Origin: Pocillopora verrucosa
Taxonomy: Eukaryota > Cnidaria > Anthozoa > Scleractinia > Pocilloporidae
Direction: 5' to 3'
Length of the DNA: 64,000 bases
Assembly: GCF_036669915.1 (NCBI RefSeq)
Contig: NC_089313.1
Span: forward strand, 4,971,585-5,035,584
Shown here: positions 1-64,000 of the stretch, piece after piece
Layout of the letters: each line of letters begins with the position of its first letter
Position numbering within the stretch: the first letter of the stretch is position 1
Notes under the pieces: generated by a model
Told to the model about the DNA's origin: nothing
Database searches by the model: none
The model's input: the letters and a program-made list of their open reading frames with translations, nothing else
Program-made: the position numbers and the translations under genes

Positions 1-979
1 GTGGCTGTTAAAAACTTGAGAGACTTGTCTGTTGGAGTGGCCATGAGATTCATTTGTTTACCGGACCATTCCTGTAATTTGTGAATTTATGAGCATTGTT
101 TTAGGAAAAACAAATTTCTAAACAGCTCAGTGGAGGGCCCTTCAGGATCTGGATTACATTTTTCAGCTAGTTTGTTAAGCTTACTGTTCTCTGGAGACCC
201 TAAAACACATGGTCACAAAGCCCCTGAGCTTTGTATAGGTGAAAACATGATTTCAAGTGCAATGTGGTGTCAATAAGTAAGAGTAAATTTTTCAAAGACA
301 ACAAAATTGCATGAGCCTTTAGAGTGAAATTTGTAGTCTTTGAAAAATTAACAAGTACTTATTTTCACTAAATTGACTCATATTTATTTGAAAATAATTA
401 AAGAGGGCCCACTTGACTCCTTTCTTTAATTGAAGGGAACCCTTTTTCAAGAAATGGCACTCAAGAAAAGGGTATCCAGAAAGATGTATAGTCTAATCAC
501 TGAGAAAGCAAAGAAGAGGAAGGCAAATGAGACAGTAAGAGGCTGTAATGTTTGAGGTGAGTTATAAATGGTAGCTCTCATATCAATCACTTATTTTTGC
601 AGATACTTCACTCCAAAATCTAGTACTTTAAAATAGTAGTTATCCTTGAGCACAACTCTTTGTGCTCAATTTAACATTTGGATGTATTTTTTAATGTGGA
701 AATCTTTTTTCCACTTGCTGAAATACTGCAAAGCCACCATCTAAACTAAACCTGAGGTAGACTCAATATTGCTCTACCTTGGACTGAAAATTCTGATCCT
801 GTTGGCCTGGTTTTCTTTGTCTGGTCATATCTTTTTTCTCAACTTTTATACCAGAGCCTTGAAAACCTGTGACTGGCTGGTGTTGCAGAGTCCTGTAAAT
901 ACAGAAAATAAAATTCAAACTTGTCAATTGGAAATTTTTTTAATTAAAGCTTTTTTTTACGAAAACAAAAAAGTGAAAA
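1..979. other. no gene recognised
   Basis: AT-rich stretch without a convincing coding exon or known repeat. The 89-codon plus-strand frame at 769-1038 has no recognisable domain and overlaps the 3' end of the minus-strand reading frame that follows. It may hold the 3' UTR of that minus-strand gene. Confidence 0.4.
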
Positions 980-1582
980 CTAGAAAACAAACTTGTTACT
1001 GGACGGATAATTGGTTGGTGGTGAATCCATACAATTGATGAGAAAGGAATGGGTTTGTTGTTTTATCGGCTGGCGAAGTTGTGCTCCAATTTGATTAGTG
1101 CCATAATAACGCCCACTGCATGGCAAAGAGCTTCCACTCCTACCACTTCCACAAATTGACTCCTGGTTTTGTCGCAAGAAAGAGGAAGTGCCGTTGACAT
1201 TTTTCTCATTGTTTGAGGAATTTGGCGGTTGAAGTCGCTGAAAACGTTTCTGTGGTATCGCTACTTCACTAGCATAAAAACATCCCTCTCCAGCATTGTT
1301 TAACGTGAAGGCTGAAGAGTCTTCAAAGCTGTCTGTTGTTGGGTTCGCGTACAAGGCCTGCCTTAATCTTTTCTTCCTGTTATTTAAAGCGAACATTGGT
1401 ACTATTCGCCCTGTAGATGACAAAGTTTTAACAATTGAGCTGTCTTCATAAATTATCCACTGTTTAAGTAGCTTATCAAAAAGGTTACATTCTAGCGACG
1501 CTGACTGAGTTAAACGGAAAAGTTGTAACAATTTAAAAGGCTTTAACTTACCGCTTAGGTTACTGTTGGGTCGATTACTCAT
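980..1582 (-). CDS. unrecognised small protein, about 200 aa
   Basis: I do not recognise the family. One open frame of 200 codons starts at ATG 1582 and ends at 980. The protein is basic and rich in Ser, Asn and Gln, with no signal peptide, membrane segment or obvious domain. Its middle has a hydrophobic/aromatic patch (LFDKLLKQWIIYED) and a basic run (NNRKKRLRQAL). A strong donor (GCG|GTAAGT) lies at 1551-1550 and a possible acceptor (GTCAG|CG) at 1501; splicing there would remove exactly 51 bases (1501-1551), in frame and free of stops, so long and short forms are both possible. The start is the first ATG, next to a candidate divergent promoter. Coding status rests on frame length alone. 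Confidence 0.4.
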   Translation of the reverse strand: MSNRPNSNLSGKLKPFKLLQLFRLTQSASLECNLFDKLLKQWIIYEDSSIVKTLSSTGRIVPMFALNNRKKRLRQALYANPTTDSFEDSSAFTLNNAGEGCFYASEVAIPQKRFQRLQPPNSSNNEKNVNGTSSFLRQNQESICGSGRSGSSLPCSGRYYGTNQIGAQLRQPIKQQTHSFLINCMDSPPTNYPSSNKFVF

Positions 1583-1844
1583 TGGTGAATTATTATTTCA
1601 CTAACAAGTCAGTTGTTCTTAAAATGTTCTTCAGAGGATTCCTCTACTTAAGACAGCTATAAAGAATTGCTACTTAGGTTAAAATGCGTCTAGATATTCA
1701 TATTTTCTGGACAGAAAAATTGTGAAAAGAAATGAGCGTGACCTTATGCCTGCTGTACTCTTTGACCTACGTTATATTTCGCGCCTTTTTGCGACGCGCA
1801 CGTCCGTCACAAACCTCGTACCCAAGCGTTTCAAGGTTTTCAAA
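1583..1844. promoter_or_regulatory. candidate bidirectional promoter
   Basis: About 260 bases separate the minus-strand start (1582) from a plus-strand ATG (1845) that sits in AAAATGGCGGC, a YY1-like ATGGCGGC motif of the kind found at many TATA-less animal starts. The right part is locally GC-richer (CGCGCC near 1780, GCGACGCGCACG near 1791). Inferred from geometry and motif only. Confidence 0.3.
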
Positions 1845-1904
1845 ATGGCGGCGGGTAGGGCATGCGTGGCGCACTTTGTGAAATTCCCCGCACTCTTATT
1901 TATG
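1845..1904 (+). CDS. candidate first coding exon of an unidentified gene
   Basis: ATG at 1845 in AAAATGGCGGC opens 20 codons (starting MAAGRACVAHFVKFP) and ends exactly at a strong donor ATG|GTGAGT at 1905. The peptide is basic and hydrophobic, as a mitochondrial presequence or signal-like first exon can be. I found no downstream exon before the convergent 3' end of TGS1, so the gene, if real, must splice across or into a very short exon. Reading on past the donor gives an open frame to 2054 with no recognisable domain. Confidence 0.25.
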
Positions 1905-3017
1905 GTGAGTAGGAAGGCTAGAGAACCAGGTGTTTCAGATACGGAAAATAGAGCGAAAATAGAGGAAGATTACCCTCCATTCCTGCTACTATTTCGACTT
2001 TCTTTCGTCAAGCCCTATTTCAATATTTTTTTCATTCCAATTTGGACCCTATGAGAAGCCCGAAATGGTCATAGGCAGTTTGATGGTCAATTAACAGATT
2101 GGGCTAAGAGAGGCTGAGGGGAATTTTGGGTATCGGTAAAATACCAAGCTGGGGTTGGTACATTTTCTCCGACCCAAGGGAAGTAGGTCCTGGGACACGT
2201 TTTTTTATCGAATAGTCTTCCAAACATAAGTAATTTTTCCGAGATGTCCAGATAAAAGCGTAACTCAATCACGTGTTACAACTATTCACTAACAAAGTTT
2301 TATAAACACATTCTTGACGTGCATAGACTGTGCGACTGCAAAATTACTTAAGATTTAGTTTGATTTCGGAAGTCCCCGACCAGTAAAAATTACCATTACC
2401 TTCATGAGGTGATAAACACGTTACTTCTCCCCAAAACTTATCAACTTAAACAGCGTTATATTGACTACAACACCAAATCCTCTGAACTCATTTATAAAGA
2501 AACGAACGCAAGCCATAAAGGAGAATTATTTATTAATTATTATTACATCTGGAAGTTTTCGAGGCAGTGGACCATCTAAATATCGTTAGTGAGTCTAGGT
2601 GCACAATAGGAAAAGTACTACTGTGAACACAACCGATCGATAGAGCGCTTTTCGATTGAGTATCGTAAAACAAATAAAAAATGAAGGAAAAATATCGCAA
2701 GGAGCCCGTGAGAAGGCAGAGTAAAAACGAATAACCTGAGTAAAGCGCGCGAAAACCCGAGTGACAAAGGTGCGATTGGTTTTGGTTTTGCATCTGATTG
2801 GTTGAGAATAACGCAAGTTTTCTGGAGAAATCACAGAGCGAAGTGAAGCATAACCTAAAAAGGCTGGGATTACTTTCGACACACATTTGAAAATTATTCT
2901 ATAAATTAAAACAATAAATCGACAGCTAATTTCGCCCAAACTATTGGCGTTTTATACACTGATCACTAGGCAGAAACTGATTTGCAAGTTCTCTGCAAGT
3001 TTTCGTTCCCTAAATTT
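1905..3017. other. intergenic DNA and likely TGS1 3' UTR
   Basis: No exon recognised on either strand. On the minus strand the TGS1 stop is at 3018, and an AATAAA signal (TTTATT on the plus strand) lies near 2528-2533, a plausible end for its 3' UTR. The overlapping minus frames at 2533-2939 show no domain. Confidence 0.4.
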
Positions 3018-7816
<4,799 letters not shown>

Positions 7817-8795
7817 AAGTTTACGATAACATTAACCCAGTGTCTGTCCTCCACGTGCTTTCTGGAACAGTTCGAGGAGGTTTATGACCGCCATACTGAA
7901 ATCAGTTTACTGTTCATGTAGGCTCAAGTGGAGTATCTCACAAACCCTTGACAGTTGTACTTGAAAGTTGCGACACCGGTGCAGTTTGAAAGGGCATGGT
8001 TTGGAGTACGAGAAATTGCTCAAACAAGATTAGATGTGGAGTTAGTCAGGACACTTAACTTCTGTTTCATTTTTGTTCTTGTGGTGATATAATCCTTGTA
8101 GGTACCCCTTGAGAGGAACTCTCCGGGATCATGACCCACGGAGGGGCAAGCATCATATGCTAAATGGAGTAGTGCTGGGGGTTTAACTACCGCTTTTCCA
8201 TAAGTGGCTGTACTGTAAACCCAAACATGAGAGCCTTCTTACATGCTAAACAGATGGCATTGAGAGGTCTTACAGGTGCCTGTAGATCACTAATAACCAG
8301 CTTTTATTGGAACTCCTCATGCAGTGTATGATAATATATTTGGTTATAGGTTGCTACAAAATGAGTGGAGGAGAGAGTGAGGATAAATACAAAGAAAGTT
8401 ACAGAAGGGGCAGGGAAAGCTGCAAGTTATGAACTTCAGAGAATTTTGCTCTCAGGGAAGGCATTTAACATTTTTGCTTCCAGAAGTGACCAAAAAGAAA
8501 TTTCTCACTACGATATCACCGGGAAGAAGGAAAAACATGAGGAGAGGGATAGTGCTTGATTCGTCACCATTTTCTCTAACCCAACATTACGAGAAACATG
8601 GGAGAGCAGAGAGGAGAATTGACACCTAGATCTGGAAGTGAAAGGGTTGGAGGAAACTTGGGTGAAAGGGTGTTGCTGAAATCATCTCATTTATGGCAAA
8701 TGAGGGAGTAACCCCCACATTATGAGGAATTAAATTATCCTCGGTCAAAATTTTATCTCATCATTTAGAGGAGATCTTAAGGATGCATTGGTGTA
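7817..8795. other. TGS1 upstream region, no gene recognised
   Basis: Upstream of the TGS1 start. The first 150 bases are the likely promoter. Two overlapping plus frames at 8365-8629 (64 and 66 codons) have no recognisable domain, and I see no splice or start evidence that would make them genes. Confidence 0.4.
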
Positions 8796-9595
8796 CAGTG
8801 CAACCTCGATTTAACGAACCTCTATATAACGAAGTCCTCGGTATTACGAAGGATACTCTTCAGCCTGGCGAAAGTTACAATAAAACGTTTGAGAAAGAAC
8901 CTCGATGTCGTCGATGTAACGAAACCCTCGTTATAACGAACACATTCCAGAAGCCCAAACGCATATTATACCCCGATATAACGAACAAATATTACCACGT
9001 GGCAACAGACAAATGCGAAACAGACCAACAAGAGTCAGAATACTTCAATTCTGTAACAATAGAACAACTTCACAGTCAACAGCTCATTCTAAATGCTGAC
9101 ACTGACGCTATCGACACATCTATAGATCCGCTTTATCCTCTTTGTCTCTTATTAGTTCTATTAAGTTTAAATCAACCTCTTGATTTTTAAAGGATTCTTG
9201 TAGTAAAAGGTGTAAGAGGCAGGAATTTCTAGTCCAATGCCCTTGTTTCTCCGTTTGCCAGTGAATTCCACTGAAATTTGTCCTCCCTGCTTTAAAAACA
9301 CGGTGCTGTAGCTATGAACAGACATGTACCGGCGGTGCAATGTAGCTTCATATAGAAATTAAATGATGCACACGTTATTTACATTAGTCGTTCCGATCCC
9401 AAAATGCTGGGTAGCGCGACTTCACGCCACAAAAAAATAATATAAAACAATAATATTAAAATCCATTAACCATCCCTCAATATAGCGAACATTTAGGTTG
9501 TTTTTCCGCAAATTCGTTAAATCGAGACTTTCGATTTAACAACCAATTTCCCAGTCCCACGGCACCTCGTTAAATCGAGGTCCCATCGTACCACT
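8796..9595. mobile_element. Tigger/pogo-like non-autonomous DNA transposon
   Basis: The left end CAGTGCAACCTCGATTTAAC is mirrored at the right end, whose reverse complement starts CAGTGGTACGATGGGACCTC and continues GATTTAACGAGG. CAGT-start termini with repeated GATTTAACGAA/ATATAACGAA subterminal motifs are typical of the pogo/Tigger branch of Tc1-mariner. TA precedes the left end; the right flank is not TA, so one target-site copy has decayed. At about 800 bp it has no transposase; the plus-strand frame 8783-9190 inside it is not a gene. Confidence 0.75.
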
Positions 9596-11446
9596 GGCAG
9601 TGAAACCCATGCCTTTCGAGCCGGAGACAAGTATGAATGCACTTGAGGTTCGCAAGACTTCGTGCATAAAAAGACCTCTCACCTGCTTGAATTTTTCAGA
9701 TGTCATTGCGCGTGATGAATGCTTGCTTGCTTGCTCACTAGTCTAATTGTCCAGGTGAGAGTAATAATATTCTGAAAAGAAGTGTTTTCAGCGACAGCTA
9801 TCAACATTTTGATAACCAAAGTTGGAGTCATCAGTAGAGCCGAGTGATTATCAGAGTCACATTACCCTAGCGATGTCTACCTATAGGGTCACTGTAACCT
9901 AAAACAGTCCTTTTCAGGACCACTCTCGTGCTGATCCACTGTTTCCTCCGCATTCAAACCATCTGGTGTATTTCCTTAGGTACTTTCCAATGTTTGCCAG
10001 AACCAAGGTTTAACCCCTCAACTCCCAGAAGTGATTAAGGTTAAGATTCATAAATCATCCATATATTATCAGCAAACAGGTCACGAGGATACTCAAACTC
10101 ATCAGGTAGAAGTTATCTCGATTTAATACCAAATTCTTGCGCCTAATTTATGAGGAAATGTCTTGTAGCCAGCAGGGAGAATTATCAATCAGATCTTGGG
10201 AGTTAAAGGTTAAATAGCGTGCACAGCACACCACTTCACCTGAAGAGTTCATAGCACCTTTTACAGCCACAAGGCTCTTGTCTACTAAATCTCACGAGAT
10301 ACTTTGCTGATTGACTGTTCACCATCTACCTCAACTGAATAATGAAGGAGACTTTATTTTGACATCAAAAATGTTTTACACATTTAACTTAAAATCTAAC
10401 AAGTAACAACAGAAAAATCAGGCAAAACTTGACTTGATCTGTAACAGTTCTGTTCTCCTGAGGAGTTTCATGATGTTAACAGTCATTGAACTATCTACTG
10501 CATTATTAATTTACAAATTAAGGAAAAAGTCAGAGCATGTAAAGACTGCTACAGTTCCAAACTTCTCCTTTCAAAATACTCCAGGTAAAACAGCTGACTA
10601 AATATTGAACAGATGATGACAAAACTACATTAGTAAATTTCTTTCAAGTCAATACATAAAAATTGCATGCTTATAACAACTTATTCTTTAAAAAATGTTT
10701 CAAAGACAGAAATATGAAGATTTTAACATAAGACTGAAAAGGGTATAAATCAAAATGGAAGCTTATTTGAATCAAAGCTTTCTCTTTCAGAACAATGAGG
10801 AATTCCACTTGTCTGGGAAAATCTGTAACAGATAATGGAAAATATTGTGAATAATATAATCAGAGACAGCACCACCAGTAATTTGGAGGGAATAATGCCT
10901 GTAGTTTATTAACAATGAACAATACTGCGACAAGAAAAGTCTGTGGGTATTAATTTTTTCAGATTTTAAGAATTGTCCTCAGTCCACAAAAATTAGTTCC
11001 TGTAGAAAAAATTCAGCAAAACAGAATGCTGCAAATTTATTACCTTATATCCAATTGAAAAACTTTTGGAAGAAGGCAAGGCTTCAGGATGGGCTTGTTG
11101 TTGTTGTTTTTTTCTTTCTTTCTTTTTTTAATTTCATTATTGTGCAAACCTCAGTGGGCAGAAAGGGTTTGGAGGTTCAACAGACAAAACAAGCAAACAG
11201 ACCAATAGGAGTTCTGGAAAAATGCCTCCATAAAAGTAAAACTGTTGTGACATGAAGTTCCAGTCAAAAAATTACATACTTTATGTACAAGTATTAGTTC
11301 ATCTAAATTTTCTGCAGTTTGAAATGCAACTTCTGAAGGGACTTAACATGAAATTGAACTTCAAGTAATGAACTTTAGATTACAGATAATAATAATATAC
11401 GATAAATATGAACTGATTTTTAATACCTGCTTACGTAATGCCACAT
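9596..11446. other. intergenic DNA and SR-protein 3' UTR
   Basis: No gene recognised. Near 9720 there is a short GCTTGCTTGCTTGCT run, and at 10010 a MITE. The rightmost kilobase (about 10400-11446) is AT-rich and is likely 3' UTR of the minus-strand SR gene that stops at 11447; several TTTATT motifs (AATAAA on the minus strand) occur there, for example near 10906 and 11036. Confidence 0.4.
10010..10213 (+). mobile_element. TTAA-MITE subfamily C
   Basis: TTAACCCCTCAACTCCCAGA at the left and GGGAGTTAAAGGTTAA at the right, with the C marker AATCAGATCTTGGGAGTT. TTAA on both sides. Confidence 0.85.
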
Positions 11447-14400
11447 TTAGTAACGGCGTGGGCTACGTGACCTGCTCCTTCCTCTTGATGGCCACCTTTT
11501 GAAGGAAACGATGCACAAGGTGTTAAAAAGGGTTTTTTAAATTTAAATGCATTTCAGGTCAAAATGCTCAAAACTACTTTAATTTGTTCTTTCTTTTGTT
11601 TTGGTAACATTTCCAGTCCCTTGACTGAGAAAAATATGAATCAAACTGGTTTGAGATCACTATGACATTAGATTAATTTAAACAGCAATTTGGATGTTTG
11701 CATGTAACAAAATATCAATGATGCACAAATTTCAGCATGTTTATATTTAATCAACAGCCACTTACACAGTTTCAAAATTTTACAGCAAAAGATACTTGCT
11801 TTATGGTGACCTTTTGACAAAAATTTTGGCCATTACACATTTTGATCTGAGTAAAGAAATATTCTACTAGAAACTGCTGTATTTATTATACATCAAAGTT
11901 GATGTACCTGTCTTGCTCAGGAGACCTTCCCCCTCTACGTGGTGGTGACCTTCAACACAAAACAAAAACATGCATTGTCAGTTGGCATTTATGCTTCTTT
12001 CTAAACCCCTGAGTTACATGTTACTAATGGTCTTCTTATTCTATAGGCACCCCTGTGAAAACAAAGAATATCAATTTTGAGAAAAAACTGGATACAACCA
12101 CCAACCTCTTACCAAAAATTCAACCACAGTTTTAACCCTTTCACTCCCAAGAATCCATTAGTAATTCTCCTTACTGTCTGCCGTGCAATTTATGTGATGT
12201 TAGTTTGGAGAATTTGAAATTGGATCAACCAATAATGCCCTAATTGATATTTTTCTTTATTCTCATTACTTGTCTGCTTCATATAGTCCTGATAGTGTAA
12301 GGAGAAGTTCTGTCTGATATTTTTCTTTATTCTCATTACTTGTCTGCTTCATATAGTCCTGACAGTGTAAGGAGAAGTTCTGTCTTGGTCACCAGTGGGA
12401 CTTAAAGGGTTAACTCCATGCATGCTACAAGTATGGTGCTTGAAATTTCTTCATCATTTATAACAAAGACCAGTACTTCACAAATGACCATAAAAAAAAT
12501 AATGCCCTGTAATAAAAATTTACACTTGTTGAAAAATATGTACTTGAAAGTAGAGTAAGTTAGGAAGCAACATAAAATAATTGCAAGATGTTTTTACCAA
12601 TTTTAACCACTGAAATTACATTAAGCACTACCTGCAGTTGCTAATGTAGAAGAGGAAAACTGGGTTTCCTTGTTAAAGAAAGCTGATGTGTTGTTCACAT
12701 GCTGAAGTGCAAAATTAACATTGCTGGGGGAGGATGACATTCGAGGAGAGGTGTGCATGTTGCTCTCTTATGAAAGAACCCTGGCAGCACTTGGTAACAA
12801 TTCAGTGATGCCAATTGAGACACTCCTGGTCCATACATATCAGAATCCGAGGGTACAAAATCAGGGTGTGGTGATTTTAGTTATGGAGGGAGGTTGAGTT
12901 GAAAGGTTTGATTCCAGGTGGATGAGAGCAGGTTTTGGAGGTTGATTGAAGGAAGAATTGGAACTGGCCGTGTTGATGTTTTTTTGTTGCAACATCTTGA
13001 ACTACTGGAAATTTGGACGGAGTACAAAGGTGATCTAAATCACGACACTTTGTTGAACTTGCAACTGCAAAAATGTAACAAAGATGCGAGGACGAGGTAT
13101 GGATGAACCTAAAGAATAACCCAAATAGTTATTTTGGTGGAAATGTTAACTAGTATTATGGCTACAAATGACAATCAGCACCCCCAGCTGTAACAAAATA
13201 TTTAACATTATCACTGTTTGGAGTGAAATCTTAAGATCCATATTATAATATTGAATGGAATTGGGTCAAAATGATTTTTACACTAGACTTAAGTTTACGT
13301 CACATTTGCCTTAGTTGAGGATACATTATCAAAATTCTTAACCCTCTTGATACTAAGAGTGACCAGTGCCTAATTTCTCCTTGCAGTAGTTCTGCTGAAT
13401 CATTTATTTTAAGATCATAAGAATAAAGAAAATTACTTACAACCTAAGAAGCTTTGATTGTTAAACAAATTCTCCTTCTCAGCACCAATGCAAATGTATA
13501 GGGAATAGTATGGAGAATACAGATAACGATGTTAGAGTGTCAAGGGTTAAAAAAGGAAAAATATGAATAAACCTAGCTTTAATTTATTTCAACCTAAATG
13601 CTGTTTTATTTACAAAACAAACTTAGAGGTATTTATTGATTTCAAGTAAATTTGAATCAGAAGTTTAATATTGACTTCAAGCCCTGTAGACAGATAAAGA
13701 CAGTTTGAAATGCAATTTCAGAATGTAGCATTTCCATAATTTTGTAACATTTTCAAGGGAAATAGGGACAGGTAACTCAAAAAGTATTTTCAGTCTATGC
13801 ACTGTTACATTCTAATAATAAATCATGACAAACCTAATCACATAAAGCAGTATTCATCAAATGAAAGTTTCACTTTTGAGAAAAAAAAAAAGTACTTCTT
13901 TAATCAATATTCTTTAAAACTAGAAAAGTTTTTCAATTTCCTCTCCCTTGTATCATGATCATGAAGGTTGAAGGAAACCACCACAGAAGTATTCCACAAC
14001 AAAGAAAAACCTAAAACTAAAGGTAGTAAAATTCTGCACCAATAAGCTCAAGTTACTCCAAGGCAATCTCACTAAAAGGACAATTTACTTACCTATACGG
14101 TGATCTGGAGCGATCATCATAACGGTCATATCCTCCTCCTCTGTCCTCAAAATGTCTGCCACCACCAGAACGGTCACCACGGTAACCACCACCACCCCCA
14201 CTTCGACCACCACGGCCTCCCTTGTGTCGAGACATTTCTACTCTTATACGGGCTCCACAGACATGCTTGCCATCTAGGGCGTCAATGGCATCTTTTGCAT
14301 CACGCAGGTCATCAAATTCCACAAAGGCAAATCCAGGTGGATTACGGGCAACCCACACATCATGCAGTTTTCCAAATCTTTTAAATTCTTTCTCCAATTC

Positions 14401-14463
14401 ATCCTTTCGTCCATTTTCCCCAAGGTTTCCAACATACACTTTGTATGTTCGTGGAGTCGACAT
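11447..14463 (-). CDS. SR splicing factor, SRSF3/SRSF7-like
   Basis: An SR protein that binds pre-mRNA through one RRM and recruits splicing and export factors through an Arg/Ser tail; nuclear, in speckles. Three coding exons in register: 14463-14093, 11949-11908 (only 42 bases) and 11495-11447. The joined protein is about 153 aa (human SRSF3 has 164). The RRM spans roughly residues 8-78 with RNP2 VYVGNL and RNP1 GFAFVEFD; then comes a Gly/Arg-rich linker ([16 protein letters not shown]) instead of the SRSF7 zinc knuckle, then a short RS tail ending [13 protein letters not shown]. The ATG follows directly on an acceptor (TTTCTGCAG|ATG), so a 5' UTR exon lies further right. Both junctions split an Arg codon as AG|G. 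SRSF3 versus SRSF7 orthology is not settled by the sequence. Confidence 0.93.
12132..12413 (-). mobile_element. TTAA-MITE subfamily B with internal duplication
   Basis: TTAACCCTTTCACTCCCAAG to TTAAAGGGTTAA. It is 282 bp instead of about 210 because a 70-bp internal segment is present twice in tandem (12245-12314 and 12315-12384, nearly identical). In the long SR-gene intron. Confidence 0.9.
13338..13550 (+). mobile_element. TTAA-MITE subfamily A
   Basis: Starts TTAACCCTCTTGATACTAAG and ends GTCAAGGGTTAA. Internal A blocks TTGTTAAACAAATTCTCC and TATGGAGAATAC. In the SR-gene intron. Confidence 0.85.
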
Positions 14464-14490
14464 CTGCAGAAACAAATCATTATCAATAGC

Positions 14491-14897
14491 TTAACCAATT
14501 GATCCCTAAGAGTGAGTACCATCTTATATCACCCTTGAATCAAACATTAATCCTTTACACCCTAACATTGATCAATATGTATATTCCCTATACTGTCCTC
14601 TATACATTTCCTATGGTGCTGATAAGAAGAATTTGTTCAATAATCAAGAGCTTTTTTAATTGATGATCATTACCTTTATTCTCCTGACCTAAACATGTGA
14701 TTCAAGGGTGATATCATAAGGAGAAATTATATGCAAGTCACTCTAAGGGGCCAAAGGGTTAAGGGAATGAGAATTGACAGATCACCAACTAAAGAATCTC
14801 TTGATTGTTAACCAAATTTTCCCTCTCAGTACCAGAGGAAATGTATAGAGAACAGTATGGAGAATGTGTATACTGATCATGAAGTGTAAGGGGTTAA
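14491..14897 (+). mobile_element. TTAA-MITE subfamily A, split by a second copy
   Basis: Left part 14491-14550 (TTAACCAATTGATCCCTAAG to AATCAAACATTAA) and right part 14763-14897 (GGGAATGAGAATTGACAG to GTAAGGGGTTAA) join into one A copy once the antisense copy at 14547-14762 is taken out. Located upstream of the SR-protein ATG, probably in its 5' UTR intron. Confidence 0.9.
14547..14762 (-). mobile_element. TTAA-MITE subfamily A, nested insertion
   Basis: A complete antisense A copy inserted into the host copy at TTAA. The host TTAA is present on both sides (14547-14550 and 14759-14762), which is the target-site duplication. The element proper runs from TCCTTTACACCC to CCAAAGGG. Confidence 0.92.
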
Positions 14898-16141
14898 CTA
14901 AATATGCCTAAACCTTAGTATCTAGGTTCAAAAAAACATCAAAATAGAACTTTAAGCTATATTGACTGTAAAAGTTCATATGCTGTTTTTTGATGCTTGT
15001 TAATGTTGGCCTAGAAGAATTGAGGTGGAATAATTTACTTCATCATCAAAATGTAGTCAATGATTTTTGGATTCTTCTCTATCGTAGCTCAGGTAGTATG
15101 TCAATTTTAAGGACATTTTAAATTTGATTAATGCAATTTCTCTTGCTTTTTTTCACGGAAAAGTGAATAGTTAATGAAATTAATTCTTAATCAGAAGTAT
15201 GTTAAACTTGGTGACGCGTTAAAACACTGACTACATTATCAGTTTGAGTACTGAAGTGTGAAATTTTTTTGTAGTGGCGACTGGTAGAGTGATATTTTGT
15301 TTTGATCATCTGTAGAAATAAGATAAGCGAACTATTATTAAAAGCCACATTTTCTGCAAGAAAGGATTAGTGCATAACCAACACTGTTCGATAAGGAAGC
15401 CTTCGTCCAAAAGGTAATCTATTGCTCTCGCCATTGTTTCTTTTGTATCAAAGAACTAATAGCGATCTTTCCGCACGCATTTTTGAGTGCTCAGAAAGAA
15501 ACAGCATGAAACAGTTATTCAAAAAATTGACGAGTAACTGCTGAAAGACTTGGTCCCTCTCCCCGAGAAGGAAAGCAGGTACGTCGCAGAAGACAAACAG
15601 CAACGGCTTACTTCTTAAAACTGATATCACATTAAATTTCACTTGAAAACTGAAGGAACAACATCTCGCTTTAAGACAAATCTTTCGTATAAGCTTCGCA
15701 CTTGATCCGTGGTCGAAACCACACTAAAGTTTGTCTCAAAACTTAGGAAAACAATTCCTACTATAAAAACTATTTTTTTCCTAACGAAGGCAAGGTAAGC
15801 TTCAAAGGCGAGTTCGACGAGAGAAACACTCCGCATTCTACAAGGTGAAACGCCACATTGAAACAACTGGGTCGAAAATCCACACGAATCCCATATTCAG
15901 CTACCTAATTGTTTTAAAACATACAAATAAAAAACATCAGATCTTGGGGTGTCTGTTACCTCTGAGTAGAGAAGTAGATCTCAAGAAAGTAGCTCCAAAT
16001 GGTATGAATATAGGCTGCAACCTAAACTCGCGTTTATCGGCCTTTCAGTTGAGCGAGCGTTTCATGTGCTTTCACCAGGCCTACGCGGTCAACAGAACAC
16101 GAAGACGAGGCGAAACGAAACCCAATAGGATAAAGGGGTAC

Positions 16142-16179
<38 letters not shown>

Positions 16180-16183
16180 TATA
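14898..16183. other. upstream of SR gene, no gene recognised
   Basis: Probably holds the first, non-coding exon and promoter of the minus-strand SR gene, but I cannot place them. Open frames at 15448-15866 (minus) and 15845-16222 (plus) show no domain, and the last one runs into an inverted-repeat element. Confidence 0.35.
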
Positions 16184-16427
16184 GCAGGTAATTTTGTGTT
16201 AACAACTGAGTTGAAAACGTAAATTGGCCACCGTAAAGAGTAAAAAAGCTGGCATTTCGAGTGTTAGCCCTTCGTCAGAGCGATTAGTCGCTCTGACGAA
16301 GGGCTAACGCTCGAAACTTCGTCAGAGCGATCTGACGAAGGGCTAACGCTCGAAACGTCAGCTTTTTTACCCTAAACGGTGGCCAATTTACGTTTTCAAC
16401 TCAGTTGTTAACACTAGATTACCTGGG
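16184..16427. mobile_element. inverted-repeat element with GACGAAGGGCTAACGCTCG core
   Basis: Arms are nearly perfect inverted repeats: GTGTTAACAACTGAGTTGAA at 16197 onward faces its reverse complement ending near 16414, and the match extends through ACGTAAATTGGCCACCGT. The centre holds short head-to-head and tandem copies of CTCTGACGAAGGGCTAACGC. Similar cores are widespread in marine invertebrate genomes. A non-autonomous element, class unresolved. Confidence 0.8.
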
Positions 16428-19400
16428 AAACCCAATAGGGTCTACCTTGGAAAACCGGGAAATTTTTTTGAATTTGTCTATCAGTCAAAATTAAGTTAAG
16501 ATTTTGAAAAATATGACATCTTACGTTTGTGATTAGGATTCAGAATGTTCTAAGTCTGGCGATTTGTTGTGATTTAGTGTCGAATTGACCCACAAGGAGC
16601 ACACAAGATATTTGAGTCGGCAAGACTTAAAATTTTCCAATTTTTTTTCGTTTCCGTTCAGTCTCGATGGATAAGCGAGAACCACGCGAGGGGTGCCGAA
16701 GTAATAAAATTGAGTTCAGCGGAAAGGAGAGAAGATAGAGAAGCCTTCTTATGTAGTAAACCTCGTAAAATGGGTTCTTTTCAACACAGTTAGCGGTCAG
16801 ATAACAAGCGATGTGCTGCGGAAGTAAGGTGAGGCAATTTTATTGAGAATGTGACCATATTTTTCTATTCCAAAGAGCGGTCGTAAATTTCGTAAGATGA
16901 TCATCTCACAGCTGGAGCTTGGGCCGCCTGTGATTTCACGGAAATTTGATTTAAATAGAAATATATATATGCAGCTTAAAATTCAATCCTCTATAGGTGA
17001 TAACGAGTTAAAAAATATATATATATTTATCCTTTGAAAGTGACCTATCAAGAGCCTCACCGATAGAGGTCACCTCTCCCACAGTTTCAGATCGCACTGG
17101 AGCGCACGAGAAGATTACGGCGTAGGTAACGTTGAAAGAAAGTGAGTCTACCGTTTTTAAAGGTTGTGTAGCTCTGGGTAAACTGAATACTTCGCTGTAA
17201 GTCTATTTCTGTTGTGGGACAAGATGACAGTCCTATCCAATCCTGTCGTTTGGTCACATGACATTTCTTTCATCACAACAATGCGGATGGACATAATTAC
17301 GAAAGCGACTTGCCGATACTACAGGACTAGAGTAGAGAGGCGATTTTGTCTCTTATTTCTTGGTTTTTGAGAGGAAGGAGACCTGAGTGGCAGCACTAGC
17401 GCCTTGACTAGTGTCGAATGTGAAAAGGTAGGATATTTTTTAACGGTACTAACTCATTCGCTATCATAATTGAGGTAAACGCCGGTTACGGTAGTTATCT
17501 TGTGCTTTCGTGCCTTTAGTAAGCTTTGCTCTCACGTCCTTCATTTTTTCCTGACGAATCTACTCTTGTCTGCTCTTCTTGAATTCTAGAACAGGATAAA
17601 AATTGATTTCTTGGCTTTTTCGTTTGTGATTACTACTATACGTATACGTATAACTAGGAGAAGGTCAATCAGTGTCGAATTTTGATTATTTTGGCGGCAC
17701 GTGATATTACATGGGTCTACACGAGTTTCAATCCTCTAAATTTGCAAAATCAATAATGTATGTTTTAATCGAAAAATTCTCTTGGTTTTGGAATGTTTAC
17801 GACTGATGTCCGTTACTGGCATGGCGAACGTCCATAATAGTACGGGTGGTCTGATCCCTTCGCTTTACGAGCGATAGAAAAAGATATATCAGCCAGGCAT
17901 GCAATTCAACATTTCCTTTAGCGAGTTTAGTTTTCTTGTCAAAATAATTTGTTTTAGATCAACGAACTTTCGTAGATAAACGAATTTTCATCGTCACCCT
18001 CTCGACGTAGAATAGTCATGATAGGTTATCGATCGTGGCATTTCAATCGCTCTTCTGTCAATTTACGTTAGGCAGCAAGGTCGATTGATTTTCCCTGTAT
18101 AGTAAGCTGAGTGCACGGTTGGGTTGCATCACGTGTGTGTTGGTTGGTCAATTTTGCGGTATTTCACTACAAAGCCCGTTAAATTCAAAAGTTTGTTTGA
18201 ATTGAAATCTTTCCCACTGTTTGAACCCAGAGATACAATAAATATCTCACTAACCTGTTTTCTCAGTCCATATTGTAGGTTATGGACCAAGTTTTTTCCG
18301 CTTTGCACTAGGGCCATAAATCCAAGTGGAAAAAATTTGGTCGGTTACTTACAGCACGGACTGAAAACTCAGTTAGTAAAAAGGTTAAACATGATTACTG
18401 AAGAAAAATGCAGTAATTTGGACATTTGTTTCAAATGAACATTAAGTCTGGTGTCTTTCTTTTCAATGAGGTGCAAATGGATGATTCTAAAAATTATAGG
18501 TGATCAGAGCAGGAGCAAGACAATGAAATTGCGGAAGTTGAAGTGTTTCCTGTGGTCTGTTCAAATGCTGTGCCCTAAGAATATTGCATACCATCACGGT
18601 TTCTACCATGTGGTCAAGAGAATAAAATGCAAAATAAAATGCAAAATTCGATTCACTGAAATTACATTCAAAGAATCCATTAATGTCATAACGATGTTTA
18701 CATTCTTAATTAGTAGCAACCTTTTTGGCAAGACAAGAGAATAATTATTTTCAGCACCAGTGAGCAGACAACAATATGATTTATTATGGTACTATGCATG
18801 AGAAATTTTTTCATTTGTCACAGTGATTGAAAAATGGGTTCACTTGATAATCGCATGGATGATTTCAGAGTTTAAGTCATCGTGAAGATGATCCTGATCC
18901 CATTTCATGCATGAATTTAAGAAATATTCACCCATCAGGTGTTCTTTAAACATTATTTCATGCATCATGAATTTAAAAGGGAGAACTTGAAATTTTGCCT
19001 AACCTTGCGTTTCTGTTAAATCCACATGTCACACACTGATTTTTGGCTTAATCAAGCATCACATATAAACTACTTACCACCTTCCTTTTTAATGAAGTGT
19101 TGAGTAATCAGCTCCAGCAAGCATTCTTTACAGTGAATATCTGTTTAGAGACTTATCTTTGCCTTGATGTTAAATGTAAAAACATTAAACAGAATAATAG
19201 GATCATTGGCCAGAATAGACAGAGATTTTTACTTTATAGTCAAAGTAATATCTTGATGGGAGATGAATACTTTGAATGATTTGCCTCAAAGGCCAGGCAG
19301 GTCTTTTATAAAATGCTTGCATTAGATTTCTTTCCATGTGCAATTCCATGTGAAATTATTTTAAGCCTGGATTACCCTAATAATAAAAACCAATAAAGTG

Positions 19401-19762
19401 CACCTGCTTCTGATGATTTATTCAATGAAGTTTTGAATTTTCTCCCGTAGTGCAAAGAATAGTCCTCTCTCATGAACTGTTTTTATCAGCAGAGAAATTT
19501 TCCTCAATTGCATGGCATCAAGTCCAGTTCCAATCTATGGAATGAAAAACAAAACCCACAAAAGTAGGAGATGGAATATTTAATGTAGATATGAAATTCT
19601 TCATGGTATTATGTCTGTTCATAGCTCAATTCACTCTGTCATACACTTGAGTACTTTATTATTCTTATGGGGGTTTTGTTGCTTTTCCAATATCAGCAAA
19701 AATGTTTCTAAAGGGTGTTTCTTAAAAAAATTGAAAAATTTGTTGAACTGATTTTGAAAGCC

Positions 19763-19964
19763 TTAATCCAAGGGGTAGCTGGCTTCTGATCTCTCCTTAC
19801 AGTAACACCCTTGAATCAAACATAAAGGTCATGAGAATAAAGGAAGTGATCACCAAATTGAGAAGCTCCTGATTGACAAATAAATTCTCCTTGTCAGCAC
19901 CATAGGAGATGAGAGAGGACAGTGCAGAGAATATAAATACTGATGTTAAGTTAAAAAGGGTTAA
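19763..19964 (+). mobile_element. TTAA-MITE subfamily A
   Basis: TTAATCCAAGGGGTAGCTGG to AAAAAGGGTTAA, with TCCTTGTCAGCACCATAGG inside. Confidence 0.8.
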
Positions 19965-20400
19965 CACAGAGTTCTTTGTAGCTCGCTGGCAGAGCATCAG
20001 AACAAGCCATCTGTTATGATTTGAATGAACAGACATTTCTGAGTTCCACTTCCTTTGCCAATAAAGGAAGAAACCATTTAACTCTGTACTGAAAGCTGAC
20101 TGTTTTACACAAGGAAGAATTATTGACAGGTTTTGGTCAGTTAAAACCAAGAAATTCTGAAGAAGTCATTTTTTCTGATATGAATTTTTTGTGTGTGAAT
20201 ATTTATTTTCAGCACCCTATGCAAAGGTATATAGGATAATTGTTATTGTTAGAGAGTTGATGACATGTATTTCTGATAGAGTTGTCAACATATGTCCATT
20301 AGTGCAGTTAAGGGAGGGGGGGAAAGGGAGGAATACCCTCCCCTCCCTCCTCAGCTAAATAAATTTTTTTTAAAATTTTCAAGTAACACCTTAAACTCAA

Positions 20401-20516
20401 GAGGTAACCCTTCAACTCCCAGAACTTCAAACTCCAAATTCTCCTGTTTAATTTACAGGGAAAAGTATTGTTGTAAGTAGAGAGAATTACTTATTGGATC
20501 TTGGACATTCAAGGTT
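20401..20516 (+). mobile_element. TTAA-MITE subfamily C, internally deleted
   Basis: Short relic of about 115 bp: CCCTTCAACTCCCAGAAC at the left, TTGGATCTTGGACATTCAAG at the right; the middle of the C consensus is missing. Confidence 0.5.
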
Positions 20517-22175
20517 GAGGCCTATTTTTGTTCTACAGAAAAGCTTTAAAAAGTAATAATTATATCATAAGGCAGAAAAGTTTAAGTAAAGAGTGAAATT
20601 TAATACCTGGCAGTGGTTATACAGCCCTGTGAAGCAGTATTTATTTAGCAAACTCTTGCAGAAGTAGTTTGTGGTTTTATGGTACTTGTGTTTCCTCTGT
20701 TTCTGTAATTTGCCAAATAAGGTGATGAGGTAAATATCCTGCCGGAAAGCCTTTGCTTTTTTGCATCCGTGAAAATTGATAATCTTTCATCACCGATTCG
20801 GTCGAGGTTAAAGGATCAAATTGTGTGAATTTACTAGGATTGGAAGTTAAAATCACGTGATAGCGAGGAAATAGCATAGCTCAGCGAGCGGTGATGCAGA
20901 GTGCATTCACTTCTTGGCTGTAACATCCGCCACTAAAAACAGTCCGAATCATCAGATCTTGAGAGAGTTGTTCAAATAATTTGGACTTCATTACTAAAAC
21001 CAGTAAGTGTTACAAAGATCCCTAATCTTTTTTTTAGCAAACCGTAACTTTTTACATTGAGCATTAAGGCGTGACGAAGGATGTGTGTTGGCATGTCGTA
21101 ACTTAGTTAAAAATTAAACAACACTATCTGTCTTGGTCCCGAGAAAAACTGTAAAAGGAAGCTAGGGCTGTTGTATTTCGAGCGACGTGTGTTTTAACAT
21201 AGCCGGCTTTTTTCTCAGAAGGAAATATGCCTAATTTTGTTTGAATCTTAATCCAACTGTTGTCATTTATAATATTCCAAGTTTCAGAAACTGATTTTTA
21301 TAATAATCGAAAGCTCAGGGAAAGTGAAACGTACAAAGACGCCACAAAAAGAAACGCGAGTTATTTTGACCACAGTGACCAACATTCGTGTCTAGTTTAT
21401 TGCAAACTGAACACAGTATGATTGAAGGTCGAGGTCATTTTGTTTCATTTACCGGCCGGTTGATAAAGTATTGCGAGAAAAGTTCTTCGCGTTCTTTTCT
21501 AAAGCGCCCATCGTGCACACTAGAAGGAAAGAACGCGGCAATGGGAAAACTAAAAGAATCAGTAATCGTGTCGAAAAATGCTGCGGAGCACAGTTCTTAG
21601 AATGGCTCCATATGCACCGGATATCTCGTAGAGGTCTGCTAACGGAAATGCGGACTGTGACTGGCAGCCAGATCGAATGTTTTGGGACAAAAATGTTCTT
21701 GTTTAAAGGTGTTGTACTCGATAAAACCCTCACCCTTTTTGAGAATGTTTCTTGACTTTTCTTATTTGCGTTAAGTATGTATTTGCATTGTGGTCAGGCT
21801 GGAAACACGCACCGCCATAATCAAATATACTGTCGGTCAAAAGTTCAAGAGAACCTCAACGCCGTCGTTAAATTTACATGACTGTACTCTGGAAATTATT
21901 TTGTGGCCCTTCAAGGGAACTGCGAAAGGCTTTCGGTTGTCAAGTGATTTTTGAGAGGTTGAATTTCCATAGATTTTGTTAACGTGGACTAGTTATGGCA
22001 TCTCGTGCGAGAATTCTCCTTTACATTCTTGTATTTGAATATTTTAGGTGAGTTAATCATTTTTTTTTTGCTCTCTTTCTTTTCTTACATGCATCGCTTT
22101 ACTCTTCTCTTGCTTATTATTCAATCGTAGGATGATATCAGCAGCTCTTGAGAGCTTTTTGAAGGAGATTACCTC

Positions 22176-22329
22176 AATCCTTTAACCCCCAAAAGTAACT
22201 AGAATCTACTTTCTCCGTACAATATCACCCCTGAATCACACATCAAGGTCACGAGAGCAAAGGAAATGATCACTAACCTAACCTAAGAAGCTCGTGATTG
22301 TTTAACAAATTCTCCTTGTCAGCACCGTA
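22176..22329 (+). mobile_element. TTAA-MITE subfamily A, 3'-truncated
   Basis: Begins TCCTTTAACCCCCAAAAG and matches A as far as TCCTTGTCAGCACCGTA, then leaves the consensus. Confidence 0.75.
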
Positions 22330-22712
22330 TGTCTCAATTTTTCTATATGTTAAAGCGGTGAAATAAACGATAGGTTTTAAACCAATTAGGGCGCTCGTTG
22401 TATCTCAGCACGCGTTATTTTATCACGCTTTATAAAATATCGCGTGATAATTGACCAGGGTCAGGGTAATGGGTTCCTGCCAGGGTGAAACCCGAAAGAA
22501 CTATCACGCATAGAAATCAAAATTGAATAATGTAACCGTTTTGGTATAAATCTAACAGTCGTTCAAAACTTAACAACAAGACAGGCACGTGATTGCGTTT
22601 CTTTTGTTTTCTCGCATAACTCTTTATCCATCACGGAATAGTTAGCGAGTAGCGAAACCAATCAGGTTGTTGCATTTGAAATAGAAGACTGGAAGAGTCT
22701 TAACCCTAAGCT

Positions 22713-22924
22713 TTGACCCTTTACACCCAAACATCAGTATACATTTTCTCCTTACTGTTCTCTATACATTTTCTATGGTACCGACAAAGAGAATTTGCTG
22801 AACAATCAAGAGCGTCTTTAGCTGGTGATCAATTTCTTTATTCTCATGACCTCAATGTTTGCTTTAGGGCTGATACTGATAAGAGAAAATTGTTACTAAT
22901 CAGTCTTAGTGGTTAAAGGGTTAA
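22713..22924 (-). mobile_element. TTAA-MITE subfamily A
   Basis: TTGACCCTTTACACCCAAAC to GGTTAAAGGGTTAA. The left TTAA has mutated to TTGA. Confidence 0.85.
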
Positions 22925-23209
22925 TAGGCCATTTCCGAATTACCTTTTGCCTCTTTTTCAAAACGAGGCCAGGTGCTCAACCATTCGCATGGAAATGAGT
23001 TTAATTTGCATGTGAATGAAAAGTTATAATCATATGGAAGGATGAGCACCAGGACTCGCTTTGAAAATGAGGCAACTGTAGTTCGGAAATTCTCGCTACC
23101 GTCTGGACCAATCAAGTGCAAAAACTACAACCGATCTCAACTTGGTCATTGGCGTTTTCCCGCGCTTCAAGCGGGTTGCCGTTATACTCTAAGTCCTCAT
23201 TAGTAAATG

Positions 23210-23420
23210 TTAACCCTTTAACTCCCATGAGTGACCAAAATGGAATTTCTCCTAACAACATCAATACAGAATCAAAAAGACAAGTGATGAGAACCGAGAA
23301 AAGTATCAATTAGGGGATTACTTGTTGATCCAATACCAAATTCTCGGAGGTAACATCATGAGAATTGTATAGCAGACAGTAAGGAGAATTACTAATGATA
23401 TCTTAGGGTTGAAGGGTTAA
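23210..23420 (+). mobile_element. TTAA-MITE subfamily B
   Basis: Full-length: TTAACCCTTTAACTCCCATG to GGGTTGAAGGGTTAA. A clean example of the B consensus, about 170 bp upstream of the acyltransferase exon. Confidence 0.9.
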
Positions 23421-23584
23421 CCTTGTTCCGATTGGTTGTGATTAGTTTGGTGTTGGTTTTTTTTTTTTTTACACACAACTGAATGGGATTATTCGCATGC
23501 GAGATCTATCATTTTGTTTTTCTTTTCGATAGGGGTGGACTACACGCTAACGCTTGAAGATCGGAGTCTAACATCACTCCCAGC

Positions 23585-26500
23585 ATGAATCTTTATTGGA
23601 AATACATGGAGTCTGCTCCGTCTTTTCTTTACGCCTTGTTGTGCTTCTCTGCTATTCTGGTTTGGACTCTGTTTGCTATCCTCGCGCTGCCATTTTGGTT
23701 CTTGTTCAGAATTCTGAAATGGTTCCAAGGGGTTTGCATTACTTACTGGGGACTGGGGAAATTATTGGCTTGTCATGATGTACCCTTTCTTCACGAGACC
23801 GAGTACAACCGTAATTTTATCAATGGCCTGTTTGTCGTTGATGGGACGATTGATATGGAAGAGTTCCGTCAACTGATTATGTCCCGTGTAGTACAAAATG
23901 TCGAGGAACCTAGCTACGTACGCATGCGCAAACGTATAGTTCAACGTTACTGGCGTTACATTTGGCAAGACGAGCCGGATTTTGACATCAAAAAGCACAT
24001 TAGGCGATTAGAAGGTGGTGGCCCGCGTAGCGAAGAAGATTTGCAGAAAATGCTTGGTGAAAATTTTTCATCACCGATGCGTGAAGATATTTCTCCCTGG
24101 GAAATCCTAGTGACGCCTCTAGACCTCCCAGGGAAAGATCAGACTGCAATTTGTATAAGAATCCATCATGCAATAGGAGACGGTTTTGCTATGATTGGTC
24201 TGTTCGCCAGGCTCATGGACAAAAAGCCAGAGCTGCTTCGGGTCAAGAAACCCGTGGCCACCCCATGCGACAAACAAAAACAGGTAAAACAGGTTTTACC
24301 CTGAGATAGAGAAATTTAGTCAAACTTACGAGCAGGCCCTCAAAATTAACTCTTCGGCACGAGTGTTTCTTCGCCTGCGGGAAAGTATGAAGCCTTGAAC
24401 AACGCGAGTCGGCAAGAGGTCCTGCAAGGAGTCTGGCACTATTAGCATCATCAGTGCCAGACCCCACAAATCTCTCCTCGACACGTCTCAAATCTTCCCG
24501 GAGGCGGTGAAACGCGCGTCGTGCAGTGTTAAAAATGAGGGCCTGCTTGTAGGCTTTACACGATATGGTGACGGTGTCTTCTCCTGGCAAAAGGCCCTAC
24601 ATAGAGATCCACCAGTTTTTTGGGGCTCTTTTCGACTGTCGTTAAACCAGCAAAGTTTTACATACATGCCAATTCAAATAAAAACAAATATCTAGAGAAA
24701 CCACTAATTTAGGACTCGAATTGAAAACAAAAACTGAACACAAAGCGAAGTAAAGCAAAATTAAAGCAGTCCGGGATTACTCTCAACAATCAATTTAACC
24801 CTTTACATCCTAACATCAGTATGCATATTCTCCATACTATTCTCTATACATATCCTAATGTGCTGACAAGGAGAATTTGTTTAACAATCAAGAGCTTCTT
24901 TAGTTAGTGATCATTTCCTTTATTCTCATGATCTGAAATGAATGATTAGGCACTATTATTGTAAGGAGAAACTAGATGCTGGTCATTCTTAAGGATTAAG
25001 GGGTTTAGATAGCTCTTATGTTTGTGAAAGGGGGGCAAGGTACAAAACATGATTGCCATCATACTTTGCTTTTGATACGTGTTGAAATCTATCCCGTTCT
25101 TCGCCTTTTTATTTTGTAGGTATGGAAAGCAATTCTAACAGGTCCGTTAGCTCTTCTGAGCGTAGCACTCTCCACAGCTGACAATCCCTTCCCAGCTACG
25201 AAGATGTCGGGTGAGAAGTGTTTCAGCTGGACAAAGACTATTGACTTGGAGCTGGTGAAGGTGATCAAGGCACGAACAGGTGGCAACACATACACAATTC
25301 AATATATTTCATTTCTTACATTGAGATGATCGGCTTTGCCGGATGACATTTGAAGCTTGCAGAACAGGGTTATATTTTGGCGTTTTTCTTGCTAGCAGAT
25401 GAAAGCGCGATGCTGTAGCGAGAAAAACGCAAAGGGTTAGTCAGCGCGAGAGAGGGGGCTCTTCCCCCACGTGTGTTTCTCGCTTGATGTAGTACGACAC
25501 GTGATGTAGCTTTAAATTTTTTTTTTTGTCTAAATTAAGATGATGTTTATCGGTATATCCATCACGCATGACTCCCTCTTCGCGCTCACCTCGCGTTCGA
25601 ATGGACACGCGAATAAGCACACTTGTTCTCTAAGCTAGCGGCTGTGAAAAAAAATTAATAATCCACATCGCAATATTCTGTAATAGCATACCAGTTTTAT
25701 TTCCATCACCTTAGCTCGCTCTATGCTCTCGATCAGAAGGGACGGGTGGAGTAGCCAAGAAATACCGGTCGCAGAAATATAAGGATATTTATCAAAATTG
25801 AGTTAAACCGTTGTTCATCAAATCTGCGTTCTAATCCATCTTCAACTCCGTTCAACACTTTTTTCCTAAACCGTTGTCAAGAATCTCATGGCTAACGCTG
25901 GGGAAAAGTTAATTTACACCAAAAACCCATTGTCTCCTAGTATCTAATTTCTCCTTACAATATTACGCCTGAACCACACATTAAGGTCATGAGAGTAAAG
26001 GAAATGATCACCAAGTAATAAAGCTCTCGATTGTTCAACAAACTCTCCTTGTCAGCACGGTAGGAAATGTAATGAGAACAGTAAGGAGAATGTGCATACT
26101 GATGTTAGGGTGTAAAAAGGTTAAGAAGGTGGAACGAGTTTTCTGGATCAATCACAGAGAAATGAATAGCAAACCCAATGCAATCGCGGATTATTTTCGA
26201 CATTCAAATTGAATCTGATCATATTAATTCGTGTTTCTGCCCAGGAACGACCGTCAATGATGTTCTTTCAACCTGTTTGGCGGGTTCGTTGCGTCGCTAC
26301 CTCAAATCGCAGGGTTCAAAACACCCAGATGACATCCAGATCGCCATCACCATCAACACGCGCTCCCCTAAAGTCCTGTCGCGTGACAACATACCGCTCG
26401 AGAATCACTCCACTGGCTTGTTCTACAACCTTCCCGTGGGACTGGCTGACCCGTTTAAGCGTTTGCTAGAAACTAAACGGAGAATGGACAACTTGAAATC

Positions 26501-26894
26501 TTCATCAGATTGGCGTATCTTCGGGCTCATCTACTCTCACATCATTGGGAGATTGCCTGATTTCATTGGCCGTTTTTCGTCGTTTTCGCTGAAGCGACAC
26601 TGCTCATTGATTCTGAGCAATGTGCCCGGCCCTCTGACGCCATTTGAAATTGGTGGGAAGGAGGTGAAGACCGCCATAGCTTGGCCCCCATTGGTCAGTG
26701 ATACAGGCATGTCCATTGCAGTGTTTAGTTATGCAGGTACACTACGCATGGGCGTATTGTCCGATAAAGCTGTACTTGCTGATCCCGGTAAACTAGCGGA
26801 AAATTTCATCGAGGAATTTGAAGAGATGTACGAGTACGTGATGAAGAGCCCAGTTTTGGATACACAGACCTCTGCCAGTAAGAAGTATTTTTAA
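23585..26894 (+). CDS. wax ester synthase/diacylglycerol acyltransferase (WS/DGAT family)
   Basis: Family enzymes join an acyl-CoA to a fatty alcohol (wax ester) or to diacylglycerol (triacylglycerol). Three exons in register: 23585-24283, 25120-25279, 26245-26894, giving 502 aa, a usual length for the family. An N-terminal hydrophobic stretch (about residues 12-48) should anchor it in the ER membrane. The condensing-enzyme motif HHxxxDG is present as HHAIGDG (residues 194-200). The last exon holds the WS/DGAT C-terminal domain, with ITINTRSP, a NLPVGLADP segment and NVPGP. The intron phases (0, then 1) match. ATG 23585 is the first in frame, and an acceptor-like CTTTTCGATAG just upstream suggests a spliced 5' UTR. 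Introns 1 and 2 carry MITEs and a foldback. The introns exclude bacterial contamination. Whether it favours wax ester or triacylglycerol synthesis cannot be read here. Confidence 0.93.
24319..24559. repeat. 240-bp foldback (imperfect palindrome)
   Basis: In intron 1 of the acyltransferase. The perfect central hairpin is GTCTGGCACT (24432-24441) with AGTGCCAGAC (24454-24463), and the outer arms pair GAGCAGGCCCTC near 24329 with GAGGGCCTGCTT near 24537. The whole block would fold into one long hairpin. The minus-strand frame 24243-24590 runs through it and is not a gene. Confidence 0.8.
24795..25007 (-). mobile_element. TTAA-MITE subfamily A
   Basis: TTAACCCTTTACATCCTAAC to TTAAGGGGTTTAG, in intron 1 of the acyltransferase; the right TTAA has become TTAG. 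Confidence 0.85.
25909..26124 (+). mobile_element. TTAA-MITE subfamily A
   Basis: The left end is eroded (near TTAATTTACACC). Clear A core from TATCTAATTTCTCCTTAC to GTGTAAAAAGGTTAA. In intron 2 of the acyltransferase, ending 120 bases before exon 3. Confidence 0.8.
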
Positions 26895-26908
26895 TGATTA
26901 TCATTGGT

Positions 26909-26935
26909 GGGGGGGGGGGGGAGGGGGTGGGTGGG
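26909..26935 (+). repeat. G-run with G-quadruplex potential
   Basis: Begins 15 bases after the acyltransferase stop codon: a run of 12-13 G, then GGGGG, GGG and GGG with one-base loops on the sense strand. In the mRNA it would sit at the very start of the 3' UTR. Confidence 0.8.
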
Positions 26936-28568
26936 TGTGGGGTGTGGTGAGGTTTTAATTATTGCGCATTTCGATTAAGTGTCGTAAAACCGAAACTAAA
27001 TTAGTCACGCCAGCCAATCAGATGAAAGTAAAATATCACAAGGAGGCAAACTGATCTCAAAATAAAAACAAGAAAACTGCTTCAATCGCGGAAAAACGTG
27101 AATGATCGAGTCGCAAAAAGAAGAAAACAGGGCCTCTGTTTTTGTGTCTTATCGTTTTAGAGGATGGCGAACCACGACAATCTCGCCTTGCTTACGACGC
27201 TTAATCGAAAATAGCAAATCACCAGTGAGTTTTTATCTAGACCTAGTTTACTCTTAGCTAATTTATTCCCACATAGCTCTTATTAAATTTAGAACCTTAT
27301 TGAAATTTTCCTTTCTTTCCTTTTCTGCAATCCGTGTTTAATCTCAACAGTAACCGTCTCTGTTAGGTGATCTAGTTGAGTGTCTCTCTCGTTGGAGGTT
27401 CGACGTTAATTTAGCGGTTATAATCTTGGCAGTCTCTTTCTTTTCTGTTATAATCATCGCAGTCTCTTTTCTGAAAATGATAGTACAACACACAAGAACC
27501 GAGACGAGGCTGACAAAATGGGCGAGCAAGACTTCTCACTCGCTTTGTTCATTTTGTCCGTTTCTCAGACACATTTTTCTTGACTTTATCTCATAGCGCT
27601 CAGCAACAGAAAGGATGAGATAAAATGACGGTGCGCAATTGCACTCTAGGTGATGTGCATTGTTTGAATCATATATTTAAATCAAATCCTATAAAACCCT
27701 TCAATAAAAATATTACGAAAAATACTCGTAGCAAATCAAAGAAAAACCTGACTTGCAGCTACGAGAATGATGATAATTCCAGCTAGAAATGTTACCATTA
27801 CAGCTGGTTTTCCACAAGTGTGAATTTGTTACCTTAACAAACATAAATTCCAGGCGTAATTTTGGCGAGCGAGTGCTCAGTGTTTTACTGAACGAAAATT
27901 ATGGGTGCCATCTTTGAAGGCTGGGGAAGAGAAAGAAATTTGTACCTAGGGAACGGTCGTCGGTCAAAAATAAGGAGTGGGGTAGGGGTGGGGATGTGAA
28001 GATTCATTTATATCATACACGCCTGTTGATTGGTTCTTACTTGTGATCTGTTTGAGGATAGACGCATAGATGATGTCATCGTAAACGACATTGTACTTTT
28101 TTTTTTCTATCAAATCAAACATTGATTCTAAGTTTGCTTGGGTCTGTACAGTAATAGATCACATAAGGCGTGAAAATTTTGGTAAGAACATCAGTGACAC
28201 ACTCGGCTGCGCCTCGTTTGCCGCTTCTTTGTTCGTGCCACATTTTGTTGTTGTCTGTCACCTATTTACTGAACAGGCCCACGGGAACGTGGAATCTGTT
28301 TGTTTATTATTCATACGAATTACAACCGTATAATGCAATGACTATGATTTAAATAACATAATTTTTCAAACTCTATAGGCTTTTAGGGGAAATCTACAGA
28401 GTTATTTTTACTTCCTTTTTGAAATCCAATTTATTTCTAGGATTCGAACGGAAAAAAGATATACCGGTTTTTGATTCGTGGGGGGGGGGGGGGGCAGGGG
28501 TTTCATTTTAAGCCGGAAATACTGGTTACCAGCGGTTAACCACCCATAAGACCTCTTATCGCCGTCTT

Positions 28569-28780
28569 TTAACCCTTTAACCCCTAAGAGTGACTGGCAT
28601 CTAATTTCTCCTTACTATGTCACCCCTGAATGAAACATTGAGGTCAGGAGAATGAAGGAACTCATCACCAACTAAAGAAGCTCTTGCTTGTTAGGCAAAT
28701 TCTCCTTGTCAGCACCTTAGAAAATGGTTAGAGAACATTATGGAGAATATGTGTGCTGATGTTAGAGTGAATGGCGTTAA
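28569..28780 (+). mobile_element. TTAA-MITE subfamily A
   Basis: Full-length: TTAACCCTTTAACCCCTAAG to GAATGGCGTTAA, with TTAA at both ends. Confidence 0.9.
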
Positions 28781-29816
28781 ACCTGCGAGCAGGTTCTCGT
28801 GCTTGAGTTTCGCCCCACGGCACAGCCGCTTATTACACCATCAGCGTCCGCTTATGGGAACAGGTATTGAAACCCCTGGGAGGAGGAGGGGAGTAGAGTG
28901 TGTTACTTTCCGTTATAGGAAAGTAAGTCAGATTTGATTAAATTTAATAGGCAAAACAGTCAGACTTAACGAGCATAATTTAGTTGTCATTTGTGTAGTT
29001 GGAATGTGCATATTTTGCTCTAGATCAATAATTAGCCCCCCCCCCCAAAAAAAAAAGTAAGTACGTTCTAAGTATGTGGGTGCAGATAGATCTATTTTGC
29101 CATACGAGTGCCGGCGCTCTATTGCCAAGAATTAGATGTATTAGTGTCACAGCCGGTCGACCAGAAAAGACCTTGGAAAGAGGCTTGTCAGTAGTACCCT
29201 CACAGTTAGTAGTTTTTTAAGCCAAAGTTTTACGATTTCGTTTTAGAAAGGCATTTTGTAATTTGTAAAGAGTATAGACTAAATTTTTTTTAAGATAGGC
29301 AAACTCTTGACGTACCTACTTACACTAAGTCACCAATTTTTTCAAAGGGACTTTGACCGTAAGTGGTTCCCCTCCACTGTTCGACAAATACCCGGGCCGG
29401 TCCCTTGGGCTTGTTACTGAGAATGTCGAGGTGCACACGTTAGGTTAATATACCGGCAGGAAATTGGCGCTGGTGTTGGTAAATTTGGGTTGTGTTCATT
29501 TTGGAGAAAGAAGGGAAAGAGAGATGAAATGTAACGGGCTAGTAAATAAGTAAATAAGTAATTATTGTCACGTTTTACAATTTAATTTATGTAACACAAC
29601 TTTTTATATCGCGGAATAAAGATGTTTTTTTACTATTTCCCGAGCTGAGGTTGTTTGGAATGTACTGATCAAAACGGATCATTTTGTGTTTTGAAAACTT
29701 TGACCGGCCGTCGCCCCCTAAACGCATATCGAGTGTCACAACTCTGAACCCGGAACGTGAACCAAGTGTTAGATCAATGATCTCTCACTTGGTGTCCAGG
29801 ATCGCTTGGTACCTTG

Positions 29817-29992
29817 GAGCAGTCGCTCCTTTTCGGCGAAGTCCGTCGCGCAAGTCAAAAAAGATCGGCGAAAAATATTGATGTTAGCGCACCTCTTGAA
29901 GCTCTAAGATTGTAGCACACGAAAAGTAGTTTTTCTTCTTTTGGGTTTTTTTTTTTTTTTTTGACTCGCGTGACGGACTCCTTCGAAAAAGA
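29817..29992. repeat. inverted-repeat dispersed element
   Basis: The left arm (TTCGGCGAAGTCCGTCGCGC near 29831) faces a reverse-complement arm (TGACTCGCGTGACGGACTCC near 29962) across about 100 bases. The left arm recurs at 41191-41237 upstream of the TAZ-kinase gene, so it is a dispersed family. Confidence 0.55.
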
Positions 29993-30276
29993 TGTACTGT
30001 TCGTACGTAGTCTAATATTGAAGGGGAGCGCACTTGGATTGGTAATTATTGAAAAAAAGAGAAATATCCGTGGTGCGAACCTTTGTTTTCCGTGGATACC
30101 CTAGATCCTGTAGATTCACTAATAAACGTTCTTGAATAGTGTATCAGATTAACGATGACAATCACTAGTTGGTGACCGCGAGCCCATAGGCCCGATGAGA
30201 GGGCTTATTCATGTTCCGTACATAATGAAGATAATGGACGAGAAAATACCGCTTTCTTTGTCACTTCTTTTCCAAT

Positions 30277-33200
30277 ATGGTGGATACGTATGACCTTTTC
30301 AGAAGATTGAGCGCGGGAGCGAAATTTAACAAAAGAAAACATCAAAATGTATCAGAAAGGGTTAAGGTGAGTTTTCATAGCATATTTTTTTTTAAGTTAT
30401 CAATTAACTACTTTTAAATGTTCATTAGATGATGCACACTGAGTCGACGAAGCCTCACGTGGTTCTTTAGACGTACCTTGGTTATCTTGTGTAATTGTTG
30501 CATAAAACTTATTCCATCCAAATAAAACACGAATATCGTCTTAAAATCGACAGAAGCTTTTCTTTCGATGCCTGTAAATGTTTTACCCTTCATCATATAC
30601 TTAACATCCTCTATATACCACGGGTGCGAAGAATATGCACAAATATTGTCAGGGTTCCATAAACAACTTTTAGATCAACTATCTTCACTCCGCCGTTAAT
30701 TTAAGAATATCGGTGAACTTCGACGTTTACGTTCCCGTGCTTACAAACCCTCCCGTGATAATTCCCCTCACAAAGAAGCTCCCTTTAAGCATAAATCTGA
30801 TTTACTGTAACATTTTAATCTTAATTAAATACTGCTGTAGCTAGCGCTTGTCCCAAATGTATTCTATTGATAATCCAATCTAAGACCTGTTGCCGAGGGA
30901 TAGCTTGTATACAGCCCCCCTTCCAGATCTTTTTTGAGGGGGTGGCTGCACACAGTGCATATAGATAACATTCACAGAATGGGAATGGCATATTTTTTAA
31001 ATATCTCTCAAGAGGATGATGAGCCCAGGCATAATTTAACACTTTTACACTGAGACATTAGTATGTATATTCTCCAAACTGTTCTTTATACATTTCATAA
31101 GGTATTGAAAGGAGAATTTGTTTAACAATCAAGAGCTCCTTTAATTGGTGATCATTTTCATTATTCTCATAACAATAATGTATGATTCAGGAGTGGTACT
31201 GTAAGGGGAAATTAGATGCTAGTCACCAGAAGGGTTCAAAAGGTTAATGTCTTTATTTTCAACTTCTGAGAATTATAATCTGTTTAAACATGTGTCATCA
31301 GGCTCTCGGTGAAGGTTCACTTGACAATGAAAATGCAGCACAGGCTCTTGACTTTTTTGGAACTTTGCGAGGAACAGAAGATGCACACCATCAACTAAGT
31401 GAAGACCATGAACTTGAGAGGAGTGATGATGACGTCAAATCAAAATGTAGGAAGCTGGAAGAAACTTCAGAAATAAAAGAGAAGAAAAAGAAAAGAAGAA
31501 GAGAGCCAACTCCAGGTGAAATTATGTCGTTTATTTGACACTTCTTTCACTAACTTGATTATGTCTGAATTAACCCTTTTACCCCCAGAAGTGATTAACA
31601 TATAACTTCTCCCCATGATTTCCATACATTATCAGGCAAACAGGTAATGAGAATCATCAAACTTGTTAAGTGAAAGTTGTTATCTTGACCTAACACCAAA
31701 TTCTCATAACTAATTTACAAGGAAATGTGAGCAGCAAGAGGGGAGAATTAGCACTCAGATCTTGAGAGTTAAAGGGTTATAGTCTAGGCTAGACTGTGGT
31801 GGTGGTGCCCCACGTGTGGTTCCAAGCTTTCAGCTCTCTTTCTAACACTGTGCAACACCAGGTGTTCTTGGTAAATCATTGTCATTATAAATTACTCCTT
31901 TTGGGGAAGCTGACAGTCTTACACAATACAAAGAGAATTCTAAACCACGAAGCATAATTTTTGCCAACAGATGAAAATCATAGAGGAAGTCAACCATTGT
32001 CAGATTCAAAGGTTAAAATTTTTGCTTCCCAAACAAATGAAAATGTCAGTGGTGATGTTGATGAAAAGAAATCCAGTGAAAGATTGGCCGAACGTCATCA
32101 AGAAAAGGCAAGTTTTCCCATGTTATAAATTACATTAAAATCATTTTAAATATTAATGTACAGCTGAAATTTTAATTTTTCTATGTTTTATAAAAAAAAC
32201 AAAGGAAATGAAATTTTAAACCATTGATGAATTTAAGTGAAACACATTTTGTACATTTTTGCTATATAATAGCATGCATGATTTATTTGTTCTCAGTAGT
32301 TTAATCCTTTTTACTCCCAAGATCTATCAGTAATTCTCCTTACTGCTTGCCATGCAATTGTTATGATGTGAGTTTGGAGAATTTTGAATTGGATCAACTT
32401 TTAATCCCCAAATTGACATTTTTATTCCTATTACTTGCCTTCTTGATATTGTTTTGATATTGTAAGGAGAAATTCCATCTTGGTCATTGATGGGCATTTA
32501 AGGGTTAACACTTTTTGTGTATGTTTTTTTAAAGCCAATTCACTTGAAGGTGAAACTAAATGCTCACTTAATTCTTCTATAATGATATCTATAGGTAAAT
32601 ATTTTGAGGCGGGCAAATCGCATTCACGTGAAGGGCTCTGATATTCCAGATCTGGCAGAAAATTTCTCAGAACTACAAGAAAGGTTGGTAGGAAAATTAG
32701 AGTGGAATTGAAGCACTAATGCTGACACAGATTTGATTCTGTTGCCTTCTTCCTTGATAGTAAAGTTTGTGCATCCTACAATTCATCTGACTTTCAGTTT
32801 GATTGGTTTGAACCCAGGAGAGACATTCAATGGTGAAGTCTGATTGTCCAAGTGAGGTTCATTATGAGGAGGGCTGTTGTTGGTAATAATGACTAACAAT
32901 TTGACAACCATAGAAGAAATCATGAGCAGTGTTGAGGCAACCCTGATGATGACTTCCACCAAGGTTTTCAAAACATCAGTCACTCAGTCATCACAACTGA
33001 CAAGAAGCCTTCTTAGAGCTAACCTCAGCCAGACAATCAGACTACACAAGGAAATTATCTGACTTGCGTTTATTTTATGTATTAACAACATGATATTTAT
33101 GCAGGTATAAACTGGCCTCTTACATGATTGAGAATGTAACCAAAAGAGGTTATCACAAACCAACTCCCATCCAGATGCAGGCTGTACCTCTTATGATCCA

Positions 33201-36200
33201 TGTAAGTGAATCTTGATTGAACCATTACTTGGTACTGTACTGTCATTATATGTTTTGGTGCAAAAACCTGTCAGCCAACTTTTGGCCAACAGATGACCAA
33301 CAGTCAGGCAATATTTGGGGGACTGTTCACCCAAATCCTGGCCAACATGGGCCCTGTAAGTGGACAGGTGGCTGACAGTCAGTAACCTGTTGGTGTTCTG
33401 CCAGTAAGTTGTCAGTATCCATTATCATACTACCTTATATATTGTCTAAACTTCAGTGGAAATGTTGGCTTCAAGATGTATTCTATCAAGTAACATAGTA
33501 ACAGCCCTCTCTCTCTTTGCATGTTGCACATTGCTAACCGACTGGTAACCTTTCGGTAGCCTGCTGGTCATATGTTGGCCAATAGCTGTCCAACAGTCAG
33601 TAGAGGGGAACTGTAGTATGTTTTAATGAAGTTTATGACTGTTTAATTTTTAGTTGACCTGCTCAGTCTATTTCAAGGATATACTTTAGCTAAATAACAA
33701 AGTTGTTGCATATACATTTAGTGATTAAGTTATTTGTAGTTTAGAATTTCTGCTGTTACTTTCTTTATAGAAAAGAGAGGTATTATGCTGTGCTCCTACT
33801 GGGTCAGGAAAAACAGCAGCTTTTATTTTACCAATTCTTTATCATTTGAAGGTAATTAAATCATTTGCAGTACATTTACAAAATACAATGAGTCAACATG
33901 ATCATAGTGATCCACCACAAGTGATCAAAAGAAATGATTCAGGAAAAAGAACACAATTAGTACATAAATTAGTACATTGTATAAAATCTTTCTTTTTGTG
34001 GTGTTATGAATAAGACTATTTTGCTTAGGCCTTCAAGAAGGCCTTGAAATAATTGCATTTTTCACAGTACTTTTCTTTTGGTTTTAGTCTTCTCGCAGAA
34101 AAGGATTCAGAGCTGTAGTGGTGTCTCCAACCAGAGAATTAGCACAACAGGTGAATTGTGATTAATATTTGTCAAATACAATGATGACAAGTCAGTAATA
34201 ATAATGATGATGGTGATGATAATGATAGTTAAATAGATTTCAATGTTATTGATGGAAAGTATCCCTGGAAGAGACATCTGTTTTAAATCAATGTAGCATT
34301 AATGTTTTGGATCCTTAAGTTCTTGTGGATTGAATAAATTTTGGTCAAAATGCTTTTAAAGAAGTTTAGTTTGAAAAGAGAATAGTATATTCCTTTGAGC
34401 AAAAATTATTGCATTGAGCAAAGAAAAATACAAATCAATCAAGTTAATTTGAAATTGTCTCAAAGGAAATGCCATTTTAATCTACAACATGGTCTTTAAA
34501 TAACAATTTGTATTCAAAATTTATTACTGAAGCCACCAATTGATAGCCTGGAAATCTGGTCTTTTGAAGAAATAGATGGTGCAGAGAAGAAACTGGATGT
34601 CATAGAGGCATGTTAACCCTTTAATTCCCAGATCAAATTTGTATTTATCCTTACTGTCAACCATACAATTCTTATAATGTTAGTTCAGAGAATTTAGTTC
34701 TGGACTAATTATCCCCAAATTGATATTTTCCTTTGTTCTCATTACTTATCTGGTTGATATTGTATTGATACTGTAAGGAGAAATTCTGTCTTGGTCACTC
34801 ATGGGAGTTAAAGGGTTAAGAGAATTTTATGAAATGACTAATGGATAGAAATTATATTTATTCTCAATTATTTGAAGATTTACCATGAGTTTTGCCACCT
34901 GTCCAATGGCCGTAAGTTTAGAATCCATCTCCTAACGAAAGCTAAAGCTTCCTCAAACAGCTTTGGATCAAAGTCTTCTCAGAGGTTTGGTAAGATTTGA
35001 AGCTATTCTGTCTCGCATATGCTCTTAAAATTTTTAGCTAAATATAACATTTTTTATTTCAAAAGGAACCTCTTGTAAATGGACTTGGGTTGTTGTTGAT
35101 TCATTGACTATCACAAGTGATCAAAATGCAATTTTTCCTGATAATCTCAATATATAATTTAGCAGACAAGTGATGAAAAACATATCAGCTCTAGGGTGTT
35201 TCACTGCAATATTAAATTCTCCAAACTAATTTAAGTAGCTGGAAGAGAAAATTAATTGAAAAATTTTCTGTTATTTTAGATATTCTTGTGACCACACCAA
35301 ACAGATTGGTACATCTGTTGTCTCAGGATCCACCAGGAATTGAGCTTCATAAGTATATCTCTTTAAGTTTATCTGTTATACAATACAGTATACAACAGGG
35401 CCCACTTTTTAAATTCACCACTGTTCCACCTTCAGTCATAAAATGGTGATTCAAAAAATGCTTAAGTCTTATTTCACTAAATTGTGATTTTGATTGCTTT
35501 TGTTGCAGTGTGGAGTGGTTAATTCTTGATGAGGCTGATAAACTTTTTGAAGAAGGCAAGGATGGATTTAGGGAACAAGTAAGATATCTGTATTTAGCTG
35601 TTTTGTTCACTCAAGAAAATTGTCTCTCTCATTTTGGTAAAAAGTCTGTACTAGAGCCAAGTCTCGTGCAACTTACCAATGAATGTTTTTTCCAAATACA
35701 GATAGCCACCATTTATCAAGCTTGTGACAAACCAGAAGTGAAAAGAGCATTGTTCAGTGCAACCATGTCCAATGGTATTGATGAATGGGCACAGATTCAC
35801 CTTGACAATGTTGTTCAAGTTACAATTGGCATCAGGTATTGTATTTCTCTCTTTCTCCTTTAAACAATCTCAGAACTCCTCTTGAATCATCAGTGATCCA
35901 AGATTCTCTTAATTCCTCTCCAGAAATTTGTTTTTTCACTAAAATCCCAAAGATGTCCTTCTAACTACCACACAGTTTCTTGCGTAGCTATATTTTATAT
36001 ATAAAATGAAACTGTGTACTATGTTGTATATACTATATACAACAAAATGTTGTATCTTAAAAAAAAAAAAAATTGTTTACCATGGCTAGAGATGACAGGA
36101 ACCGTAATAAAATCTTAGAAAAATCAGGAGCTTTCCCAGATGTTTGGGGACACAATATTTAAGCTCTTTACAAATGTTAATTTATTTCAGAAACTCTGCA

Positions 36201-39200
36201 ACCCAGACCGTAGAGCAGGAGTTACTGTTTGTTGGACAGGAGGCTGGCAAACTTCTTGCTGTAAGAGATATTGTCCAAAAGGTAAAGAGAATGATCATCT
36301 GTTGTGATATGATAAAAGTCTTTGCTGTAGTGTGGTGGTTTTTTTTTCCAACTTACTACAGTTCTTGGAAAGAACGCATTGAATGACAGTTTGTGATGCC
36401 ATGACAACCATAGCAGAATTTAGCATGGAAATTGAGTATAATGATAGAAATAATGATGATGACGATAATGATTGTAATAATAATAATAATTGTATTCATT
36501 ACAAGGTGTTATCAAATTCTTTTATGGGAAGAAAAACCCTCACAAAAAATTTTCCTCTCCCCTAACATGTGGCTTTGTAGTTCAGTTGGCAGTAGTGCCC
36601 ATCTATCATCTGGAAGAAGCAGGTTCAAATCTAGTCAAAGCTTGAATTTCTTCAGGCTTCTTCTCTTCAATTGCCAAAATTTTCAACTGGTGCACTTTTG
36701 TGGATAATTTCTTTACTTAATATTATTTTTAAACCAAAGTTTCCTTAAACCATTTAACACATATATAGGGTTTTCAATGGCTAAATTTAGCCTATTTTCT
36801 TCCAAACAGGGCTTCCAACCTCCAATGTTAATATTTGTCCAGTCAAAAGATAGAGCTAAGGAACTGTTTCATGAACTTATTTATGATGGAATCAATGTGG
36901 ATGTGATCCACTCAGACAGAACACAAGCACAGGTGAGAATCTAGTCTGGTGTTTCATTCTCTGAGCTGCTAGCCTTGCATTTGTGACTTGAGGAGAACCT
37001 TGTTCTTAACCCTTAAGACCCTGAGAGTGACCATCATTGAATTTCTCTAAATAGTAATACTGCTTAATAATTCATTAGGATTATGACGATAAAGGAAATG
37101 ATTGCAATGTTAAGAAGCTCAGAGCTGGTTTGTTTGTAAGCTGGGTAAAGATATCCTAGGGTTAGTGTGAAATCAGATTTCAGATCTAAAAGCTGTAAAA
37201 GAAAATTCAGTATAAACATTTTTTGTCTACAATTTGATAATTGGATGCTCTAAAAAAAGTAGAGAAAATTATCCCAAAAAGGGTTTTGAACAAGGAAATA
37301 AACAAGCTTGGATTAAAATTTAACCTTGGGTTAGTGCTAAGTGGCCTTTAAACAACTTGGCCCTGATGATTAACAAATTCTCATCATCAGCATCAAAGGA
37401 GATCTATAGAGAAGAGTGTGGAAAATATACATACTGATGTTGTGGTGTAAAGGATTAAATATGCTATGCTGTATTTTCTTTTTTAGAGAGACAATGTGGT
37501 GAAATGCTTCCGAACTGGAAAGGTATGTATGTTAACTATGTCAACAGCTGTTTTACTTTAATTTACATAATAAAGCATGGGATGTGCTCTATGCAAGATT
37601 ACACTTTGTGTGACAATCAAAGAGAAAATAAAGGGTCTCTGAGGTGACATAAATTTGGTTTATTAATGGTTCAGTTCTCAATTTGAACATTAGAAAAAAA
37701 TTTAGCCTGAATTTCTTTAGTTCTTTCATTATCTGTGTTAAACTTCTCCATCTTGAACAGTCTTTGTACTCTATTGGATTACACCTTATTCTTTGGTGTC
37801 CTTTTTTACCTCAGCAAACAGCAAAGAGTGACCTGTGTCTTACTTCTCCTTACAATATCATGCCTTGAATCACACGTTTAGGTCATGAGAATAAAGGGAA
37901 TGATCACTTACTTGATAAGCTCTTGATCATTAAACAAATTCTCCTTGACAGCACCACAGGATGTTTATGGAGAACAGTATGGAGGTTATGCATACTGATG
38001 TTAGGGTGTAAAGGGTTACTTTTAAATGAGTTAGCACCAAATAATTTCAACTCAGTTGCATCATTCTGTTGTTGTTGTTGTTGTTTTGACAGATCTGGGT
38101 TCTTATAGCAACTGAACTCATGGGCCGCGGAATTGACTTCAAAGGAGTGAATCTTGTGATAAATTATGATTTTCCCACATCATCAGTGGCTTATATTCAT
38201 AGAATAGGTATGAAATATTTTTAAAAACCCTTCATGAAGATCAGTATTTAGGTCTGTCAAAGACACCATATTATTTTGTGTTGGCTCCGATTCCCTTCTT
38301 TGTTTCGCAACTCTTGTCAGGAAATTTATTTATAAGAGATTAATTTGATAGGCAGACCAGCCAAGTAAATGTTAGTGAATCATTGTTAACTTGCCTCTTA
38401 TTCAGTCTGCTATTAACCCTTTAACTTCCAGAAGTGACTAACGTGTAACTTCTCTCTACAATATCTATATGTTTTCTAGTAAACGGTTGATGAGAAAACT
38501 AAAACTTGATCAACTAAATCAAGAAGAAGTTTTTATCTTGATCTTACACCAAATTCTTGCAACTAATTTACAAGGAATTGTGTAGCAGCAGGAGGAGAGA
38601 ATAAACAATCAGATCTTGGGAGTTAAAGGGTTAAGGAAAGAAAGTTATTGACCTCTAAACTAGAAGAAGTAAGAAGTGGTAAACATGTAACATTAAGATA
38701 AAAAATCAGTACATTTTCCAGAAAAAAGCTGATATGAACATTCAAACTAATCAACTGGTCAGGTAGAGGGCATTTAGAAGGGAGAACTGCTGATGATGTC
38801 TCGATATCTGACGATCAAATTCACTAGAAATCTGTTCTTGTGTCCTCAGGTAGAACAGGTCGTGCTGGTAGACCAGGAAAGGCTATCACATTTTTTACAG
38901 AAGATGATGCCACAAATTTACGCAGGTGTGCGATAAGGATATAGTTTTTCATCAACTTTACAAAAATTATTGGCTTCTTTAAATTCACCTCAGTTTATAA
39001 TTGTAGAAACTTTTGACTCTCTAACCATAGGAGTGACAAACATTTCATTTCTCCATACAATTTCACCCCAGAGTTGAACATTAAGGTTGCAAGAATAAAG
39101 GAAATGACCACCATCTAAAAGGGCTCTTGACTGTTAAACAAATTCTCCCTTCCAGCTATGGGAAGTGTGCACAGAACAGCATGGAGAATTTGCATATTGA

Positions 39201-40796
39201 TGTTCGGGTGTAAAGAGTTTTAATCCTCAAAAGTTTTGGAATTTTTATTGTGGACTCTTCAGTCTCATCTGAGAATGATGTACATTGGAAACATGTCACT
39301 GCATTAGAATAAATTCCCTTCTGGACTTCTTGCCTAGTATCATTAACTGCTAAATATGATTTGGTTTTTGTCATATAGTATTGCAAATGTAATGAAGAGT
39401 TCAGGATGTGAAATCCCTGACTGGATGCTGAAGTTGAAAAAGCCAGCCAGGTGAGATTTAGAACTTAAGGAAGATAATACAGTATTCACATTTCATAGGT
39501 AGGGGACTGAGGAACAATTTGGGTCCCCATGAGGACTTGAGACCTTCAGATTATTTCTGTCTGCTGTGTGCATGACTACTGTGATACAGAAAACCCAATG
39601 GTGCACTAGGCCATATACAGGGTTCATATGTGGCAAGAGTTCTGCAAAATTGCAGGATCAGCAATGTTGCAAGCAACATGCAGTGGAACCTCTCCTGTGG
39701 GACACCTCTATTAAGGGGAAAGGGACACTTTTTCTGAGTCTCAAAGCCCAGTCTGAACCTCCATTCAGGGGATATCTAACCACTCACAACATGACTGACC
39801 ACAATGATTAAGTGTACACTAAACACAATTGAGACCGCTTTCACAATATCACCTTTTTTATATCTTATACCATATGATGATGAATTTAAATTGGTTGCCA
39901 AAGGTTATCAGTCTAGGTGATTGCATCTGGAGTCAAAGCTCCAAACCATAAGTAGTTTAGGGGCAGTAACGGTTTGACATTTTGGCCCCAGTCAACTTTG
40001 TATCAATCAGTTCCTTCAAATTATTAGTGGTTAATTATTAAAAACAAACCCCAACCCTACCTCTATTCAGGGGACATTGGCCCTGCTCCAGATGATGCCC
40101 CCTGAATCCAAGTCCCATGTGAACAATGTGCTTCTTTTTGTGTTGAAGGAAATCTCGAAAGAAATTGTCCAAGGCCCCTCCATCACGAACAACAATTAAA
40201 ACAGTTTCAAAATATGACATGCATATGGCTAAACGAAAGAGGTAAGATAACTGATACCTTTGTTTCCTCATTTTTCTTAATTAATTTATTTAATTCTATT
40301 AACCTGAAGTAATTAACACGTCATTTCTCTCTATAATATCCACACATTTATCCAGCAAACAGATTATGAGAATACTCAAACTTATCAGGTAGAATTTATC
40401 TTAATGTCCTTGATCTAACATCCAATTCTTGTAAGTAATTTACAAGGAAATGTGCAGCAGCTAGAGGGGAGAATTAACAATTGGATCATGGGAGTTAAAC
40501 AGTTAATAGTTTGATTTTTTTGTATAATCACTCCAGAAGCTGTGACATGATGTATCTACTGTGCTGCTGTTTTGTTTTGTTCTTCTAGGTTAAGTTCTTT
40601 TTAAACATCACACTTTCAGTTTATGCATAAGAATTCCTGCGAAATGAGTTAAATTGTCAGCAGGAATAAGTTGAACTAGTGTTGCATTTTGGTAATAAGT
40701 CGATACAGATAATATAGTTCTCTAAATTTTCTTTGCAGGGAGTTGATTGAGGCATCCAGGAAAAAAAAGAAGAAAACAATTTTGAAGCAATCTTAG
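30277..40796 (+). CDS. DDX52: DEAD-box RNA helicase DDX52 (yeast Rok1)
   Basis: ATP-dependent RNA helicase of the nucleolus, needed for early 18S rRNA processing in the small-subunit processome. Eighteen coding exons join in frame: 30277-30366, 31302-31515, 31971-32107, 32595-32683, 33105-33201, 33771-33851, 34088-34150, 34878-34989, 35280-35352, 35509-35578, 35702-35835, 36191-36281, 36810-36932, 37487-37522, 38093-38207, 38850-38925, 39379-39450, 40739-40796. Total 576 aa (human 599). Motifs: APTGSGKT (217-224), PTREL (250-254), DEAD (326-329), SAT (361-363), HRIGRTGR (506-513). Family-specific pieces are [12 protein letters not shown] at the N terminus, [40 protein letters not shown] and [20 protein letters not shown]. 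The C terminus is a Lys-rich tail, shorter than in mammals. The intron after exon 3 uses a GC donor. Introns are full of MITEs and one SINE. Confidence 0.97.
31036..31247 (-). mobile_element. TTAA-MITE subfamily A
   Basis: TTAACACTTTTACACTGAG to TTCAAAAGGTTAA, in DDX52 intron 1, 55 bases before exon 2. Confidence 0.85.
31570..31779 (+). mobile_element. TTAA-MITE subfamily C
   Basis: TTAACCCTTTTACCCCCAGA to GAGTTAAAGGGTTA, in DDX52 intron 2. Confidence 0.88.
32108..32113 (+). other. GC-type splice donor of DDX52 intron 3
   Basis: The exon 3/intron 3 boundary is AAAAG|GCAAGT. Joining here gives HQEK-VNILRR across the junction, as the family requires; reading through hits a stop within a few codons. 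AG|GCAAGT is the consensus of the minor GC-AG intron class. Confidence 0.88.
32301..32508 (-). mobile_element. TTAA-MITE subfamily B
   Basis: TTAATCCTTTTTACTCCCAA to CATTTAAGGGTTAA, inside the GC-AG intron 3 of DDX52. Confidence 0.85.
33265..33605. mobile_element. GGCCAAC-rich inverted-repeat element
   Basis: In DDX52 intron 5. The left end TTTTGGCCAACAGATGACC is mirrored near 33567-33583 (GGTCATATGTTGGCCAATA), and degenerate GGCCAAC/GTCAGT motifs recur between. Looks like a MITE of about 340 bp; class unknown. Confidence 0.5.
34613..34819 (-). mobile_element. TTAA-MITE subfamily B
   Basis: TTAACCCTTTAATTCCCAGA to GGGAGTTAAAGGGTTAA, full-length, in DDX52 intron 7. Confidence 0.9.
35095..35265 (+). 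mobile_element. highly degraded TTAA-MITE relic
   Basis: Weak B/C-like similarity (CAAGTGATCAAAATGCAATT, GCAGACAAGTGATGA) without recognisable ends, in DDX52 intron 8. Confidence 0.35.
36571..36705 (+). mobile_element. tRNA-derived SINE
   Basis: In DDX52 intron 12. The head is tRNA-like: 5' GGCTTTG can pair with 3' CAAAGC across about 70 bases, the pol III A box is TAGTTCAGTTGG (36578-36589) and the B box is GGTTCAAATCT (near 36622). The tail begins CTTGAATTTCTTCAGGCTTC, as in other cnidarian tRNA SINEs I know of. The anticodon and T stems are too poor for a working tRNA. Confidence 0.7.
37006..37458 (+). mobile_element. TTAA-MITE subfamily A, interrupted by another element
   Basis: Left half from TTAACCCTTAAGACCCTGAG to about 37132; right half from about 37377 (AACAAATTCTCATCATCAGC) to TGTAAAGGATTAA. 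The roughly 240 bases between belong to a different repeat with GGGTTAGTG motifs. In DDX52 intron 13. Confidence 0.7.
37812..38018 (+). mobile_element. TTAA-MITE subfamily A
   Basis: The left end is eroded; clear from GCAAAGAGTGACCTG to GTGTAAAGGGTTA. In DDX52 intron 14, just before a GTT repeat (38069-38086) and the exon 15 acceptor. Confidence 0.82.
38413..38634 (+). mobile_element. TTAA-MITE subfamily C
   Basis: Full-length: TTAACCCTTTAACTTCCAGA to GGGAGTTAAAGGGTTAA; in DDX52 intron 15. Confidence 0.9.
39012..39223 (+). mobile_element. TTAA-MITE subfamily A, eroded ends
   Basis: A core from GGAGTGACAAACATTTC to GGTGTAAAGAGTTTTAA; in DDX52 intron 16. Confidence 0.75.
39681..40125. mobile_element. 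Tigger/pogo-like relic
   Basis: Starts CAGTGGAACCTCTCCTGTGG and continues with the GGACACCTCTATTAAGGGG type of subterminal repeat, recurring near 40063 as CCTCTATTCAGGGGACATTG. The right terminal repeat is not intact. In DDX52 intron 17. Confidence 0.55.
40299..40506 (+). mobile_element. TTAA-MITE subfamily C
   Basis: TTAACCTGAAGTAATTAAC to GGGAGTTAAACAGTTAA; in DDX52 intron 17. Confidence 0.82.
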
Positions 40797-40829
40797 TTAG
40801 CTTCATTTTTTAATTTCTTTTTTATTTTA

Positions 40830-40835
40830 AATAAA
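40830..40835 (+). terminator. AATAAA polyadenylation signal of DDX52
   Basis: AATAAA 34 bases after the DDX52 stop codon, followed by GT/T-rich sequence (TTGTGTCGG, CTTTTACTGTG). The 3' UTR would be very short. Confidence 0.6.
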
Positions 40836-41190
40836 GAGTAAAATTGTGTCGGATCTCTTTTACTGTGAAAGTGAGAGATTAAAATGAAATTATTATTATT
40901 ATTATTATTCTGTAAATTGTACACCAGCCATAAGCCACCTCATCTTCCAGTTTTTTGTCTGCGACTATTTCTTCCTAAGTAAATTGATGTTTCATGGAAT
41001 GTCAATGTTTGTTGAATCTCATTTCTGTGGACTGCTTAACTCTGTGGTTTATTGATTGGCTTGGTTATTAGAAAATTGAAGTCGCTAAACCTACTGTACA
41101 GAAATCTCAGCTAGCCCAAGTTTATTACTCGCGTACATTGATCTGAATTGGCGGTGTATTTTTATTGTGAAACAGTCGAAGATAGACTAC

Positions 41191-41237
41191 GAGCAATCGC
41201 TCCTTTCCGGCGAAGTTAGTCGCGCGGGTCAGAAAAA
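41191..41237 (+). repeat. dispersed repeat, second copy of 29817-29862
   Basis: GAGCAATCGCTCCTTTCCGG followed by CGAAGTTAGTCGCGCGGGTC matches the copy at 29817-29862 with a few substitutions. The inverted partner arm seen there is not evident here. Confidence 0.55.
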
Positions 41238-42598
41238 CTTAGTGTGTGTAGCGAGGAGCATTTAAAGTGAGGCGCTCGAAAAGTTTCGAACCTCTCACTC
41301 CTAGAGCAGCCCACGGCTTCCTAACATCAATTTATCTTTCACAGAGTTGTTTAGTTTGTTTGTTTGTTTTTTTTTTACTGACTTCACCTAAAAGGAGAGA
41401 CTGTCTAGCCCTTAGTAGAATCATTTGTATGGAGAAAACTGTGGCATTTGGAATACAAACAATTTCCAGTTTTGAGCTTTGGAAAAGAAAAAAAACAGAC
41501 CTTTCTTCTGTCAAACGTTTCTATGTGTCCGGGGTAGTTTTGAGGAGGCTCCAGAAGGTTTTTGCTTGATGTTAGCGCGCGCCAGCGTTACGTTTTTCTA
41601 TAAATAAATTTTTATGTTTTCGCTTTTCGAGGTCACTAAAAGCCATTAAAAGGCAATGAGCAAGGTTCAAACTATCGTTGGAATTGCTGTAGTAAATATT
41701 ATTAATAAAAAATGATTTTCGTTATTAAGCTAAGGCTTTATAAAGGGATACGCTCGCCAGCGATAATTTGGCTTTGCCTTTTATTTTCTTCAATTTGCTT
41801 CTCATTTTGAGAAAATTTTCCCGCCGATCATTTAAAAGCCTTGGTAGGTGTTACCAAGGCAGTTTCCTCTTTATTTGCAATTTTGTATTTTCTTCCTCTA
41901 TCTAAAATTTGGTCTTACGTTTTTTTTTTCAACGGGCACTAGGAAGGGCACAAATGTGTTTAACGTTTCGGCAAATCTTAGGAAATTCTACTGAACGAAA
42001 CGCGATAAATCTTACTCGAAAGATCGCTATTTTCTTTGTCGCAAAACATTACGTAATGGAATAGAACTTTGCTAAGATCGGTATCTGAGCATGCGTAGAC
42101 TTTCGAATCTGTCTCCCTTTAGTAATCTTGTCCACAGTGTTTTCTTTTCGGTTGACCTCTTTTTCAGGCGTAGAAGGCCTATGAATATTACGGGTATAGT
42201 TGCTAGAGACCGTAGATTTCATCACATAAAAACTGCATTGTGTTAAACTGTTTGGAACACACCTTTTCCGATGACAGCCGTGCGATCGAATCAAGCTGCC
42301 ATGTTGGTTTTGCATATCTCGCGCGGTCAAAAAACCTTAAAAGCCAGCTGTCAGTTACTGTGGAAAGAGGACTGGGTTTACAAGTTGTAATTAAAGGTCT
42401 TCTCACACAAAAAAATCCTTATTTTACCCAATTTTTTTTTCACAATAAGATCGAAGGAGACTTTATTCTCTAAGTACTAGCTGCAAAGACTCGTGATCGC
42501 TGGCATCATTTCAAATCTAAATTTAACTTTTTTTCTTTGTGCATGGCGCTGTTTTGTTAGAGTCGAGGCTGTCCTTTCGCCATCCTGAAATAGAAATA

Positions 42599-42611
42599 TG
42601 ACGTATATAAC
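42599..42611 (+). promoter_or_regulatory. CRE-like and TATA-like motifs upstream of TAZ-kinase
   Basis: TGACGTATATAAC combines a TGACGT half-site with a TATATAA-like box about 245 bases upstream of the start codon, followed by GCATTGTGGGTCA. Motif reading only. Confidence 0.3.
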
Positions 42612-42854
42612 GGAGTGCATTGTGGGTCATATTCAAATATCAAACGCACCCATAACACGTTTAGCAAAACGGCAAGGCGAAAGAAGAACATTTACTCTTC
42701 GACGTGGATTTAAAGTTTTTCTGTCCACTTTTTCTCTCACAAAAATCAGAAATTAGCGTTGAAACGCTATAATAAGAACGTTTATGCAATAGAAGGTACT
42801 CGGGAAGCCTTCACTCGCGACGATTTACACAGTCGAAACCTCTAACGAAACATC

Positions 42855-45800
42855 ATGGCGCCCAACAGGTCTGAGGCAATGACGTTATCAACCAACGCTC
42901 CGCCAGCTTCAGATATAGGTACATTTGAAGGAATGCCGCTCAAATTGGAAAAAAAGTCAGTATACGCACGATGCAGCTCAGTAAGCTTAGCTGCCGAAGA
43001 AGAAAGCGTCCATCAAGTGCAGGATATCGGGAAGGAATACTATCGTTCGATAGCGTTGAATTTTAAGACCACCTCCTCAGTGACGATTCTCAAAAGATGT
43101 GCAAATCCAGACAGTCCACATTGGGAAACCTGGCCCGGCGTTTGCGCTGGCCTAGACGAAGATCCAAGGCAAAGGAAAGTAAAACAGCGCGTTGCAATCG
43201 AACCTGAGAAAAAGAATTCCAAAGAAGCCGTCGAGAATGACGACAATAGCCATTCCTTTTCACTTCGCTGGCAGCAGAAAGAGGAAATTACTTTCTTTTC
43301 ACCCGACACCGAAAACAGATGCGAAAAGAAAACGACGAAAGGGTTCGAAGTAGACGATTTTAAGACAGGTGAGTAAGTTAATCGGGAAGTGAGATAACAC
43401 AGTAAAGGTGTTTTTCGACATGATGTTTAAAGAACTACTTGTTTACTAAAGAAATTCGTGGGTGTGACGTAGCTTGAAATCCTCTGCTTTTTGTTAAAAT
43501 CGCTACAAAACATCTATCAGAGTTTGAGAACGTCTTTTCCTTTAGTTTAATTGGTGAATGTTGCGAAAGACCACGTTTTCTGTGGAATTGTTTGCGTTTT
43601 TCGTGGTTGCGTGTCAAGAATTTCTTTCTCGGTCATGTGACTTTACCATTTGGTCCCGAATTGTACATGTACAAGGGTGGATGTTCTGTGGAAACCGTTA
43701 ATCATCTGTTACATCTGAGTGAAAACCTATAAAGGAAATGAAGAGAGATCGTAGTAAATATATACAGAGTTAGCTGTATACATAATGTGGTTTAGGCCCT
43801 TCACGGCGCAAGATTATGGATTATGAATGACTGCTTTCGCTTTCTTCCAGTCATATGACTCGAAACAGGAAGTTTGTGATAATAACGTCTGGTTTCGGTG
43901 TCCGCGCATCAATTATTTGCATGAATTGCCGTTCAAAGGGCTGTCTTTGTCCCCATCGTGTGCATCAATAATTTGTTGTTTTACATTTTGATCCCTGGTG
44001 AAGTTTCTGAGGGTTTTATAATTTTTTAAGAATTTGTTTATCAGATAAAACATGGTTAAAGTTTTAATCTATTTGGTCTATTTTGTGCCTTCGCCTTTGG
44101 TTATCTTTGGTTCTAATGATGCAAGTGCAGAGAGATTAGTTATATTAGATAAGTTATTGCAGGGGAAAAAGAGGGCAGTTATGTAAGAATGAATATTTTT
44201 CATTTTTCCTAACTTTTTATCCATTGTTCAATGGAAGGTCACTGTAATTTATCAAAGTCCTTGTGCAAGGTTTTTTTTAAAACAATGTAAATATTTTTAT
44301 TTCACAGATGTAAAGGCCAAAGAGGAATTTGATTTCAGCATTTTGACGATCCCATATTCTGTACAAGAGAGTTCCATCAGTCCAGATGATTTGTTCTCAT
44401 TAGAACCTCCTTCAGCTTCATCTGAAGTTATAGAGGTTCAAGATGACACATCTACAAAAGAAGAAACAACAAATGATGAAACAGCTGAAGTAAAAGTTGA
44501 AGAAGCAGGGCAGCTTACTAAAACTGAATCAAAGCACAAAAGCATTCCAAGAAGGTTTGTATCTTGGTTTTCCCTAGGGATTCATCAGCAAGAGTGTAAA
44601 TTGGTGTGAAACAGATAGTGAAATGTTGTACAGTACTTGATTTTTACTCATTTTATACCCCCAAATTAAATCCTTTAAGTAATGAGAATGGTTTTGGAAT
44701 TTGTGCTGACATTTCTTGTGGGTACAGTTTTAATCCTTTGTAAATATTTTGTTTTAACTTGTAGGCATGCTGCTAAAAGAAAGAAGCGAAATGTTTGGTC
44801 CATCACTGTGCCTGACCCCCCTGCAGTGCAGCACAAGCAGGCAAAGAAAACATCTAAAACAGCCAAAGAAAGAAAACCAAGAAGCATCAGGAGGTGTGCT
44901 CCAAAACAGTCATGTCTTTCCTTTGAAGAGATCATCGAATCTATCAACCACATAAAACCAGCACCATCCAAGAGGAGGAAACCCAACTCCAACTTGGGGG
45001 AACCAAAAGATTCTGGTGTTGATAGTGAAGGAAGCAGTAGTGGTAGCAGTGGTGGATGCAGCAGCAACTCTGGAAGTGGCAGTGGTAGTTCATCTGGGGG
45101 GAGCAGTAGTGGTGGTGGCGGCTTTGGGGGAAAGGGAAATGCTGATGGAGATGAAGGTGATAAAAAGAAGTATCCACAGTGGTATTTCCCTGGCGAACAA
45201 CAGATTGACACACCAGGCAGAAATGAAAAGAAAAGATCTCCAGATGAAGAGAAAGATGATGAAAGTGTGGAAAAAATGGAGGAAGATTTTCCCACTACTA
45301 AGCAGTCAGGCCTCCAGATGTTCTTGCCATCCAAAGTTGATAATGCAGAACAATGTCACTGCCCTGGAGAGGAAGGAACTCATATGACCCCAACTGGAAA
45401 GGTAGTTTGCCCATTAATGTGTATTAGTACCTACTGAAGTCAATTGTTTCAGCCTAAGCTAATAGCCAGTCAATGATAATATTTTTGCCTTAAAGAAACT
45501 GGTTTAAGTTGCTATTTGTTGCATTTTACAGCATGAATGTAACTCTACCACAGACTAATCCAATTTAATTCAGTTTCAAACTTAATTGAACTCTTTATTA
45601 GAGACATGAAGAGGTTGTAATAGTCAAAGGAAATTGCAGAAACTAATGAGTTTTTATACAATGTGAAATGGCCATCCCTCTGTTCATCCTTATTGGTTAA
45701 GTATAAAGTGATTCCACTAGAAACGCAGATGTCAATGAATGATCAACTTAGTGTTACTTTGATTTTGTTTGTGAGTGTCTGTGTGCTAAAATTCCATGGA

Positions 45801-48800
45801 TTCATATTTTATTTGCAGAGTGACATCATCTTTTTCCCTCAAGATGTTCAGCATGCAAGTTACTGTTCGATTCCTGTTTGTCGTAACCAAAAATGCAAGA
45901 AAGTAAGTTGTGACCAGCATATTTAAATATGTCAGGTATGGCTATTTTGCAGTGAGGGTAATTAAAAAATAGAAGAAATAGTAATTTTGTTTCTGGTTCA
46001 TCAAAGTTCTTACAATGCAATTGAATGCATACTGTATTTACTCATGTATAAGTTGACCTTTATGACCAAAGAAAATCACCCCAAAAATTCACCCTCAACT
46101 TGTACACAAGTCATACTCAAAGACCTGACCCAAGCAATCCAAGAAATTAGCAGAACAATTGTTTGAAGTCCGTTAGGAAAATCCAGTTTACAAAACCAGT
46201 TCTAGTGTGTTCGAGGTTTGTCAGCTTAGTGACCTGGCAAATGCTGTTGTCTTGTGAGGTCTTGTTTGTCACACGCTATTCTTTGAAGTTCTTCAGTGTT
46301 CCTTTGTTCTACTAAATCTCCTTTCATACTCAACATTGAGATAAAGGTTAGTTAAGTGCAAGAAGATTTCAAATTCAATGTGATTTACAAATATTGTAAG
46401 ATACCTCTTTAGTAGATCAAAGTGTTGGTGTATTCTTAAATTGTGGTGATGTGAACAAGTACTAATAAACTTCATAGCACATGGTAACATTTTGCTCTGC
46501 AGTTTTTTTAGTTCTCTGTGTTTTCAATACATTCTCAGAAATAAGAGATAAACTTGTTGGGAAATTTTGCTTTGTCTGAATTTTACTTCTTTTATAAGAA
46601 ATGATGAAAAATCTGATTTTTGACTTGAAAATGCCAGGTTGACTTATACACAGGTTTGACTTGTACATGAGTAAATATGATAAATGTCTTTAAAAAAGAA
46701 AAAAAATTTAAAAATTTAAAAAAAAATAATAAATAATAATTTTGAACATTTTCCTGCAGGTGAAAATGGAGTTGGAGCACTTGCAAGTTCATAAAGACTG
46801 GCACCATTGTGGACGTTGTTTGATCACATGGAATATTGTTAAACAGCACGCACGTTTTTGCCATAGGTCAGGGTGTAGAGTTCCTGACTGTGAAAGCCTG
46901 AGGTAAGGTCAACAAGCTTTGAAAAAGAGTTAGTTGTATCTTAGATGTTGGAAGTTGCATTTGGACAAATGTTAGAGCATTTTTAATAGCCTAAGTGAGA
47001 AACCAGAGGTAAAATGACCAAGGAAGTAGATGCTGTTAAATCACTCAAAATTTTACACTGTAACAATATCAGTCTAGGGGAAATTTTCTTAACCTTTAAC
47101 TCCCATAAGTGATCAAGACAGAATTTCTCCTTACAATATCAATATAGTATGAAGCAGATAAGTGATGAGAGTAAAGAACAATATTAATCAGGGAATTATT
47201 AGTGGATCCAATACCAAATTTTCCAAACTAACATCACAAGAACTACCGAAGCATAGTAAGGAGAGTTACTAATGAGATCTTGGAGTTAAAACTCGGATTT
47301 CTGTACCCCTTGACATCTTGGGCATTTATCAACATTAAGGCTTGGCTGCTCAGGTTAAAAGTTGAATCTAAAGCACATTTGTTTATGATACTGTCAGCTT
47401 GCACTAAAGGAGGACCGAACAAGGATCTGTAAGTCATGAGGGTTTTTAGAGGGTGTAATCTTATGACTTAAATTTGTCATTGCAGGGAAAGCTATAAAGG
47501 TAATGGAGAACCTGTTCCTGTAAGGCAGAGAAAAATTTCTCCACCAGTGCAAGTACCAGTGCCAGCCTCACCACCATTTAACTTAGCACCTCCTGTAGCA
47601 TCAGGCTTTGAACCACCAACACCTCATCGCATTGAGGGCAAAGTGATATTCCGAGTAATGTTTAAATTTGTTTGATTAATTTAATGCTAAGGCCAGTACA
47701 AAGTCTTCAATTGATGTAGTTGTGAGGGAAAAAATTAGAGAGGCTGTTGTACATGTCCTAAGTTAGTTGAAAGTGTTTCATTACAAGGGCAACAAGTAAA
47801 TCTTTAAATTGAAAGACCAACCAAGATCATTGTTGTGGCAAACACTAGGATTGGGTCAGATGCAAACCAGCCATCATGTGGTTTTTGAAGTACACTGTTG
47901 ACACTGATAATATGATAATATTTTAATTTAAACATTGCCTCCTGAAGCATGTCCCATATCGAATTGTTCTCTTGAAGGTTTTGTGCACAAATTTCTGTCT
48001 TGCATATCTGGAACATTTGAAGCAGATATCGTTTCAGCTCAGAGGAGGTTATTTCTTAACCCTTTAACTCCCAAGATCTGATTGTTAATTCTCCTCTGTA
48101 GCTGCAACATATTTCCTTGTAAATTAGTTATGAGAACCTGGTGCTAGATCAAGATAGCAGCTTCTACCTGATAAGTTTGAATATTCTCATCACCTGTTTG
48201 CTGAAGAATGTATGGATATTGTTGAGAGAAATTTTATGTTAATCACTTCTGGGAGTTAAAGGGTTTTAAAAAATCATTTCTGGTGTCCTAAGAAACTGTG
48301 AGATTGTAAAAGATTTTATTGACTACTCGCTCTCCAACACCCAACATGCCTGAATATTAAATGAGAGAGATGGTAATTTTTTTCCCCACAGAATTCGACA
48401 GATGTGCCGAAAAATTTCTTTGTTGAACACATTGACTACTTTAAGATGGAAAGAGAGAAGCTTGGAAAGGGAGCTAATGGGGAAATTTTTGCCTGTTTTT
48501 TGACAAGCGACAGAACTAAAAAGATGGCTTTGAAGGAGGTAGGACTGTTTTGTGTGAAGTATCAATTACTTTTTGCCTACATCATCATCGTGGTGGGTCT
48601 TGATAGTAATGAAGTGAACATTAAGTGCTGGTTGTAAAAGTGATCTTCTAAGAGAGGGTTAACTCTCCCAGACTTCACTGAAAGAGAACAAGTGCCAGTA
48701 GGACTTCTGTAACCCCTTGGGTTCTAATTTTGAGGCCTTGAAGAACATTTTATTAATTTGCTGATTTGTTTTCTTCTTTTGTTGTCAGACAAGTTACTCC

Positions 48801-51015
48801 ATTAGTAGGGAGGAAGTAGAAGTGTACAAGATGCTAGGTGATCATCCACATATTGTCCCTCACTATGTAGGAACAATAAGGGACAGTCGGGGATGTGCTA
48901 ATATCTTCATGGAAAAGTGTGGTATGTTACCAGAAAGTCCTTCATTTTCATACCAATGTAACTTGCATATTAGTATATTGATAAGGTTTTACTTTTTTTG
49001 ATGTTCAATTCATTCTGTCCCAAGATCTCATCATAATTGTCCTCACTGTCTGCCATACAATTCTTGATTATGTTACTTTTAAGAATTTATTGGATCAACT
49101 AATAATCCCCCAATTGATATTTTCCTTTATTCTGATCACTTTTTGCTTTATATTGGAAGGAGAAATTCTGTCTTGGAGTTTAAAGTTAACACAACTGTTT
49201 TTGCCTCTTTCTGCAGAACAATCTCTTTTCGACTACATGGAGTCAATATTGAAGAGACGATTGACATGTGGGGAAGCCATGTATTACTGGCTTCAGATCC
49301 TTGCTGCAGTTGATTACTTGCACAACTTGGAAGTTCCAATAATTCATAAAGACATCAAAGGTAAGAACGCTGAGACAACAATAGAGTAAAACTTCATTTC
49401 TGTCAGAAACTCCATGTCTTAAAGTAACTTTACAGTACAGGTCAAAGAAGTAACTAGCTTTTTAATGACGTTTTGATGGAAACAAGACAGGCATCAGTGA
49501 TAGCGCCAGAAATGTATCAGCATGTTATGATACTGAAATTAATGTCGTATGAATTGTGATCTTTCTTTTCAGCCAAAAATGTACTGTTGGCCGTAGAAGG
49601 TTCACGGGCCAAACTGGCTGATTTTGACGCGGCAAGGAGGTTGCATCATGAACTCACTGAAGCTGGTCTGAAACCCCTTGGAACAAGGGGCTTTGTTTCT
49701 CCTGAGGTGAGATGTGGTATTCAAGATAATGATTGATTAAAATGAATTGTTCAAGAAAAAGTTTGGAAGGCTTTTTCCTTTCTTGATTCATTATTTATTT
49801 TTGAGTGAGTCAAGTGAGTCCATTTTCTCAGCTCTCTCAATTGTTGATGGGTAAACCAGAACTAGATTAAGATCCAAGGTGATAAAAATGGACAAGATCT
49901 TTGTTTGCTTCAAAGCATTTGGATAATTTTACTTTATTCATGAACAAAGTGTGTTTCAAAGGCCCTGTTAAAGCAAACAAGCTGTTTCATTTTCCATTTC
50001 ATTCAAAAACGGGTTCAGTTTGGAGAATGTGTGACTGCTATACAGAATAAAAATTTTCATTTCATAGTTATCAAGCACAAATGAACTGAAAGACCCTGTT
50101 GCTAAATAAAACAAGGGAAAACAAAGATTAATGGGGTCCTGTGGTGCCAATAATTATTTTTTGTTACTTTAAGTGCAACAAAAAAGTGAGTGACATTTGT
50201 TGTAATTCTGAAGGTTTTGAGACAGAAACCTCATGGCAGGCCAACTGATATCTACACTTTGGGATGTTTCTTATTGAACTGATAGTGGGAGTTCCATCCA
50301 AAGAATCCTTGCAGGAACAGGTAAGCTTTAATGATCAGTGAGCTATAGTATTTGGGAAAGCTTGGAGAGTTTTTTGTATAACAGTTTGCTCTGATCATCA
50401 AGGAGGCTTTCAGCTTTGATACTGTTAAGGAGAAAGGGACATTTGGAATTGGTTTTTTTTTTGTTTGTTGTGTTTTGTTTTTTTTGTTCTCCTTAAGTGG
50501 TTAAAAACTGTTTTTTTGAAAGATCAAGTTTGCCATTGCATTCCCTAGATTAAACCTTTGAATGTATTTTTGGAAATTGTGGACAGTAGGGAGGCACTCA
50601 TGTTTAGTTACTGGTTCCTGCATTATATATGATGTAGCTCTTAAAGCTTTGTTCAACTTTCCTGTCTCTTACCAAATAAACTTTCTTTTTTTTTTCTTTG
50701 GGGACAGATCAACAAGCTAAGACAGTTTAATCAAGAACGTGGACAGTTGGTATTTGACTGTACAAAGGTAAGTCTGAGATAACTACTCTCTATTCATATT
50801 TCAAATAATTTTGATTGATAATTGCAACATTTTAGCATAACTATAACAGGGGGGGATGGGCTGGACAGGGAAGAGCTCCTCAATAACACAAGTTATTTTC
50901 ATTTTTTAATTCTCGTAGTCTAGTGTAGTGGTATTTTCTTTGGTAATAGAGTAGTGTAATGTAAAGTTGTGCATGTAGAATTGGTGATGTATCTTGCGTA
51001 CTTGTAAAAACTGTA

Positions 51016-51050
<35 letters not shown>

Positions 51051-51698
51051 ATAAACTATAACAAGTCTGGATCTGGGAATGAGGCTGAGTAATGAGACAT
51101 TATGAACTTATCATTCCTCTCTATATATGAATGAATATGGAGGTGTAATCATTCAACCAACCTTCATGTCTTTCGCAGGCCAGGAATATAGTAGTCCAAA
51201 CATTGTGAACTTCAATTCATTGCTCAACTTGACAATTACTAGTGATTTGAGAGTGTGAATCGAATGATTAACCCTTTAACCCCAAAGAGTGACTAGCATT
51301 TAATTTCTCCTTACAATCTCACCCCTGAATCACACATCAAGGTCATGAGAGTAAAGGAAATGATCACCAACTGAAGAAAAAAAAAAAAAAAAAAAAAGCT
51401 GTTGATTGTTACACAAATTCTCCTTGTTGGCACCTCCTTAGGGAATGTATGGTCCTCTCTCAGGATGAAATTCTTTCTTATGGATCTCTTCATTTTCTTT
51501 CACCTCTCTCTACAATATCTTTGGTTTTTTTCTTACATGTAGCGGTAAGCTTATCTGCACTATTTACGCAAAGAATTGAAATACATTTCACCATCATTGT
51601 CTTTTCAGGAGAACCCAGAGGAGCGGCCAACTGCACGTAGTTTGCTGCAGCGGCCAGTCATCCAGGAATTTATGTCCGGAGTGCCCATGGAACACTAA
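42855..51698 (+). CDS. TAZ zinc-finger protein kinase, frameshifted near 3' end
   Basis: Thirteen exons: 42855-43368, 44308-44554, 44765-45401, 45819-45902, 46760-46902, 47486-47654, 48392-48538, 48789-48921, 49217-49360, 49573-49706, 50214-50320, 50708-50767, 51609-51698; all boundaries are GT-AG with matching phases. N-terminal 466 residues are disordered, with a DSGVDS site and a Ser/Gly tract. A TAZ-type zinc finger (about 478-542) follows: HASYC, CRNQKC, HHCGRC, HARFC, CRVPDC. After a Pro-rich linker comes a kinase domain: LGKGANGE loop, lysine in MALKE (646), HKDIKAKN (735-742), DFD (756-758) for DFG, SPE for APE. Exon 11 has 107 bases where 108 are needed: the frame as given stops after DIYTLGCF, while the next frame continues ELIVGVPSKE into exons 12-13 and ends NPEERPTARSLLQ...MEH. 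That points to one missing base (T run near 50267) and an intended 869 aa, against 806 as read. NIPs resembling NIK/MAP3K (HIVPHYVGTIRD, NIFMEK) are weak. Substrates unknown. Confidence 0.88.
46030..46681. mobile_element. 650-bp non-autonomous transposon with terminal inverted repeats
   Basis: The left end TACTGTATTTACTCATGTAT, then AAGTTGACC, is mirrored at the right end by TGACTTGTACATGAGTAAAT. The TIRs are about 28 bp. It sits in intron 4 of the TAZ-kinase gene. No transposase; the superfamily is not assigned. Confidence 0.7.
47089..47290 (+). mobile_element. TTAA-MITE subfamily B
   Basis: TTAACCTTTAACTCCCATAA to GAGATCTTGGAGTTAAA; the right GGGTTAA is lost. Intron 5 of the TAZ-kinase gene. 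Confidence 0.82.
48056..48269 (-). mobile_element. TTAA-MITE subfamily C
   Basis: TTAACCCTTTAACTCCCAAG to GGGAGTTAAAGGGTTTTA; intron 6 of the TAZ-kinase gene, upstream of the first kinase exon. Confidence 0.85.
49005..49189 (-). mobile_element. TTAA-MITE subfamily B, eroded
   Basis: CCCAAGATCTCATCATAATT to GTTTAAAGTTAA; intron 8 of the TAZ-kinase gene. Confidence 0.75.
51268..51449 (+). mobile_element. TTAA-MITE subfamily A with poly-A expansion, truncated
   Basis: Starts TTAACCCTTTAACCCCAAAG. A run of about 22 A at 51376-51398 interrupts the GAAGAAGCT block, and the right end is missing. Last intron of the TAZ-kinase gene. Confidence 0.85.
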
Positions 51699-52058
51699 GG
51701 TAAACTTGCTCCTCTAGGCATCTTTCCTTCTGTTTATCACTTTTTAGTCAGATGAGCCAAAGTTGATGTATTTGCAAATCTGATTCAGGTATTTTGTCTA
51801 TTTTTGCAGGACATATGAGGAATCATTTTAAACAAGAACTTTGGCAATTAGTTGTCTTGAGAAGTTTTTTTTATTTTTGTTTTTTTAAGCTCTTGTTAAA
51901 AGATAGCAGTAAGGTACTAAAGTAAGTAGTTTGTGTAGAAACTTTTTGTTGTGCTGTATCAGTGGTGAATGTTCAAGTAGCAGCCTTTTGTTGCAAGGAA
52001 GTTCAATTAGGATGATAGTTAAAAAAATAAAAAAAAATAAATAAAAAAATTAGTTAGT

Positions 52059-52270
52059 GTTAACCCTTGGCCCCTAAGAGTGACTAGCATCCAATTTCTC
52101 CTCACAATAACACCCCTGGATCAAACATTAAGTTCATAAGAGTAAAGGAGATGATGTAAACTGAAGAAGCTCTTGATTTTTGAACAAATTCTCCTTGTCA
52201 GCACAATAAGGAAATGTGTGGAGTACACTATGGAGAATATCCATACTGATGTTAATGTGTTAAGGGTTAA
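52059..52270 (+). mobile_element. TTAA-MITE subfamily A
   Basis: Full-length: TTAACCCTTGGCCCCTAAGA to GTGTTAAGGGTTAA. Confidence 0.9.
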
Positions 52271-52990
52271 TGATAAAAGCATGGCACATGGTATGAATCG
52301 ATGCAGATGATGCCTTAGAAGCTCATATTTGCTTAGAAGGAAATTGCTTTAGTGAATTTACCCACCACATTTTTGGCTTAGAAGGAAATTGCTTTAGTGT
52401 ATTTTTAGAATTTTTTTAGTCTATATCTAGTGTATATTTAATTACACCATTTCTTAGTGTATATTTAGAATTTTTTCAAGCACAATTTTAAAGGAAGGGT
52501 TGCATAGAACAAAGCCTTAAGTGGAAATGCACTTTGATCTCTTCAGTATTTTGGCTCATCCCATCTAGCTAAATATTAGAGAACAATTCAAACTCAGGAG
52601 ATTCTCAAGGCTTTTAAAACAGTAATGTCTTGAAAAGATTCCAACTGTGCCTTAAGAAAAGCCCTCAAAGGGTCTACTCTTTTTTTCCCTCTAGCCTGAG
52701 TATATAGTTTTGTAGATAGGTCAATTTCTATTTTAACAATGTGATAGAAGTATATCTTTGTAGAAATGTAAAAATAAGGATTTGCTAAGTAATAGAGTTG
52801 CAAAATCAGCAACATAATTATCTTATGGATTCCATGTTGTGGTGCATTTGTTTAACAATACATTGTACTTGATGTCAAAATGGTGACTAAGCTTAAGAGT
52901 GACACAACTGTGTCCCTGATGTTCTTTCAACACTGTGAGACCTTTTGTGTGCTAGAACTGTACAAATCCACAGCTTTATGAAGTCTTTTA

Positions 52991-53023
<33 letters not shown>
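52991..53023. repeat. TG/TA dinucleotide microsatellite
   Basis: A short TGTGTG run followed by about 12 TA units. Confidence 0.9.
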
Positions 53024-54299
53024 TTCAGCTACATCAAAAATAGTTATTTGTGAGTTAATAAAAGTGAAGTGCCATGAAATGTTGTGATTGGTGTGATGTT
53101 TAGTACACATATTCTGAAACTTTCTACTATGGTTGTATGGAGAATTATTTATAATTTAGCTGTGCATAGCTATTGATCTCTGTTCGTGTTATTTTTCTTT
53201 TTGGTGGGGGGGCGAGACAGTAATTTTTTTTGTTATTACGTGACTATTATCTATTCTGGATATCTTCAATCATTCATGTCTACGTTGATGATCTTTTCAA
53301 GTGATGAAAGTAAAAGAAGAACTTGGTTTCCTAAAACCTCAATGGAATACATTGGCTGCTGGCTATCTGATAATCAATTGTGTTGCAATGGAATGCTGTC
53401 TGTCTGGGGAACTTTCTTAGTACTATGTTATTGTTTGTAGAAAGGGGTTAAAGTTGACAGGAAGTTCTTGGAAAGGTAACCTTAGGCTGCATATTAAGCA
53501 CTCGGCTTATATGGACTCTGTCTACTAATGCTTTTTACTCTTGAGTGACCATAAATGAATTTTCCCAAACAATAGCAACACATGTTCAAACGGAAAGCTT
53601 TTGAGAAGAAGGAGAATCAATTACACAATACAATTCACTTCAAAATTAGCCTCTTGAAGGCTCCAGACAGTACACAGTATTGATGTTAAAATCTTGAGAG
53701 TTTCAGGGCAAGAGGACTCTGTATTTAAAGTACTTCAACAATACAGATGAGAATAAGACCACAACCATGGTTACAGGCATTAAAAAAACTTGGTTTGAGG
53801 TCAAACCATCACATTTTCCAGTTATTGTTGGCTGTTCAATACAATATGTCAAAAGTTTGCATTTTAGTTGTAAATAATACCTTAGATTTGAAGAAGGGAA
53901 TAGGAGGGGAAACAACATTTTTTGTGGGTTTTGCCAAATTTGGATGACTACACAATAGACATGGACACAACAAATATTTTACAAATACAAACAGTCAAAG
54001 TGCCTGATGTTCATTTTATAAATACTTTGGGCTTCTTTTTCATAACTAAGGTAAGGTAGTTTGCATTAATGCTTCTAGCTTGCAATAATTCTTTAATTTT
54101 CTTCAGTCCATCATCTCACCCATGAAAAAGGCAAGGCTCCTATATTTGCTTTCCTAATGAGGTAAGTGTGTTGAGAGGCCAAGAAAAAGCAGCAATGTAA
54201 CAAATTCCCAGGAGTCTAGTAAACCTGGTTAGAATTTTCTGTTCAAAACATTTCACAATCTTTGAACTGTCACTTGGTATTGTTGACAACAGGCTGTCA

Positions 54300-54481
54300 T
54301 TAACCCTTTACACCCTACGAGTGATAAGCATCTAATTTCTCCCAACAGTATAATGAAAATAAAAGAAACAGCAGCCAATTCAAGAAGCTCTTGACTGTTA
54401 CATTCTCTTTGTAAGTACCATGAGGAATCCAAAGAGAACAGTATGGAGAATATGCATACTGATGTAAGTGTGTAAAGGGTC
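54300..54481 (+). mobile_element. TTAA-MITE subfamily A, internally shortened
   Basis: TTAACCCTTTACACCCTACG to GTGTGTAAAGGGT, 27 bases downstream of the ESS2 stop codon, so it may form part of the ESS2 3' UTR. Confidence 0.82.
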
Positions 54482-54508
54482 GATATGGTACATAAGGCAC
54501 TGAAGAAG

Positions 54509-57500
54509 TCAGTGCTTTGGCAACTTCAGGAGGTTGTCTGTAAGTGATGCACTCTGTGTTGGTGTGGAACTGTGATCCTTTGGTGTTGCAGGGGTGGACT
54601 GCTGAACATGAACAGGGGTAGAGCTGGCTGATCGTGGATATGATGGCGATGGTGTATAACTTGCACGTAATGATTTGTCAGTTCCTGTTCTGATTCCAAG
54701 TCTTTGTGAGGCCAGCCTTTGCGCAGCAGGTGACATTTGCCCTAAACGATCCACAGTGTTCATATGTTTTGGACTCCTGCATAACAAAGTTTAAAACACT
54801 TAGTAACAGGAGAGCACAGCTCTCCAATCATAGTATTATTGCTGTGCAGGGATTTGTTTCAGTTCACCTCCATAAGCCTATAACTCTTAAGAGTGACTTG
54901 CATCTAATTTATCCTTAGAATATAAACCCTTAATCAAACATTAAGATCACAAGAATAAAAGGACAAGATCACCATCTAAAAGGCTCTTGATTGTTAAACA
55001 AATTCTCCACAAAAGCATCTTAGGAAAGGTATGGAAAACAGTATAGAGAACATGTTAAAGAGTAAAGGAGGATAATGATAATAAATCAACAACATAGAAA
55101 AAAAAAAATGGTTTGTAAATTTTTAAAGTAAAGTGAAAAAATTATACCACAGCATGGCCCTGTCAGGAATAATATTCTGTCTTAAATTGTTTAGCTTTTT
55201 TTACCATTCACTACATCATCTCCCCACCTGCCAATCAATGCTGTTGCCCTGGCTAAAGCATCTCTTCTTTTCTGACGATGTTTTCTGTTGACTTTGTCAG
55301 CCAGGGCCAGTCCTAACTGGTCCCTTTTTTTAGGTTCTGGCATTTTAAAGGTTGGGCCAGGGGTGGCAGTTATTGGTGTATCACCTCCATCCAATCGGAA
55401 AGGAGTTCCTTCAATGCTGCCCCAAGTCATTAGCGGTGATGCATCTACACCTGCATGAAACCAAAGTACCATCAAAGTATTCTGGAATTCTTATGCACAA
55501 GAATTGTTCTCTTAATAAAACAAGAGACAAAAAAACCTTTTTCTGTTTTCATTTAGAACAGGTGTTTATCATTTTATGAAAATGAGTTGACTATAGGCCA
55601 ATTAAGAAACTTTGTGAAAATTTTCAATTTTGATGATTCAAGGGATACATTTTTCAAAAACTTTTGGCAATAAGACAAACCCCCTAAAATTTTCCAGAAC
55701 TGAAAAAAAATAGCTCAGCTTGTAGGCTGTTGTTTTGTGTAAGTACTATACAGAGTCATTTCTGGTTACAGGAAACATACTTTACCTGTGTCAACCAGTC
55801 AAAAATTCTCTCCACTACATCTTCACTCTCCAATAACTCAAAAACTTGTCTATAATGTGTAATATTGTAATTTTTGCCTTTAAAAAAAACCTTTTATCAC
55901 ATACTTACTTGCTTGCTGTTATACCAAACCATGATAAGACATGATAATCTCAGTCAGATTTGGCTCGAGTTAATAATTTGCTTCCTCAATCATTATTTGT
56001 CAGGTGTTTTGTTTTTGTTTGTTTTTACATAATAAATGACCTTGGTAAAAGGTGCTAAGCCTCCGTAAAAAAAAAAATTCAATTACCTGGAGCAGGTGAG
56101 GGTGTGGCAACAAAACCATACCCATTCACTCGTGGAGTTTCACCAGCACCTTGGATCTGCCCATCTACTCCAACTTTGCCTTGTTTTGCAGCTAGACGAC
56201 TTGCTGCTTCAGCAGCAGCAGCCAACTTATTATCACAAGAATCATTAGGAAATGGATCCCTTTTAAATCTACTGTTTTCATGCTGTATTTGCTGTCTTTT
56301 AGTAAACTTTCCCTCTATTTTCTCAGTAACAGAAAGCTCAACGCCATCAGGGTAATACATCAGAGCATTTTTGTTGGTGTAATTCCATGTCTCAATCATT
56401 GATGGTCTCTCCTCATTTTTGAATTGATCACCATTTTCAGGAGCTGGTAAAGCAAGAGTTTTCTCTCTCCTCTCTTTCTGTTCTAGTTCTTTCTCATATA
56501 GCCACTTATATTTTTCTCTGTGTTTTTGGGCAGCAGTGTCCATGATCTGTTCAAAGGAAGCATTATCTTCACTGGTGTTCTTTACAAGAAACTTGTCTAG
56601 TGATAAGTCGGAATCCTGTTTCTTACTCTCTGACTTGTCACCTGCTAAGTGATTTCCTGTCGGAGCACCACTAGTCTCGCTGTTATCTGATGTCATTGTA
56701 CCTGAGGGTGCTGGTGTTCCTTGAATAGTACTGGGAGTGTCAAATGTAGCTGGTGTAGCTGAAAGTAAAAAAAGAAACAACCTCCTTTAAATACATGCAA
56801 ACTGTAAAATAGTTAATCTGGTCTAATGAAAATCAATGTTTTGTTTTTGCCATAATATGTTACTTTCAGAGTCTACCACCACTTTCAAGACCTCTAACCA
56901 ATCTCTACTTAGCCTGAAGCAGGCTATCATTATTAGGTTTCACTTTACAGCCCCTCTCTGGGCACTGCCACCTATTACAACATCTGCAGCCACTTATGGT
57001 AAAAGTCATTACAACTGTTGTGTTGTTATATGAATGTTTGGATAAGAGTATACCTGACACTTCTAAAATGAAAGAAAAGCCATCATCAGATATTAAGTAA
57101 CTGTCTCTGAGGATGACTTCTACTATTTCTATTGTTCAAAACAAAGGTCACTTTCAGTAAACAACAGTTACTTCCAGGACAGATGATCACATCTCACTAT
57201 TAGCCAACAGTCCACTCTTATGCTACCCCCCCTGTTTTTGTTTCATACATTAACTGATATAGTGATGGAGGCTCAAAATAATGCATCAGCGGGGGGTATA
57301 AGAACATAGTTTACTTTTATCGAGTGAGTTGATAATGTACAATAAGCTCTGTAAAGAGTTTCTGAAGCTGACCATTCCAGCACCTGCCCTTTGTAAGAGC
57401 AAGCAGAGGAATTGTGATTAATATCCACTCTGAGAACAGGCTAATACTCAAAATGTCAGCTCTAAAAAATCTTTACGGAGGCCAATTTACATTATCAACC

Positions 57501-58294
57501 CAGTTGATAAAATCAAATTATCTTGAAGCCCAAAATAGTTCATGTGCATTACCACAAAAAAATTGCATTCAGTACTTTCATTTGTACTCACCCAATGAAC
57601 CACCTGGTGTTTGTGTCACTTGATATCTGGCTGAAATTTCACGTAACTTTTCCATGTCATTATGTTCAACGGCATCAAGGTACTCATGCTGTGCTCTGAG
57701 TTTTGAAAGCTCAGGGAAGAAGTCCCGTTGAATGATTTTGTTCAAAGACTGTAAAGAGAAAAAAACAACTTTTTGTGTATCTGATATACATAAAATCATA
57801 CTCAATTGATTGGAAACCTTTTCGTGTCAAATTGAAATAGGGTAATTTAGTACTATCGACTGAGTTGATAACGCAAATTGAGCACTGTTAAGCGTTTCAA
57901 AGCCGATGTCTCAAGCATAAACCCTTTGAGATAGGTCATATGTTCAGATGGACTCTACTGATTATACTATCAGGGGGCCCTTTTCTTTAAAAGTCTCAGT
58001 GGCAAGATTTTCATACTGCAATATACAGTGTACTTCATGATGCACAAAGTTCTTTGATAAAAGCAAATGATCACAAAAAAATAGATTAGGCCCAAGGCTT
58101 TATTTCAGATTAGTACTTAGCTTTTTCCCAATAATACAAACGAATGACATGACGGTGTAAACCTTTCTAAAGGCACTCACCTGAACGTAAGTTTCTTCAT
58201 CAAGTACTTTGACATGACCTTTTCCTTTCGATTCTGTGGTAGATTGTTGCACCGTACTAACACTCAACTGATCCCCCCTTTTTACTAACGCCAT
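54509..58294 (-). CDS. ESS2: splicing factor ESS2 (DGCR14)
   Basis: Nuclear protein associated with the catalytic (C) spliceosome; known in human as DGCR14/ESS2. Five exons in register: 58294-58181, 57748-57592, 56758-56087, 55450-55228, 54776-54509, giving 477 aa (human 476). Conserved pieces in order: VLDEETYVQ and IQRDFFPEL (N-terminal helical region), PATFDTPS, TSEDNASFEQIM, NALMYYPDGVE, TRFKRDPFP-like SRFKRDPFP, GKVGVDGQ, GYGFVATPSPAPG, LMTWGSIEGTPFRL, LRASYTPSP, and SLTDNLLKLP near the C terminus. ATG 58294 is chosen because it gives the family length and follows the last in-frame upstream context; an in-frame ATG at 58360 is possible. An upstream ATGGCGGACAGC near 58391 lies in a YY1-like site and opens only a short frame. 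Introns hold MITEs and two inverted-repeat elements. Confidence 0.95.
54876..55069 (+). mobile_element. TTAA-MITE subfamily A, eroded ends
   Basis: AACTCTTAAGAGTGACTTGC to GTTAAAGAGTAAAGGAGG; last ESS2 intron. Confidence 0.75.
57318..57512. mobile_element. inverted-repeat element related to 16184-16427
   Basis: The left arm GAGTTGATAATGTACAATAA faces TTTACATTATCAACCCAGTT near 57486, and GGAGGCCAATTTAC recalls the GGTGGCCAATTTAC arm of the 16-kb element. ESS2 intron 2. Confidence 0.55.
57851..57930. mobile_element. solo half of the same inverted-repeat family
   Basis: CGACTGAGTTGATAACGCAA followed by TTGAGCACTG resembles one arm of the element at 57318; no facing arm nearby. ESS2 intron 1. 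Confidence 0.4.
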
Positions 58295-59029
58295 GTTAAT
58301 AAATTTTCGTAAAGCGTTCGGCTCCTTATCCCGTTGAAGAAAAGGTAAGTGAGACGACAAAGTTACGTTTTACCTCGAGAGCTGTCCGCCATATTGAGCT
58401 GTGACGAAATTACTTAGTAACCTCTCGACGTAATAAACATGAACTCGCTGCTTCGCGCACTTCCGGTCACCCTCGACGAGGATCTACAGTTGCCGTAAAA
58501 CTGCCCCCTACTCTCAAAAGAAAATATACGTAAGGGTAGAAAGTAGAAGGAGGGGAGGGGGGCGGTGGCGGCTGTACACAGACAACGTAGGTAACGGAGC
58601 AAGAAACCATGAGGCTGGAAAGTATAACCGTGTTTGCACAGGATACTGTAAAGTCACAAGAACCATGTTGCTCGCTTTCATCAGTCTGTGACAGGCACTG
58701 CCAAGTACAGGTGTGGCTTTTTCGGGTACGTTCCATTTTCTGCTCACCCTATTTTTTCAAAGCTCCCAACAAAGAAAAAAGAAACCTTTTGGATTTTTCA
58801 CATTATTCTTGGCCATCGTTGTTTCAACTGATTTTTAAAGAAAACCTATAACATGATAACCTAAGTCATCGTTAAACATATTCCGGGCATCATTGAAATA
58901 GGGAATGATTAATTGGAGGCTAAAGAATTTAAGCTCATCAGTAGGAGCTAACCTTAGTTTAAAACTATACTTATTAATGTTCCAATGTAACTTTTCCTTG
59001 TTAAAGTCATAAAGCAAGTCTGATACTGA

Positions 59030-59194
59030 ATCCTTCACACCCCGACTTCAGCAACATTTGCTGTCGTACTGACTTGGAGAATTTGTTTGACAGTCAAGAA
59101 CTTCAAGATTGAAATGGTGATCATTTCCTTTAATCTAATGACCAGAGTGTTGATTTAGCAGCCTTACCATGGGGTAAGTAGATGCTAGTCACTC
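59030..59194 (-). mobile_element. TTAA-MITE subfamily A, degraded
   Basis: TCCTTCACACCCCGACTTCA to GATGCTAGTCACTC; directly abuts the next copy in the same orientation. Confidence 0.6.
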
Positions 59195-59404
59195 TTTACC
59201 CTTTACACCCTAAAATCAGTATGCATATTCTCCATACTGTTCTCTAAACATTTCCTAAAATGCTGACAGAGAATTTGTCAAAAAATCAAGAGCTTCTCTT
59301 GTTGGTGATCAGCTCCTTTATTCTCCTGACCTTAATATTTGATTCAGCTGTGATATGGTAAGGAGAAATTGGATGCCTGTCACTCTTAGGAGTTACAGAG
59401 TTAA
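59195..59404 (-). mobile_element. TTAA-MITE subfamily A
   Basis: TTTACCCTTTACACCCTAAA to GGAGTTACAGAGTTAA. Tandem, same-orientation neighbour of the copy at 59030. Confidence 0.85.
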
Positions 59405-59941
59405 GGATTTAATGGTTGTACTCTTCCACTCCCTTGATCTAAATTTTAATTCTCTGCACCATCTTTCACACATTTCCTTCCAATTTGGCACTGCAACTAT
59501 GGTGTTGAATCAAACAATACCCTTGTGTTGATGTTTCTTTCTTTGCATTTTAGATCATTCCTCCCTCCCAAGTTAAAAACTAAACATGGAAAATCAGTCA
59601 CTGACAAAAATTATTTCAAACAATGGCTTTATTTGTTCCTGCACTATAAATAAATCACTCACACTAATAAATTAGTCTAGTCCAAGCCAAAAACAAAAAA
59701 TAAGCACAGTTTAACATGCAGTTTGGAATTCCTACAACAGCCTATGTATTTGAGTTTTTCAATGAAAATTAACTGCACTACAGAATAATACATGTATTTC
59801 ATGGAATGCTAAGAAAAAAAGAGAATGTCATCCTTTGACCCATTTGTGCTAATGAATGTCATGGATTCCCAAAAACTATTCCTACATTATTACATTAATA
59901 CTCTTAGCACTCAGACACACTGCCCAGCTAGGCTGGGTCTT

Positions 59942-62499
59942 TTACTTAAAAGAAGTCTTGACTGCACGCTCATGTAAGGGACAAGGTGGGCGATAATTTC
60001 CAACCATTGGCTTTCCATCACGATTCATCACGGATCTGAATGCATCCATCTAAATAGAGGAATACAAGAGATGAATGTAAAAAACTGCTCAAGCTGCCTA
60101 GATATTTTTAACTTTCCTTCAGGGAGCAACAAAAGAAATTAGTTTCCATCTCCTTTTTATCAATCAATTTATTTACCAGTACCAGTATCCTTTCATATGC
60201 TGGCCTTTTTTTCAACCAGGTGTGCTCATATTTACTATACACACTGGATAATTTACCAGAATATTTATTAGTGGAAATCTTACATTAAGAAGACACTGGT
60301 GACAGTCCCCTAAGTATCCACTGATGTGGATTTCCCCACATTAAATTGGTCTTCACCTACATTAGTCATTTTGATTTTTTAAAATTATTGTTCCCTTTTT
60401 TCAGAGGGAAGTTGAATGTCTTTATGTCCAAGGTTTGGCTGACATACTCACATACTTACACATTTGACCATAAATGAATCATTTGAACTAGAGGTTGATA
60501 TGTTCAGTGATATTCAGTCAAATTTCCACCAATAGAAGGCCCGCACTAAAGCTTACAATAGTTTGTCTTTATATCAGTTGAGATGTCTGCCTTCTGCCTG
60601 CTATCAGGATGTCAAGACATCACTGAAAACCAGCTGATAAGCCACTAACCATCAATTTGACAAACCAAGTTTTTTATTGGCCCATGAACAGCTCAGGGTT
60701 GATTGATAAGCTAAACAAGGCCACCAATTGTTTGAATGATGCAATATATTGATCTGATAGTTAACATAACCTGATTATACGAACAATTTAAAAAACTTTT
60801 TTTTTCTTTTCATAGAATCTGAAGAATGAATGGTACATACCTGGGCTTTAGACACTTCAAGAGGTTTCTTAAATACAATCCATTTGACGCATTCAGCCAG
60901 AGGGGGAGTGGTAAGGGAACCATCGTAGGTATAATAATCTGTGAGGGCTGCAAAATAATGAATGTGTCAGGTTGTATTAATATAAAAATCAAATGTTTTA
61001 ACGGGAATAAGTGACTAAAATTTGTGAGATTAAGAATCAGGACTTACTTGCTGGCAAAATAGCCTGCATATCATACTTCCCAGGCACTGTGACAGAGGTT
61101 CCCTAAAAGAATGTTTTAAATCAGTTTATTTTTCTCTCTAAAATAGCTTACTGTATCTAAATGATGAGCATAAACTTAACTAGACATGATTACTAGCCAC
61201 TATTCAGGAAATATGCCTACACTCACCCCCTTCTCAGAACAATCAAAGACCAAACTCAAGAAAAGAGCAGAAATATAACCTAAAACTTAACCTTTTTACA
61301 CCTGAACATCAGAAAGCAAATTCCCCATACTGTTCTTTATGCATTTCCAAGGAGAATTTGTATAACAGTTGAGAGCTTCTCTGGTTGGTGATGATTTCCT
61401 GTAGTTTTGTGACCTTTAAGCGTGGTTCTGGGGTAATATTGTAAGAAGGAACTACATGCTAGTTACTCTTAGGGGCCAAAGGTTAAGAACAGAAAGTTTT
61501 AGAAGGTCAGAATACTTACAGGATCTTTCACTTGAGGAAGTAAGTCTATGATTGGTTTCAGGGCTGCATTTTCTGCTCCAACCTACAAAGGGCAACACCA
61601 ACCTAAGATAAATTTTCTGATGCAGTCAGAACACCATTCCAAATAAAGAACACTGAAAAAAAGTACCTTCAAGAAGAATCCTAACACACATAAACCATTT
61701 GGGCCGCCAGAGCCAACAGCATCCTTGAAACTGGGACAAGTTGAATTCCAGTGAACAAAATGTAACTGCAAAAAATATTAAGACAAAATGTTTAAGGTTT
61801 TGATTCAAAGAAAAAGATTTTTAGTCATGAAAATTAAGACTGTCAGTGTTCTAATTCCTTTCAAGGAAGTTCAGAGAGTTGAGAAATTTCAAAATAGTGA
61901 AATTTTACACCCCAAGGACTAATTCCTGTTGGGAGTCACATACCAGTACCTATTGAGACAAAAAGAGGGAGTCTTCCCTTCCCCACCATCTCCCCCACAG
62001 ACAAATTTTTTTCAACACTGTCCAGTCATGTAGAAATATGTTGTGGACATGGGATTGTCCAACTGCTCTACCTTACTTGTGCAGGTGTTAACTAAAGTTA
62101 TTTTTTCCAATTTTATATGATTTTATAACACATAAGAAGCAACAGCTAACTCAGATTATGTGACAAGAAAATGGAAGTAATATTCCTTCAATACTCTAAA
62201 AGCCTTATAGTTCAGTATACAGCTGACGGGGAATACAAGGGTGTAAAAGGTTGTGTAATTATTGATATTTTTACAAGTAAAATGAAAAAACAAAAACAAA
62301 AAAAATGTTCTGACACTTATGTGATGAAAAATTATCAAAATTTCACCTCAGGGTCTGTAATATTACTACATTTCTTTTACCTCGGCTGGGTACATCTTTC
62401 CATCTACTCTGTGTTCTGAGCCCTCGGCATCATTGCCACCCCAGTGAAAATGAAATTGCTCAAAGTTGTACTTTGCAGTCAACATTCCTCCAGTTAGTT
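59942..62499 (-). CDS. alpha-carbonic anhydrase, 3' part
   Basis: Zinc enzyme for reversible CO2 hydration; in corals such enzymes serve pH control, calcification and carbon supply to symbionts. Six exons in register: 62499-62381, 61765-61667, 61582-61520, 61102-61048, 60947-60841, 60049-59942, about 184 codons. Zinc ligands are visible as QFHFHWG (two His) and LHFVHW (third His). SEHRVDG supplies the gatekeeping Glu, and [12 protein letters not shown] holds the Thr that orients the zinc-bound hydroxide, so the active site looks intact. VLGFFLKVG and the C-terminal [11 protein letters not shown] are typical. The protein ends shortly after the fold, with no GPI or membrane tail. The exon at 62499 begins in phase 1, so at least one upstream exon, with the QSPI region and any signal peptide, is missing; I could not find it up to 64000, and it likely lies beyond the edge. 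Cytosolic versus secreted type is therefore open. Confidence 0.93.
61287..61486 (-). mobile_element. TTAA-MITE subfamily A
   Basis: TTAACCTTTTTACACCTGAA to GGGGCCAAAGGTTAA, between carbonic anhydrase exons at 61102 and 61520. Confidence 0.85.
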
Positions 62500-64000
62500 C
62501 TGATGCCAAAAAGTGTTAAAACTAATATCAACTTTGGACAAATGCCATGACAACTGAATGATATTAGAGCAATGTAATTAAGTATATTTTGAAAAGTTTA
62601 AATAAATTAAGCAGCTAAATAATACTCATCTAATACAATCCTAAAACACAATTCCAACAGTACAAATCTGTTTTTCTGTGTCGCAGTGAACAAGTCATGG
62701 TAGCATTTCAATGCTTGCAGGAAAAAAATAAAAATTAAAAAATTAAAATAAAAAAAAAAGAAAGAAGAAGAAAAGAAAATATTTTAACATGTGAACATCA
62801 GGTGCAGGAATATTACATAAGTGAACAACACGTTGCCTCTATAAGACTAGTGATAAATAAACATTGTATTTTGAGAAGTCTAAATGAATTAGGCAGCTTG
62901 ACAATACTTATCCAATACAATCCTAAAATACAATTCTCATAATACAAATCTGTTCTCTGTGTGGAAGTGAACAAGACATGGTAGCATTTCAATATATATA
63001 TATTTTTTTCTTTTATTTTGTGTTTTAATGCTTGCAGTTGGAAAAAAAAAGAAGTAGAAGAAGAAAAGAAAATATTTTAACATGTGAACATCAGGTGCAG
63101 GAATATTACATAACTGAGCAACACGTTGCCTCTCTAAGACTAATGATGAATAAAACATTACATGTAATAATTTATGGTAATATTATTTATTGCTTTTTTT
63201 ATTTGTTGACCACTCTAGAAACAAAACAACCCTCCTTTCATTTCTACGGGTTTGTGAATTGAAGCGAACTGTTTTAATTGAAGTTGGCGTCGTCTCAGTG
63301 TCACCATCCAGAACAAATTACTGTATTGGGTACTCAAAACGAGCCTTGGTGAACTATATACTATCGAGGGTCTGAAGAGAAAAAACTACGTCGTTTGAAC
63401 TGTTTGTTTGATATTTGTTCGGAGCCAAAAATTGCCATAAGCTCATAAATAGACTAATCGAGTGCTTCCTGACAGTAATTTCAATATTCGCTTTGTTCGA
63501 GATGTAAGAAAGCTTTTGTCATTAATTTTTTGTGCAAGAGTGCAATTACGTAAGACATATTGTGCATCTGAAGTACTCCTTGTTTCGTGAATAAATATCC
63601 TTAAGTAATTATATGCAATATGAAGCGTTTAAGGACCGTTATTATTGTTCTTAATTTAAATTCATTCGATGGTTGGTGCGTTCAGACATTTCCTTATCGC
63701 TGCCAATAGCCTTTTTCGTGCGGGGAAATAACGAGATAAGTTTTTGGGACGACACTATCGCTTAAAACATAACAACGGTTGGATTGGGACGAGACGGAAT
63801 GGAGACATGGGTGTGCTTGGGGTGTGACCAAATAAATAATACGCGTCGGCTTTCATCACACACTGCCAGGACGGTCGCAAAAAAGTGCCTAACGAGCTCA
63901 AGGCATTTTCATCAATACCAATCACGCACGGATCTTCTCCTCGTTTAACAGATGCGAACTAACTCACAAAAATATTTCTCTAGGTAGAAAATAACGATTG
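62500..64000. other. carbonic anhydrase intron or upstream DNA
   Basis: No exon recognised. It contains the tandem duplication at 62575-63155. The last 600 bases are more GC-balanced (CGCACGG, GACGGAATGG, CGCGTCGGC) and could be another promoter, but nothing coding is evident. Confidence 0.4.
62575..63155. repeat. tandem duplication of about 285 bp
   Basis: Two diverged direct copies, about 62575-62862 and 62863-63155. Each runs from a TATTTTGA(A/G)AAGT-like start through CAATCCTAAAA(C/T)ACAATTC, CATGGTAGCATTTCAAT and ATCAGGTGCAGGAATATTAC to CACGTTGCCTCT. The second copy has an extra AT/T-rich stretch (62994-63024). Confidence 0.8.

Follow-up and report, generated by a model that had tools for sequence, protein, structure and literature searches.

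A TAZ2-type zinc finger ahead of a protein kinase domain in a gene family of stony corals

TAZ2 domains are the hubs by which CBP and p300 read many transcription factors. Outside CBP/p300, TAZ fingers occur in the plant BTB-TAZ (BT) proteins, which are not known to have a kinase domain. The motif DSGxxS is the recognition motif for beta-TrCP in IkB and beta-catenin. In CBP/p300 the TAZ finger is found beside HAT, bromodomain, KIX and ZZ domains (p300/CBP architecture and gene-family definitions are covered in PMC5560861). The gene described here differs from these systems in that its TAZ finger precedes a protein kinase domain. Pfam gives kinase families and TAZ only for its product, with no match to HAT, bromodomain, KIX or ZZ and, unlike the plant BTB-TAZ proteins, none to BTB.

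The gene was found in a 64,000-base stretch of the genome of the stony coral Pocillopora verrucosa (the window). A 13-exon model at 42855..51698 on the forward strand was rebuilt from the window sequence and its exons were joined into one coding sequence (Table 1), giving a product of 869 residues in which one codon of exon 11 is read as X. The first-pass annotation had described every junction between the TAZ and kinase exons as GT-AG and in phase, and had read the two domains as parts of one transcript. The junctions do fit, with GT-AG ends in all 12 introns, but the reading frame breaks inside exon 11. Four neighbouring genes in the window look ordinary by Pfam. A further frame on the reverse strand (54509-54790) may resemble CDC5L; a 75-residue piece of it has no Pfam match. 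The window also holds copies of a short interspersed element, roughly 200-220 bases long, whose inverted ends resemble TTAACCCTTTAACTCC; 29 end-like matches (at most 3 mismatches) were counted against 0.93 expected from shuffles; it looks like a MITE.

Table 1. Positions in the window of the exons, domains and motif of the TAZ-kinase gene, of neighbouring genes and of copies of the interspersed element
Feature	Position	Strand	Remarks
Exon 1	42855..43368	+	start ATG; disordered N-terminus; conserved islands PGVxxGLDED, KxAVENDD
Exon 2	44308..44554	+	disordered N-terminus; exon model
Exon 3	44765..45401	+	disordered, basic, Ser/Gly-rich; conserved FLPSKVDNAEQCH close to exon end
DSGVDS, beta-TrCP-type DSGxxS motif	45009..45026	+	residues 336-341; from conservation in alignment
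Exon 4	45819..45902	+	TAZ finger, zinc site 1
TAZ2-type zinc finger	45846..46891	+	residues 476-538; phase-0 intron 45903-46759 inside
Exon 5	46760..46902	+	TAZ finger, zinc sites 2 and 3
Exon 6	47486..47654	+	Pro-rich linker; last residues KVIFR
Exon 7	48392..48538	+	kinase G-loop GKGANG; beta-3 Lys in ALKE
Protein kinase domain	48452..51659	+	residues 619-857, exons 7-13; PF00069 E 1.9e-36
Exon 8	48789..48921	+	kinase; exon model
Exon 9	49217..49360	+	kinase; catalytic loop starts with HKDIK
Exon 10	49573..49706	+	kinase; KNVLL; DFD for DFG; SPE for APE
Exon 11	50214..50320	+	kinase; one-base frameshift at about 50265-50272 in assembly
Exon 12	50708..50767	+	kinase; read in post-shift frame
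Exon 13	51609..51698	+	C-lobe end of kinase and stop codon
RNA cap guanine-N2 methyltransferase	3018-4331	-	Pfam
RRM protein	14089-14490	-	Pfam
Wax ester synthase/DGAT-like protein	23558-24304	+	Pfam
DEAD-box helicase	35450-36386	+	Pfam
Interspersed element, example copies	48056-48267, 38413-38634, 34613-34819, 31570-31780, 23210-23420

A search of residues 440-869 against 5.8 billion proteins returned 58 matches. Eleven of them, P0001-P0011, stand out as close relatives, with E between 2.6e-222 and 5.7e-65; other kinases start at E 2.9e-12. A profile search, in which other kinases start at E 3.9e-18, added P0059. Relatives align across the TAZ-kinase junctions, and both domains are complete in 9 of the 12 (P0001-P0005 and P0007-P0010). 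P0006 from Stylophora and P0059 from Montipora capricornis have a kinase with a partial TAZ finger only, and P0011, also from Stylophora, has a TAZ finger without a kinase, its model ending in intron 6. Five of the nine relatives with the full layout (P0001, P0002, P0003, P0005 and P0007; source label lgn) come from contigs of 2879-4439 bases, which are best read as spliced RNA because the gene in the window spans 8.8 kb with its 12 introns. The TAZ finger and the kinase thus almost certainly belong to one fused protein, as had been proposed for the locus at first sight.

All seven relatives with organism names are from stony corals: Oculina patagonica, Stylophora pistillata (two), Montipora foliosa, Montipora capricornis, Acropora cervicornis and Acropora muricata. 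A FastTree phylogeny pairs the window protein with Stylophora P0006 (support 0.855), with P0011, P0001 and P0002 as sister group (0.991). P0001 and P0002 fall with Stylophora, P0003 falls with Oculina, and the place of P0007 is with Montipora; P0005 has no placement. The two Stylophora members are on contigs of 81,293 bases, presumably one and the same contig. Among the named hits of three protein searches, which gave 58, 88 and 7 proteins, there is no fused relative outside stony corals. These searches require shared five-residue words (7992 and 7989 candidates were scored in two of them), and known members were missed by the profile search with 88 proteins (P0009 and P0010) and by the search with 7 (P0007-P0010), which makes this weak evidence for absence from other organisms. 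Local duplicates were looked for and not found: there is no family match in the rest of the window or in 100 kb on each side (20 stretches). The next kinase match in the genome (C10; E 3.4e-14, 30%) was considered as a source of the family and rejected; by eye it is NEK-like, and it has HRD and DFG.

The first-pass annotation had suggested checking the joined protein for the two Pfam domains. Pkinase (PF00069) is recognised, with 126.3 bits against a cut-off of 31.7. For zf-TAZ (PF02135) a match is found at the predicted place with E 2e-4, but its 22.1 bits stay below the Pfam cut-off of 25. Of the aligned members, 11 out of 12 match PF02135 at E<=1, the best at 6.8e-6, and database labels assign it to three of P0001-P0011 (P0002, P0005 and P0011). 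A six-frame search of the coral's own genome with PF02135 gave four matches; the window locus, where an intron divides the finger, is not among them. The identification of a TAZ domain at this locus is accordingly one that stands on family evidence. The 12 zinc-ligand positions are invariant in 11 aligned TAZ sequences, an alignment that leaves out P0006 and P0059, both without complete zinc sites. In zinc site 2, one position has His for Cys, which makes this site HHCC instead of the HCCC of the CBP/p300 TAZ2 domains. Structure prediction, suggested as a check in the first-pass annotation, returns a four-helix TAZ2 fold for the finger, and we consider it very probable that the modelled domain corresponds to the TAZ2 of p300/CBP (for example PDB 1f81, 3io2 and 2ka6), with which it also shares the number and order of the three zinc sites.

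TAZ fingers are present in several genes of the Pocillopora verrucosa genome. One is a CBP-like TAZ2 (L002, at C14:8.91 Mb), so named by eye because ZZ-like and Gln-rich sequence surrounds it, which lies in one open frame, whereas the finger of the coral kinase is split by a phase-0 intron. Two others, L003 and L004 (1501-1701 in each), are TAZ frames at C14:6765435-6765635 and C14:6751645-6751845, about 14 kb apart, with Pfam TAZ scores of 42.5 and 38.3 bits, respectively, over the cut-off of 25. L003 and L004 share the TAZ finger with the coral kinase and have the best family-profile scores among the frames compared, but they differ from it in having HCCC at zinc site 2 and no kinase or CBP features in the frames read. 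The family TAZ profile scores higher on L004 (34.5 bits) and L003 (27.1 bits) than on the CBP-like TAZ2 (20.4 bits), and an origin of the finger from the coral's own CBP is therefore not supported.

With respect to function, the fold and charge of the finger suggest docking on activation domains, a use for which we see about an even chance. Alternatively, the finger may have been captured as a compact zinc-bound module that now serves another partner, in kinase regulation, in dimerisation or in contact with a coral-specific protein. The altered zinc site 2, the preference of the family profile for L004 and L003, and the survival of the paralogue P0006 with a decayed TAZ finger are all compatible with such a change of partner. 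The predicted fold is, however, nearest to TAZ2 rather than TAZ1, the finger is still basic in charge like TAZ2, and TAZ2 is known to bind activation domains, according to the titles of the PDB structures matched (STAT1, p53, p63, p73 and MEF2). We therefore regard a change of partner as doubtful, though with an appreciable chance, and retain activation-domain docking as the working assumption.

In exon 11 the sequence reads VLRQKPHGRPTDIYTLGC in one frame and FLIELIVGVPSKESLQEQ in another, and exons 12-13 continue the FLIELIVGVPSKESLQEQ frame. In a tblastn comparison of P0002 with the window, this exon is correspondingly split into 50211-50276 in frame 3 and 50255-50323 in frame 2. One-base differences are common assembly errors, and the frameshift can be either such an error or a genuine one-base change. 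In the latter case, the window copy might be a decaying gene whose relatives in other corals work, a reading that would also fit the top identity of 75% to the window protein among the hits of the search with residues 440-869, which gave nothing close from its own species or genus. This is unlikely, given that the remaining 12 of the 13 exons are open, that the introns are canonical throughout and that the TAZ and kinase residues are well conserved. In addition, a P0002 search of the coral's own genome (353 Mb, 52 contigs; 53 of 153 candidates scored) found this as the only locus with N-terminus, TAZ finger and kinase.

The kinase domain combines conserved and unusual features. The beta-3 Lys, the Asp of HxD, the Asn and the metal-binding Asp are invariant in all eight aligned kinase domains, and because of this invariance of catalytic residues the kinase is likely to be active, as far as can be judged from the alignment. 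The same eight domains have HKD for HRD and DFD for DFG, and DFD is also found in the window. Among the best 60 of 89 profile matches, the nearest solved kinases are MST1 (E 8e-28), ASK1 (3e-27), NEK1 (4e-27), MAP3K2 (2.6e-26) and NIK (5e-24), with identities to solved kinases of 20-28% among the 50 matches listed. The STE-like Ser/Thr kinases (MST1/2, ASK1, MAP3K2 and NIK) and NEK1 thus provide the nearest solved domains, but the coral kinase departs from them in its HKD and DFD. None of the families MST, ASK, NEK, MAP3K2 and NIK was accepted as a name for it, the scores being close together. The matches of the NCBIfam scan are all to models of prokaryotic proteins, and those listed were far under their cut-offs; the structure model is poor over the kinase part.

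Read-through past exon 6 (47655 on) adds VMFKFV followed by a stop, and the resulting VIFRVMFKFV-stop matches the position at which Stylophora P0011 ends with VIFRVMF. Transcripts that end between exons 6 and 7 had been named in the first-pass annotation as an argument against the fusion, and P0011 is the one model of this kind; otherwise, the relatives are as a rule fused. For this reason, P0011 is best read either as an additional TAZ-only product or as an incomplete gene model. From the matching sequences, a TAZ-only product ending in intron 6 may be common to both corals, with P0011 as the single support for a conserved isoform. If such products, or a kinase made catalytically dead by DFD, were what matters, the TAZ parts would act mainly as competitors of CBP/p300. 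The shared ending in intron 6 and the presence of DFD in every aligned kinase domain agree with this, but the catalytic residues kept in all eight domains argue for an active enzyme, and P0011 represents one gene-model cluster in one species and may be a prediction artefact, so that we find a role mainly as competitor distinctly improbable. Even though the P0011 model stops between the two halves, a wrong joining of a TAZ gene with a neighbouring kinase gene, or another gene-model artefact, is scarcely credible and is ruled out by the nine relatives with both domains complete in one protein, five of them on RNA-sized contigs, unless every one of these contigs is an assembly chimera.

Most of the N-terminus is predicted to be disordered, and 577 of the 865 residues of P0001 have pLDDT under 50. 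When residues 1-469 are scanned in windows of eight, conservation is highest, overlaps excluded, in the three windows KEAVENDD, VDNAEQCH and GEPKDSGV. KEAVENDD, at 43221-43244 (residues 123-130), is the best conserved N-terminal island, and VENDD is present in 11 of the 12 aligned proteins. GEPKDSGV opens a DSGVxS motif, a feature absent from the first-pass annotation, which occurs in 9 of the 12 aligned proteins (the window protein, P0001-P0005, P0007, P0008 and P0011, but not P0006, P0009 and P0010). The motif resembles the degrons of IkB and beta-catenin in having DSGxxS; its use as a degron is in our estimate an evenly balanced proposition. Basic stretches noted by eye in the N-terminus, together with the TAZ finger itself, are the sole basis for a nuclear location, which is probable.

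Taken together, the stony-coral gene family encodes a Ser/Thr kinase, probably a nuclear one, with a TAZ2-type finger ahead of the kinase domain. We propose that the basic TAZ2-like finger would bind transcription factors at their acidic activation domains, bringing the kinase to these factors, which it could then phosphorylate, or from which it could displace, or compete with, CBP/p300. Phosphorylation of the N-terminal DSGVxS motif would open the protein to SCF/beta-TrCP-type destruction and make it short-lived and under signal control. As a whole, a nuclear Ser/Thr kinase that docks via a TAZ2 finger is the best explanation we can offer, with roughly equal chances of being right or wrong. 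Counting against the mechanism are the paralogue with a decayed TAZ finger, the TAZ-only model, the altered zinc site 2, DFD and the frameshift in the window. In its most extended form, the stony-coral kinase would sit on activation domains and compete with CBP/p300 while phosphorylating the bound factor, undergo IkB-like destruction through DSG, and be opposed by a TAZ-only antagonist ending in intron 6; we hold this extended form to be rather improbable.

No description of a TAZ-bearing kinase was found in the literature searched (mostly non-subscription papers). This agrees with the initial impression that the layout is new: neither domain is new by itself, but the two together have no precedent in the papers searched. 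If the proposed mechanism is true, such a kinase would couple phosphorylation with activation-domain recognition in one protein. With stony corals as its named carriers and one locus in the genome, it would be a tractable lineage-specific regulator, with possible roles, for example, in stress or symbiosis responses.
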